Part shown: positions 1-44,296 of the stretch, piece by piece
Layout of the letters: each line of letters starts with the position of its first letter
Position numbering within the stretch: the stretch's first letter is position 1
Assembly: GCA_018830445.1 (NCBI GenBank)
Contig: JAHJSN010000115.1
Location: 1-44,296, forward strand
Direction: 5' to 3'
DNA: 44,296 bases
Origin: Alphaproteobacteria bacterium
GTDB taxonomy: Bacteria; Pseudomonadota; Alphaproteobacteria; Rhizobiales; Hyphomicrobiaceae
The notes under the pieces: model-generated
The model's input: only the letters and a program-made list of their open reading frames with translations
The model's database searches: none
What the model was told of the DNA's origin: nothing
Program-made: the position numbers and the translations under genes

Positions 1-124
1 ACGTTTCCCAGCGCAGTCTGATGCCATCCCGGTCGATCATACCAACGGCACGTACGACTGTTCGCACCGCCAGGGAATCCTCCCGAGTCGATCCGTCGCA
101 CCACGGATCACGATTCACTTATCG

Positions 125-328
125 TTGAAGGGGTCCTTAGCTGCGATCGTCGGCCCTTCAGGCTGCGGCAAGAGCACGTTGATGAACATCATCGCCGGGT
201 TCGACACGCAGACCGGCGGCATGAAGATCAACGAGGACTTCTTCGTCGACTTCGGCAAGGAGCAAAACGGCCCTGCGCGCTGCCACGAAACCCGCTATCC
301 CGGCGGCGACTGCACCTCCGACATCTGA
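125..328 (+). pseudogene. ABC transporter ATP-binding protein fragment (Walker A region only)
   Basis: A short open frame with a TTG start contains a textbook Walker A motif (GPSGCGKST) followed by LMNIIAGF and a TGG, as in the nucleotide-binding subunits of ABC importers. It then runs into sequence with no resemblance to an ABC ATPase and stops after 67 codons. The Q-loop, signature motif, Walker B and H-loop are all missing; an intact subunit has about 250 residues. The frame can be read backwards from the TTG, but I see no convincing N-terminal ABC strand there. I read it as a decayed remnant, perhaps marking an old rearrangement beside the dsr locus. It ends 10 bases before the ferredoxin gene and is unlikely to make a working product. 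Confidence 0.5.
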
Positions 329-338
329 CTTTAGAGAG

Positions 339-713
339 ATGCAAGACCAGGTAACGATCACATTGGCAAACCGCGGCGGCAAACCGTTCGTGGTCGATCG
401 GCGGCGCCCGCTGCTTGCCACCCTCGAAGCCCAGGGCGTTTCGCTTCCCTATGGCTGCAAGTACGGCGGCTGTATCTCGTGCGCTGCCAGGCTGCTGCAT
501 GGCAAGGTCGATCAGCGCGCTGCCGTGGTGCTGAACAACAAGCAATTGAGCGACGGCTACATCCTTCTATGCGTCGCCCGGCCGCTGAGCGATTGCGCGC
601 TTGCGGTTGGCGTCGACAGCCACGACAAGCTTTACAGAGATCCCTTCGCTCACCTGCTCGCGCCCCATGAACTGAAATCGGACCTAGCAACGCCCCTGGA
701 GGAGAAGCCATGA
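339..713 (+). CDS. 2Fe-2S plant-type ferredoxin
   Basis: A 124-residue cytoplasmic electron carrier. The cysteine pattern CKYGGCISC (Cys-x4-Cys-x2-Cys, about residues 40-48), followed about 30 residues later by LLCVARP, is the ligand set of plant/vertebrate-type 2Fe-2S ferredoxins. The N-terminal strand (VTITLANRGGKPFVV) fits the beta-grasp fold. A purine-rich stretch (gagag) lies just before the ATG. The stop overlaps the start of the CoA-binding gene (ATGA), so the two are probably co-translated. The redox partner is unknown. The position beside dsr genes suggests, without proving, a role as electron donor or acceptor in sulfur metabolism. Confidence 0.85.
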   Translation: MQDQVTITLANRGGKPFVVDRRRPLLATLEAQGVSLPYGCKYGGCISCAARLLHGKVDQRAAVVLNNKQLSDGYILLCVARPLSDCALAVGVDSHDKLYRDPFAHLLAPHELKSDLATPLEEKP

Positions 714-1176
714 CCGCTGCCACCTTCATCAACCACGACGAGGACTACCCGCAGGACTATCTGGCCGACATCCTCAAGTCCGTGAAAACGATTGCCATGG
801 CGGGCGCCAATTCGGATCCGACGAAATTCAGCTATGGCGTGCTGCGCGTGCTTCACGAGACAGGCTACGAAATGGCCCCGTCAATCCGAATGAGGCAGGC
901 GGTGAAATTCGCGGGCTCAGGGTTTATCCCCCGCTGAAGGATATCGTCCGCCCGGTCGACATGGTAAAGGTCTTCCGCGCTTCGCCGGCGCTCGACGGCA
1001 TTGCGCAGGAAGCCATCGAGATCGGCGCCAAGGTTCTCTGGGCGCAGATCGGTGTCCGCGACGACGAGGCCGCCGAACTTGCCGAATCCGCCGGGCTGAA
1101 GGTGGTCATGAACCGTTGTCCGAAGATCGAATTGTTTCGACCGTTCTGGAAGCCGCGCCTCAATCAGCAGATCTGA
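710..1176 (+). pseudogene. CoA-binding (YccU-like) protein gene, interrupted by a frameshift
   Basis: Two adjacent frames together give one CoA-binding-domain protein of about 155 residues. The first part (710 to about 880) has the family start, with DILKSVKTIAMAGAN and YGVLRVLHETGYEM. The second part (from about 880, one frame over) continues VNPNEAGGEIRGLRVYPPLK and ends with the typical GLKVVMNRCPKIE. The break lies in or beside a run of four C at 876-879 and is explained by loss of one base. No stop codon separates the parts in the corrected reading. It may be a true mutation or a sequencing error at the homopolymer. The family has a Rossmann-like fold and binds CoA; its reaction is not established. 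Confidence 0.8.
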
Positions 1177-1212
1177 ACTTCCGGATTTGCAGACCGCAGG
1201 GAACCGAGACCG

Positions 1213-1722
1213 ATGCAGCAGAAGTCCTTCGCAGACCTTCACAAGCGCACCCAGCAGGCGCTGAGGGATGGCAGCGCAAATAATCCGCTGACCGTGACGG
1301 TCACCAGTCGAAACCAGGGCGGTTTTCGCAGCTCGATCAGCATGCGCAGCCATACCATCACCTCCGACCAGCCCTACGGCTTCGAAGGCACAAACCAGGG
1401 GCCCAAGCCAAGCGAATTGCTTCTGGCCGCACTTGCCGCGTGCCAGGAAGTGACCTGGCGACTTTATGCGGACTCGATGGGCGTTCCGATCAACGGCATC
1501 TCGATTGAATTGAGAGGCACGCAGGATCTGCGCGGGTTCATGGGTGTCGATGACGCGGTGCCTGCCGGTTTCCTCAGGATCGACGGCGACGTGACGATCG
1601 ACAGCCCCGCCACCGCCGAACAGCTGCAAGCGTTGCAGAAAACGGTCGATGCGCATTGCCCGGTGCTGGACGATCTGATCCGGTCGGTGCCTGTCAGTCT
1701 CAACCTCAAGGTTGCAACCTAA
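1213..1722 (+). CDS. OsmC/Ohr-family protein
   Basis: A 169-residue protein of the OsmC/Ohr superfamily, whose characterised members are thiol peroxidases acting on hydroperoxides. Both hallmark cysteines are present: one in the helix motif ALAACQEVTW (after PSELLLAALAAC) and one in DAHCPVLD. GPKPSELLLAALAACQ is the signature of the central helix. It lies 36 bases after the frameshifted CoA-binding gene on the same strand and ends about 120 bases from the end of dsrN, which runs toward it. Next to a sulfur-oxidation locus such a protein could handle organic persulfides or oxidised thiols; that is inference. Confidence 0.85.
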   Translation: MQQKSFADLHKRTQQALRDGSANNPLTVTVTSRNQGGFRSSISMRSHTITSDQPYGFEGTNQGPKPSELLLAALAACQEVTWRLYADSMGVPINGISIELRGTQDLRGFMGVDDAVPAGFLRIDGDVTIDSPATAEQLQALQKTVDAHCPVLDDLIRSVPVSLNLKVAT

Positions 1723-1769
1723 GCCGCATCGGCAAGTTGAACGGTGGCGGGGAACAGTCAGTCTGACAA

Positions 1770-1781
1770 GAGGTCGACCTC
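1770..1781. repeat. 12-bp perfect palindrome between convergent genes
   Basis: GAGGTCGACCTC reads the same on both strands. It lies in the 118-bp space between the OsmC gene and dsrN, which point at each other. With no loop it is a poor terminator hairpin; it could be a protein-binding site or chance. Nothing else recognisable was seen in this spacer. Confidence 0.25.
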
Positions 1782-1840
1782 GGCCTCTGGCTACCGGGCA
1801 ATGTCTGTTGTCACGGCACGCTGCGAATTCGGTCGAATGC

Positions 1841-3253
1841 TCAACCCGTCCGGCCAGCCTTGACGCCACGCACGAAACCCACGAAGCATTCAGCCCACCG
1901 GTTGGCTTCGGTATCGCGTTGATGCGTGAACGTCGCCAGAACGTTGCCGCTTACGATACCGTCATGACTCCCGTCGACGCCGTGCCCGCGAAGCACGTTG
2001 AAAGCAAATGTCGTGTCCGGCGGCACATTGGTCAGCGCCGCGTAATGAAATTCATGGGCTGCGAAAGGCCGTAGTGCCGCCGGCTGAGGAACATCTCCAT
2101 GCCACGGGTGCGCAGCCGTGGCCGCCACTTTCACCAGCCCCCGGCCCTGCGGCCGCGCGTGCATTACGACGTCGGCCTCGATTACGCCGGCCATCGCGCG
2201 TTCCTCATTGCCCCAGCGTATCGAACGCGAAAGATACATAAGCCCGCCGCACTCGGCATAGATAGGAAGCCCTCCGGCAGCCGCGCTCCTGACGGCACTG
2301 CGCAAAGTCCCGTTGCGCTCAAGTTCCGCCATGTGCGTCTCGGGAAAGCCGCCGCCGATGAAGAGCGCATCGGCGGCAGGAAGTTTCGCATCGGCCAGTG
2401 GGCTGAAAAACACCAGCCTCGCGCCTGCCCGTTCCAGCGCCTCAAGGTCGTCTGGATAGTAGAAGCCGAACGCGGAATCGCGAGCCACGGCGATGACAAC
2501 CTGCTCAACGCAGCCGCTTCCGCTGCTTGGAGAAAACCCAGGCTCTCGCCAATCGGTGCCCGCCAATGGCGAGGCGGAGCGGGCGATCTCGATAACGCGA
2601 TCGACGTCGATATTATCAACCACGGCCCGCCTGAGCATTTCGATCCTATCATCGCCGCCCTCGGTCTCTTCGGGTGTCGCGAGGCCCAGATGCCGCTCGA
2701 GAATCGTCAATTCGCTGGCCCGCGACAGCGCGCCGAGAACCGGAATGTCGCTATAGCGCTCGATTGCCCCTCTGATCTTGCCCTGCTGACGCGAACCCGC
2801 AGTACGATTGAGGATGACACCGCCGATGCGCACATCCGGTTCGAACGACTGGAACCCCACCAGCAACGCAGCGATCCCGCGTGCCATCCCTTCGCAGTCG
2901 ACGACCAGAACCACCGGCGCCCCGATCAGCCGGGCAAGCGCAGCCGACGAATCCGAACCTTCGACGTCGACGCCGTCATGCAGCCCCATGTTGCCTTCGA
3001 TGAGCGAAATGTCGGCGTTGACCGCCCTCCGCGCCAGCGTCGACAGGATTTCCGCATGGGTCTGTGTGTTGAAATCGAGATTGAAGCAGGACCGGCCGGT
3101 TGCCCGCGCATGCCACATCGGATCGATATAGTCTGGCCCCTTCTTGAAGGCCTGCACGCTGAGCCCGCGCGCCGTCATGGCCGCGCCCAGCCCGACGGAT
3201 ATCGTCGTCTTGCCGGAAGACTTGTGCGATGCCGAGATAAGGATACGCGCCAT
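1841..3253 (-). CDS. dsrN: DsrN, siroheme amidase (cobyrinate a,c-diamide synthase family)
   Basis: A 470-residue homologue of CbiA/CobB. In sulfur oxidisers DsrN converts siroheme to siro(heme)amide, the cofactor form found in reverse DsrAB, using glutamine and ATP. The N-terminal half has an ATP-binding P-loop (SHKSSGKTT, residues 9-17) and KKGPDYIDPMWH, both typical of CbiA. The C-terminal half is a class I glutamine amidotransferase domain with the nucleophile Cys335 in YAECGGLMYL and a histidine in AHEFHYA. Length matches the family. It is the last gene of the dsr operon and starts 6 bases after the dsrP stop. It faces the OsmC gene across a 118-bp spacer. Confidence 0.93.
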   Translation of the reverse strand: MARILISASHKSSGKTTISVGLGAAMTARGLSVQAFKKGPDYIDPMWHARATGRSCFNLDFNTQTHAEILSTLARRAVNADISLIEGNMGLHDGVDVEGSDSSAALARLIGAPVVLVVDCEGMARGIAALLVGFQSFEPDVRIGGVILNRTAGSRQQGKIRGAIERYSDIPVLGALSRASELTILERHLGLATPEETEGGDDRIEMLRRAVVDNIDVDRVIEIARSASPLAGTDWREPGFSPSSGSGCVEQVVIAVARDSAFGFYYPDDLEALERAGARLVFFSPLADAKLPAADALFIGGGFPETHMAELERNGTLRSAVRSAAAGGLPIYAECGGLMYLSRSIRWGNEERAMAGVIEADVVMHARPQGRGLVKVAATAAHPWHGDVPQPAALRPFAAHEFHYAALTNVPPDTTFAFNVLRGHGVDGSHDGIVSGNVLATFTHQRDTEANRWAECFVGFVRGVKAGRTG

Positions 3254-3259
3254 AAGGGG

Positions 3260-4501
3260 CTACGCCGCTGCCGGGCGCCCCTTCTGGGAACCGGAGGATT
3301 GCGTCCCGGCATTTCCGTCCGCCGCGTCCGTTTCACCGATCAACTGCAAAGGCAGGATGCGCAGCACCCTGACCGCCACCAGCACTGCCGTCAGAGCAAT
3401 GGCGATTCCCCCGAGGCCCAGCGCGGCCTCCGGCAGGCTCGGCGTATAATCGGCAATCGCACCGTCGAAAATGTTGCTTGAGACGTCGTAGCCGGGGAAC
3501 ATCGAGAGCGGGAACGCCTGGCCGCCGATGATGATGACGTAGATCTGCGCGGCAGCCCCGATGATCGCCAGCACGCTGGCAAGCAGCACCGTGCTCCGCG
3601 AGGCAGCAAAGAACACGAGCGCCATCGGAATGAGCCCGCCCAGGATCACCTGCCCGCCCCAGAATAGCACCGGATAGATCCCGCCGCTGACCAGCAGGAA
3701 GTCTTCGACAGGAACCCGCTCTGCGATGTACAGCGCTGAAATGTGCTGCACGCCCGCGAAATAGAGGTTGGCCGCGGCGAAAATGCCAAGCAGACGGCCA
3801 AGCCGCGTGACGACACTTTCCTCGAACGGGCGACCGTCAGCCGCCAACAGCCAGCTCGTGATGAGGATGAAGGCCGCGGTCCCCAGCGCCAGCGACAGCG
3901 CAATGAACAGTGGCGCCATCACAGCGCTGTTGTAGGCATCGCGCGCCACCAGCCAGCCGAAGATCGAACCGGTACCCGTCGTCAGCGCCAGCCGCCAGAT
4001 GAAGGCCAAGGTACCGACAGGCTTTGTCCAACCCCCCAGGTTCCGCTCCATCATCACGTAGAGATAGGCAACCGTAATCGCCAGGAACCCGGTATAGAGG
4101 AACACGTTCCAGGCGAAGATGGATTTGAAATTGAATGTCGTCATCGCCACGACCAGCCGGTCAGGCCGGCCGAGGTCGAGCACCAGGATCGCCAGGCCTC
4201 CGGCCAGCAGCGCAATCGCCAACAGCGCCGAAAGCCGCGCCATCGGCTTATAGGCGGCGATCCCGAACACTGAACCCACCGAGGCAACGTTCAGCGCCCC
4301 GGACGCCCCGACGATCAACAGGATCGCGAACACGTGCGGCAGGCCCCACACGATGCGATTGTCCATTCCGGTGACGACATGCCCGTGATGTTCCATGTAG
4401 TAGGCGGAACCCAGCCCGGCTCCGACAAGCAGGACGAGTGCGACGAGCGGCCCCCAGAAGCCCGGCTCCGTCTCGAGTTCCCTGTAGATGACCCGTTTCA
4501 T
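3260..4501 (-). CDS. dsrP: DsrP, NrfD/PsrC-family membrane subunit
   Basis: A 413-residue integral membrane protein with about ten hydrophobic segments. It belongs to the NrfD/PsrC family that exchanges electrons with the quinone pool. In the DsrMKJOP complex it pairs with the periplasmic ferredoxin DsrO and the cytochrome DsrJ. I chose the ATG at 4499-4501 (MKRVIYRELETEPGFWGP) because the upstream extension of this frame overlaps dsrO and shows no family features. The start lies 13 bases beyond the dsrO stop. The C-terminus ends in a polar tail after VRVLRILPL. Confidence 0.92.
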   Translation of the reverse strand: MKRVIYRELETEPGFWGPLVALVLLVGAGLGSAYYMEHHGHVVTGMDNRIVWGLPHVFAILLIVGASGALNVASVGSVFGIAAYKPMARLSALLAIALLAGGLAILVLDLGRPDRLVVAMTTFNFKSIFAWNVFLYTGFLAITVAYLYVMMERNLGGWTKPVGTLAFIWRLALTTGTGSIFGWLVARDAYNSAVMAPLFIALSLALGTAAFILITSWLLAADGRPFEESVVTRLGRLLGIFAAANLYFAGVQHISALYIAERVPVEDFLLVSGGIYPVLFWGGQVILGGLIPMALVFFAASRSTVLLASVLAIIGAAAQIYVIIIGGQAFPLSMFPGYDVSSNIFDGAIADYTPSLPEAALGLGGIAIALTAVLVAVRVLRILPLQLIGETDAADGNAGTQSSGSQKGRPAAA

Positions 4502-4514
4502 ACGCCTGCCCTGC

Positions 4515-5324
4515 TTATAGGTTCTGGTAGCGAACGCCCGTATCGAGCCTGAGATCGGCGCGGATCTGGTGCGTGGGGAATTGCGCGATACGCTGTGAGA
4601 TTTCGCTTGCCGGATCGTTGAGATCACCGAAGATCATCGCCTTGTGACCGGCCGCTTCGCACGCTTCGACGCACGCGGGCTCCCTTCCGGCGTCGACCCT
4701 GTGGACGCATAGGGTGCAGGATTCGACGGTACCTTTGCCGCGCGGCGCATACGACTTCTGGTCTTCAACCGGTTCGTGAATGAAGGAGCGAGCCTGATAG
4801 GGACAGGCCATGACGCAGTAGCGGCAGCCGATGCAGATATGCTTGTCGACCAGTACGATCCCGTCGGCGCGCTTGAAGGAGGCCCCCGTCGGGCACACGT
4901 CGACGCACGGTGGCGAATCGCAATGCTGACACATCACCGGTAGCGAGCGCTCGACTCCGCTTTTGCGGTTCTTGATATTCACCTTGCGGATCCACTGGGC
5001 ATCGGTGCGCGGGTGTCCTTCCGCCTTCCAGCCGTTCTCGCGCGAGCACGCGCCAACGCAGGCTTCGCAACCCTCGGCGCATTTCGACAGGTCTATCAGC
5101 AGACCCCAGCGCTTTTGGGCAGTCACCGGTTCCCCGCGCGGTTGACCCGGTTGCTGCGCGCCACCCTCTTGGGCGTAGGCCAGCAGCGTGACGTTGGGAG
5201 CCAGCGCAATGGTGGTGAAGGCCGCCGCACTCTTCAGGAACCAGCGCCGGGCCGTTTCGACAGGCGTCGAAGTCTCGCTGTTGCAGCCGCAATCAGCACT
5301 CTTGCCGCCATTGCATTTGCTCAT
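4515..5324 (-). CDS. dsrO: DsrO, Tat-exported iron-sulfur subunit
   Basis: A 269-residue periplasmic ferredoxin-like protein of the DsrMKJOP complex. The N-terminus has a twin-arginine signal (ARRWFLKSAA, arginines 26-27) followed by a hydrophobic stretch ending at YAQ. Four cysteine groups follow, as in NrfC/HybA-type subunits: CAEGCEACVGAC, CQHCDSPPCVDVCP, CIGCRYCVMACP and CTLCVHRVDAGREPACVEAC. These are enough for several 4Fe-4S clusters. The segment before the Tat motif is unusually rich in cysteine (CNGGKSADCGC), with no known role. The start overlaps the dsrJ stop in an ATGA, which indicates coupled translation. Confidence 0.93.
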   Translation of the reverse strand: MSKCNGGKSADCGCNSETSTPVETARRWFLKSAAAFTTIALAPNVTLLAYAQEGGAQQPGQPRGEPVTAQKRWGLLIDLSKCAEGCEACVGACSRENGWKAEGHPRTDAQWIRKVNIKNRKSGVERSLPVMCQHCDSPPCVDVCPTGASFKRADGIVLVDKHICIGCRYCVMACPYQARSFIHEPVEDQKSYAPRGKGTVESCTLCVHRVDAGREPACVEACEAAGHKAMIFGDLNDPASEISQRIAQFPTHQIRADLRLDTGVRYQNL

Positions 5325-5815
5325 GGCGATTTCCCCTTGAGATAGTCCGCGAGCGCCGCCAGATCGCGCTCGGTATTCAACTGGGAACTTTGTTCCCCTT
5401 CAACCGGACGTGATGCGTGGCACTCGAAACAGTCGACTTTGACAGCCGCGTAGTCGTGGCATGTCCTGCAGAAGTGCTTTGGATCTGCCACCGTGACCGC
5501 CTTGCCGTCCTCGCCCGTCACCGCATGGCACGATATGCAACCCTTGAGGTCGAACGGCCCCGCTCGCACCCCGTCGTGCACTGTCTTGTCGCGCTGATGG
5601 GTGAGAACGCTCATATGGTTGCGCCGCATCCAATCGGTCGGCGCGACGCATTTGTCGCCCTGGCCTCTCGCCGGTTTGGGCGCCATCGCCAATCGGGTTC
5701 CGGCCGGATTTGCGCCCTCTTGCGCGTAGGCGGGAACCGCCAGCCATGCCGACACGAGCATGGCTGACAGCAACACGTAGGCCCATCCGGCAATGTATGA
5801 TTGCGCACCCATCAT
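5321..5815 (-). CDS. dsrJ: DsrJ, periplasmic triheme cytochrome c
   Basis: A 164-residue triheme c-type cytochrome of the DsrMKJOP complex. It has an N-terminal hydrophobic signal or anchor (about residues 10-31, ending AYAQ) and three heme-attachment motifs: CISCH (93-97), CRTCH (116-120) and CFECH (129-133). Cys56 in GDKCVAPTDW lies before the hemes, where a conserved cysteine in characterised DsrJ acts as an unusual distal heme ligand. There are two adjacent ATG codons; I use the first. It begins 5 bases after the dsrL stop. An open frame continues far upstream through dsrL, but that part is antisense-like shadow without domains. Confidence 0.93.
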   Translation of the reverse strand: MMGAQSYIAGWAYVLLSAMLVSAWLAVPAYAQEGANPAGTRLAMAPKPARGQGDKCVAPTDWMRRNHMSVLTHQRDKTVHDGVRAGPFDLKGCISCHAVTGEDGKAVTVADPKHFCRTCHDYAAVKVDCFECHASRPVEGEQSSQLNTERDLAALADYLKGKSP

Positions 5816-5820
5816 ATCGC

Positions 5821-7803
5821 CTACTCGCCAAGCCCCATATGGATGTAGCCTGAAGGGCAGACGTCCGCACAGATGTGACAGCCGATACACATGGAATAGT
5901 CGGTGTAGACGTAGCGGCCGACGGCGCGCTCCTTTTTCGGAACCCGCTTGACCGCGGTCTGCGGACAGAACACCACGCAGTTGTCGCACTCGAAGCACAT
6001 GCCACAACTCATGCAGCGCTTGCCTTCGTTGATCGCCTGCTCCTCGGTGAAGCCTTGCAGGCGCTCGTCGAAGTTGTTGAGCACCTTCTCCGCCGAGATG
6101 TGGATCTCGTCGCGCTTCTCGCGCGCTTCGTACTTGAAGTGCCCCTTGAACAGTTCGCTGTGCGGGATGATCTGCGTCGCCGACCGGTCTTCGTAGTTGT
6201 GTACGGCGAATTTTGCATCCGAGGTGCCGCGCACCTGGCCGCTGCCGTAGGGCTCGGGGTCGAGTGCACGCTGGTGCAGTTCGTTGAGCAGATTGAAGTG
6301 ATGCACGTCGACCTTCGGGCGCTTCTCCAGCGGATCGCCGGAGAGGTAGTGGTCGATACTGTCGGCAGCAATCCGTCCATGGCCGATCGCCGTCGTCAGC
6401 AGGTGCGGGCGGATGATGTCGCCGCCTGCGAAATGCTTCGGCTTGTTCTTGACGTTGTAAAGCCGGTCGGTGGCGATAAAGCCCTTGCCGCCGTCCATCG
6501 GCTCGAGCCCTTCGAAATCGCCCATCTGGCCGATCGCCGAGATCACGATATCGCATTCGAGTTCGAACTCGGTACCTTCTTCGGGCACCGGCTGGTTGCC
6601 CTTCATCGAGCACTTGCACATTTTCAGCGCACGGGCGCGGCCGTTCTCGTCCTTGAGAACTTCCAGCGGCATGACGCTGCCCATCAGCTCGACGCCTTCG
6701 CGCATGGCGTCTTCGCGCTCGCGCTCGGCGGCCGTCATCTTCTCGATCGGGAAAAGCGAAGTCAGTGTCGCCTGCATATCGACGCGGCGGATGGCGCCGG
6801 CCACGTCGTGAGCCGTGTAGCCGAGCACGCTATGCGGATCGATATCCTTCTCCGCCTTGGTCGTCACGTGTCCGAGCCTGCGTGCCACCGAAGCGACGTC
6901 GATCGACGTATCGCCGCCGCCGACCACCACGATCCGCTGCGCCGTGCTGGCCACCCAGCCCTTGTTGAACGCATCGAGGAATTCCACACCGGAGATGCAG
7001 TTCGCCGTGCCTTCCCAACCTGGGACCGGCAACCCGCGGCCCTTCTGCGCACCGACCGCCCAGAAGATCGCGTCGAAGTTCTCTTCCAGTTCTTCGATCG
7101 AGATATCGCGGCCGACGCGCGTATTGGTGCGCACCTCGACACCCAGTTCGACAATGCGGCCGATTTCCTTGTCGAGCATCTCGCGCGGCGTACGGTAGCC
7201 TGGGATCCCGTAGCGCATCATGCCGCCGAGTTCCTCGTGCTCTTCGAACAGCGCGACGCCGTGACCCTTCCGGCGCAGGAAGTAGGCGGCCGCCAGACCG
7301 GCAGGACCGCCGCCGATAACGGCAATAAGCTTGTTGGTATAAGGTGCCACCGGCGGCAGCGACAGATTGTTGTCGTTCGCCCAGTCGCCGACGTACTGTT
7401 CGACGCCGTTGATGCCGACGAAATCGTCGACCTCGTTGCGGTTGCAGCCGTCTTCGCAAGGCGCCGGGCAGACCCGGCCCATGGTTGCCGGGAACGGATT
7501 GGCTTCCACCATCCGCTGGAAGGCGTATTCCTGCCAGGTCATATCCTTGACCGGCGGCTTGTCCATCTGCCGCGCGATGGCCAGCCAGCCGCGGATTTCA
7601 TGCCCCGACGGGCAGCTCCCTTGGCAAGGCGGCGTCTTGTGCACGTAGGTTGGGCACTTGTAGGTCTTATCCGACTGGAAGATCTTCTCGGTAAGATCGT
7701 CCCAGCCCGTCCAAGCATTTTCCCCGTCCTTGAAGCGGCGGAAGGTGAGCTTGGTATTCTCTGTTTCGTCAGTCTTGGCCGGCTTGTCGGACATATCGTT
7801 CAT
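5821..7803 (-). CDS. dsrL: DsrL, NAD(P)H/FAD iron-sulfur oxidoreductase
   Basis: About 660 residues, the usual DsrL length. It resembles the small subunit of glutamate synthase with an added C-terminal ferredoxin domain. N-terminal cysteines (CPTYVHKTPPCQGSC and VCPAPCEDGC) are Fe-S ligands. An FAD-binding GGGPAGLAAAYFLRRKG and a second nucleotide site (VVVGGGDTSIDVASVARRLG) follow. The tail has cysteine groups CMSCGMCFECDNCVVFCP and CIGCHICADVCP for two 4Fe-4S clusters. In sulfur oxidisers DsrL is essential and passes electrons between DsrAB and NAD(P)+. Two starts are possible, ATG at 7803 and ATG at 7794; AAGGA lies 9 bases before the second. The longer frame upstream overlaps dsrK and is not coding. 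Confidence 0.93.
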   Translation of the reverse strand: MNDMSDKPAKTDETENTKLTFRRFKDGENAWTGWDDLTEKIFQSDKTYKCPTYVHKTPPCQGSCPSGHEIRGWLAIARQMDKPPVKDMTWQEYAFQRMVEANPFPATMGRVCPAPCEDGCNRNEVDDFVGINGVEQYVGDWANDNNLSLPPVAPYTNKLIAVIGGGPAGLAAAYFLRRKGHGVALFEEHEELGGMMRYGIPGYRTPREMLDKEIGRIVELGVEVRTNTRVGRDISIEELEENFDAIFWAVGAQKGRGLPVPGWEGTANCISGVEFLDAFNKGWVASTAQRIVVVGGGDTSIDVASVARRLGHVTTKAEKDIDPHSVLGYTAHDVAGAIRRVDMQATLTSLFPIEKMTAAEREREDAMREGVELMGSVMPLEVLKDENGRARALKMCKCSMKGNQPVPEEGTEFELECDIVISAIGQMGDFEGLEPMDGGKGFIATDRLYNVKNKPKHFAGGDIIRPHLLTTAIGHGRIAADSIDHYLSGDPLEKRPKVDVHHFNLLNELHQRALDPEPYGSGQVRGTSDAKFAVHNYEDRSATQIIPHSELFKGHFKYEAREKRDEIHISAEKVLNNFDERLQGFTEEQAINEGKRCMSCGMCFECDNCVVFCPQTAVKRVPKKERAVGRYVYTDYSMCIGCHICADVCPSGYIHMGLGE

Positions 7804-7823
7804 TCCTTGGTGCCTTCCCTGTT

Positions 7824-9371
7824 TTATTCTGCCGCTTCGGGCGTCTTTGCTTCGTCCAGTTCTTTTTCCTGGATGGAACCCGTGAGCACGATTGCGTTTG
7901 AAACCATCTGGTGAACGCTCAAAATCGAGTTCACCTTGAAGCCGTAGGCCGGCAGCACCTTCGAGAACTGCGCCTTGCAGATTGCGCAAATCGCCGCGAG
8001 GTGTGTGACGCCGTGTTCTTCGGCGACTTCCTGCATCGCCCGCATCCGTGGCTGCGCGCCCTTGAGGCGAACGTCCATCAGGTCGTCGGTAAGGATGCCG
8101 CCCCCGCCCCCGCAGCACAGCGTCGCCTCTTTGATGGTATCGGGCGCCATGTCATAGAAGTGGTTGCAGCTGGCCCGCAGGATTTCACGCGGGATTTCGA
8201 ACTGCCCGCCGGGCTTGTTGCCCATCCGGCTGCCGCGCGCCACGTTGCAGCTGTCGTGATAAGTGAGGCGGTACTGGTCGTTCTTCGACTTGTCGAAGCG
8301 CAGTTCGCCATTTTCGATCATGTCGTAGGTGAATTCGCAGATGTGCTGCGGGATGGGATAGCGCTGATCGAGGAAGTCGAACGGCCCCGCCAGCGTGTTG
8401 AGGAACGAATAGGCGACGCGCCAGGCGTGTCCGCACTCCCCGAACACGATCCGCTTCACTTGCAGGTCTTCAGCGGCCTTGCGGATGCGCAGGCTGACCT
8501 CGCGCATGTTCTCATACGAGCCGATGAACATACCGAAGTTCGCGGCCTCTGAAGCATACGACGACAGCGTCCAGGTGACGCCAGCCTCATGGAACACCTT
8601 GGCGTAACCCATCAGCCCGTCGATATGCGGTTCGGCGAAAAGGTCCGCCGATGGCGTCACCAGCAGGACATCGACGCCCTTCTGGTCGAGCGGCATCTTG
8701 ATGTCGAGCCCGGTATCCTCCTGCAGCTCTTCCTCAAGCCCGTCGAGCGTCGAGCGGATCGCCTTGGCCGGAAGTCCGAGATTGTTGCCGACCTTGTAGA
8801 CCTTGCCGATGATCTCGTTGCAGTATTTCTGCCCCTTGCCGACACTGTCCATGATCTCGCGGGCGGCCATCGAGACCTCGGCTGTGTCGATACCGAACGG
8901 GCAATAGACCGAGCAGCGCCGGCACTGCGAGCACTGGTGGTAATAGGTGTACCACTCGTCCAGCACGTCCTCGGTGAGGTCCTCGGCGCCGACCAGCCAC
9001 GGCATGTATTTGCCGGCGAAAGTGAAATAGCGCCGGTAGACCTTGCGCATCAGGTCCTGGCGGCCGACCGGCATGTTTTTCGGATCGCCGGTGCCAAGGA
9101 AGTAGTGGCACTTGTCGGTGCACGCGCCGCACTTGACGCATGAATCCATATAGACCTGCAGCGATCGGTACTTGGTGAGCAGTTCGCCCATCTTCGAGAT
9201 GGCCTTGTCCTGCCAGTCGTCGACGAGTTCGCCCGGGTAACCGAGCGCCGCCTGATGCGCGTCCTTGGCGACGAACGGCTTGGAGTCTCTCATCGATCCG
9301 CATGCAAGCTTCGGGATGGCGAGCGGATCGGTGTCGCTGTCGTCGACGATGAAGTCGCTGACCTTGGCCAT
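7824..9371 (-). CDS. dsrK: DsrK, HdrD-like catalytic Fe-S subunit
   Basis: A 515-residue cytoplasmic iron-sulfur protein related to heterodisulfide reductase subunit HdrD. N-terminal ferredoxin ligands are seen at CVKCGACTDKC (Cys78, 81, 84, 88) and CSQCRRCSVYCP. The C-terminal half has CCG-domain features for the special 4Fe-4S cluster: GECGHAWR, YHDSCNVARGS, LCCGGGGG and CAICKAQF. In the DsrMKJOP complex DsrK is the subunit thought to act on DsrC trisulfide or its reduced form. It lies between dsrM (34 bases upstream) and dsrL (20 bases downstream). Confidence 0.94.
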   Translation of the reverse strand: MAKVSDFIVDDSDTDPLAIPKLACGSMRDSKPFVAKDAHQAALGYPGELVDDWQDKAISKMGELLTKYRSLQVYMDSCVKCGACTDKCHYFLGTGDPKNMPVGRQDLMRKVYRRYFTFAGKYMPWLVGAEDLTEDVLDEWYTYYHQCSQCRRCSVYCPFGIDTAEVSMAAREIMDSVGKGQKYCNEIIGKVYKVGNNLGLPAKAIRSTLDGLEEELQEDTGLDIKMPLDQKGVDVLLVTPSADLFAEPHIDGLMGYAKVFHEAGVTWTLSSYASEAANFGMFIGSYENMREVSLRIRKAAEDLQVKRIVFGECGHAWRVAYSFLNTLAGPFDFLDQRYPIPQHICEFTYDMIENGELRFDKSKNDQYRLTYHDSCNVARGSRMGNKPGGQFEIPREILRASCNHFYDMAPDTIKEATLCCGGGGGILTDDLMDVRLKGAQPRMRAMQEVAEEHGVTHLAAICAICKAQFSKVLPAYGFKVNSILSVHQMVSNAIVLTGSIQEKELDEAKTPEAAE

Positions 9372-9405
9372 TACAGAACCCTCTTGCCTCTCGAAAGGTA
9401 GGCCA

Positions 9406-10143
9406 TCATTCCGCCTTCACCCTCGCTACCAGCCGCTCCGCCCAGGCCGCCACGTGACGAACCTCGCGCGGATTGTCGACCTGGTTGCGCGACGGGCTGA
9501 ACAGCAGTCCCAGCCCGTGCAACAATTTCGAGAACGGGAAGATGATCATCATGAATGCGACGAGACCCAGGTGCACCAGCAGCACCGGATCAGCGGGAAG
9601 CGGGTTGAGCTCGAAGGACATCAGCCCAAGAAAGAACGCCTTCACCGCTACGATGTCGGTATGCACCACGTACTTCATGATCAAGCCGCTGCCGGCGATT
9701 GCGATCAACAAGACCAGCATCAGATGATCTGATGGCGCGCTGATGTAGCGGATGCGCGGGACCACAATGCGCCGCGCGGCGAGACCGATGAGACCTGCCA
9801 GCATCGCGAACCCGGCATAGATGCCGAACGGCTGCACCAAGACGACCCATCCCCATACCGGATCGGTGAAATAGCGCAGGTGTCGCAGCAGTACGACGAG
9901 TAGCCCGGCATGGAACACCCAACCGAATACCCATATCCACTTGTTCGCTTTGAACAGGCTTTCGAACAGCACGATCTCGCGGATCATGCGGAACACGACG
10001 CCGGTGCGCGTCACCGGCGCCGGCGTTGTCGGAATCTTCAAGGGAGCCGGTGCCGTTGCAAAGACCCAGATCTTGTATCCAAGTCCACCCAGGAGCACGA
10101 ACGTCGCGGAGACGAACAGCACTGCGTACAACTGTGTGACCAC
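9406..10143 (-). CDS. dsrM: DsrM, NarI-like cytochrome b subunit
   Basis: A 245-residue membrane protein with about five or six hydrophobic segments, of the NarI/HdrE-type cytochrome b family. Histidines inside or next to membrane segments (GWVFHAGLLVVLLRHLRYF, MKYVVHTD, LLVHLG, KLLHGLGLLFSP) are candidate heme b ligands. It anchors DsrK and exchanges electrons with quinone. It is the first gene after the palindrome-rich dsrC-dsrM spacer and has a strong ribosome site (GGGAGG) before its start, so it may open a separate transcript for dsrMKLJOPN. Confidence 0.92.
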   Translation of the reverse strand: MVTQLYAVLFVSATFVLLGGLGYKIWVFATAPAPLKIPTTPAPVTRTGVVFRMIREIVLFESLFKANKWIWVFGWVFHAGLLVVLLRHLRYFTDPVWGWVVLVQPFGIYAGFAMLAGLIGLAARRIVVPRIRYISAPSDHLMLVLLIAIAGSGLIMKYVVHTDIVAVKAFFLGLMSFELNPLPADPVLLVHLGLVAFMMIIFPFSKLLHGLGLLFSPSRNQVDNPREVRHVAAWAERLVARVKAE

Positions 10144-10168
10144 GGCGCCGTCCCTCCCAGAGAAAACA

Positions 10169-10198
10169 CCCGTCGGCAGTAGGAATTGTACCGGCGGG
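10169..10198 (-). terminator. Terminator- or attenuator-like hairpin just before dsrM
   Basis: Read on the minus strand, CCCGCCGG and CCGACGGG form an 8-bp stem with one G-T pair and a 14-base loop. It is followed directly by TGTTTTCT. It lies about 25 bases before the dsrM start, so it could reduce read-through from dsrC. The loop also contains TACAAT (10185-10190), a possible -10 box with a weak AGAACA 17 bases upstream. The same spot could therefore be a dsrM promoter instead. Confidence 0.45.
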
Positions 10199-10206
10199 TC
10201 TTGCTA

Positions 10207-10270
10207 GTGTTCTGGATCAAACATTTGATTCCCGGGTGGAGGTCGTCAAATGTTTGTGAATCCAGAACAC
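10207..10270. repeat. Palindrome 1 of 4 in the dsrC-dsrM spacer
   Basis: The outer arms GTGTTCTGGAT (10207-10217) and ATCCAGAACAC (10260-10270) pair perfectly over 11 bases. The inner arms AAACATTTGA (10219-10228) and TCAAATGTTT (10246-10255) pair over 10. The loop is 17 bases. It starts with GTGT and ends with ACAC, like its neighbours. Confidence 0.85.
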
Positions 10271-10287
10271 AATCAAAAGGTTGCCCA

Positions 10288-10345
10288 GTGTTCCGGGCTG
10301 ACATTCAGGTTCCCGGCAGGGAACCATATGTCAGAGTCGGAACAC
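10288..10345. repeat. Palindrome 2 of 4 in the dsrC-dsrM spacer
   Basis: Three stacked stems: GTGTTCCG (10288-10295) with CGGAACAC (10338-10345), CTGACAT (10298-10304) with ATGTCAG (10328-10334), and GGTTCCC (10308-10314) with GGGAACC (10319-10325). The loop is only GGCA. The outer arms closely resemble those of the palindrome at 35850-35901 (shared TCCGGGCTGAC and AGTCGGAAC). Confidence 0.85.
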
Positions 10346-10346
10346 G

Positions 10347-10420
10347 AGTGTCCCGATGCTGAAGTTCGCCACCAACCGGCCGCGGGCTCTCGCTCCAACT
10401 TCAGAATCAAAAGGGACACT
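10347..10420. repeat. Palindrome 3 of 4 in the dsrC-dsrM spacer
   Basis: AGTGTCCC (10347-10354) pairs with GGGACACT (10413-10420), and CTGAAGTT (10359-10366) with AACTTCAG (10397-10404). The loop is about 30 GC-rich bases. It begins one base after palindrome 2 ends and again has GTGT and ACAC at its borders. Confidence 0.8.
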
Positions 10421-10434
10421 GGAAGCAATAACTT

Positions 10435-10512
10435 GCTCGTGTGATCCAAAACCGAAAATTCGCTCCCGACCTTGCTGCAAGTGAATGCGAATTTCTGGTT
10501 CATCACACGAGC
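10435..10512. repeat. Palindrome 4 of 4 in the dsrC-dsrM spacer
   Basis: GCTCGTGTGAT (10435-10445) pairs perfectly with ATCACACGAGC (10502-10512). Inside, AACC pairs with GGTT, and GAAAATTCGC (10454-10463) pairs with GCGAATTTC (10487-10495) with one bulged A. It ends 13 bases from the dsrC stop codon, so in the dsr transcript it would be the first structure after dsrC. Confidence 0.85.
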
Positions 10513-10525
10513 CGTTCAAACGCGA

Positions 10526-10858
10526 TTAGACGCAGCCCGTCGGCTTCGGCAAACCGGCGATCTTGCACGCCTGCTTGGCCGGCCCGTAGGGAAACAGCTC
10601 ATAGAGGTAGTCGTTGTTGCCCTTTTCAGGACCCATCGTCTTGGCGAGAGCCTTGGTCAGCACGCGCACTGCGGGCGCAACCTGATACTCTTCGTAATAG
10701 TCGCGCAGGAAGTTCACGACTTCCCAGCGCTCATCGTTCATCTCAAGCTCTTCGCTCTGCGCGATCATCAGCGCGAGTTCCGGATTCCAGTCGCTGAGGT
10801 CGGTCAGGTAGCCTTCTTCGTCGTGATCGATTTCGTTGCCGTTGAACATATATCCCAT
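10526..10858 (-). CDS. dsrC: DsrC, sulfur-carrier protein
   Basis: A 110-residue sulfur carrier of the DsrC/TusE family. The flexible C-terminal arm has both functional cysteines, Cys98 (KQACKIAGL) and Cys109 (KPTGCV, next to last), 11 residues apart, as in true DsrC. It carries persulfide or trisulfide sulfur between DsrEFH, DsrAB and DsrMKJOP in the cytoplasm. The start is MGYMFNGNEID; an internal Met4 also exists. It is the last gene of the dsrABEFHC block. A second, cysteine-free family member lies at 17960-18298 on the other strand. Confidence 0.96.
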   Translation of the reverse strand: MGYMFNGNEIDHDEEGYLTDLSDWNPELALMIAQSEELEMNDERWEVVNFLRDYYEEYQVAPAVRVLTKALAKTMGPEKGNNDYLYELFPYGPAKQACKIAGLPKPTGCV

Positions 10859-10914
10859 TGGTCGCTCCTACGTTCGCCGCTTTGGCTGGTTGGGTTGAAA
10901 CTGGCTTCGCTCTC

Positions 10915-11217
10915 TTAGAGCCATGCCTGACTGGTCTTGTGCTGTGCCACGAGGTCCACAAATCCCTCATAATCGATGACGTTGATGCCGTCGATCATGC
11001 GCTCCTTGGTAATCCCGCGCGCATCCGCATCAGGCCCAAGCACGTAGAAGGCGACTTCGACCCTGCGGCCCCAGATGTCGCCGGAAGCGTCGGTTCCCTT
11101 CAGCGCACCTAACACGCCATCCTCGATCAGCAGCACCGCATCGCCCTTGCGGGTATGCCGCAGGCAGCTTTGCAGCGTCGTCGTCTGAAATGGTGACTTG
11201 TTGACCGTATGCAGCAT
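10915..11217 (-). CDS. dsrH: DsrH, sulfur relay subunit (TusB family)
   Basis: A 100-residue small subunit of the cytoplasmic DsrEFH hexamer, which passes sulfane sulfur to DsrC. Cys18 in LQSCLRHTRKGDAVLLIEDG sits where the conserved cysteine of DsrH is found. The sequence ends QAWL. It lies between dsrF and dsrC, 36 bases after dsrF, matching the order in characterised sulfur oxidisers. Confidence 0.92.
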   Translation of the reverse strand: MLHTVNKSPFQTTTLQSCLRHTRKGDAVLLIEDGVLGALKGTDASGDIWGRRVEVAFYVLGPDADARGITKERMIDGINVIDYEGFVDLVAQHKTSQAWL

Positions 11218-11253
11218 CGATTTTATCCGTCTCGTCAGTGATCTCGATCAATC

Positions 11254-11688
11254 CTAGAAACTCAACACGACATCCTGTTGAGCCATGACTTCGCTGAGTT
11301 CGGCCCGGCTGACCAGTATGATCGATGGCTTCTCTTTGAAGTCGTCATTCTCGTCTTCGTAGGTGATCTCCTGCAGGTCGCCCAAGGTCAGGCCTCTCGA
11401 CTGCAGGGATTCCTTCTCGACATAGAACTTGGTCACGCCGTAGTCCCCGAGCGCCCGGTAGGTATTGGCAAACTTTTTCATGCCGATACCTTTGGTGTCC
11501 TGCCCATTGGCAAGCTGGAACACTCCGTCGTCCAGGAACGCCAGGCTCACGTCCTGGTCGAATGCCGCGCCGATCAGCACGACTTCAAGGGCCTCCAGCG
11601 CGTAAATCGTGCCGTACGGCGCCTTGCGGTTCACGTAGAGGAACTTCTTCGGCACTTTTTTTCCGGTGCCTTTGGCTGCTTCGCTCAT
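11254..11688 (-). CDS. dsrF: DsrF, sulfur relay subunit (TusC family)
   Basis: A 144-residue DsrE-fold protein, the middle subunit of DsrEFH. PYGTIYALEALEVVLIGAAFDQDVSLAFLDDGVFQLANGQ is recognisable as the TusC/DsrF core. The active-site cysteine of DsrE is absent, as normal for DsrF. It is 12 bases downstream of dsrE. The N-terminus is slightly extended and basic (SEAAKGTGKKVPKKFLYV). Confidence 0.92.
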   Translation of the reverse strand: MSEAAKGTGKKVPKKFLYVNRKAPYGTIYALEALEVVLIGAAFDQDVSLAFLDDGVFQLANGQDTKGIGMKKFANTYRALGDYGVTKFYVEKESLQSRGLTLGDLQEITYEDENDDFKEKPSIILVSRAELSEVMAQQDVVLSF

Positions 11689-11700
11689 GGTTCCCCCCGA

Positions 11701-12099
11701 TTAATCGCCGAACACCACGAGCCGGTCCGACTCGATGCCCATTTCGATCAGCTGACCGAGCCCCGAGATGCGGAAGCCTGGAGCCAGATTCGCCGCGCCC
11801 TCGCCTTTGCCATGACGCTTGGCCTCACCCTCATCGAGGATGCCTCGCCGCTGCGCCGCCGCGATACACACCACCAGGTCGAGCTTGTGCTCCTCGGCCA
11901 GGTCGCTCCAGGACTTCTGCAAGTTGCGATCATCCTGCGGCGGCACCGTCAGCCGCGAGCCGACGTTGACGCCATCATGATAGAAGAACACCCGCATGAC
12001 TTCGTGCCCCTTGGCGAGCACCGCCCTGGTGAACTGCAACGCAGTATCGGAGGCTTGGTGTGTGTAGGGCCCTTCATTGACCAGAATGCTGAACTTCAT
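11701..12099 (-). CDS. dsrE: DsrE, sulfurtransferase subunit (TusD family)
   Basis: A 132-residue protein and the sulfur-binding subunit of DsrEFH. Cys78 in DLVVCIAAAQRRGI is at exactly the position of the essential persulfide-carrying cysteine in characterised DsrE. The N-terminus MKFSILVNEGPYTHQASDTAL is typical. Its cysteine hands sulfur to DsrC. It starts 61 bases after the dsrB stop, within the dsr operon. Confidence 0.94.
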   Translation of the reverse strand: MKFSILVNEGPYTHQASDTALQFTRAVLAKGHEVMRVFFYHDGVNVGSRLTVPPQDDRNLQKSWSDLAEEHKLDLVVCIAAAQRRGILDEGEAKRHGKGEGAANLAPGFRISGLGQLIEMGIESDRLVVFGD

Positions 12100-12160
12100 T
12101 AGCCGCCTCTGAAATCTCCATTGACCTATGGACGAACGCGATCAACCCGAACCGTTTGGT

Positions 12161-13276
12161 TCAGAACCGGACGTGCGCCGACATGTTCATGTTGTGGCGT
12201 GCACCCACCCAGGTATCGAGGTGGTGCTTGGTGAACGCCAGACCGGTCTTCTCGAAGAACTGCGGCCAGCCGATACGCTCGATCCACTCGCCCATCCGCT
12301 CCCAGTGCTTGGCGTCGTCCTTGTAGGCGTAGAGGATCTTGCGAACGATCTCTTCGACTTCCGGCCAGCGCGGCGGATTGTTGGGCAGGTTCGCCACTAC
12401 GAGTTTGTGGAACGCCGGGCGCGACCGCGCGTTGGAGTGCTTGCCGCCGACCCAGATCGCGATCTTGGTGCTTTCAGCCGAGTTGATCTGCATCGGCGGG
12501 CACGGCGGATAACAGGCGCCGCAGCAGATGCACTTCTTTTCGTCGACTTCAAGTGACGGCTTGCCATTGACCATGGTCGGCCGGATTGCCGCAACCGGGC
12601 AGCGTGCGACGACCGCAGGCCGCTCGCAGATATTGCCGACACGTCCGTGGTCGATCTTCGGCGGCTTGGTGTATTGCACGTTGATGGCGATATCGCCCTG
12701 ACCGCCGCAGTTGATCTGACAGCACGACGTGGTGATGCGCACGCGCGTCGGCATCTCCTCGGTGATGAACTCCTTGTGCATCATGTCCATCAGGCTCTTC
12801 ACCACGCCGGAAGCATCCGTTCCGGGAATATCGCAGTGCAGCCAGCCCTGGGTGTGCGAAATCATCGACACCGAGTTGCCGGTTCCGCCGACCGGGAAGC
12901 CTTCCTTGTTCAGCGCTTCGATCAGCGCCGGGACTTTGTCGAAAGATGCCACCATGAATTCGATGTTCGAGCGCGTCGTGAAGCGCACATGGCCCTCGCC
13001 CTGGGTATCGGCGATGTCGCACAGCTTGCGGATCGTATAGACGTCCATCTGGCGCTGCGTACCGGCGCGCACCGTGTAGATCTCGTCTCCGTTCTTGGCG
13101 ACGTGACGCAGCACGCCGGGGCGTGGACGCTCATGCCAGGCCCAGTTGCCGTAGTTTTTTCGCATCACCGGATGCATGTACTGCAGCGGATCCGGCACGC
13201 CCGATTCGGTCGGCTTGCGCGGTTTCGGCGGCGTTGCGGGCTTCGGTGTGCTGGACGCTTCGGTAACGTTGCTCAT
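12161..13276 (-). CDS. dsrB: DsrB, reverse dissimilatory sulfite reductase beta subunit
   Basis: A 371-residue subunit of siro(heme)amide sulfite reductase, working here in the oxidative direction (sulfane sulfur to sulfite). The cofactor-binding cysteine region is visible as TTSCCQINCGG, with CERPAVVARCPVAAIRP following. The ferredoxin insert KKCICCGACYPPCPP supplies 4Fe-4S ligands. Length is normal. The N-terminus is proline- and lysine-rich (TPKPATPPKPRKPTE), probably disordered. It is separated from dsrA by 146 bp holding a GC-rich hairpin. Confidence 0.95.
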   Translation of the reverse strand: MSNVTEASSTPKPATPPKPRKPTESGVPDPLQYMHPVMRKNYGNWAWHERPRPGVLRHVAKNGDEIYTVRAGTQRQMDVYTIRKLCDIADTQGEGHVRFTTRSNIEFMVASFDKVPALIEALNKEGFPVGGTGNSVSMISHTQGWLHCDIPGTDASGVVKSLMDMMHKEFITEEMPTRVRITTSCCQINCGGQGDIAINVQYTKPPKIDHGRVGNICERPAVVARCPVAAIRPTMVNGKPSLEVDEKKCICCGACYPPCPPMQINSAESTKIAIWVGGKHSNARSRPAFHKLVVANLPNNPPRWPEVEEIVRKILYAYKDDAKHWERMGEWIERIGWPQFFEKTGLAFTKHHLDTWVGARHNMNMSAHVRF

Positions 13277-13388
13277 GGATGTGACTCGCTTCGATGATTG
13301 GATCGCCGAGTGAGACAGGCTTTGCCGCAGCCAAGCCCCACTTCATATGTCGAATGTGTATCGGATGCAGCCCTGGGGCCGGAAATCC

Positions 13389-13408
13389 GGGCCGGCCGAA
13401 GCCGGCCC
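13389..13408 (-). other. UUCG-tetraloop hairpin between dsrA and dsrB
   Basis: On the transcribed strand GGGCCGGC-TTCG-GCCGGCCC forms an 8-bp, all-GC stem closed by a UUCG-type tetraloop, an exceptionally stable RNA fold. No run of U follows, so it is not a standard terminator. It begins 14 bases past the dsrA stop, and may protect the 3' end of dsrA mRNA or mark a processing site. Confidence 0.6.
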
Positions 13409-13422
13409 CGTTCCTTCAGCGG

Positions 13423-14742
13423 CTATTCCGCAGCGTCGAGCTTGCTGCCGTCCGGACGCAGTCCCTTGCGCGCGAAGTACTTCTCCGCCTCTTCGGTGAA
13501 GTCGTCGGTCCTGACGTAGCACGACGTGCGCGGGTGCTTGACCATGTTCGGATCCGGTTCGATATCGAGTGCATCGAGGAATGCGGGCAGACCGATCCGA
13601 TCCAGGGTTTCACCGATCCGTTCATGCTCGAGCGCGTTGTCGGCGAAGAAGTCGATCACGCGCTTGGCGAAATCGTTGAGCTTCGCGTAATCCTCATCCG
13701 ACTCAAGCTTCATGAACGGGATGATCATCGTGCCCATCAGGTCGCCGACCTTGAGCGAACGCTTGCCGCCGATGAGGATCGAAACCCCCTTGTCGTCGCC
13801 GGGCGCCAGCGCCTTGTGCATCACGTTGATGCAGTGCATGCAGCGCACGCAGCTCTTGTTGTCGATATCGACCGTATCGTCGTCGTTGAGCGAGATTGCG
13901 CGCGTCGGGCACATCGCCACGACATGGTCGATCGTGTACTTGCGGCCCTGCTTGGCGACGTAGGCTTTGACCTCTTCCTGGTCGACCTTGATATTGTCCC
14001 GCCAGGTGCCGATCACTGCGAAGTCGGCGCGGTGGATAGCGTTGACGCAGTCGTTGGGGCAGCCCGAGAACTTGAACTTGAACTTGTAGGGCAGCGCCGG
14101 GCGGTGGATCTCGCCTACGTTGCTGTTGATGACGGTGCGCAGCGCGCGGGCTTCGTCGAAGTTCGACATTTCGCAGCGCGCATGCCCGACGCAGCTCATC
14201 GACGTTCTGAGCGCCGGACCGGCGCCGCCGAGGTCGAAGCCGATTTCGTTGAGCTCGTCGAATGCCTTCTGGCAGCCGGCCGTCGTCGTGCCCTGGAACA
14301 TGATGTCGCCGGACTGACCGTGGAACGCAATCAATCCTGAACCATGACGTTCCCAGATGTCGCACATTTTGCGCAACACGTCGGTATCGTAATGGAAGCC
14401 GGCAGGCGGCATCACACGCAGCGTGTGAAACTCTTTCGATTCAGGGAACTTGTCACCGACTTCGGAGAAGCGCGGAATGATGCCGCCGCCGTAACCGAAC
14501 ACCGAGACCGTCCCGCCCTTCCAGAAACCGAGGCGCTCCGTATAGGAGTGCTCGAGCTGACCGAGCAGGTCGTTCACCATTGGTGCGTATTGTTTGTCAG
14601 TGCTGTCGCGCAGACGCTTCAGGCCTGTGACAAAACTTGGCCACGGACCGCCTTCGAGCTGATCAAGTCGCGGTGTTGCGTGGTTCTCTTTGGCGGCCCC
14701 GTTTCCGTTGGCACCCTTACCTTGATCGACTGTGTCGGTCAT
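13423..14742 (-). CDS. dsrA: DsrA, reverse dissimilatory sulfite reductase alpha subunit
   Basis: A 439-residue alpha subunit of DsrAB, the core enzyme of this locus. The siroheme/4Fe-4S ligands are seen as SCVGHARCEMSN (Cys-x5-Cys) and SGCPNDCVNAI (Cys-x3-Cys). The inserted ferredoxin domain has MCPTRAI and CVRCMHCINVM. The first gene of the operon, it diverges from the 15073 gene across a 330-bp control region. The unusual N-terminus (MTDTVDQGKGANGNGAAKENHATPRLDQLEGGPWPSF in pieces) is low in complexity before the conserved part starts. Confidence 0.96.
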   Translation of the reverse strand: MTDTVDQGKGANGNGAAKENHATPRLDQLEGGPWPSFVTGLKRLRDSTDKQYAPMVNDLLGQLEHSYTERLGFWKGGTVSVFGYGGGIIPRFSEVGDKFPESKEFHTLRVMPPAGFHYDTDVLRKMCDIWERHGSGLIAFHGQSGDIMFQGTTTAGCQKAFDELNEIGFDLGGAGPALRTSMSCVGHARCEMSNFDEARALRTVINSNVGEIHRPALPYKFKFKFSGCPNDCVNAIHRADFAVIGTWRDNIKVDQEEVKAYVAKQGRKYTIDHVVAMCPTRAISLNDDDTVDIDNKSCVRCMHCINVMHKALAPGDDKGVSILIGGKRSLKVGDLMGTMIIPFMKLESDEDYAKLNDFAKRVIDFFADNALEHERIGETLDRIGLPAFLDALDIEPDPNMVKHPRTSCYVRTDDFTEEAEKYFARKGLRPDGSKLDAAE

Positions 14743-14813
14743 CGACAGCCTCCTCGTTGTTCCTGCCTCAAACGCCTGTCGAAAAAATCGACAATGACGC
14801 CGCTAGTCTTGCC

Positions 14814-14829
14814 GATGGCCTTGGCCATC
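14814..14829. promoter_or_regulatory. Inverted repeat GATGGCC-TT-GGCCATC upstream of dsrA
   Basis: A perfect 7-bp inverted repeat with a 2-base centre, about 70 bp upstream of the dsrA start. Its compactness suggests a dimeric regulator site rather than an RNA hairpin. There is no direct evidence for a ligand or protein. Confidence 0.35.
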
Positions 14830-14963
14830 GATACCCGTTACATCTTGTTGGGTCGGCGGGGTCGAAGCTATCTGGCCACGCAATTCCAAAATGTTCGGGC
14901 AATTGAGCATATTTGGCCTGCTTCATGCGCAGGCTCTCAAGTTTAACACTCGCTCCATCATAT

Positions 14964-14991
14964 CTACGAATGCAAATATTGCAATACGTAG
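14964..14991. promoter_or_regulatory. AT-rich nested inverted repeat, candidate dsr regulator site
   Basis: CTACG (14964-14968) pairs with CGTAG (14987-14991), and within it TGCAA-ATA-TTGCA (14971-14983) forms a second perfect repeat. It lies near the middle of the divergent spacer, about 80 bp before the TTG of the dioxygenase gene. ArsR-type repressors of sulfur-oxidation genes bind AT-rich inverted repeats of this general kind, but no such regulator gene is in the window. Confidence 0.45.
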
Positions 14992-15072
14992 TTGAAAAGA
15001 GTTAAGCTGACCGCCATCTGCATCCCCAACCTGTGGTAAATCGGATGCGCATCCAAAGTTCGGAGGCGGGTA

Positions 15073-16032
15073 TTGGAACGCGAAAACGGCGCCTGCACCT
15101 GCACAGCGCCAGCCCAATCGACACCATATGACCTACTTGACGCCACCCCTTTCCGGCTGTGGCGCGAGAAAAAACTTGCCGCTTTCCCCAGCAATGCTTC
15201 CGACATCGTCGTGCCGATCGAGAATATTAGCCATCCCAGCCCAACTGAGCGAGCCGAGATTTTCGACCGATTGGCCCGCGCCAACATGGCGATCTACCGT
15301 GCCCCAGCCGAACTTGCGGACGACGAACCACGCCTCAGGAGCCAGCTGATTTCGTTCCTGTCGGAATTCGGCCTCGTCAGTTGCGAAAACCACCGCTCCG
15401 CCGAGGATGATGGTTTCGTGGTCATCGAAGTGTCCGACACCCCCTCCAAGCGCGGCTTCATCCCGTATACGACCCGGCCGCTGAATTGGCATACGGACGG
15501 CTACTACAATCCCGCACAGGCGCCAATTCGCGGGATGCTGCTGCACTGCTCTCGATCGGCGGTCCGCGGCGGCGAGAACGCGCTGCTCGATCCCGAGATC
15601 GCCTATATCCGGCTGCGCGACCGCAACCCGGATTGGATCGCCGCCTTGATGCATCCCGAGGCTATGACCATACCCGCCGCCATCGAGGACGACGGCAGCG
15701 AGCGCCCGACAAGCGTCGGCCCCGTATTCATGGTAGATCCCGGTGACGGGCAACTGGTGATGCGCTATACGGCCCGCACCCGCAACATCATCTGGCGGGA
15801 CTGCAAGGCAACCCGCGCAGCCGTCGCCTTCCTCAACGATCTGCTGACGGGCCAGGGCGAGCCCCACATATTGAACGTGCGTCTGGCCCCGGGTGAGGGC
15901 CTCATCTGCAACAATGTGCTACACACGCGCACCGGCTTCGACGAGGCCGAAGGCACGCACAGGCGCGTGCTTCGCGCACGCTTTGCTTCCCGCGTCGGGG
16001 CCCGGCCAATTCCATTAGAGAGAGCAACATGA
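15073..16032 (+). CDS. TauD/TfdA-family Fe(II)/2-oxoglutarate-type dioxygenase
   Basis: A 319-residue protein with the complete iron-binding triad of TauD-like oxygenases: His140 and Asp142 (NWHTDGYYNP) and His284 (NNVLHTRTGF), with arginines 297-298 where 2-oxoglutarate would be held. Relatives act on taurine, gamma-butyrobetaine or other amines and acids; the substrate here cannot be read off. The TTG start is supported by GGAGG six bases upstream; the next in-frame ATG would remove about 70 conserved-looking residues. Its stop overlaps the next start (ATGA). Position opposite dsrA and coupling to cysG suggest a job in sulfur oxidation or DsrAB maturation. Confidence 0.85.
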   Translation: MERENGACTCTAPAQSTPYDLLDATPFRLWREKKLAAFPSNASDIVVPIENISHPSPTERAEIFDRLARANMAIYRAPAELADDEPRLRSQLISFLSEFGLVSCENHRSAEDDGFVVIEVSDTPSKRGFIPYTTRPLNWHTDGYYNPAQAPIRGMLLHCSRSAVRGGENALLDPEIAYIRLRDRNPDWIAALMHPEAMTIPAAIEDDGSERPTSVGPVFMVDPGDGQLVMRYTARTRNIIWRDCKATRAAVAFLNDLLTGQGEPHILNVRLAPGEGLICNNVLHTRTGFDEAEGTHRRVLRARFASRVGARPIPLERAT

Positions 16033-16268
16033 AACAAAGAGTCGAGCCCGATCAGGGCCTGATCCGCCTCAGCGAACTCATCATCCGTCATCCCGAAATT
16101 AGTGCGTTCAATGAACTGCTTGTCGTGGTCGCCATGGCAGCCTCCGACGGCGCGCGCTTTATCGAATACGACATCAAGCCCGATTACCGGGACACGCCGA
16201 AGCGCTGGGAAGGCCAGGTTGAACGGGCCTTCTCGCTCGGCGCACGCTATCTTGGGGATACCCCGTGA
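16029..16268 (+). CDS. Small conserved-looking protein of unknown function (79 aa)
   Basis: I do not recognise this family. It is soluble, with no membrane segment or signal and no cysteine. The middle (ISAFNELLVVVAMAASDGARFIEYDI) looks like a helix followed by a strand. The start ATG overlaps the dioxygenase stop, and its own stop overlaps the GTG of the next gene, so it is tightly coupled to both. This arrangement makes it a likely real gene and a possible subunit or chaperone of a neighbour. Confidence 0.7.
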   Translation: MKQRVEPDQGLIRLSELIIRHPEISAFNELLVVVAMAASDGARFIEYDIKPDYRDTPKRWEGQVERAFSLGARYLGDTP

Positions 16269-16507
16269 GCGAACCAGTTGTTACGGACATCCAGCAATTC
16301 GAAGCGCCATTCGGTCGAAAAGTGCTCCTGCAGGACGTCGCCCACGAGAGCGGTTTGAAGCTGATGCGCATACGCATTCGCGAAGGCACGCGCTTCACGA
16401 TTTTGGACATCGACGCTGCGACGGCACGCGAGTGGTCCGAAGCGATGCGCGAGTGGGCCGCCGCCAACGCCGCAGACGGCGGCGGAGATAGCGACCGTGG
16501 TGAGTGA
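16265..16507 (+). CDS. Small protein of unknown function (80 aa), possibly DUF6967-like
   Basis: A GTG-started 80-residue soluble protein. A compact beta-rich core is suggested by FGRKVLLQDV, LKLMRIRIREGTRFTILDIDAATAREW, followed by an acidic glycine-rich tail ([12 protein letters not shown]). No cysteine or metal motif is present. The core recalls a domain of unknown function that I think is DUF6967, from memory and not certain. The start overlaps the previous stop by GTGA, and the end overlaps the start of cysG. Confidence 0.65.
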   Translation: MSEPVVTDIQQFEAPFGRKVLLQDVAHESGLKLMRIRIREGTRFTILDIDAATAREWSEAMREWAAANAADGGGDSDRGE

Positions 16508-17963
16508 TCGCGAAATGCAGGAACTTCCGATTAATCTCAACCTGAGGGGCAAGAAGGTCGTCGTTTCCGGCGGCGGGATCATTGCTGCGCGCCGAGTGGA
16601 AGCAGCGCTCAAGGCTGGTGCCAATGTCCTTGTCGTGGCTCCCTCGCTCGGTCCCGATTTCCACTCGTTTGCCGACCACGCCTGCTTCCGCCACCGGGCC
16701 GGACAGCCTCAGCCTCGGGACTTCGAGGGAGCACTTCTCGCCTACGGCGCCAGCGACGACGATGCCACCGACCGGCTGGTCTACACGCTGGCAAGCGAAC
16801 TTGGCGTCCTCGTCAACGTTTACGACAAACCCGAATGCTGCGATTTCTCCACGCCGGCGATCCTTGACCGCTCCCCCTTGCTGGTCGCGGTTTCTTCCGC
16901 CGGCGCCTCCCCGCTGTTGGCCAGGATGATCAAGGAACGCCTCGAAAGTCTGATCCCCGCGAGCTACGGACAGCTCGCCCAATTCCTTGGAAGCATCCGC
17001 GACGAGGTCGCAACCAGAATCGCCGATCCCCGCGAACGGCGCCACTTCCTGGAGCGGATGCTCGACAGCCCGATCGCCGACCTGGCGATGGCCGGCAACG
17101 AAACTCGTGCCCGCGAACTGCTCGCCGAGGAACTCGCCGTTATCGAAGCAAAGGATGCCAGCGCCGCCACGCTGGGCGAGGTCTATCTCGTCGGCGCCGG
17201 CCCGGGCGATCCCGATCTCCTGACCTTCCGCGCCATGCGCCTGATGCAGCGCGCCGACGTCGTTGTCTACGACAGGCTCATCGGCAGTCAGGTCCTCGAT
17301 CTGGTCCGTCGCGATGCCGAACGGGTCTACGTCGGCAAGCGGCGCAATCAGCACGAACTGCCCCAGGAAGACATCAGCCGCCTTCTCGTCACGCTCGCCA
17401 AGCAGGGCAAACGCGTACTCCGCCTGAAGGGCGGCGACCCGTTCATCTTCGGCAGGGGCGGCGAGGAAATCGAGATGCTCGCCGACGAAGGCATTCCCTT
17501 CCAGGTCGTGCCCGGCGTTACCGCCGCCTCCGGCTGCGCCAGCTACGCAGGAATACCGCTCACCCACCGCGACCATGCCCAGGTCTGCATCTTCGTCACC
17601 GGCCACGCCAAGAACGGTCGCCCGGACCTCGACTGGCCGCTGCTGATCCAGCCGAACCAGACAGTGGCGATCTACATGGGGCTCGCCATGCTTCCCGGCC
17701 TGACCAGGGAATTCATCGACCGCGGCGCCAGCCTCGACACCCCCGTCGCCGTCGTCGACAACGGAACCCGTCAGAACCAGCAGGTGATTACGGGAACGAT
17801 TGCGACCATTGCCGAATCCGTTGCCGCCGCCGGAATCAAGGGCCCGGCCATAACATTCATCGGCTCCGTGGTGAGGCTGCACGAAAAATTCGCGTGGTTT
17901 CGCCCGCACGAGACCACGGCACAGAAATTCACAACCGAAATGGGCAAAGGAGGAAACATATGA
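16497..17963 (+). CDS. cysG: CysG, siroheme synthase
   Basis: A 488-residue fusion that makes siroheme from uroporphyrinogen III. The N-terminal part (to about residue 215) is precorrin-2 dehydrogenase/ferrochelatase with an NAD site ([16 protein letters not shown]). The rest is uroporphyrinogen-III C-methyltransferase with [27 protein letters not shown] and [23 protein letters not shown]. Possible starts are GTG at 16497, GTG at 16500 or ATG at 16515; the first two overlap the previous gene. Siroheme is the precursor of the DsrAB cofactor that DsrN amidates, so this gene links the divergent operon to the dsr operon. Its stop overlaps the next ATG (ATGA). Confidence 0.95.
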
Positions 17964-18298
17964 CGCTTACATTCAACGGTGAGGAAGTCGAGACGACCGA
18001 GACGGGGTATCTCGTCAATCTCGAAGACTGGAACGAGGATCTCGCGCGCGAGCTGGCCGCCGTGGAGGGCATCGAACTCACCGAGCGACATTGGGATGTG
18101 TTGAATTACCTGCGCGAGGAATACATGGACAATAACCAATCGCAGCCCAACACCCGCACCATCGTGAAAGCGATGAGTGATGCATGGGGTGAGTCGATCG
18201 ACCAGAAGGTTCTTTACGACCTTTTCCCGCTCGATCCCTCCAAGCAGGGCGGCAAGATCGCGGGCCTGCCCGAAAGCCGGCGCAAGGGTGGCTATTAA
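17960..18298 (+). CDS. DsrC/TusE-family protein lacking both C-terminal cysteines (RspA-like)
   Basis: A 112-residue DsrC-fold protein: GYLVNLEDWNEDLARELA, ERHWDVLNYLREEY and LYDLFPLDPSKQGGKIAGLP align with DsrC. At the positions of the two sulfur-carrying cysteines it has Gly (KQGGKIAGLP) and a cysteine-free tail (ESRRKGGY). It therefore cannot carry sulfur as DsrC does. Cysteine-free members of the family have been called RspA and proposed to be regulatory. The ATG overlaps the cysG stop, with AAAGGAGG upstream. It may compete with DsrC for partners or act as a scaffold or regulator. An N-terminally longer reading inside cysG has no family support. Confidence 0.9.
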   Translation: MTLTFNGEEVETTETGYLVNLEDWNEDLARELAAVEGIELTERHWDVLNYLREEYMDNNQSQPNTRTIVKAMSDAWGESIDQKVLYDLFPLDPSKQGGKIAGLPESRRKGGY

Positions 18299-18323
18299 GG
18301 CCCAAGCGGTCGCGAACAGAGAA

Positions 18324-18354
18324 CAGCAGCCCCGGCTTTCGGCTGGGGTTGCTG
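18324..18354 (+). other. Intercistronic hairpin after the DsrC-like gene
   Basis: CAGCAGCCCC (18324-18333) pairs with GGGGTTGCTG (18345-18354), with one G-T pair and an 11-base loop. It lies 26 bases past the stop of the DsrC-like gene. No U run follows, so it is more likely an mRNA stabiliser or partial attenuator than a full terminator. Confidence 0.5.
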
Positions 18355-18434
18355 CGAGGAATTCCGCCGCGTGAACATCCGCCGGACGGAAGATCGCGCA
18401 ACCAACGCCGAAACAATCCTGTGTGAGGTCTGAA

Positions 18435-19079
18435 ATGACGGAACAAGCCAACCGACTTGGCGCCGTACTGGCGGCCATTGACGCAGCCAACGCCGACGAC
18501 CCGCGCACGACGATCGTCGATGGTGAGGCGCGGCCCTATGAAATCGTCTACGCCGAGCGAATGACCGCGCGGCTCAAGTCGATGTACCCCGACGCCAGCG
18601 AGCTCCTGAGCATTGCCGCCCGCGCACAACACATCCGCCGCTGGGACATCCCGCGCGACCGCTATCCGGAAGGCCGCGCCGGTTACAACGACTGGCGCAA
18701 GGCGTGCCGCGAACATCACGGCGAGGTCGTCAGCCGTATCATGGCCGAGCACGCCTACGCGGAAGACGAGATCGCCCACGTGGTCAAGCTGCTGAAGAAG
18801 GAGCAGCTCAAGAAGGACCGCGAATCCCAGGCGCTAGAGAACGTCGTCGACGTGGTTTTCGTCGAGCACTATTTCGACGATTTCCTCGCCAAGTACTCAA
18901 CCTACACCGAAGACAAGATGATCGACATTGTCGGAAAGACGCTCCGCAAGATGTCGCCGAAGGGCCATCAGGCAGCCCTGGCGCTCGATCTGCCGGAGTC
19001 GACGCGGCGCCTCGTGATGGCCGCCGTGGAACGCGAGGCCGACACCCTCGCCAAACTCGCCAAGGTGGCCCTCGATTAG
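18435..19079 (+). CDS. DUF4202 family protein
   Basis: A 214-residue soluble, mostly helical protein. The pattern LGAVLAAIDAANADDP, ARAQHIRRWDIPRDRYP, GYNDWRK, HHGEVVSRIMAEHAY and VVDVVFVEHYFDDFLAKY is that of DUF4202. Its conserved histidines (AQH, EHH, EHY) suggest a metal site of the HD-domain kind, but no reaction is established. I chose ATG 18435; a GTG four codons earlier is possible. It is 136 bp from the DsrC-like gene with a hairpin between, and 53 bp before the Mrp gene, on the same strand. Confidence 0.8.
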   Translation: MTEQANRLGAVLAAIDAANADDPRTTIVDGEARPYEIVYAERMTARLKSMYPDASELLSIAARAQHIRRWDIPRDRYPEGRAGYNDWRKACREHHGEVVSRIMAEHAYAEDEIAHVVKLLKKEQLKKDRESQALENVVDVVFVEHYFDDFLAKYSTYTEDKMIDIVGKTLRKMSPKGHQAALALDLPESTRRLVMAAVEREADTLAKLAKVALD

Positions 19080-19132
19080 ATCTAGACCAAGTCGCCGGCG
19101 TTTGATCGGCGGCACCAACAGGAAACAACCTC

Positions 19133-20608
19133 ATGAGCACTACGAAGGATAGGGTATTGGCGCGTCTGACCGACGTCCCGGGACCGGATGGAGAAAGCAA
19201 CATCGTCGAACTCGGGCTCGTCTCCGAAATCGTTATCAAGGACGACCGCGTCTATTTCGCAATTACCGTACCAGCCCACCGCGCTGGCGAACTCGAAGCC
19301 ATGCGCGAAGCGGCCGAAGCCGCCGTTTCCGGCATCGACGGGATCGGCACGGTTACCGCCGTTCTGACGGCCGATGAGGCCCCATCGAGCGGCACCAATG
19401 GAGCTGCCGGCGCGGCTCACGCTCCCCCCGCAGGCCAACAACCTGCATCCCCGATCGCCAGCGCCACGGGCGTCCCCGGTCTGCCTGGTGTCCGCCACAT
19501 CGTGGCGGTTGCCTCCGGCAAAGGTGGCGTCGGCAAATCGACCACGGCCGTCAATCTGGCGCTCGGATTGCAGGCGCTGGGCCTCAAGGTTGGCATCTTC
19601 GACGCCGACATCTACGGACCTTCGCAGCCGCGCTTGCTGGGCTTGACCGGGCAGATGCCCCACGCGACGCCCGATGAGCAGAAGCTGTTGCCGCTCGAAG
19701 CGTTTGGCCTTGCCGTGATGTCGATGGGCTTCCTGATCGAGGAGGATGCTCCGGTGGTTTGGCGCGGCCCCATGGTGGTGCAGGCGCTCCAGCAGATGCT
19801 CTACGACGTCGCCTGGAACCATGCTGGCGATCTCGACGTGCTGGTCATCGACATGCCGCCCGGGACCGGCGACGTTCAGCTTACCCTCGCCCAGCAGGTG
19901 CCGCTGACCGGCGCTGTGATCGTATCAACGCCCCAGGATCTCGCGCTGATCGATGCCCGCAAGGGCCTCAACATGTTCCGCAATGTTGACGTTCCCGTCC
20001 TCGGCATCGTCGAGAACATGAGCTACTTCATCGCCCCCGACAACGGCAAGCGCTGGGACATTTTCGGCCACGGCGGCGCCGAGCGGGAAGCCGAGCGCCT
20101 TGGCCTGAAATTCCTCGGAGGCGTCCCGATCCACATGGATATCCGCGAACTCTCCGATGCCGGCACGCCTGTCACGGCCGTCCGCCCGGACAGCCCGGAA
20201 GCCGAGGTCTTCAAGGAAGTCGCCGCACGCGTGTGGTCGGAAGTCCAGGCATCCCAAGGCGTCGAGGCCCCCGTCATCAAGGTTTCCCCCGAGCGCGACA
20301 CCATGCGGGTGACCTACAAGGATGGCTACTCCTACGATTTTACCGCGGAATTCCTGCGCGTCGTCAGCCCCTCGGCGGAGGTTCAAGGCCATTCCGCCGA
20401 GCAGCGCGTTACCGTTCCAGGCAAGCGCGGCGTCAGGATCCGCGATCTGAAGCCCGTCGGCAAATACGCTGCCAAGATCACCTTCGACGACGGGCACGAT
20501 ACCGGCCTCTACAGCTGGTCCTATCTCCAGGAACTGGGGTTGAAAAAGGATAAGCTTTGGGCCGACTATCTAGCCGAACTCGAAACAAAAGGGCTGAGCC
20601 GCGACTGA
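19133..20608 (+). CDS. Mrp/ApbC-type P-loop ATPase with C-terminal DUF971 domain
   Basis: A 491-residue fusion. Residues 1-80 resemble the MIP18/DUF59 domain. A proline/alanine linker follows, then the Mrp/Nbp35 ATPase with deviant Walker A GKGGVGKS (129-136), DADIYGPSQPRLLG and VIDMPPGTGDVQL. Residues from about 381 on (VIKVSPERDTMRVTYKDG to LGLKKDKLWADYLAELE) form a DUF971 domain, the type found at the N-terminus of gamma-butyrobetaine hydroxylase. Mrp proteins carry and transfer Fe-S clusters. The CxxC usually found after ENMSYF is replaced by APDN (301-304), as in many alphaproteobacterial Mrp. Fe-S delivery to Dsr proteins would be a natural role, by inference. Confidence 0.92.
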   Translation: MSTTKDRVLARLTDVPGPDGESNIVELGLVSEIVIKDDRVYFAITVPAHRAGELEAMREAAEAAVSGIDGIGTVTAVLTADEAPSSGTNGAAGAAHAPPAGQQPASPIASATGVPGLPGVRHIVAVASGKGGVGKSTTAVNLALGLQALGLKVGIFDADIYGPSQPRLLGLTGQMPHATPDEQKLLPLEAFGLAVMSMGFLIEEDAPVVWRGPMVVQALQQMLYDVAWNHAGDLDVLVIDMPPGTGDVQLTLAQQVPLTGAVIVSTPQDLALIDARKGLNMFRNVDVPVLGIVENMSYFIAPDNGKRWDIFGHGGAEREAERLGLKFLGGVPIHMDIRELSDAGTPVTAVRPDSPEAEVFKEVAARVWSEVQASQGVEAPVIKVSPERDTMRVTYKDGYSYDFTAEFLRVVSPSAEVQGHSAEQRVTVPGKRGVRIRDLKPVGKYAAKITFDDGHDTGLYSWSYLQELGLKKDKLWADYLAELETKGLSRD

Positions 20609-20650
20609 TCAGACCGGCTCCCTGCAACGATCAGCGACAGACAAGCCGGG

Positions 20651-20674
20651 TGGCGCGGGCTGACAGCCGCGCCA
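20651..20674 (+). terminator. GC-rich hairpin after the Mrp gene
   Basis: TGGCGCGG (20651-20658) pairs with CCGCGCCA (20667-20674) over 8 bases with an 8-base loop; TTCGCTT follows. It lies 42 bases past the stop, between genes that converge. The weak U run makes it a doubtful terminator. Confidence 0.35.
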
Positions 20675-20742
20675 TTCGCTTGGCGAAGCCGCCGCCTACG
20701 CCGCCGTTCGCTGGACGTGCCCGTTGGTTGCGCGCGCTTCGC

Positions 20743-21294
20743 CTACTTCAGCGCGATTTCGAGCGCTTGGTAGGCCCGCGCGAAATGCCTGAGTGAGAAT
20801 TCGACACTCATCTTCTTGTCATCGGAATCGGCAAAACCGATCTGGATCTTCTTGTTGGTCTTCAAAGCGGCAAGCAGCTCATCGTCGAGCGGCAGTTTTG
20901 CAAAGCACCCAGCCCAATTGCACTGATCCAGGCGCGAACGGTAGGCCAGCGTGCTGAGGCTGCTCGTTCCGTCCATGACGGCCAGCGAAACGCCCGACTG
21001 AAGGTCGACCGCGGCTGGCAGCTGGATGCGGATGTAGGACTTTTCATTTTTGAAAAGTCGGATCTGGATGCTGACGTGCTTGCCTCGCGATGGACCGCTT
21101 TTCAGCCGAACGCGCCTGATAAGCCGGCAGCCTTCGACGATCCCGTCGCTGGCCTTCGTACAGCTCTGTATCCAGCCGGCGCGGATCTTCGCTTTGGTGT
21201 TCTGCGCCGAGGTCCGGGTCGCAGGCTGCAAAACGAAGGCGGCAATTGCAGCCGCCAGGCAAATGTAGGCGTTCCTACTCAAACGTGTCCCCAT
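20743..21294 (-). CDS. IalB-family (invasion-associated locus B) secreted protein
   Basis: About 183 residues with an N-terminal hydrophobic signal (AYICLAAAIAAFVLQ, then TRTSAQ), so probably periplasmic. The body matches the IalB family: an N-terminal WIQSCTK, paired cysteines (EGCRLI, LDQCNWAGCFAKLPLDDELLAALKTNKKIQIGF) and beta-rich segments. The family is common in Alphaproteobacteria and mostly uncharacterised outside Bartonella; here no link to virulence is implied. I chose ATG 21294 (MGTRLSRN), which puts the signal at the very N-terminus; a longer start at 21351 exists. It stands alone, converging on the Mrp gene. Confidence 0.8.
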   Translation of the reverse strand: MGTRLSRNAYICLAAAIAAFVLQPATRTSAQNTKAKIRAGWIQSCTKASDGIVEGCRLIRRVRLKSGPSRGKHVSIQIRLFKNEKSYIRIQLPAAVDLQSGVSLAVMDGTSSLSTLAYRSRLDQCNWAGCFAKLPLDDELLAALKTNKKIQIGFADSDDKKMSVEFSLRHFARAYQALEIALK

Positions 21295-21494
21295 TTCTAG
21301 CCCTCGCCCTTCGCCGTCTATCCGGCGCCGTACGCTCAATTTCTGCGGCATCCGGGCATCGCGATGCGGCCATAACTAATCCAAACCGCAAATGGATGGA
21401 ACATGCCCGCGCCGCCCGATGGCGATCAGGACCAGCCGATTCGCAACGTGCTTAATCGGCCGCCCTGCCGAAAGCGCCATCCCTCGAATTGCCA

Positions 21495-21522
21495 GACGCC
21501 ATGATAAAGACGCCATGATAAA
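21495..21522. repeat. Two tandem copies of a 14-bp unit
   Basis: GACGCCATGATAAA occurs twice without a gap (21495-21508 and 21509-21522). It is probably a slippage duplication. It lies in non-coding DNA and has no evident function. Confidence 0.8.
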
Positions 21523-21634
21523 CAAGGCAACCATGTGAAGACCGGTTGCAACCGTTAACCCGTGGCGCGACCAGCGAGCACGTCGGCTGGATTGGCGAAC
21601 ACTCGAACCGCGATGCAGTGCCCGCCCCAACAAA

Positions 21635-21665
21635 GCACCCCGGAAGACCAATGCTTCCGGGGTGC
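21635..21665 (-). terminator. Rho-independent terminator of the tctABC operon
   Basis: A perfect 12-bp stem, GCACCCCGGAAG (21635-21646) with CTTCCGGGGTGC (21654-21665), and a 7-base loop. On the minus strand it is followed by TTTGTTG. It lies about 45 bases beyond the tctC stop and is the best-formed terminator in the window. Confidence 0.8.
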
Positions 21666-21710
21666 AAGTCGGGCGGATCTTGGCCCGCCGAGCGATGTTG
21701 TTTTTACAGA

Positions 21711-22667
21711 TCACAAGCCCTTCAGAAGGTCCTTGAGATAGTCCTCGCGGCGCTTCCACATCGCCTGGACTTCCTCCCGGTTCATGATCTTGAGCGGCGA
21801 ACCGCCCGACTTCATCTGTTTTGCCACCTTGGCATCCTTGAACATTTCCGGCACGGCCTTGGCAAGCTTGTCGATGACGTCCTGCGGGGTTCCCTTGCGG
21901 ACCATCAAGCCGCGGAAGTTCACCGACGAGTCGTCGACATCGAACCCGGCTTCCTTGAACGTCGGCACGTCAGGCAGGAACTCCGTATTCCGCTCAATGT
22001 CGGCAATCGCGAGGATCTTCAAGGAATCCTGGCTGCGGAAGGCATCCGACAGATTGTTGACACCGGCCATCACCTGACCTCCGATGACCGATTTGAGAGC
22101 AGGAGCCCCGCCCTTGTGCGGCACATAGGCGAGCTTGACGCCGGTCGCCTTTTCCATCTGCAGGTAGGCGATGTGGTGGCCAACGAACAGACCGGCACCC
22201 GATACCGTCACCTTTCCAGGGTTTTCCTTGGCGAAGTTGACGAGGTCGGCGACGGTGTTGAACGGGCTGTCCTTGCCCACCACCAGAACCGCCGGGTCCG
22301 CGCCCCAGTTGGCAATCGGCTCGAGATTATCGATCGTGTACTTGGTCTCGAATTTGATCGATTGGGCGATGAAGTGGGGAATGTTGTAGGCGGCGAGCTC
22401 ATAGCCGTCGGTACCGCCGTTGGTGGCAAAGGCTGTCCAGCCGACCTTGCCGCCGGCACCAGGCTTGTTGACGATGACGATCGGCTGGCCGAGGTATTTC
22501 TCGTCGGCGGCCATCATGGTCACGATGCGTGCCTGGAAGTCCGTCGCCCCGCCAGGGCTGTAGGCGACCATCACGCTGACCGGGCGATCAGGATAGCCCT
22601 CTGCAACCGACGGTCCGGCGATGGCAACAGAAGCCAAACCGGCCAGGCCTGCTATGAAACGTTTCAT
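21711..22667 (-). CDS. TctC-like periplasmic solute-binding protein (TTT family), copy 1
   Basis: A 318-residue periplasmic receptor of a tripartite tricarboxylate transporter. It has a signal peptide (MKRFIAGLAGLASVAIAGPSVAEG) and the family opening YPDRPVSVMVAYSPGGATDFQAR, then VNKPGAGGKVGW and LAYVPHKGGAPAL. Such proteins bind carboxylates; the ligand is not predictable. It is the third gene of the operon, 72 bp after tctB. The order A-B-C is the reverse of the second copy at 35947-39095. Sequence differs clearly from that copy, so they are not a recent duplication. Confidence 0.93.
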   Translation of the reverse strand: MKRFIAGLAGLASVAIAGPSVAEGYPDRPVSVMVAYSPGGATDFQARIVTMMAADEKYLGQPIVIVNKPGAGGKVGWTAFATNGGTDGYELAAYNIPHFIAQSIKFETKYTIDNLEPIANWGADPAVLVVGKDSPFNTVADLVNFAKENPGKVTVSGAGLFVGHHIAYLQMEKATGVKLAYVPHKGGAPALKSVIGGQVMAGVNNLSDAFRSQDSLKILAIADIERNTEFLPDVPTFKEAGFDVDDSSVNFRGLMVRKGTPQDVIDKLAKAVPEMFKDAKVAKQMKSGGSPLKIMNREEVQAMWKRREDYLKDLLKGL

Positions 22668-22739
22668 TGTGTCGTATCCTCCATCTTTCCTTGGTTGTAC
22701 CGCTCCGCAGTTTGGTGATTGCCGGGATCTGTGCCCCGT

Positions 22740-23210
22740 TTAGATGAACATCCCGCGTGGAGTCTGCACGCGCAGCCCCATCGCGAAAACCACATAGATC
22801 AGCGTCATGAACCCAGCCGTGACGGCAACACGCATCAGCCACGTCGAAGCCAGCTTGTGCGACTTCGGATCGTAAAGCGAATAGAGCACGAAGAAGGCCA
22901 GCGTCGCTGCCGCATAGAAGCCGAGGGTGGGGATCGCCACGAAAATGTAGGCAAGCATCAGCGCGATCGCCGGCGCCGTATTCTGCAATTGCTCGACACT
23001 CATTCCCGAGCCGGTCCGGTTGGCTCCGCGCAAGGCCCGCAAGAAAGCGACAACCGCGAGCCCGACGAACGCAACCGCGATCAGCTGCGGAAACAGATAG
23101 GGCTGCGGATCCTCGACACTGAAGCTGACCAGTGCAATCCACAAGCCAAGCGCCAGCACGACGCCGGCTGCAACCGCCTGCTGCAGTCGCCCAGCAACGT
23201 TATCGCTCAT
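22740..23210 (-). CDS. TctB-like small membrane subunit (TTT family), copy 1
   Basis: A 156-residue membrane protein with four hydrophobic segments (AVAAGVVLALGLWIAL, LIAVAFVGLAVVAFL, APAIALMLAYIFVAIPTLGF, VTAGFMTLIYVVFAMGL). VEDPQPYLFPQLIAVAF is typical of TctB. The ATG at 23208-23210 overlaps the tctA stop (ATGA), so translation is coupled. The longer open frame running back through tctA is a shadow. Confidence 0.9.
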   Translation of the reverse strand: MSDNVAGRLQQAVAAGVVLALGLWIALVSFSVEDPQPYLFPQLIAVAFVGLAVVAFLRALRGANRTGSGMSVEQLQNTAPAIALMLAYIFVAIPTLGFYAAATLAFFVLYSLYDPKSHKLASTWLMRVAVTAGFMTLIYVVFAMGLRVQTPRGMFI

Positions 23211-24718
23211 GTTGCTGCCTCCCCGACGGCATCGAGCCGTCGCATGCGGATCTCGGTCGCAACCGAATAGACGATCGAGAGGACGACCAGCGAGATCAGC
23301 ACGAGGTTCATGGTGCCGAGACAGAAGTAGGAGAACATTCCATCTCCCGCCTGCGCGATGATGCGACCCTGCACGTAGTTCGATTCGGCAATCGGGCCCA
23401 GGATCACGCCGAGCACCAGCGGCGCCGGACTGAACCCGTACTGCTGCAGGAAATACATACCGATGCCGAGCATCAGCATCACCACCACATCCGACTGTGA
23501 ATTCTGAACCGAGTAGGCGCCGAATACGGCCAGAACCAGAATACCGCTCGCCAGAATCGCCGGTGGAATCCGCACGACATGGGCAGCGAGCCCCGCGATA
23601 TAGAGCCCGAAGATCATCATCAGGAACTGCCCGACGAGCAGCGAGTTGATGAAGGCCCAGGCGACGTCGCCATGCTTCTCGAACAGGTTCGGGCCGGGGA
23701 ATATTCCGTGAATGAGCAGCCCGCCCAGAAGTACCGCCGCCGTCGGACTTCCCGGCACCGACAGCGTCAGCAGCGGAACCAGCGACGGACCTACCATCGC
23801 ATTGTTGGCGGTCTCGGCAGCCACCACGCCTTCGGGATGCCCGGTTCCGAATTTTTCCGAATCCGGCGAGAACCTGCGCGCCTGATCGTAGGAGACGAGG
23901 CCGGCGATCTGGCCGCCAGCCCCAGGAATAAGCCCGATAATGACGCCGACGATGCTGCCGATAGTCAACGCGCGCGGGAACCCCAGCGTGATCTTCGCCG
24001 ACTTCCACACGCTGTGCGGCTTTACCGATACGAGTTCGAACGTGCGCTTGTGCCTGCCGCCCTCGAGCATCTCGATGACCTGCGGGATGGCAAACAACCC
24101 GATGAGTGCAGCGATGATGTGCACTCCGCCTTCGAGATGCTCCGAGAAGATGAACCGCTCGACGCCCTGGATGGAATCGTAGCCGATCATCGCGATCCAC
24201 AGGCCGACACACCCGGCCAGCAGACCCTTCACGACAGACTTGGAATCAAGTGAGCCGATGATCGTTACGCCGAGAATGGCGATCCAGAACAGGTGCGAAG
24301 GCCCGAAGCTCAGCGCCCATTGCGCCAGCACTGGCGTAAGGAATATAAGGACGAGAACGCCCAGCACGCCGCCGATGAACGATGCAATGAAGCAGAGCTG
24401 AAGCGCCTTCGCCCCCTCGCCCTTGCGCGCCATCGCATAGCCGTCAAGAGCCGTCGCGATATTCGCCGGTGCCCCGGGAATCTTCAGAAGAATTGCGCTG
24501 ACCGCGCCGCCGGCGACGGTGGCCGTATAGGCCGCCCCCAGCAGCATCAGGCCTTGCGCCGGATCCATATGGAACGTGAAGGGAATGAGCAGCGCCACCG
24601 CCATCGTCGGTGACAGGCCGGGTGTCGCCCCCAGCAGCAGGCCGCCGATCGTGCCGGCGCACAGTATTGCCATCGAGGACAGCGTGAAGACCGGTCCGAA
24701 GTGGTACAGAAACTCCAT
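23207..24718 (-). CDS. TctA-like large membrane subunit (TTT family), copy 1
   Basis: A 503-residue permease with about 11-12 hydrophobic segments. It holds the TctA signatures GATPGLSPTMAVALLIPFTFHMDPAQGLMLLGAAYTATVAGG (quoted in part), KIPGAPANIATALDGY and GLIPGAGGQIAG. It forms the translocation pathway with TctB, taking solute from TctC. It is the first gene of the operon and reads away from the LacI-family gene across 176 bp that hold a LacI-type operator. Confidence 0.94.
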   Translation of the reverse strand: MEFLYHFGPVFTLSSMAILCAGTIGGLLLGATPGLSPTMAVALLIPFTFHMDPAQGLMLLGAAYTATVAGGAVSAILLKIPGAPANIATALDGYAMARKGEGAKALQLCFIASFIGGVLGVLVLIFLTPVLAQWALSFGPSHLFWIAILGVTIIGSLDSKSVVKGLLAGCVGLWIAMIGYDSIQGVERFIFSEHLEGGVHIIAALIGLFAIPQVIEMLEGGRHKRTFELVSVKPHSVWKSAKITLGFPRALTIGSIVGVIIGLIPGAGGQIAGLVSYDQARRFSPDSEKFGTGHPEGVVAAETANNAMVGPSLVPLLTLSVPGSPTAAVLLGGLLIHGIFPGPNLFEKHGDVAWAFINSLLVGQFLMMIFGLYIAGLAAHVVRIPPAILASGILVLAVFGAYSVQNSQSDVVVMLMLGIGMYFLQQYGFSPAPLVLGVILGPIAESNYVQGRIIAQAGDGMFSYFCLGTMNLVLISLVVLSIVYSVATEIRMRRLDAVGEAAT

Positions 24719-24833
24719 TGTCCGCCCGTCGCTTTAGCTTGCGTTTCCTGCGCGGCGTGCCGTTGTTCTTAGGGTGTCCAGAGTGACATCTGGTGGCCGC
24801 CTGTTCCATAGTGCTACCGAATGAAAATGCCTC

Positions 24834-24847
24834 TGCAAACGTTTTCA
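24834..24847. promoter_or_regulatory. LacI-family operator
   Basis: TGCAAACGTTTTCA is a near-perfect palindrome centred on CG (one mismatch), the form bound by LacI/GalR-family repressors. It lies about 50 bp before the lacI-type gene and about 115 bp from tctA, so it could control both. An adjacent inverted repeat at 24850-24880 (GAACATTTG with CAAATGCTC) may add to regulation. Confidence 0.7.
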
Positions 24848-24849
24848 TC

Positions 24850-24880
24850 GAACATTTGCCGGGCTGAAGTTCAAATGCTC
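24850..24880. promoter_or_regulatory. Inverted repeat before the LacI-family gene
   Basis: GAACATTTG (24850-24858) pairs with CAAATGCTC (24872-24880) with one G-T type mismatch and a 13-base centre. It lies next to the LacI-type operator, 14 bases before the regulator start. It may be a leader hairpin or a second regulatory site. Confidence 0.35.
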
Positions 24881-24894
24881 CCGGAGGTCGGGCC

Positions 24895-25926
24895 ATGGCA
24901 CGCAGGCTGTTACGCAAAAGCATTCCCGGAATCATCGACGTTGCCCGGCTTGCCGGCGTTTCGCCCGCCACCGTCTCGCGCTACTCCAATCAGCCCGATG
25001 TTGTCCGATACGAGACCAGAAAGCGCATCGAGTCTGCGATTGAGGAACTCGGATACGTTCCCAACGGTGCCGCGCGCAGCTTGAACATGGGCGCCAGCGG
25101 CACCATCGGCCTGATCGTCCCGACCATCGACAACGCGATCTTCGCCGAACTCGCCCAGGCATTCTCAACCGCGTTGTTCCGTCATTCGCGCACCATGCTG
25201 ATTGCCGCGCACGGCTACGACCTCACGCGCGAATCCGTCCTGGTCGAATCCTTGATCGAGCATCGCGTCGATGCCCTCGCCGTTGTCGGGCTGAAACACG
25301 AAGAGCCGACCTTCGAGATCCTTTCAAAACGGGATATCCCCGCCGTCATGCTGTGGAATTACCGCGAACGTCAGCCATTCCCCTGCATTGGCGTCGACAA
25401 CCGCGAAGTCGGCCGAGTAGCAACCGAGCACCTCATCGAACTGGGCCACCGCGATATCCTTTTCCTGTTCGCCGGGATGCGCGGCAACGACCGCGCTGTC
25501 GACCGCCGTTCGGGCGCTCTTTCGGCGATGGCCGCCGCTGGCATAGACGTGCCTCGCGCCCGCCGTGCGATCAGCCCCTATGATGTCCAGGCTGCCAAAG
25601 AGCTGGCCGTCAAGGCGCTTACCGCGACCCCCAGACCCACCGCCATCTTCTCCGGCAACGACGTCATCGCTCTCGGGGTCCTGTTTGCCGCCATGTCGCT
25701 CGGCATTCGCATCCCCGACGACCTGTCGGTGATCGGTATCGGCGATTTCAGAGGCTCTTCGGCGGTCGAACCGGGCCTGACGACGGTGCGAATACCGGCC
25801 CGCAGGATCGGCCGCCGCGGCGCCGAAATCCTGATCGAGATGCTCGACTGGCCGGTCGCCGAGACACGCCACGACGAGCGCCTCCCAGTCGAAGTGCTGC
25901 TGCGCGGGTCGACCGCGCAAATCTGA
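24895..25926 (+). CDS. LacI-family transcriptional regulator
   Basis: A 343-residue repressor-type protein. The N-terminal helix-turn-helix IIDVARLAGVSPATVSRYSNQPDVVRYETRKRIESAI begins about residue 13, with the hinge helix near NGAARSLN. A periplasmic-binding-protein-like effector domain follows (GTIGLIVPTIDNAIFAELAQAF, FPCIGVDNREVGR, FSGNDVIALGVLFA). Its operator is probably the palindrome at 24834-24847. Divergent from tctA, it most likely controls that transporter and perhaps the catabolic operon whose end lies 21 bp beyond its stop. The effector is unknown. Confidence 0.93.
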   Translation: MARRLLRKSIPGIIDVARLAGVSPATVSRYSNQPDVVRYETRKRIESAIEELGYVPNGAARSLNMGASGTIGLIVPTIDNAIFAELAQAFSTALFRHSRTMLIAAHGYDLTRESVLVESLIEHRVDALAVVGLKHEEPTFEILSKRDIPAVMLWNYRERQPFPCIGVDNREVGRVATEHLIELGHRDILFLFAGMRGNDRAVDRRSGALSAMAAAGIDVPRARRAISPYDVQAAKELAVKALTATPRPTAIFSGNDVIALGVLFAAMSLGIRIPDDLSVIGIGDFRGSSAVEPGLTTVRIPARRIGRRGAEILIEMLDWPVAETRHDERLPVEVLLRGSTAQI

Positions 25927-25947
25927 TTCGTTGGCCGGTTGCGATTG

Positions 25948-26568
25948 TCAGCCCAGCCCTTGCGCGGCCAGCGCAGCCTTTGCCGCAGGTCGTTCCGCCA
26001 TCCTTGCCATGTGCGCGCGCACGCGCGGGTGCCGTTCGGCGGGAACTCCATCCACGTCGAGCCAGCGCGAGGCGGTAAACAGGTAGGGATCGCAGATACT
26101 GTAGCTTTCACCCATGACCCACTCGCCTTTCAGCATTCCGTTCTCGATGAGATCAACCGCGTCGCCCATCGTTTCTGCGACCTTGCCCTTCATGTGCTCG
26201 ATCGCCGCTGGATCGTCCGCCCAGCGTGACCCGCGCATGCGGTGTGCATGCGCCACGTGGACGGTCGCGCACAAATAGGCATTGAACGCCTGAACCTGCG
26301 CGAACTCGAATGGGTCTGCCGGCGCAAGGTTGGCTGCCGGATGAGTTTGCGCAATATATGCCAGCACGGCCGGCACTTCTGTGATAACGCCGCGATCCGT
26401 GACCAGCGCCGGGACGCGTCCTTTCGGGTTGATGGCGAGATATTCAGCGCCGCGCTGTTCGCCAGCCGGAAAGTCCAGCCTTGTCGCTTCGTAGTCCGCG
26501 CCGGCTTCTTCCAGGGCTATGTGGACCGAGAGCGCGACGGTGCCGGGGGCGTAATAGAGCTTCATCAT
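25948..26568 (-). CDS. Glutathione S-transferase family protein
   Basis: A 206-residue protein with the two GST domains. The N-terminal thioredoxin-like part is MKLYYAPGTVALSVHIALEEAGADYE, with KGRVPALV and ITEVPAVLAYIAQTHP at the glutathione site; Tyr or Ser near residues 5-13 are candidate catalytic residues. The C-terminal helical part includes GDAVDLIENGMLKGEWVMGESYSICDPYLF. Two consecutive ATG codons exist at the start. It is the last gene of the 11-gene catabolic operon. It could be a stress gene or a glutathione-dependent step such as an isomerase; the sequence does not decide. Confidence 0.9.
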   Translation of the reverse strand: MMKLYYAPGTVALSVHIALEEAGADYEATRLDFPAGEQRGAEYLAINPKGRVPALVTDRGVITEVPAVLAYIAQTHPAANLAPADPFEFAQVQAFNAYLCATVHVAHAHRMRGSRWADDPAAIEHMKGKVAETMGDAVDLIENGMLKGEWVMGESYSICDPYLFTASRWLDVDGVPAERHPRVRAHMARMAERPAAKAALAAQGLG

Positions 26569-26590
26569 CGGAAAACCTCAATGTTTCGGG

Positions 26591-27274
26591 TTAGGTGGCA
26601 GGCCAGATGCGCCGGGCTACATACGGCGATCCGGGAAAGTGTTCCAGGACAACCGGCGACCGCTCGCCCCAATCGGGCGCGATCGCTATGTCCAATGCGG
26701 CAAACCCTTGATCGCCGGAGCTGAAGCCCGACAACGTGACATGCTTCATTTGTCCGACAGTTGGCAGATATTTCGACATCGAACGGAAACCCTGCATTTC
26801 CGACAGCGCCGGTCGCAACGCCTGAACGCACCACGCGCCGTAAGCTTCATCCTGCCCCGGGACATCGCAGCATGTTATCAGGACCGCTTCCGCCGCACCG
26901 GCAGCGACCCCGGGCCTGATTTCAAACGACCATTCACGCGCCGCAACGATACTGTTCGAATTCGAGCGATACCCCATCATGGTGCGCGTCAACTCGGATT
27001 GGTTCGGTTTGATCTGCGCTGGGCTCGGGTTGAGAAACACCGCCGTATCTGTACCGCCGAACACCGCGATATAGCCGGCCGTGCCCTCGCTGCTATCCCC
27101 GTCGCCGACGGATCTGGGAGTGCCGTCCTTTGAAATCACCGCGTAGTGGCCGGCCGAGATATACCCCGGCCTCGCCAGCTTCTCTGGAATGTGGACGTTG
27201 TCGAACCAGTCGAGATAGTCGCCCCGGTGCTCTTCGCCGAGATCGTATAAAATCGCCCAGATCGCCCCGTCCAT
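26591..27274 (-). CDS. EthD-like protein with two dimeric alpha-beta barrel repeats
   Basis: A 227-residue soluble protein of no certain family. The first half (AIWAILYDLGEEHRGDYLDWFDNVHIPEKLARPGY in part) and the second half (DEAYGAWCVQALRPALSEMQGFRSMSKYL in part) look like two copies of a ferredoxin-like dimeric alpha-beta barrel, as in EthD proteins. WFDNVHIPEKL is the clearest motif. Such proteins often hold or remove small organic molecules. It lies between the fumarase-like beta gene (42 bp) and the GST gene (22 bp). Confidence 0.6.
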   Translation of the reverse strand: MDGAIWAILYDLGEEHRGDYLDWFDNVHIPEKLARPGYISAGHYAVISKDGTPRSVGDGDSSEGTAGYIAVFGGTDTAVFLNPSPAQIKPNQSELTRTMMGYRSNSNSIVAAREWSFEIRPGVAAGAAEAVLITCCDVPGQDEAYGAWCVQALRPALSEMQGFRSMSKYLPTVGQMKHVTLSGFSSGDQGFAALDIAIAPDWGERSPVVLEHFPGSPYVARRIWPAT

Positions 27275-27316
27275 CGCGCGCCCCTTTTTCGGACTCCCTT
27301 CGAGTCCGTTCCCGCC

Positions 27317-27994
27317 TCAGATCACTTCATCGCTACGGTCGTCGGTTTCGCCATACCGCTTGAGCACGGCCGGCCGCGTACCCTCGTAGACCTTGTCGAG
27401 CCCCTTGGCGATCTTGGCGTTCTCGCGCTCGAACAGGCTATTGCCCTGTAAGTCGCTTTCGACGATGAACGGTCCGAAATTCTCCACTTCGATCACCCAC
27501 ATCGCCTGCGCCAGCCCCAGTTCCTGGCGCCAGTGTACGCTCCTCACATTCTTGACGCCGCGTCCGAGAAGCGCACCGGTACCGTATCCCACGGTCGTCA
27601 GGTAGATCGCTCCATGCGGTACGAAATGCTTGCGGTAGTCGTCCGAACTCATGCCGCCCTTGCCGAGAATGAGCTTCGCGCCCGACTTCTCCAGCCATTG
27701 CCCGATCCACTTCGAAAAGCGGAACGACGCGGTCGCTGTTACGGCGCCCATATTGAACGTCCCGTCCGGCTCGATGGCCGCAGCCGGCGAACAGTGGAAA
27801 TTCGCGCCGCTTAACTGTGGCAGGTCGATCGGCAGGCCATGCCCTTCCTCGACAACGCGCCGGTAGACTCCTTCGCGCGCGGTGTAGACCGTTCCGTCGA
27901 GATAGACGACGTCGCCGAGTTCCAGCTGGCCGAGATCCTCCGCGCTGGGCTCGGTCTTCAGGCGAACTTTCTTGAAGGTTGCGTTGCTGGCCAT
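27317..27994 (-). CDS. Class I fumarase / tartrate dehydratase-like beta subunit
   Basis: A 225-residue C-terminal-type subunit of iron-sulfur hydro-lyases. ELGDVVYLDGTVYTAREGVYRRV, TATASFRFSKWIGQWLEKSG and LILGKGGMSSDDYRK are characteristic. With the alpha subunit it adds or removes water from a dicarboxylic acid such as fumarate, tartrate or a methylated relative. Its start lies 37 bp inside the end of the alpha gene, so the two are coupled. Substrate cannot be assigned. Confidence 0.9.
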   Translation of the reverse strand: MASNATFKKVRLKTEPSAEDLGQLELGDVVYLDGTVYTAREGVYRRVVEEGHGLPIDLPQLSGANFHCSPAAAIEPDGTFNMGAVTATASFRFSKWIGQWLEKSGAKLILGKGGMSSDDYRKHFVPHGAIYLTTVGYGTGALLGRGVKNVRSVHWRQELGLAQAMWVIEVENFGPFIVESDLQGNSLFERENAKIAKGLDKVYEGTRPAVLKRYGETDDRSDEVI

Positions 27995-28920
27995 TCAACC
28001 GTCTCCCGGCGCTGATAGGGGGTGAACCATTGTGGATCGGTGCGGTACTCGACCGTGCCGTCGCCGTGAATGCGCGCGCACGCCCGCCGCGAGGACAGGC
28101 AGAACGCGTGCACACTCATTTGCATGCCTCCGGTGTGGCAGAACCCGACTTCGATATGGCAGTCGATCACCATTGACTTGCCGACGAACCCCATGGCGCC
28201 CATGCCGATCGAATTTCCCAGTTCCTTGAACTCTTCTTCAAGCTTGGCGATACCCGGATCGGGATTGCGGTCGCCGACGGTTCTGAGACACGCGGCACGC
28301 TTGCCGAGCACCATGCAGGTATCCTTCGAGCCGCCCAGGCCGATGCCGATGATAGCCGGCTGGCAGGAAAGACCGCGCTTGCCGAAGGCGACCAGCGAGT
28401 CGAGATAGAACCGCTTGATGCCCTCGATCCCGTCGGAGGGAAACAGCATCCGGTAGTCGGTTCCAAACAGCCCGCCCTTGTGCACGGTAATAAGGTCGAT
28501 CCAGTCCCCGTCCGGCTCGAAGGCAACCTCGATCTCCGGCGCATTGATGCCGACGTTGTTGTCGTGGTCGGTGCGCCATAACGGGTGCACCCGGTTCGGC
28601 CGCAGCGGAACCCCATTGGTTGCCCTCGCGGTCGCCCGCCGCAACGCGGCTTCAAGCGCCACCGGCCCGCCCTCGATCGCCGCTTCGTTCGCCAGCTTGA
28701 CATACCAGCGCGGACATCCCGTATCCCCGCACATCGCCCGCCGGTCTTCCTTGGCGGCCTGGTAATTGTCGAGCATCGCCTGCAGCACGAATGAGGAAAG
28801 GTCGCCGTCCTCCACGGCGGCGGCCCCTTTCAGGCCTTCAAGATAATCGTCCGGGATCTCGATGGCCGCCTTGTCCATCAGCGTTTCGGCGGTCGCTTGA
28901 ATAACGTCTGTCGGGATCAT
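27958..28920 (-). CDS. Class I fumarase / tartrate dehydratase-like alpha subunit
   Basis: A 320-residue N-terminal-type subunit that would carry the catalytic 4Fe-4S cluster. Candidate cysteine ligands are in MCGDTGCPRWYVK, IGLGGSKDTCMVLGK and VDCHIEVGFCHTGG. I chose ATG 28920 (MIPTDVIQ), which has GAGGAGAT upstream; a longer start at 28971 would lie inside the flavoprotein gene. It begins 10 bp after the flavoprotein stop and overlaps the beta subunit. Close pairing with an SDH-like complex suggests consecutive oxidation and hydration. Confidence 0.9.
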   Translation of the reverse strand: MIPTDVIQATAETLMDKAAIEIPDDYLEGLKGAAAVEDGDLSSFVLQAMLDNYQAAKEDRRAMCGDTGCPRWYVKLANEAAIEGGPVALEAALRRATARATNGVPLRPNRVHPLWRTDHDNNVGINAPEIEVAFEPDGDWIDLITVHKGGLFGTDYRMLFPSDGIEGIKRFYLDSLVAFGKRGLSCQPAIIGIGLGGSKDTCMVLGKRAACLRTVGDRNPDPGIAKLEEEFKELGNSIGMGAMGFVGKSMVIDCHIEVGFCHTGGMQMSVHAFCLSSRRACARIHGDGTVEYRTDPQWFTPYQRRETVEWPATQPSRKFA

Positions 28921-28930
28921 CGCTATCTCC

Positions 28931-30694
28931 TCAGGCCGGCGCTGCGACAAGCGTTTCGGATTCGCCGGCAATCAGCGTCTCGCCGGGCTTCACGATCGTG
29001 AACTCCACCGGTTCGCGCGAAATGGACAGCCCGCCATCAGTGCCCTGGCGCGCCACGGTGAAGTAGGACGTTTCCAACTCCCCCTGATCGGGGAAGTCCT
29101 CGCGGTAGTGTGCGCCTCGCGAATTCTCCCGCCACAGCGCCGCGCCGGCGATAACCTCGGAGGTGTCGATCAGGCTGTGCAGGTTCATCCAGTCGTGCCA
29201 GGTGAGGTTGAACACCATATCGTCATCGGCAACGCCGGTCTCGAAAAGTTCGTTGCGCAGTTCCTTCAGTCCGGCAAGCCCGCGGTTGAGGCCATCGGCT
29301 GTGCGCATCACCCCGGCTTCATCCCACATTAGATCCATAAGCTTGAGGCGTAGCGCGTGCACGTTGCCGCCCCTCCTCCCGAACGGATGGCGTGCCCGTG
29401 CGATCTCCGCCGCGATTGCCTCCTCGTTGGGATCGCGCAGTGTCCTGAGCGACTGGTCACCGCTTGATGCGCAGTCTCCCGCCATGATCTCGCCGGCGAT
29501 ACCGCCGTATACGGTCGAGTTCGCCACGCCGTTGCCTCCGAGCCGGTTCGACCCGTGCGCGCCGCCGGCATCCTCGCCAGCAACGTAGAGCCCGGCCAGT
29601 TCGGTCCGCGTATCCGGATCGCAGATGAGCCCGCCCATCAGGTAATGCGCGGTGGGCACGACCTCCACGCGCCCCGCCGCGAGGTCGAACCCGCAATCGG
29701 CGCATCGCTTCACCATTCCCTTGAAGCGCTCGCGCACGCTGTCTGGTCCCAGATGGCCCATCGAGATATAGACGCCCCCGTTGGGGGTGGTATTGCCCTT
29801 GCGCATCTCATCGAAAATCGCCCGGCTGACGATGTCGCGCGTCGCACGCTCGCCGGCCTCCGCATAGTCGAACATGAAGCGCCGGCCGTCCCCGTCGAGC
29901 AGATGGCCGCCGGCCCCGCGCAGACCCTCCTCAAGAACCGTACCTGTCATCCGCGTACCGGCGCCGCCGAGGAGTCCGGTCGGGTGGAACTGCACCATCT
30001 CCATGTCGCGCAGCGGCAGACCCTGGCGCAACACCATGGCAAGCCCGTCCATCGACTTGTCGCCCGACGGCGTGTGGTAGCGGTACATCGTCGGCCCGCC
30101 CCCGGTCGCGAGCAGGATCGTCTTGGCGCGCACGAAGCGGAATACGCCGCGGCGCATATCGACGAACAGGACGCCAGCCAGTTCGTCCCCCGACCTGGAC
30201 CGGATCAGCGCCAGCGCGCGATGCTCCTCCATGCGCTCGACGGGGCGCGCCAGAACCTGCTCCATCAACCGGCTGATGATCTCGATACCTGTCAGGTCGC
30301 CCTTGTGCACGGTCCGGTCGAAGGTCTGCCCGGCGAATGCCTTCTGATGCAGTGAGCCATCTGACATCCTGTCGAAGAAGCACCCGATCTCGTTTTCGAG
30401 TTCGCGAATGCGCACCACCGCCGTCTCGCAAAGCCGCCAGGCCATCCCCTGGTGCGGCAGCCACTTCCCGCCGACGATGGTGTCCATGAAGTGGCGCTCG
30501 ACCGAGTCGCCCTTGCCGAGCGCGACATTGTAGCCCCCCTGCACCATGCGCGTGCAGCCGCACTTGCCGAGCAGGCCCTTGACCGCAATCGTGACCTTCA
30601 AATCCGGTGCCGCCTTCTGCGCGTGCAGCGCAGCGAACAGTCCGGCCCCGCCGGCGCCGATGATCAGGATGTCGGTATCGTGCCGTTCAAGCAT
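28931..30694 (-). CDS. Succinate dehydrogenase/fumarate reductase-like flavoprotein subunit
   Basis: A 587-residue FAD protein. It starts with the dinucleotide fold DILIIGAGGAGLFAALHAQ and has VVPTAHYLMGG, TRDIVSRAI and HGSNRLGGNGVANSTVYGG, all recognisable from SdhA/FrdA. The histidine that binds FAD covalently in SdhA/FrdA is replaced: where they have SHT before the AQGG motif, this protein has GCT before VQGG, so Cys47 stands in for His. FAD is therefore probably bound non-covalently. In E. coli fumarate reductase such replacement abolishes succinate oxidation but keeps fumarate reduction. This may be a reductase or a dehydrogenase for another acid. It starts one base after an anchor gene. 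Confidence 0.9.
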   Translation of the reverse strand: MLERHDTDILIIGAGGAGLFAALHAQKAAPDLKVTIAVKGLLGKCGCTRMVQGGYNVALGKGDSVERHFMDTIVGGKWLPHQGMAWRLCETAVVRIRELENEIGCFFDRMSDGSLHQKAFAGQTFDRTVHKGDLTGIEIISRLMEQVLARPVERMEEHRALALIRSRSGDELAGVLFVDMRRGVFRFVRAKTILLATGGGPTMYRYHTPSGDKSMDGLAMVLRQGLPLRDMEMVQFHPTGLLGGAGTRMTGTVLEEGLRGAGGHLLDGDGRRFMFDYAEAGERATRDIVSRAIFDEMRKGNTTPNGGVYISMGHLGPDSVRERFKGMVKRCADCGFDLAAGRVEVVPTAHYLMGGLICDPDTRTELAGLYVAGEDAGGAHGSNRLGGNGVANSTVYGGIAGEIMAGDCASSGDQSLRTLRDPNEEAIAAEIARARHPFGRRGGNVHALRLKLMDLMWDEAGVMRTADGLNRGLAGLKELRNELFETGVADDDMVFNLTWHDWMNLHSLIDTSEVIAGAALWRENSRGAHYREDFPDQGELETSYFTVARQGTDGGLSISREPVEFTIVKPGETLIAGESETLVAAPA

Positions 30695-30695
30695 G

Positions 30696-31043
30696 TTAGG
30701 AACCCGCGCTGAGGAAGAAACCGAGAGATACGAAGACCGCAAGCGAGGCGGCAAGCGCAGCAAAAAGCTTCTGGCGCGGCGTCCACGGCAGGAACTCCAG
30801 CGCCAATATCCGCAACCCGCCGAACAAATGCAGCGATAACAGCAGGACGAGACCGGTTTCCGCCAGCTTCACCGCCCAATTGTCGGTCCAATTCAGGAAC
30901 GTGTCGAGCGCGGCGGTGTCATTGAGCGCCAGCCCCAGCACATAGAAGTGCACCGGCAGAAACAGCGCGAGCCCAACCCCGGATACCCGGTGGATCAGCG
31001 CCGCGATGCGCACTCCGTCGCGGCGGTGCGGCGCGTCGATCAT
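30696..31043 (-). CDS. SDH/FRD-like membrane anchor subunit 1
   Basis: A 115-residue protein with three hydrophobic segments (GVGLALFLPVHFYVLGLAL, VKLAETGLVLLLSLHLFGG, LFAALAASLAVFVSLGFF). IHRVSGVGLALFLPVHF resembles the heme-b anchor of succinate dehydrogenase (HRxSG followed by a membrane helix with His). I chose ATG 31043 (MIDAPHRRDG), which overlaps the stop of anchor 2. With anchor 2 it would tie the flavoprotein and Fe-S subunits to the membrane and quinone. Confidence 0.88.
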   Translation of the reverse strand: MIDAPHRRDGVRIAALIHRVSGVGLALFLPVHFYVLGLALNDTAALDTFLNWTDNWAVKLAETGLVLLLSLHLFGGLRILALEFLPWTPRQKLFAALAASLAVFVSLGFFLSAGS

Positions 31044-31369
31044 AGTACCACCCCCGCAACGGCACGCCCGCCCATTACAAAGAGCGACACACCGATCGCC
31101 CAAGTCAGCGGGTTCAAGATCCGTTCCGGCAACCCTGCCGTCTCATATACGACCGCCCGCACACCGATCGCCGCATGGATCGACACCGCGATGACGAACA
31201 GCCCGTAGAAGGCGCCCCACCAAAGGCTTCCCTGCGTGCGCGACAGGATCTCTTCGGCGCTCAGCCCGTTCTGCACCGCATAGATCATCACCGCGAGGTG
31301 CCCAATCATCAGCGGCGCCATCACCAGGGCGCTGAGACGTTGCGCAAGATATAGTCGAACGCCGATCAT
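31040..31369 (-). CDS. SDH/FRD-like membrane anchor subunit 2
   Basis: A 109-residue protein with three hydrophobic segments. LYLAQRLSALVMAPLMIGHLAVMIYAV and GLFVIAVSIHAAIGVRAVVYE have the arrangement of the SdhC/D family, with histidines as possible heme ligands. The ATG at 31367-31369 overlaps the stop of the Fe-S gene, and its stop overlaps the next ATG, so the three are translationally coupled. Confidence 0.88.
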   Translation of the reverse strand: MIGVRLYLAQRLSALVMAPLMIGHLAVMIYAVQNGLSAEEILSRTQGSLWWGAFYGLFVIAVSIHAAIGVRAVVYETAGLPERILNPLTWAIGVSLFVMGGRAVAGVVL

Positions 31370-32100
31370 CGCGCCTTGCCTCCGGTCAGGTATGACAGCG
31401 CCGACAAACGTTTGAGACCCGCAATCGAGGCGGTCGGATTGAGCTCGTTGGGGCAATAGGTCATGCAGCTTTGATGCGAGTGGCAGTTGAAGCATCCCCC
31501 GCTCGACGACACGGCGTCCTGCCGCACCGTGTAGCCGGCATCGCGGACATCGTTTTGAAGGGTCCACGCCCGGTTGAGCGCTGCCGGCCCGAAGTAGTCC
31601 GGATTGGCCGTCACGGTATCGCAGGCAGCATAACACACCGCGCAGTTGATGCATTCGATGGCAGCATTCGCCGCCACCCTGTTCGGGGCCTCCGGCGAAA
31701 TCGGCTCCATTGCATCGTTGCGTGACTTGGAAGGATGAAACCGGCCCTCCGCCGCCGTCCACTTGTCGAAGAATGCGGCCATGTCGGCGGCGAGATCCTT
31801 GATTACCGGCAGGTTCCGCAACGGTGCGATCACCAGTCCCTTTGCACCGAACACTTTCTTGACGTGCGTTCGACAGGTCCAGCGCGGCTCGCCGTTGACC
31901 ATCATCGCGCATGATCCGCACATGCCGACGCGGCAGGCGAAGCGGTATGCCAGGGTCGGTTCCACATTCTGCTGGATCCAGGTCACGACGTCGAGCACAG
32001 TCTGGCTTTCCTGCGCCGGCACGCCATACGAGTGATACCCGCCGCCATTTGCATCGCCGCGCCACACCAACACGTCCAACACTTCCGCACGCCGATGCAA
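31366..32100 (-). CDS. SDH/FRD-like iron-sulfur subunit
   Basis: A 244-residue electron-transfer subunit. It has the 2Fe-2S ligands CRVGMCGSCAMMVNGEPRWTC (part), a 4Fe-4S group CINCAVCYAAC, and a third group CFNCHSHQSCMTYCP, the usual set of SdhB/FrdB. The start appears to be a TTG at 32100, one base after the small aconitase-X stop; a GTG five codons in is the alternative. It joins the flavoprotein to the membrane anchors. Confidence 0.9.
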   Translation of the reverse strand: MHRRAEVLDVLVWRGDANGGGYHSYGVPAQESQTVLDVVTWIQQNVEPTLAYRFACRVGMCGSCAMMVNGEPRWTCRTHVKKVFGAKGLVIAPLRNLPVIKDLAADMAAFFDKWTAAEGRFHPSKSRNDAMEPISPEAPNRVAANAAIECINCAVCYAACDTVTANPDYFGPAALNRAWTLQNDVRDAGYTVRQDAVSSSGGCFNCHSHQSCMTYCPNELNPTASIAGLKRLSALSYLTGGKAR

Positions 32101-32101
32101 C

Positions 32102-32539
32102 TCAGCCTCCCGCTTCTATTGAGGAATCTTGACGTTTCACGACAACCCGGCCCGCCTGCGGATCGACCGAAACGAGGTCGCCGGTCTTGATCAGTTTGGT
32201 CACGTCGCCGTCTTCGAAACGGTCGCACATCGCCAGCCCGGCGAGCGCCGCGCCTTGCACCAGAATCGTATTGGCCGCGTTGAACAGGATGGCCTTCGGC
32301 GCAATGCCGCGAGAGCGCATTTCGTGCAGCATCCAGGCCGAGGCGACACCGCCCTTGGCGGTATTGAAGACCAGGATCTTGTCCTTGTAGGACTGCCCCG
32401 CGAGCGCATGGCTTGGCCGCGAGAAGACGCCTGTGATGCGGTCGAGATCATAGCGCGCCGAGAAGTTGTCATCGGCCACCAGCGCTTCGCCCTCGACGGC
32501 CTCGCCAATGCCGCTATGGCACTTGAGGATGCGTTCCAT
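32102..32539 (-). CDS. Aconitase-X swivel (small) subunit, DUF126
   Basis: A 145-residue swivelling-domain protein of the AcnX (aconitase X) family: GEALVADDNFSARYDLDRITG, and HALAGQSYKDKILVFNTAKGGVASAWMLHEM (part) are typical of DUF126. With the large subunit it forms an iron-containing hydro-lyase; characterised relatives dehydrate cis-3-hydroxy-L-proline or phosphomevalonate. The ATG overlaps the large-subunit stop by one base. Confidence 0.88.
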   Translation of the reverse strand: MERILKCHSGIGEAVEGEALVADDNFSARYDLDRITGVFSRPSHALAGQSYKDKILVFNTAKGGVASAWMLHEMRSRGIAPKAILFNAANTILVQGAALAGLAMCDRFEDGDVTKLIKTGDLVSVDPQAGRVVVKRQDSSIEAGG

Positions 32540-33780
32540 CACACCACCTCCCCCTTGATGGCCGACGCGACGCAGTCCTCCATCGGAGCCAGCGACGGAG
32601 CGTAGCCGTATCCGCCGAGAATGTTCACGATCTTGGTCGAGTTCGATAGGAGCCGCTTCCAGCCGTTGGCTTCCCCGATCTCGCGCGCGTACTGCTGGTA
32701 GAAGCAGGTCCCCTGCAGCACCTTGCCGCCAAACGCTTCGATGGCCTCGTTGAAACCCATGCGTGCCGCGTCGGCATAGACGCTTGGCGATGTACACACG
32801 ATCAGCGCGGTATCCTTGTGAGCCGACTTGCCGCGGCAATGATCCGCAACCTGTTGCATCTCGACGAGCGAGAGCTGCGGGGCGGCAAACACGACCACAT
32901 CGACCTTTTCACCCTTGCCGCCGAACGGCTGGCGCAGCGCGTCGATGTCGGCCTGCGTGATCTGTTCGCTCCGCAAGTCGTCGCCCCCGACATCGCTGAG
33001 GCTCTGACACTCGGGCGTGATCCCGACGATGTGGAACAGCGGCGTCGAGCCATAACTGGCCATCGCAGCACCCATGTGCTTGATCTCATCCGATGCCGGG
33101 ACGCTCTCCAGCCCTTCGATCACCGGGATCTCCCAATACGAGCCCGCCTTGCGCCCGATCACGGCCCCCAGCACGCCCCAGCCGGTGAGGCCGTCGGGTT
33201 GCGAGCGCACGCGATAGCGGCGCGTTGCCCGGCGATGCCGGTCGAGGTGCAGTCCATATCGCGGTGTTCGCCCGGTCAGTCCAGCCGCCAGCGCCGAAGG
33301 GCCGCCCTCGAAATTCGAACGCGCTCCGCACACGCTGTTGCAATAGATGACGACACCGGTATCGCCATAGGCGACATGCTCGCCCAACACCGGCGGCATG
33401 ATCGTCTGGTAGTTGATGCAGGTGTCCGTCAGCATGATGCCGAGCGCCCGACAAGCGGCGATGAAGCGCCGTTCCAGGCTCGCCATCTCCTCGGTCTGGC
33501 CAAGCGGGTCGTAGTATGTGAGGTCCACCCCGCGCGGGTCGGTGATCATTGGGATGGCCACCCGGCGCTCACCCTCCGGCAATTCCGCGAAGCGCTCGAA
33601 CAGCTCGACGCCCGCGTCCCCCAGCGACTCCGGATCGGCCATCATGTGCGCCTGCGAAACCGGCACCATATCGTCTGCGTCGAACATGCGTCCGACTTGC
33701 ATCTGGTGCTCGATGGCCCATTTTCGAGCGGCGCCGAGTTCGCCTGCGAGCATCGCCTCTTCTTGCGCATTCAATCTCAT
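32539..33780 (-). CDS. Aconitase-X catalytic (large) subunit
   Basis: A 413-residue AcnX catalytic subunit. MRLNAQEEAMLAGELGAARKWAIEHQ (part), YGDTGVVIYCNSVCGARSNFEGGPSALAAGLTGRTP (part) and QVADHCRGK are family features, with cysteines able to hold the cluster. It sits as a two-subunit enzyme here, whereas some bacterial AcnX are fused. No proline-catabolism genes are adjacent, so a hydroxy acid rather than hydroxyproline could be the substrate; this is inference. It lies 48 bp downstream of the enolase-superfamily gene. Confidence 0.88.
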   Translation of the reverse strand: MRLNAQEEAMLAGELGAARKWAIEHQMQVGRMFDADDMVPVSQAHMMADPESLGDAGVELFERFAELPEGERRVAIPMITDPRGVDLTYYDPLGQTEEMASLERRFIAACRALGIMLTDTCINYQTIMPPVLGEHVAYGDTGVVIYCNSVCGARSNFEGGPSALAAGLTGRTPRYGLHLDRHRRATRRYRVRSQPDGLTGWGVLGAVIGRKAGSYWEIPVIEGLESVPASDEIKHMGAAMASYGSTPLFHIVGITPECQSLSDVGGDDLRSEQITQADIDALRQPFGGKGEKVDVVVFAAPQLSLVEMQQVADHCRGKSAHKDTALIVCTSPSVYADAARMGFNEAIEAFGGKVLQGTCFYQQYAREIGEANGWKRLLSNSTKIVNILGGYGYAPSLAPMEDCVASAIKGEVV

Positions 33781-33828
33781 TGGGGGCCCCCCGCGCGGCG
33801 CATATCCATCTTCATTCGTCCCATTGCC

Positions 33829-34977
33829 TCAGACACTGCGCGACACCGACAGTGTCTGGTAGGTTATCAATTCCCGCGGTAGTTCCTCGATGCCCAGCCC
33901 CGGCGCATCAGACAAGAAACATCGGCCGTCGCGCATCACCACCTGGCCGTCCGCGATGGCATCACGCAGTGGATTGGCGTTGATATCGACTTCGAGCAAT
34001 CCATCACCTCCGGCTGCCGCCAAAAGGTGAGCCGAAGCGACAAGTCCAACTCCTCCGCCGAGAAAATGCGGGCAGTACCTCCGCCCGGCTGCCATCGCTT
34101 CGCGAGCAACCCCGAGGCAGCCGGTAATACCACCCCACTTCGCAATATCGGGCTGAAGCACCGACAGCGCTCCGGTTCGGATGGCAGCCTCGAAATCCTT
34201 GCTTCCCGCGATATTCTCGCCCCCGGCCAAGGGGATCGGGCTGTCGTGCGCCAGCGCTTCCCAATCGCATTGTGGAGCATCGACCGGCAACGGTTCCTCG
34301 AGCCAACCGACATCGCAACCGTCGACCTTCCTGACGAATGACAGCGCCGTCGCGAGATCCCACGCCTGGTTCGCGTCGGTGAAAAGGCGCTCGCCGGATT
34401 GAAGCCCGCCAACCAGTGAACGCACTTGGGCGGCGTCCAGATCAAGGTCGAACCCGATCTTCACCTTGAAGTGTCTGACACCTTTCGCCCGCGCTGCCGC
34501 GATGAATTCTTCGCCGTCGCGCACGTGGATGCCGCTTGCATAGACAGGAACGGATGTTGCCGCCGCACCGTCGAGATAGCGCCTCAGCGGTGCTCCTCCG
34601 GCACGTGCGAACAAATCCCAAAGCGCCATGTCGAGCCCCGCCGTCGCCTGTCGGAAAGGCCCCGGTTCGCCGCACTGAACCGCCCGGATATGTGTCTCGC
34701 GCTCAAGTTTCTCGAACAGATCGCCCGGACGCGCGAAGCGGACGCCCAGCACGAGATCCGCAACATCCCGCATCAGCAGGTTGGCGCGGTGCTCGGCCCC
34801 GGCGGCGGGCCAGTTGGCGAAGATTTCCCCCCAGCCGAATGCCCCGGTCTCATCCTCGATCCGCACGAACACCGCCGGGCGGTCGGCCATCACCCCGAAG
34901 GATGTCGAAACCGGACGCGGACATGGAAAGCGGTAGACGAACGCATCGATGCGCCTGATCACCACGCCGTCCTGCAT
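33829..34977 (-). CDS. Mandelate racemase/enolase-superfamily enzyme
   Basis: A 382-residue enzyme with the complete catalytic set of the mandelate-racemase subgroup: Lys171-x-Lys173 (FKVKIGFD), metal ligands Asp201, Glu227 and Glu254 (TDAN, LEEPLP, GGEN), Asp277 and His304 (YCPHFLGGG). Such enzymes take a proton from a carbon next to a carboxylate, giving racemisation or dehydration, often of sugar acids. It is the first gene of the 11-gene operon and diverges from the GntR-family gene. Confidence 0.92.
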   Translation of the reverse strand: MQDGVVIRRIDAFVYRFPCPRPVSTSFGVMADRPAVFVRIEDETGAFGWGEIFANWPAAGAEHRANLLMRDVADLVLGVRFARPGDLFEKLERETHIRAVQCGEPGPFRQATAGLDMALWDLFARAGGAPLRRYLDGAAATSVPVYASGIHVRDGEEFIAAARAKGVRHFKVKIGFDLDLDAAQVRSLVGGLQSGERLFTDANQAWDLATALSFVRKVDGCDVGWLEEPLPVDAPQCDWEALAHDSPIPLAGGENIAGSKDFEAAIRTGALSVLQPDIAKWGGITGCLGVAREAMAAGRRYCPHFLGGGVGLVASAHLLAAAGGDGLLEVDINANPLRDAIADGQVVMRDGRCFLSDAPGLGIEELPRELITYQTLSVSRSV

Positions 34978-35057
34978 TGTCGAGGTCCTTGAACAGTCGC
35001 GCGCTCGCCATGAGCGTGCGGGGGCAGCGCTGAACTATAAACCACAATAAGACTAGA

Positions 35058-35075
35058 CATCCATATTTATGTATG
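35058..35075. promoter_or_regulatory. AT-rich imperfect palindrome, candidate GntR operator
   Basis: CATCCATAT-TTATGTATG (35058-35075) matches its reverse complement at 7 of 9 positions in each half. It lies in the 129-bp divergent spacer between the enolase-like gene and the gntR-type gene, 31 bases before the latter. GntR/HutC-family regulators bind such short AT-rich palindromes. No experiment supports it. Confidence 0.4.
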
Positions 35076-35106
35076 ACTTTATTTTGGCCGACGTGGTCGT
35101 GCAAGG

Positions 35107-35853
35107 ATGTGTCCGGTGGCGAACCTCAGGCGAAGCGCAATACCGCTCTACACGCAGATCGCGTCATCGCTGCGTAATGAGATCGACACCGGCATGTGGC
35201 CGGTCGGCACGAAGCTGCCCGCCATTATCGAACTCGCGGATCGTTTCGGGGTCGCCGCCCAGACCATGCGCCAGGCCATCGGCCTGTTGGAAGACGAAGG
35301 CCTCGTGTTGCGCCGCCAGGGCGTCGGCACCGTCGTCCAGAACATTCCCCGCGACCTGCACTGGCTCAACCTGCCCACCGATTGGGTTTCGCTGGTTGGC
35401 ATGCTCGACAAACTCGACGTTCGCGTCATGCTGGTCGAGGCATCAGACCGCATCCCCAAGGTCCGCGATGGCGAGGGGAGGCCGACGGGCACCTATAAGT
35501 ATGTCAAGCGTGTCCACTACAGGAACGATGAACCTTTCTGCGTGATCGAGTTCTATTTGGCGGCGGAAATCTACATGCGCGCCCCGAAGACGTTTCGCAA
35601 CACGACCGTAATCCCGGCGCTCGCCAAGATGAAGAACATCGACATTCACACGGTCGGCCAGTCGATCAGCATCGACGTTGCCGACGCGGAAACCGCCAAG
35701 CATCTGGATATTCCGCTTGCAAATCCGGTTGCTCGGGTCCGAAGATCGATCGCCGACAGTAAAGGCAACGCGATCTACATTGCCGAAGCACTCTATCGCA
35801 GCGATGTGATCCACCTCGATATGGATCTCTCGCCGGGAAAAAAGCATCACTAG
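35107..35853 (+). CDS. GntR-family (HutC/UTRA type) transcriptional regulator
   Basis: A 248-residue regulator. The N-terminal winged helix is AIPLYTQIASSLRNEI, GTKLPAIIELADRFGVAAQTMRQAIGLLEDEGLVLRRQGVGT (part), standard for GntR. The C-terminal part (EPFCVIEFYLAAEIYMRAP, HLDIPLANPVARVRRSIADSKG, IYIAEALYR) is a UTRA effector domain. It diverges from the catabolic operon and precedes the second transporter, and probably controls both. Its stop codon is part of a palindrome (35850-35901). Confidence 0.92.
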   Translation: MCPVANLRRSAIPLYTQIASSLRNEIDTGMWPVGTKLPAIIELADRFGVAAQTMRQAIGLLEDEGLVLRRQGVGTVVQNIPRDLHWLNLPTDWVSLVGMLDKLDVRVMLVEASDRIPKVRDGEGRPTGTYKYVKRVHYRNDEPFCVIEFYLAAEIYMRAPKTFRNTTVIPALAKMKNIDIHTVGQSISIDVADAETAKHLDIPLANPVARVRRSIADSKGNAIYIAEALYRSDVIHLDMDLSPGKKHH

Positions 35854-35901
35854 GGCTCCGGGCTGACGCTTGTGAACCAAGGACCGAAGTCGGAACTCTA
35901 G
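35850..35901. repeat. Palindrome that overlaps the gntR stop codon
   Basis: CTAGGGCTCCG (35850-35860) pairs imperfectly with CGGAACTCTAG (35891-35901); both ends are CTAG. The arms share TCCGGGCTGAC and AGTCGGAAC with palindrome 2 of the dsrC-dsrM spacer. The TAG in its first four bases is the gntR stop. It may act as a terminator for gntR, or be a small mobile palindromic element. Confidence 0.65.
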
Positions 35902-35946
35902 AGAAATGACGATGCGAAAAGCCTAGGAACAGGAGGAAACGAAACG

Positions 35947-36960
35947 ATGATGAAGGATCTAGGGAGGCTGCGTAACGCTGCGGTGCTCGGTCTGGCCACG
36001 CTGGCCGCCGGCGTATCGGCATTCGTCGTAACCGAAGCGCGCGCTGAATATCCAGAACGGCCGATTACGCTGGTAATCGCTTATGGTCCAGGCGGCGCTA
36101 CCGACATTTCGGGACGCACGCTGTCGGTACCGCTTGGCAAAATCATTCCGCAACCGGTTCTGGTCGTGAATCGCGCCGGTGCCGGCGGTGCCACCGGAGC
36201 GGTGTCGGTCCGGGATGCGGCGGCCGATGGGTATACCATGATGGTGTCCCGCGTCGGCACTCACACCGTCAATCCGGCCATGAAGGCGACGCTTCCCTAC
36301 AAACTCGAAGAGTTCGATGAGGTCGGCGTTTACGAGATCAATCCGGTAGCCTGCGCCGTGAAAGCCGACTCCGACATCAAGTCGATGGATGACCTGATTG
36401 CCAAGATCAAGGCCGCTCCGAAGACTGTCAGCTATTCATCGTCGGGGGTGGGATCGCTCCTGCACATCGCCGGGGCAATGGCCGCCCGCGAATTCGGTGT
36501 CGAAAATCCAGTCGAAGAATTGATCCACATCCCGCTGAAAGGCGGCGGCGCCGCAGCGACCGCAGTCCTTGCGGGAACCGCAACCTTCATCTGCACGAAC
36601 TCGTCCGCGCTCGCCAGCTTCGTGGCAAACAAGCAGCTGCGTCCGCTGATGGTGACGACCAAGGAACCCGTCCCGGGTTTCGACGCGCCGACGGCCGCCG
36701 ATCTTGGCAAGCCTAATCTGCACCAGCTCGTCGGCTGGTCGGGCATTGGTGCGCCCAAAGGTCTTCCTGCCGAAGTCAAGGAGAAGTGGCGCGGCTGGAT
36801 GAAGGAGGCAACTTCCGATAAGGAATTCCTCGATGCGATGGGCAAGCGCGGCTCCGTCATCCAGTTGATGAGCCCTGAAGAATCCGCTGACTTCATCCAG
36901 AAGCAGTACAATGTCTTCAAGAAGCTTGTCGACGATCTCGGCATGCGGATCGAAGGCTGA
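35947..36960 (+). CDS. TctC-like periplasmic solute-binding protein (TTT family), copy 2
   Basis: A 337-residue periplasmic receptor. The N-terminus has a signal segment (AAVLGLATLAAGVSAFVVTEARAE), then the family motifs YPERPITLVIAYGPGGATDISGR, VNRAGAGGATGAVSV and HIPLKGGGAAATAVL. Two consecutive ATG codons occur; a strong AGGAGG is 10 bases before the first. It opens the order C-B-A, unlike copy 1. Two hairpins follow before tctB, as often seen after genes for abundant binding proteins. Confidence 0.93.
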   Translation: MMKDLGRLRNAAVLGLATLAAGVSAFVVTEARAEYPERPITLVIAYGPGGATDISGRTLSVPLGKIIPQPVLVVNRAGAGGATGAVSVRDAAADGYTMMVSRVGTHTVNPAMKATLPYKLEEFDEVGVYEINPVACAVKADSDIKSMDDLIAKIKAAPKTVSYSSSGVGSLLHIAGAMAAREFGVENPVEELIHIPLKGGGAAATAVLAGTATFICTNSSALASFVANKQLRPLMVTTKEPVPGFDAPTAADLGKPNLHQLVGWSGIGAPKGLPAEVKEKWRGWMKEATSDKEFLDAMGKRGSVIQLMSPEESADFIQKQYNVFKKLVDDLGMRIEG

Positions 36961-36979
36961 TCCAACCCGTTTGAGACTG

Positions 36980-37010
36980 GCGGCGGCCGGGAAGAATGAC
37001 CGGCCGCCGC
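36980..37010 (+). other. Stable hairpin between tctC and tctB (copy 2)
   Basis: GCGGCGGCCGG (36980-36990) pairs perfectly with CCGGCCGCCGC (37000-37010), with a 9-base loop. There is no U run. It lies 20 bases past the tctC stop and probably stabilises the upstream mRNA so that the binding protein is made in excess over the membrane subunits. Confidence 0.65.
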
Positions 37011-37022
37011 ATCGTGTGCCGC

Positions 37023-37040
37023 GCAGGCCTGATGGCCTGC
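37023..37040 (+). other. Second small hairpin before tctB (copy 2)
   Basis: GCAGGCC-TGAT-GGCCTGC, a perfect 7-bp stem with a 4-base loop, 12 bases after the larger hairpin and 35 bases before tctB. It may work with the first as a block to exonuclease or as a weak attenuator. Confidence 0.5.
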
Positions 37041-37074
37041 CCAAATTCGATCCCCCAGACACGGCCCCGCAGGC

Positions 37075-37581
37075 ATGAACCAGAAGACGAACGACCTTGG
37101 GCTTGGCGCAGGCGTGATCGCCTTCGGCGTGTTTCTCCTGCTCTACGCAATTCCCGTGTTCGTATCCGCCCCCAGCAATGTCCGGGCTCTCGTGCTTTCG
37201 CCGTTGTTCTGGCCGGACATCATCGCCTGGATCATCATAATTCTTGGCGTCACGCTGATTGCCACGCGCGTTTTCGGACCGCCGGTGGTGGCCTCCGAGA
37301 CCACGGCAAGCGCCGCCCTGAGCCCTGAGGACACCCCCTACGCCATCGCCCGCCTTGCCGCCGCAGCGGTCATTATGGTCGGGCTCGTCGTCGCAATACC
37401 GGTACTTGGCATGGTTCTCTCCACCGGCATCGCCTTCGCGCTGATCAGCATGATCGTGAAGACCCCGCGGCCGGTAACCGCGCTCATCGTCGCGATTCTT
37501 CTGCCTTTGGTTCTTTATGCCTTCTTCGCCCACGTCGCTGGCGTATCGGTGCCGCAAGGGAGGTTCATCACGCTGCCATGA
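37075..37581 (+). CDS. TctB-like small membrane subunit (TTT family), copy 2
   Basis: A 168-residue membrane protein with four hydrophobic segments (LGAGVIAFGVFLLLYAIPVFV, LFWPDIIAWIIIILGVTLIA, LAAAAVIMVGLVVAIPVLG, TALIVAILLPLVLYAFF). VLSPLFWPDIIAWI is a typical TctB segment. Its stop overlaps the tctA start (ATGA), so the two membrane subunits are coupled. Confidence 0.9.
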   Translation: MNQKTNDLGLGAGVIAFGVFLLLYAIPVFVSAPSNVRALVLSPLFWPDIIAWIIIILGVTLIATRVFGPPVVASETTASAALSPEDTPYAIARLAAAAVIMVGLVVAIPVLGMVLSTGIAFALISMIVKTPRPVTALIVAILLPLVLYAFFAHVAGVSVPQGRFITLP

Positions 37582-39095
37582 GCTTCTTCGATAACCTCAC
37601 GAGCGCATTCCACCTCGTCGCCAATCTTGAAAGCTTTCTGGCGCTTGCCGGCGGCATCCTGATCGGTGTCATTGCCGGCGCCATCCCCGGCATGTCCGCA
37701 ACCATGGCTGTCGCGCTGACGCTGCCGTTCACTTTCGCCATGCAGCCGATCACCGGTATCCTGTTGCTGCTCGGGGTCTACAAGGGCGGGATCTTCGGCG
37801 GGTCCATCCCTGCGATCCTGATCAAGACACCCGGCACACCCGCTTCCAGCGCCACCATCCTCGACGGCTACCCGATGGCCGAGAACGGTCAGGCCGGCAA
37901 GGCGCTCGGCATGGCCCTTTACGCCTCCTGCACCGCCGATCTGATCTCGAATCTATCCTTGATTCTTTTCGCCGGCTGGCTGGCCTCGTTCGCCTTGAGT
38001 TTCGGCCCGCCGGAATTCTTCACCCTGATCCTGTTCTCGCTCACGATCATCGCCGGCGTCTCCGGCGACAGCCTGATCAAGGGGTTGCTTGCGGCCGTTT
38101 TCGGCCTCCTGCTCGCCACCGTCGGTCTCGATCTCGTCTACGGAACCAATCGCTTCAACTTCAACAACGCCAACCTGATGGGCGGCTTGAACTTCATCGC
38201 CGTTCTGATCGGCCTGTTCGCGATTCCCGAGATCCTGGCCTACGTCTGGCGCCCCAAGAGCGACACCGAACAGGTTCGCGCCCTCGGTGAGCAGCACGTC
38301 ACATTCGCCGAATACCGCCGCTGCTTCCGCACGATCATACGGGGCAGCTTCATCGGCGTCTTCCTGGGAAGCATTCCCGGAATCGGTGCAGCGCCCGCTG
38401 CGTTCCTGTCCTACAGCGAAGCCCGCCGCCGATCGCCGAACAAGAAGAACTTCGGCAAGGGGGAGATCGAGGGCGTGGCCGCATCCGAAGCCGGCAACAA
38501 CGGCGTCGCCGGGGCAACGTTGATCCCGCTGCTTGCGCTCGGTGTGCCCGGCGATGTCATTACCGCGATCATCATCGGTGCCTTCATGGTGCACGGCCTC
38601 CAGCCCGGGCCGATGATGTTCGTCGCAAACGCCAACATCATCTACGCACTGTTCCTCGGCCTGATCATCAGCTCGGTATTGCTGTTCTTCATCGGCGGTT
38701 TCGCCATCAAGATGTTCCGCTATATCGCCGATGTTCCAACCTCTGTTTTGATGCCAGGCGTGCTCATCCTCTGCGTCTACGGCGTCTACGCGGTCAACAA
38801 CAACGTCTTCGACATCATCGTCATGTTCGCCATGGGCTGGCTTGGCTACTTCATGCTGCGCAACGATATCCCGGCGGCTCCATTCCTGATCGCTTTCATC
38901 CTCGGACCGCTCCTGGAGGACAACTTCCGTCAGGCGATGCTGATGTCGAACGGCAGCGCCCACATCCTGTTCCGCAGCTGGATCACGTGGTTCTTCTGGG
39001 GCGCCACCATGCTCACCATTGCCGCGCTGATCAAAACCGGCCTCAGTGCCCGTTCGGATGCCGCTGAGGCGCTCCACGCAACGTCTCGCGAATAA
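37578..39095 (+). CDS. TctA-like large membrane subunit (TTT family), copy 2
   Basis: A 505-residue permease with 11-12 hydrophobic segments. IAGAIPGMSATMAVALTLPFTF, KTPGTPASSATILDGYPMA and GSIPGIGAAPAAFLSYSEARR are TctA signatures. It is clearly a TctA relative of the 23207-24718 protein but diverged throughout, so the two systems probably carry different ligands. It is followed after 33 bp by the DUF3604 gene, likely in one transcript. Confidence 0.94.
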   Translation: MSFFDNLTSAFHLVANLESFLALAGGILIGVIAGAIPGMSATMAVALTLPFTFAMQPITGILLLLGVYKGGIFGGSIPAILIKTPGTPASSATILDGYPMAENGQAGKALGMALYASCTADLISNLSLILFAGWLASFALSFGPPEFFTLILFSLTIIAGVSGDSLIKGLLAAVFGLLLATVGLDLVYGTNRFNFNNANLMGGLNFIAVLIGLFAIPEILAYVWRPKSDTEQVRALGEQHVTFAEYRRCFRTIIRGSFIGVFLGSIPGIGAAPAAFLSYSEARRRSPNKKNFGKGEIEGVAASEAGNNGVAGATLIPLLALGVPGDVITAIIIGAFMVHGLQPGPMMFVANANIIYALFLGLIISSVLLFFIGGFAIKMFRYIADVPTSVLMPGVLILCVYGVYAVNNNVFDIIVMFAMGWLGYFMLRNDIPAAPFLIAFILGPLLEDNFRQAMLMSNGSAHILFRSWITWFFWGATMLTIAALIKTGLSARSDAAEALHATSRE

Positions 39096-39128
39096 AAACA
39101 CACAACTCGCCTGCCGGGAGAGGCCTTC

Positions 39129-41405
39129 ATGCCCTATTCGCACTACCGCCCCGAGTTGATGGGTAGCGCCACGCTTGAGCCATCGGCGCCCGTCGAGGCG
39201 GGGTCCTACCAGAGCTTCACGCTGGTCTACGCCGCCGGACCGTTCGGCGTTGACGACACCGGATCGATCAAGATCGGCTTCCGTTTCGCAACCGACTTCG
39301 GCCCGGTCCAGTTCGACGACCCGAAGGCGCCCGGCTACACCACGGTCGAAGCATCCAACGGCGCCACTCTGGAAACGCGCTGGGAGTTCAAACGCAATAT
39401 CCGCCCGTGGAGCCGGTCCCTTTACATCGGCGTGATGAAGCACTTCCTGAAGCCCGGCGACACCATCACCATCCGTTTCGGCGATCGTCGCCAGGGGTCG
39501 CCCGGCATTCGCATGCAGACCTTCTGCGAGAACGAATTCGAATTCCGCGTCCTCACCGACGTCATAGCGACGTACGATTACGTCGCCCTGCCGGAAAGCC
39601 CGCAGATCGCAATCCTACCGGGACCGGGCATCGACTGGCACGCCGTGATGCCGACCCTTGTTCGCACCGGTGCGGTTTTCCGGCTTGGCATCAAGGCCAA
39701 CGACGCCTGGGGAAACCCATCCGACCTGATGCACCAGACGCTGCACCTGGCCGTAGAAGGTGCTGCCGTCAGTGGATTGCCCGCAACACTCGCCTTCCGC
39801 AAGGGCGAATTCGCAGCTGTAGCTGATGGTCTGACCCTGCCCGAGCCCGGCGAGGCCGTCGTTGCCGTCCGCGATGAAGCGGGAAATCTGCTGTGCCGCT
39901 CGAACCCGATCCGCGCCATCGCCGATCCGAATAAACAGGCGCTGGTTCACTTCTGGGGCGATACCCACGGCCAATCGAATGAAACGCTCGGCACCAACGA
40001 TGCCCGCGACTACATGCTGTTCGGCCGCGACCGCGCGTTCCTCGACGTCATGGGCCACCAGGGCAACGACTTCCAGATCACCGGAAGCTTCTGGAAGGAG
40101 CTGAACGCCCTGACCGCCGAACTCGATAGGCCCGGCGAGTTTGTCTGCATCCCCGGCTACGAGTGGTCCGCCAACACCGCCGTCGGCGGCGACCGCAACG
40201 TCCATTACCGCCGCGAAGGCGAAGCCATCCACCGTTCGAGCCACGCCCAGATCGCCGATCCCGGCGACATGGTCGACGAGGCAAGCGATGCCCACACCGC
40301 CCATGACCTATTCGATAAACTGACAGGCAAGGATTGCGTGGTGATGGCCCATGTCGGGGGGCGCTACGCGGACATTACTTTCGCTCACGACAACGACCTG
40401 GAAACCGCGGTCGAAGTCCATTCCGACTGGGGCACATTCGAGTGGATCGTCTGGGACGCGCTCGAAAAGGGCTACCGTGTCGGCATCGTCGGCAACTCCG
40501 ATGGCCACAAGGGCCGCCCGGGCGCGTCGTATCCAGGCGCCAGTTTTTTCGGCAGCCAGGGCGGTCTGACCTGCTTCCTCGCCCCCCGGCTCGACCGCGA
40601 TGCGATCTTTCAATCCATGCGCCGCCGCCGCCACTACGCCACCACCGGCAACCGTATGCTGCTCGACGTGAGAATAACGACGCAATCCGAAGCGGACGTC
40701 GAATTGCCGAACCAAGCCGGCGGCAGCGATGCCCCGCCACCGCGAACCCCCACGCGCCGGTTGATCATGGGAGACATCGCCCATGTTACCGATACGAAGG
40801 TCACGCTCGACGTCGGCGTTGTCGGTTCCGCCGCAATCGAACGCCTCGACATTTTCCGGGGACGCGAAATGATCGACACCATCCGCCCGTATTCGCCAGA
40901 CCAACTCGGCAAGCGCCTGAGGATAACCTTCGAAGGTGCCGAATACCGCGGCCGCGCCCGCACGACCGTCTGGGACGGCTCCATGAAAGTCACCGGCAAC
41001 ACGATTGCGCAAGCGACCATGTTCAACAATTGGAATATCGATCGCGGCATCCGCTCGCAGTCGCAGGACGAGGTTCGCTGGAAGGCCGTTACAACCGGAA
41101 ATTATTGCGGCATCGACCTGTGGCTTGATGATGCGGCGTCAGGAGCCATCTCGATCGATACGCCGCACGCCCGCGCCAGCCTCGATATTTCCGCGGTGGG
41201 ACTGGAGGAAACCGTCTTCGAGGCCGGCGGACTTGAACGGAAAATCAAGGTCTATCGCCTGCCTGATGCACCCGCGCAGGAGCGCCTCCAACACACCATG
41301 AAGATCCAGCTGAACCAAACCGGCGACACCCCCGTCTTCGTCCGCGTCACTCAGATCGACGGCCACCGTGCATGGTCGAGCCCGATCTACCTCGTACCCA
41401 AATGA
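39129..41405 (+). CDS. DUF3604 family protein (PHP-like metal-dependent hydrolase)
   Basis: A 758-residue protein. Metal-binding motifs spread along the middle recall the PHP phosphoesterase/amidohydrolase group: HFWGDTHGQS, MGHQGNDF, CIPGYEWS, VVMAHVGG, VEVHSDWG and VGNSDGHKG. The N-terminal 270 residues are beta-rich and may form Ig-like domains. No signal peptide is visible, so it probably acts in the cytoplasm. DUF3604 proteins have no generally accepted reaction. Its link to a TTT importer suggests it hydrolyses something related to the imported compound. A ribosome site GGGAGAGG precedes the ATG. Confidence 0.85.
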   Translation: MPYSHYRPELMGSATLEPSAPVEAGSYQSFTLVYAAGPFGVDDTGSIKIGFRFATDFGPVQFDDPKAPGYTTVEASNGATLETRWEFKRNIRPWSRSLYIGVMKHFLKPGDTITIRFGDRRQGSPGIRMQTFCENEFEFRVLTDVIATYDYVALPESPQIAILPGPGIDWHAVMPTLVRTGAVFRLGIKANDAWGNPSDLMHQTLHLAVEGAAVSGLPATLAFRKGEFAAVADGLTLPEPGEAVVAVRDEAGNLLCRSNPIRAIADPNKQALVHFWGDTHGQSNETLGTNDARDYMLFGRDRAFLDVMGHQGNDFQITGSFWKELNALTAELDRPGEFVCIPGYEWSANTAVGGDRNVHYRREGEAIHRSSHAQIADPGDMVDEASDAHTAHDLFDKLTGKDCVVMAHVGGRYADITFAHDNDLETAVEVHSDWGTFEWIVWDALEKGYRVGIVGNSDGHKGRPGASYPGASFFGSQGGLTCFLAPRLDRDAIFQSMRRRRHYATTGNRMLLDVRITTQSEADVELPNQAGGSDAPPPRTPTRRLIMGDIAHVTDTKVTLDVGVVGSAAIERLDIFRGREMIDTIRPYSPDQLGKRLRITFEGAEYRGRARTTVWDGSMKVTGNTIAQATMFNNWNIDRGIRSQSQDEVRWKAVTTGNYCGIDLWLDDAASGAISIDTPHARASLDISAVGLEETVFEAGGLERKIKVYRLPDAPAQERLQHTMKIQLNQTGDTPVFVRVTQIDGHRAWSSPIYLVPK

Positions 41406-41458
41406 GATGTGGATCGCCAAAGCCTGCTCGGCCCCCGCCTGTGACACGACCCGCAAAC

Positions 41459-42391
41459 TCAGGCGAAAACCCACTGTGCCAGCGCGATGATCACCGGCAG
41501 CGTGATGAACGCCAAGGCGGTCTGCAGCGTCAGGATCGCGGCCATCAGCGGCGCATCGCCGCCAAGCTGGCGGGCAAGCGTATACGACGACGTCGCCGTA
41601 GGTGCCGCAGCGAACAGCAGTGCGATAACGGTTTCCATCTCGCTGAGGCCGATCCAGCGCGCCAGCAGGAAAGCCGCCACGGGAAACAGCGCCAGCTTGA
41701 TCGCCGACGACAGAAGCATCGGGGCAGCGGATGCTTCAAGGCCTCTCAACCGCAGCGACGCCCCGACCGACAACAGCACGATCGGCAGCGCCGCACCGCC
41801 GAGCAGGCGCGTCATGTCATGGAGCACCGGGATTTCCGCAGGCCAGATCATTCCGACAGCCACGCCAAGCCCGACCGACAACAGCAGCGGATTGCGCACC
41901 AGATCCCGCAGGATGGCTTTCATCCGCCCACCGGCGGGCGCTCCCGAAGCCAGCGAGATGAGGAGTGGCACCATCGTCACGTTGGTGACGGGAATGAGCA
42001 GCGCCGCCGCCAAAATGGCAATTTCCAGCCCTTCTATCCCATACAGTCTTTCGGCTGCGGCCAAGGAGATGAATGTGTTGTGCCGCGCCGCCCCCTGCAG
42101 CAGCGAACTGGCAACGGGACCGGAAAAGCCCGCAATGCGCGCGCTGACAAGCGCCAAGACGACACTGGCCAGGAATGCCCCGATCACAACGACCGTATAC
42201 GAGCCCACCAATCGCACATCGAATTGTGCCGTCGACATCTTGTAGAACAGCAGCGAGGGCAGCAGCACCCAGTACACCAGCCGGTCGACGACCTCCCAGA
42301 ACTCAGCGCTGGGAATACTGCCGCGCCGCAGCAGGTGCCCCAGCACGATAAGTCCGAATATCGGGGCAATCGACAGCCAGATTGACAGCAT
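41459..42391 (-). CDS. AEC (auxin efflux carrier) family permease
   Basis: A 310-residue membrane protein with about ten hydrophobic segments. SIAPIFGLIVLGHLLRRGSIP and LLPSLLFYKMS at the N-terminus, QGAARHNTFISLA in the middle and AAAPTATSSYTLARQLGGD near the end are typical of bacterial AEC proteins, some of which carry malate or other organic acids. I chose ATG 42391 (MLSIWLSIAP), since the 43 residues before it lie in the promoter region of the next gene. It diverges from the thiamine-diphosphate enzyme gene. Confidence 0.9.
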   Translation of the reverse strand: MLSIWLSIAPIFGLIVLGHLLRRGSIPSAEFWEVVDRLVYWVLLPSLLFYKMSTAQFDVRLVGSYTVVVIGAFLASVVLALVSARIAGFSGPVASSLLQGAARHNTFISLAAAERLYGIEGLEIAILAAALLIPVTNVTMVPLLISLASGAPAGGRMKAILRDLVRNPLLLSVGLGVAVGMIWPAEIPVLHDMTRLLGGAALPIVLLSVGASLRLRGLEASAAPMLLSSAIKLALFPVAAFLLARWIGLSEMETVIALLFAAAPTATSSYTLARQLGGDAPLMAAILTLQTALAFITLPVIIALAQWVFA

Positions 42392-42450
42392 GAAGCCTTG
42401 GAATGTTGGATCGCGCGGTCGTCGCGGCGCAATGAGAAGGCAGCAACACA

Positions 42451-42468
42451 GGTTAAGATAAGCTAACC
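42451..42468. promoter_or_regulatory. Inverted repeat between the AEC and thiamine-diphosphate enzyme genes
   Basis: GGTTA (42451-42455) and TAACC (42464-42468) flank AGATAAGC. It is an 18-bp site in the divergent 149-bp spacer. The arms are short, so this is only a candidate operator. Confidence 0.25.
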
Positions 42469-42540
42469 GCACCGAGCCGAGGCGGCGCAAGAATAAATAG
42501 CGGCAATGGTTCGCCGGCAACAGACCACACGAGGATAAAC

Positions 42541-44163
42541 ATGCGCGGTGCCGACATTCTGGTTCAAACGCTCGCCAAGGCCGGCGTCAGCAGGATTTTC
42601 AGCCTTTCCGGCAACCAGATCATGCCCGTCTACGATGCATGCATCGATGCCGGAATCACCATTCATCACACCCGCCACGAAGCGTCCGCCGTGTTCATGG
42701 CGGATGCCTGGGCGCAACTGACCGGCGAACTGGGCGTTGCTCTAGTGACGGCGGCACCCGGTTTCGCGAATGCCATGGGGGCGTTGTTCACCGCCTTGCA
42801 CTCGGAGAGCCCGGTCCTGCTCTTGTCTGGAGATTCGCCCCGCGCTCACGATGGTCGCGGCGCATTCCAGGAACTCGATCAGGTCGCCGTCTCACGCCCT
42901 CTGACCAAGCATTCCTTGCGCCTTACCGCCATAGATGCCGTTGCCGAGGAAACCGCCGCAGCAATCCATATCGCAGTGTCGGGACGCCCTGGACCAGTCC
43001 ACATCGCGCTGCCCTTCGACGTGCTGCTGGCAAACTCGGATCATCATGCACACGCCTCTGTGCCGCGCCCGCGACCGGATCGGCCAACAGTCGATCAAGA
43101 AGACTTGGCAGCCGTCACGAATGCCCTGGCGGCTGCCGAGCGGCCTCTCGTCATCACCGGTCCGGTACTCAACCGGACAAGGGCAGGCGATCTCATCGCG
43201 GCACTCGAACGCAAACACCACCTGCCCGTACTTTCCCTCGAAAGCCCGCGCGGTCTCAACGACCCCTCGCTTGGCCGCCTGGCCGCCGCACTGACCCGCG
43301 CCGACCTGGTAATTTCGCTTGGCAAGCGCATCGACTACACGCTTGCCCTTGGAGCGGCCGACAAACTCGGCGCAGAGCGCAAATGGATTGTCGCCGATGT
43401 CGATAGTCGCCAGCGAGAGGCCGCCCGGCGCAATCTTGGCGACCGCCTGATCATCGCGCTCGAAGCAGATCCTCGCGCACTTGCCGAAGCTCTGGCGACC
43501 GGGCCCGAAACCGCACCGCAGCGCGGCGACTGGCTCGCCGCGGTTGCCAACCTTACACGCGAGCGCAGCTTCGAAGCTGGCTCCGCTGCGACAAGCGGTC
43601 CGATTTCCTCACACGCCCTCAGCGCCGCAGTCCAGCGCCAGATCGACAAGGCGGCGAACCCGCTGCTCATCATCGACGGCGGCGAATTCGGCCAATGGGC
43701 CCAGGCCGTTTGCAGCGCCGGGGAGCGGCTGATCAACGGGACTTCGGCAGCGATCGGCGGCATGCTGTGCTATGCCCTCGGCGCGCGCTGCGCCCGGCCC
43801 GGCGCAACCATCTTCGCTCTGATGGGCGACGGCACCGTCGGCTTCCAGTTCGCCGAGTTCGAGACGGCGGTCCGCGAAAAGCTCCCGTTCGTGGTGGTCA
43901 TCGGCAACGATGAATGCTGGAACGCCGAACATCAGATCCAACTCCGCGACTACGGCGCCGGCCGCTTGATCGGCTGCCAGTTGAGCGAAGCCCGTTACGA
44001 TCTGGCTGCAGCCGGACTCGGCGGCCATGGTGAATACGTCACCGACCTCGCCGACCTCGATGCGGCGCTTGAACGCGCGCTTTTGTCCGGCCTGCCGGCC
44101 TGCGTCAACGTCCGCATCAAGGGCGCACCCGCCCCGACACTCACTGGCGGACCGGCACACTAG
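42541..44163 (+). CDS. Thiamine-diphosphate-dependent enzyme (acetolactate synthase-like family)
   Basis: A 540-residue three-domain enzyme. The N-terminal part has the activating Glu in HHTRHEASAVFMADAWAQ; the middle domain (about 190-320) has the family Rossmann-like fold; and the C-terminal thiamine-diphosphate site begins at LMGDGTVGFQFAEFETAVREKLPFVVVIGND (part). Relatives include acetolactate synthase, oxalyl-CoA decarboxylase and benzoylformate decarboxylase. The exact reaction is not evident. It could decarboxylate a 2-oxo acid made by the neighbouring operon. The TAG stop is the first three bases of a long palindrome. GAGGAT precedes the ATG. Confidence 0.9.
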   Translation: MRGADILVQTLAKAGVSRIFSLSGNQIMPVYDACIDAGITIHHTRHEASAVFMADAWAQLTGELGVALVTAAPGFANAMGALFTALHSESPVLLLSGDSPRAHDGRGAFQELDQVAVSRPLTKHSLRLTAIDAVAEETAAAIHIAVSGRPGPVHIALPFDVLLANSDHHAHASVPRPRPDRPTVDQEDLAAVTNALAAAERPLVITGPVLNRTRAGDLIAALERKHHLPVLSLESPRGLNDPSLGRLAAALTRADLVISLGKRIDYTLALGAADKLGAERKWIVADVDSRQREAARRNLGDRLIIALEADPRALAEALATGPETAPQRGDWLAAVANLTRERSFEAGSAATSGPISSHALSAAVQRQIDKAANPLLIIDGGEFGQWAQAVCSAGERLINGTSAAIGGMLCYALGARCARPGATIFALMGDGTVGFQFAEFETAVREKLPFVVVIGNDECWNAEHQIQLRDYGAGRLIGCQLSEARYDLAAAGLGGHGEYVTDLADLDAALERALLSGLPACVNVRIKGAPAPTLTGGPAH

Positions 44164-44238
44164 TGTGGCGTCGCGCCTTAATTGACCTGTTGGTGCCGCA
44201 CAGGAGTTGTCAATTGAGGCGCGCTGAACGCCACACTA
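44161..44238. repeat. 78-bp near-perfect palindrome overlapping a stop codon
   Basis: The outer arms TAGTGTGGCG (44161-44170) and CGCCACACTA (44229-44238) are perfect. The inner arms GCGCCTTAATTGAC (44173-44186) and GTCAATTGAGGCGC (44209-44222) match in 13 of 14. A shorter inner stem (CCTGT with ACAGG) is also possible. It begins GTGT and ends ACAC within the TAG and CTA ends, like the four dsrC-dsrM palindromes. It may be a terminator or a small palindromic mobile element that inserted at the stop codon. A second short inverted repeat (CTAAGCCA with TGGCTAG, 44236-44256) follows directly. Confidence 0.85.
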
Positions 44239-44296
44239 AGCCATTGTTTTGGCTAGTGGCCTTCATGTCTCGCCTAAATCGTCAGCGGTTGCGGCC

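What the first reader, a model, noticed from the sequence alone, without database searches (positions are those of the whole stretch)
15073..20608. Undescribed dsr-linked accessory operon divergent from dsrA
Seven genes read away from dsrA: a TauD-like dioxygenase, two small unknown proteins, CysG, a cysteine-free DsrC paralogue, DUF4202 and Mrp-DUF971. The first five overlap in ATGA/GTGA junctions. CysG makes the precursor of the DsrAB cofactor, so the operon has a clear functional tie to sulfur oxidation. The dioxygenase, the two small proteins and DUF4202 have no known Dsr role. Together they could be a maturation or cofactor module for DsrAB and the Fe-S proteins. This is the best candidate for a new system in the window.
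Basis: partly seen in the sequence, partly recalled or inferred. Interest (0 to 1): 0.78.

Follow-up and report, generated by a model that had tools for sequence, protein, structure and literature searches.

The report
Conserved helper operon for sulfur oxidation
Next to the genes for a key sulfur-oxidising enzyme sits a set of helper genes, two of them small and of unknown function, that was found almost only in bacteria carrying that enzyme, so it is very probably a working part of the pathway whose job has still to be found.

Summary
The operon is real: TauD-like oxygenase, two ~80-residue proteins (sm1, DUF6967), CysG and a cysteine-free DsrC relative, divergent from dsrA, then DUF4202 and Mrp-DUF971 after gaps. 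In 249 genomes of the order, DUF6967 is in 29 of 29 dsr genomes, sm1 in 27, the oxygenase in 26; each in 0 of 220 others at the cut-offs used. In a second set, the oxygenase is in 85 of 92 dsrA genomes and 5 of 182 others, and divergent in all 57 pairs within 5 kb of dsrA. The DsrC relative belongs to a supported clade ending KGGY, without the sulfur-carrying cysteine. "Undescribed" is only partly right: the oxygenase is dsrQ of Lenk et al. 2012, as quoted in PMC7596348. My searches found nothing in print on DUF6967 or DUF4202. DUF4202 is not Dsr-specific as a family. Best reading: an accessory operon supporting rDsrAB production or activity; the link is near certain, the mechanism inferred. 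DUF6967 models like a PUR nucleic-acid-binding repeat, so a regulatory rival stands.

The parts
15073..16032 (+). TauD/TfdA-family Fe(II)/2-oxoglutarate oxygenase, = dsrQ of Lenk et al. 2012 by family and place; H140, D142, H284 kept
   Evidence: PF02668 1.3e-20; triad kept in the 112 loci matched at E 1e-40
16029..16268 (+). sm1, 79 aa, unnamed small protein family
   Evidence: no Pfam/NCBIfam hit; 46-row alignment A5; in 27 of 29 dsr and 0 of 220 other genomes of the order at E 1e-5
16265..16507 (+). DUF6967 protein, 80 aa, modelled as four strands and a helix, resembling PUR repeats
   Evidence: PF22295 1.3e-28; AF2 pLDDT 92.6; Foldseek 3k44 TMq 0.69, prob 1.00, E 0.17
16497..17963 (+). cysG, sirohaem synthase
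   Evidence: NF007922 591 bits over cut-off 400; operon copy in 11 of the 12 dsr genomes among relatives
17960..18298 (+). cysteine-free DsrC-family protein ending KGGY
   Evidence: PF04358 2.3e-33; KGGY group of 42 distinct rows, support 99/94
18324..18354 (+). 14-bp hairpin between the DsrC-like gene and DUF4202; no T run after it
   Evidence: fold of the 139-nt stretch, z -2.41, 3 of 200 shuffles as good
18435..19079 (+). DUF4202 protein of the type found in dsr genomes
   Evidence: PF13875 8e-68; 62-78% identical to the copies of six other dsr genomes, at most 52.5% to the 13 compared copies of non-dsr genomes
19133..20608 (+). Mrp/NUBPL-type Fe-S carrier ATPase with C-terminal DUF971 (GBBH-like N) domain
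   Evidence: PF10609 7.8e-99, PF01883, PF06155 7.4e-25; behind dsrN and DUF4202 in G027 and G030
14743..15072 (.). divergent intergenic region between dsrA and the operon, with an imperfect palindrome at 14964-14991
   Evidence: a palindrome of type ATATTnnAATAT in 8 of 52 such regions, two of them the same DNA
13423..14742 (-). dsrA
   Evidence: TIGR02064 557.9 bits
12161..13276 (-). dsrB
   Evidence: TIGR02066 496.7 bits
10529..10867 (-). canonical dsrC with both C-terminal cysteines (stop-to-stop frame, stop codon excluded)
   Evidence: PF04358 8.8e-45; translation; class 'canon'
1841..3253 (-). dsrN-like gene (CobB/CobQ-type amidotransferase; the dsrN name rests on that and on its place)
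   Evidence: PF07685 9.3e-34; homologues in dsr clusters of relatives

Best explanation
This is an accessory operon of the reverse-type Dsr sulfur oxidation system, inherited with rDsrAB and read divergently from a shared upstream region. Its most likely job is to support production or working of rDsrAB in aerobic cells. Steps: (1) CysG makes sirohaem; DsrN, encoded in the same window, amidates it for DsrAB (CysG identity shown by profile; the DsrN role is from the literature; the link between them is inferred). (2) The KGGY DsrC-like protein keeps the DsrC family signature but not the cysteine that carries sulfur, so it should dock where DsrC docks on DsrAB and plug or shape the site without chemistry, as an assembly placeholder or a gate (inferred). 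(3) DsrQ is an active-looking Fe(II)/2OG oxygenase that acts on a component of this pathway rather than on nutrient sulfonates (inferred). (4) sm1 and DUF6967 are small partners of these proteins (inferred). DUF4202 and Mrp-DUF971 are a second dsr-linked pair, Mrp probably supplying Fe-S clusters (family inference). That the operon belongs to the Dsr system I hold at about 0.95; the confidence below is for the mechanism.
For: Co-occurrence in the order: DUF6967 over cut-off in 29 of 249, all 29 with dsr genes (27 by dsrA; G044 by dsrB; G091 by a 171-base dsrA-like start at its contig end); sm1 in 27 and TauD in 26 of the 29; 0 of 220 others each at the cut-offs used. The 29 lie in 15 families. 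Second set (class of the Sedimenticola MAG G293): TauD in 85 of 92 dsrA genomes and 5 of 182 others; 57 of 57 pairs within 5 kb are divergent. Of 80 named TauD loci, 63 have dsrA in the flank and 15 of the other 17 genomes have a full or partial dsrA elsewhere. CysG lies in the operon in 11 of 12 dsr relatives and is the only CysG found in 9. KGGY end: 43 frames, 37 without any cysteine, none with the penultimate one. TauD triad kept in 112 loci. Three assemblies of 1.0-1.1 Mb keep TauD, sm1 and the KGGY gene beside dsrA. Six dsr genomes without TauD keep sm1 and/or DUF6967 beside dsrA.
Against: No experiment or expression data. TauD is not found in 3 of 29 and 7 of 92 dsr genomes, sm1 in 2 of 29; of the 80 named loci, 45 show DUF6967 and 38 sm1, so no single part is indispensable. 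cysG shows in 20 of 80 named loci and is missing from the operon in 5 of 29 fetched dsr genomes of the order, which weakens a cofactor-only reading. Five of 182 genomes have the oxygenase without dsrA, two of 17 likewise. The PUR-like fold of DUF6967 and a Cas6-family neighbour elsewhere point to nucleic acid, not to cofactor. Docking of the KGGY protein on DsrAB was not modelled. Genomes are related, so the Fisher p values overstate independence.
Confidence: 0.42

Rival explanations
1. A regulatory operon. DUF6967 binds single-stranded nucleic acid like a PUR repeat, in Beta/Gamma lineages together with a Cas6-family RNA-binding protein; the KGGY DsrC relative reports the state of the DsrC pool; DsrQ senses oxygen or 2-oxoglutarate. 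The operon tunes dsr expression or translation rather than building the enzyme.
For: DUF6967 model: pLDDT 92.6; the first eight Foldseek rows are PUR proteins, from four PDB entries. Cas6/Cmx6 model TIGR02807 over cut-off in all five Cas6-like proteins tested; 44 of 131 loci hold one. Divergent, shared regulatory region.
Against: Foldseek E-values are 0.17 or worse and the DUF6967 profile finds no PUR chain in the PDB set. The Cas6-like gene is in none of the stretches fetched from the window's order, nor in the window. CysG is not a regulator. No target RNA or site is known.
Confidence: 0.25
2. DsrQ releases sulfite from internal or ambient sulfonates (the published speculation), and the rest of the operon is incidental.
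For: Family TauD; stated as speculation in PMC7596348 section 17.
Against: Nearly restricted to dsr genomes, where DsrAB makes sulfite from sulfur rather than needing it; the nearest curated models are TmpA, trimethyllysine and butyrobetaine dioxygenases, all far below cut-off, and no taurine dioxygenase model was hit; the only PDB sequence relative at 1e-5 is TmpA. It does not explain sm1, DUF6967 or the KGGY protein.
Confidence: 0.08
3. The operon serves sulfur transfer or tRNA thiolation: the DsrC-like protein is a TusE relative and the rest support it.
For: TIGR03342 TusE/DsrC family 99.2 bits over 53.5.
Against: TusE carries sulfur on a C-terminal cysteine (recalled; PMC3397948 says it for DsrC), absent in all 43 KGGY frames; the TusE equivalog cut-off is not met (92.5 of 191 bits).
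Confidence: 0.04
4. Hitch-hiking: genes carried with dsr by horizontal transfer without a role in it.
For: The window's genome is the only one of 9 genus members searched with dsrB over cut-off, so the region was gained or lost within the genus; its KGGY gene groups with Gammaproteobacterial ones, with moderate support (92/81).
Against: Retention over loci of three classes, absence from 220 non-dsr genomes of the order, intact active sites, and retention in 1.0-1.1 Mb assemblies.
Confidence: 0.04

Closest known systems
dsrQ (TauD-like gene of Lenk et al. 2012, quoted in PMC7596348)
   Same: Same family, same divergent place upstream of dsr, same kind of hosts (aerobic sulfur oxidisers). PMC7596348 also reports it with dsr in Myxococcales, other Deltaproteobacteria and a Verrucomicrobiales genome.
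   Different: The quoted passage names only the tauD-like gene and a 'hyp'; sm1, DUF6967, the KGGY DsrC relative and the co-occurrence counts are added here. The original paper could not be read.
DsrC / TusE / RspA family of sulfur carriers
   Same: DsrC family by profile (PF04358, TIGR03342).
   Different: Both functional cysteines absent, KGGY end in all 43 frames found, own group in the tree. RspA, a name for DsrC relatives without the cysteines, is recalled (Venceslau et al. 2014) and comes from no call; whether it covers this group was not tested.
DsrV/DsrW sirohaem genes of other dsr clusters (PMC6018796, passage)
   Same: Sirohaem biosynthesis genes linked to dsr.
   Different: Here one fused CysG in a divergent operon with unknown proteins.
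PUR-alpha repeats (PDB 3k44, 8chw, 5fgo, 8cht)
   Same: The predicted fold of DUF6967 resembles one repeat.
   Different: No sequence similarity detected; binding untested.

Membership tests
DsrQ (dsr-linked TauD-like oxygenase) | TauD/TfdA family match | tested here: met
   PF02668 1.3e-20
DsrQ (dsr-linked TauD-like oxygenase) | upstream of and divergent from dsrA | tested here: met
DsrQ (dsr-linked TauD-like oxygenase) | Fe(II) HxD...H triad (motif recalled for the TauD family) | tested here: met
   H140, D142, H284
Taurine/sulfonate dioxygenase | oxygenolytic release of sulfite from sulfonates | not testable with these tools
   no curated taurine dioxygenase model hit, which is not a test of activity
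Functional DsrC | penultimate C-terminal cysteine (DsrC-Cys111 in A. vinosum, PMC3397948) | tested here: not met
   ends KGGY; 0 of 43 KGGY frames have it
Functional DsrC | second cysteine (Cys100 position) | tested here: not met
   QGG in the window protein; 6 of 43 KGGY frames keep a cysteine there
TusE/DsrC superfamily | TIGR03342 / PF04358 match over cut-off | tested here: met
   99.2 over 53.5 bits; 115.3 over 24.9
CysG sirohaem synthase | full-length equivalog match over cut-off | tested here: met
   NF007922 591.2 over 400 bits, residues 10-460
DUF6967 (PF22295) | Pfam match over cut-off | tested here: met
   99.1 over 27 bits
PUR nucleic-acid-binding family | PUR fold | tested here: inconclusive
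   Foldseek prob 1.00 but E 0.17, TMq 0.69; VIA-align not available
PUR nucleic-acid-binding family | sequence relationship to PUR proteins | tested here: not met
   no PUR chain in the PDB profile search up to E 5
Mrp/ApbC Fe-S carrier | NUBPL-type P-loop NTPase domain | tested here: met
   PF10609 7.8e-99
Mrp/ApbC Fe-S carrier | NCBIfam ApbC equivalog cut-off | tested here: not met
   341.7 of 348 bits
Dsr-specific gene set | absent from genomes without dsr | tested here: met
   own order: DUF6967, sm1, TauD 0 of 220 at the cut-offs used. Not strict in the second set (TauD in 5 of 182); DUF4202 fails it (15 of 47 non-dsr relatives)

The most novel reading that the evidence does not exclude
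rDsr sulfur oxidation depends on an unrecognised accessory complex: a DsrC mimic whose KGGY arm fills the DsrC channel of DsrAB, held with sm1, and a PUR-like DUF6967 protein that, with a Cas6-type protein in Beta/Gamma lineages, ties the enzyme to an RNA. Oxygen enters through DsrQ, which modifies a member of the complex. That would make Dsr control post-transcriptional and recruit a CRISPR-processing protein fold into energy metabolism.
Probability: 0.13. Interest if true: 0.87.

Novelty: new variant of a known kind. Interest (0 to 1): 0.6.

Why it matters
The Dsr pathway drives much of the oxidation of stored and elemental sulfur in aquatic systems and in animal symbionts (general knowledge), and its gene list is usually taken as known. 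Here at least two small protein families and a cysteine-free DsrC clade go with rDsrAB in loci from three classes of Proteobacteria, and in the window's order the small proteins were not found where it is absent. Either they are needed for the enzyme or they control it; both can be tested in organisms that can be grown and altered in the laboratory. The set may also give markers for oxidative-type Dsr in metagenomes.

Tried and rejected
Sulfonate breakdown as the role of the oxygenase: kept as a weak rival. DUF4202 as Dsr-specific: rejected as a family, 15 of 47 non-dsr relatives have it; its dsr-type subgroup stands on identity only; two of the 22 matches (G013, G017) had no locus and were not compared. 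Terminator scan: 5 found against 5.4 in shuffles, nothing to use; promoter scan 1 against 1.1. Operator motif in 52 divergent regions: an ATATTnnAATAT palindrome in 8 regions against at most 2 for any pattern in 20 single-base shuffles; L065 and L172 are the same DNA, so 7; four half-site types with spacers of 0-14 gave nothing over the set limits. sm1 fold search in the PDB: no match. PDB sequence searches with DUF6967 and sm1: best E 0.025 and 0.013, taken as chance. CysG copy number as a test of a dedicated supply: the window's genome and G033 have two, nine dsr relatives only the operon copy, G047 none, 30 of 47 non-dsr relatives have one or more, so it does not discriminate. One search used a wrong Pfam number recalled from memory (DUF4194) and was wasted.


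Full report
OBSERVATION. The seven genes are present as described. Three junctions are ATGA or GTGA overlaps (16029, 16265, 17960); the fourth, DUF6967 to cysG, overlaps by 11 or 8 bases if a GTG start is used and not at all if ATG 16515 is. DUF4202 and Mrp follow after 136 and 53 bases, the first gap holding a 14-bp hairpin without a T run. Profile searches give PF02668 for the first gene, nothing for sm1 (16029-16268), PF22295 (DUF6967) for the third, CysG over its equivalog cut-off, PF04358/TIGR03342 for the DsrC-like protein, PF13875 for DUF4202 and PF10609 with PF06155 for the last.

CO-OCCURRENCE IN THE WINDOW'S ORDER. Among 59 relatives (window genome included), dsrB is over its cut-off in 12 and DUF6967 in the same 12. 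In 249 genomes drawn from the order, DUF6967 is over cut-off in 29 and dsrA in 27. The two extra DUF6967 genomes are G044, which has dsrB over cut-off and dsrA pieces at two contig ends, and G091, whose contig breaks 171 bases into a dsrA-like frame beside the operon (no dsrA match at 1e-30). Counting these two as dsr genomes, 29 of 29 have DUF6967 and 0 of 220 others do at the cut-off; one other genome, G093, has a sub-cut-off match of 23.3 bits and no dsrA. The alignment of sm1 finds 27 of the 29 (not G047, G094) and 0 of 220 at E 1e-5. The oxygenase alignment finds 26 of 29 (not G105, G170, G221) and 0 of 220 at E 1e-50. The 29 fall in 15 families as labelled by the tool. Fisher p values are 1.6e-38, 3.8e-34 and 2.8e-32 but treat related genomes as independent, and many of the genomes are incomplete.

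PLACE. I have regions of 29 dsr genomes of the order (window genome, 11, 17; not the same 29 as above). By tblastn maps, the operon is divergent from dsrA in 25, follows dsrN in the direction of the dsr genes in 3 (G045, G092, G128) and lies on a separate contig in 1 (G049). cysG is in the operon in 24 of the 29 (not G047, G060, G094, G168, G196). The three genomes without the oxygenase keep sm1, DUF6967 and cysG at the same place.

BEYOND THE ORDER. In 63 of 80 dsrA lies in the held flank; of the other 17 genomes, 15 have a dsrA match at 1e-30 elsewhere (12 over the cut-off, 3 partial) and two do not (G278, G292). So 78 of 80. Three of the 80 are the same DNA as G loci. Profile searches find DUF6967 in 45 and sm1 in 38 of the 80; by title, Alpha loci mostly show both, Beta loci DUF6967, Gamma loci sm1. 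In a second set, 274 genomes of the class of G293 (the genome of L126, a Sedimenticola MAG), 92 have dsrA at 1e-60 and 90 the oxygenase at 1e-50; 85 have both, 7 dsrA only, 5 oxygenase only, 177 neither. In 57 genomes the two lie within 5 kb, all 57 divergent, gaps 172-751 bases but for one of 2598; in the other 28 they are further apart or on different contigs. Three assemblies of 1.0-1.1 Mb (G335, G438, G551) have oxygenase, sm1, a Cas6-like gene and the KGGY gene beside dsrA; their completeness was not told, so 'reduced genome' is a guess. Of the 7 dsrA genomes without oxygenase I fetched 5: three keep DUF6967 or sm1 plus the Cas6-like gene beside dsrA, and in two (L181, L182) the contig ends beside dsrA, so nothing can be said.

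THE DsrC-LIKE PROTEIN. Among 149 DsrC-family frames in 131 loci scanned, 91 were classed as canonical by their end and 43 end KGGY; 37 of the 43 have no cysteine in the matched stretch, 6 keep one at the first position, none has the penultimate one. In a tree of 91 rows (35 of 88 canonical rows sampled) the 42 distinct KGGY rows form one group with support 99/94; the tree program warns that 113 columns are few. The window's copy lies with those of G027 and G030 (85/72), next to three Gammaproteobacterial ones (92/81). [quoted passage not shown] Their fixed end suggests that the arm still does something; docking in the DsrC channel of DsrAB is my inference.

THE OXYGENASE. H140, D142 and H284 are kept in the 112 loci matched at E 1e-40, one locus being split over two alignment rows (three of the loci repeat DNA of others). 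The nearest curated families are TmpA and the carnitine-pathway dioxygenases, far below cut-off; TmpA is the only PDB relative at 1e-5. It is by family and place the gene called dsrQ by Lenk et al. 2012, as quoted in PMC7596348 section 17 (this section read in full), with sulfonate breakdown as a speculation; PMC6018796 (passages) lists DsrQ as of unknown function. Lenk et al. is not held, so I cannot say which further genes it mentions.

THE SMALL PROTEINS. AlphaFold2 models are confident: sm1 pLDDT 89.7, DUF6967 92.6. sm1 has no credible match in the PDB (best E 3.0). DUF6967 is four strands and a helix; its first eight Foldseek rows are PUR-alpha repeats from four entries, best TMq 0.69, probability 1.00, but E 0.17, and its sequence profile finds no PUR protein. 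This is a lead to nucleic-acid binding, not a result. In Beta/Gamma loci a neighbour is a Cas6-family protein: PF09559 at 8.2e-63 for one and TIGR02807 over cut-off for all five tested; a sixth protein, L122 11119-11820, is a different unnamed protein and matched nothing. 44 of 131 loci have the Cas6-like gene, 36 of them among the 80 named loci, none among the loci of the window's order.

cysG, DUF4202, Mrp. The operon copy of cysG is present in 11 of 12 dsr relatives; in nine it is the only CysG found, in the window's genome and G033 there is a second (some of these genomes are only 73-88% complete). Sirohaem genes linked to dsr are known (DsrV, DsrW in PMC6018796). The window's dsrN-like gene is a CobB/CobQ-type amidotransferase. 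DUF4202 is in 7 of 12 dsr and 15 of 47 other relatives. Copies in the six other dsr genomes are 62-78% identical to the window's, the 13 compared copies of non-dsr genomes at most 52.5%. In G027 and G030 the order is dsrN, DUF4202, Mrp; in G033 and G055 DUF4202 is beside dsrN; in G047 DUF4202 is beside Mrp; in G049 it stands alone. So this pair is dsr-linked, at the other end of the cluster elsewhere.

READING. That the operon is part of the Dsr system is close to certain from distribution and place. How it works is inference. I favour support of rDsrAB: sirohaem from CysG, a cysteine-free DsrC mimic at the DsrC site, an oxygenase acting within the pathway, small partner proteins. A regulatory reading, from DUF6967 and the Cas6-like neighbour, is the main rival.

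LITERATURE. Full-text searches in the held library: DUF6967 and DUF4202, none; DsrC with RspA and TusE, one unrelated paper; dsrAB, sulfur oxid, TauD, cysG together, none; rDsr, dsr cluster, cysG, dsrN, none with three; dsrV and dsrW with sulfur, none as whole words. Searches gave listings, three of them cut at 15 rows; in the dsrQ listing (15 of 16 shown) only PMC7596348 and PMC6018796 are about sulfur metabolism. PMC11406059, PMC13293266 and PMC5573963 were searched by term only. No search was made for the KGGY end or for sm1, which has no name to search by. Subscription journals are mostly not held, so absence from these searches is weak evidence of absence from print.

Noticed in passing
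L117:11096-11788, L096:7400-8056, L175:4804-5460 and 41 other loci: A Cas6/Cmx6-family protein (PF09559, TIGR02807 over its equivalog cut-off in the five tested) is a common member of the divergent dsr operon in Beta/Gamma loci, with a conserved glycine-rich end; by that model it would be annotated as type I-MYXAN CRISPR Cas6 although it sits with dsr genes.
   Followed up: partly
L126:9369-11641 (Sedimenticola MAG): Away from dsr, an oxygenase homologue lies between a radical SAM protein and a protein fusing DUF971 to a ThiS-like domain; DUF971 is also the C-terminal domain of the window's Mrp.
   Followed up: no
L034:7330-7635 and L036:10863-11189: A further DsrC-family gene on the opposite strand between DUF6967 and cysG, ending WSTG, keeping only the first cysteine; five such proteins form their own group.
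   Followed up: partly
L045:12306-12941, L047:4347-4910, L053, L054, L056: Another DsrC-like group with ends FGSTY or FGSVR near dsr clusters.
   Followed up: no
window 14964-14991 and 7 distinct divergent regions of relatives: Palindrome of type ATATTnnAATAT between dsrA and the operon, imperfect in the window; a possible operator.
   Followed up: partly
window 18324-18354: Strong 14-bp hairpin between the DsrC-like gene and DUF4202 without a T run.
   Followed up: no
L064:9369-9986, L081:11094-11855, L117:12439-12642: Three more unnamed protein families recur in Beta/Gamma dsr operons (205, 253 and 67 aa; homologues in 31, 4 and 8 other loci), with no Pfam match over cut-off.
   Followed up: no
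G000 against G001-G008: The window's genome is the only one of nine genus members searched that has dsrB over cut-off, so the dsr region was gained or lost within the genus; some of the others are incomplete.
   Followed up: partly
G047:C234:9399-10292 (L161): G047 has a second oxygenase copy away from dsr and DUF6967; several genomes of the second set also have two copies.
   Followed up: no
window 20743-27994: Beyond the operon lie an IalB-family gene, a tripartite tricarboxylate transporter (TctC, TctA), a glutathione S-transferase and a fumarase C-terminal domain protein, with no visible tie to sulfur.
   Followed up: no
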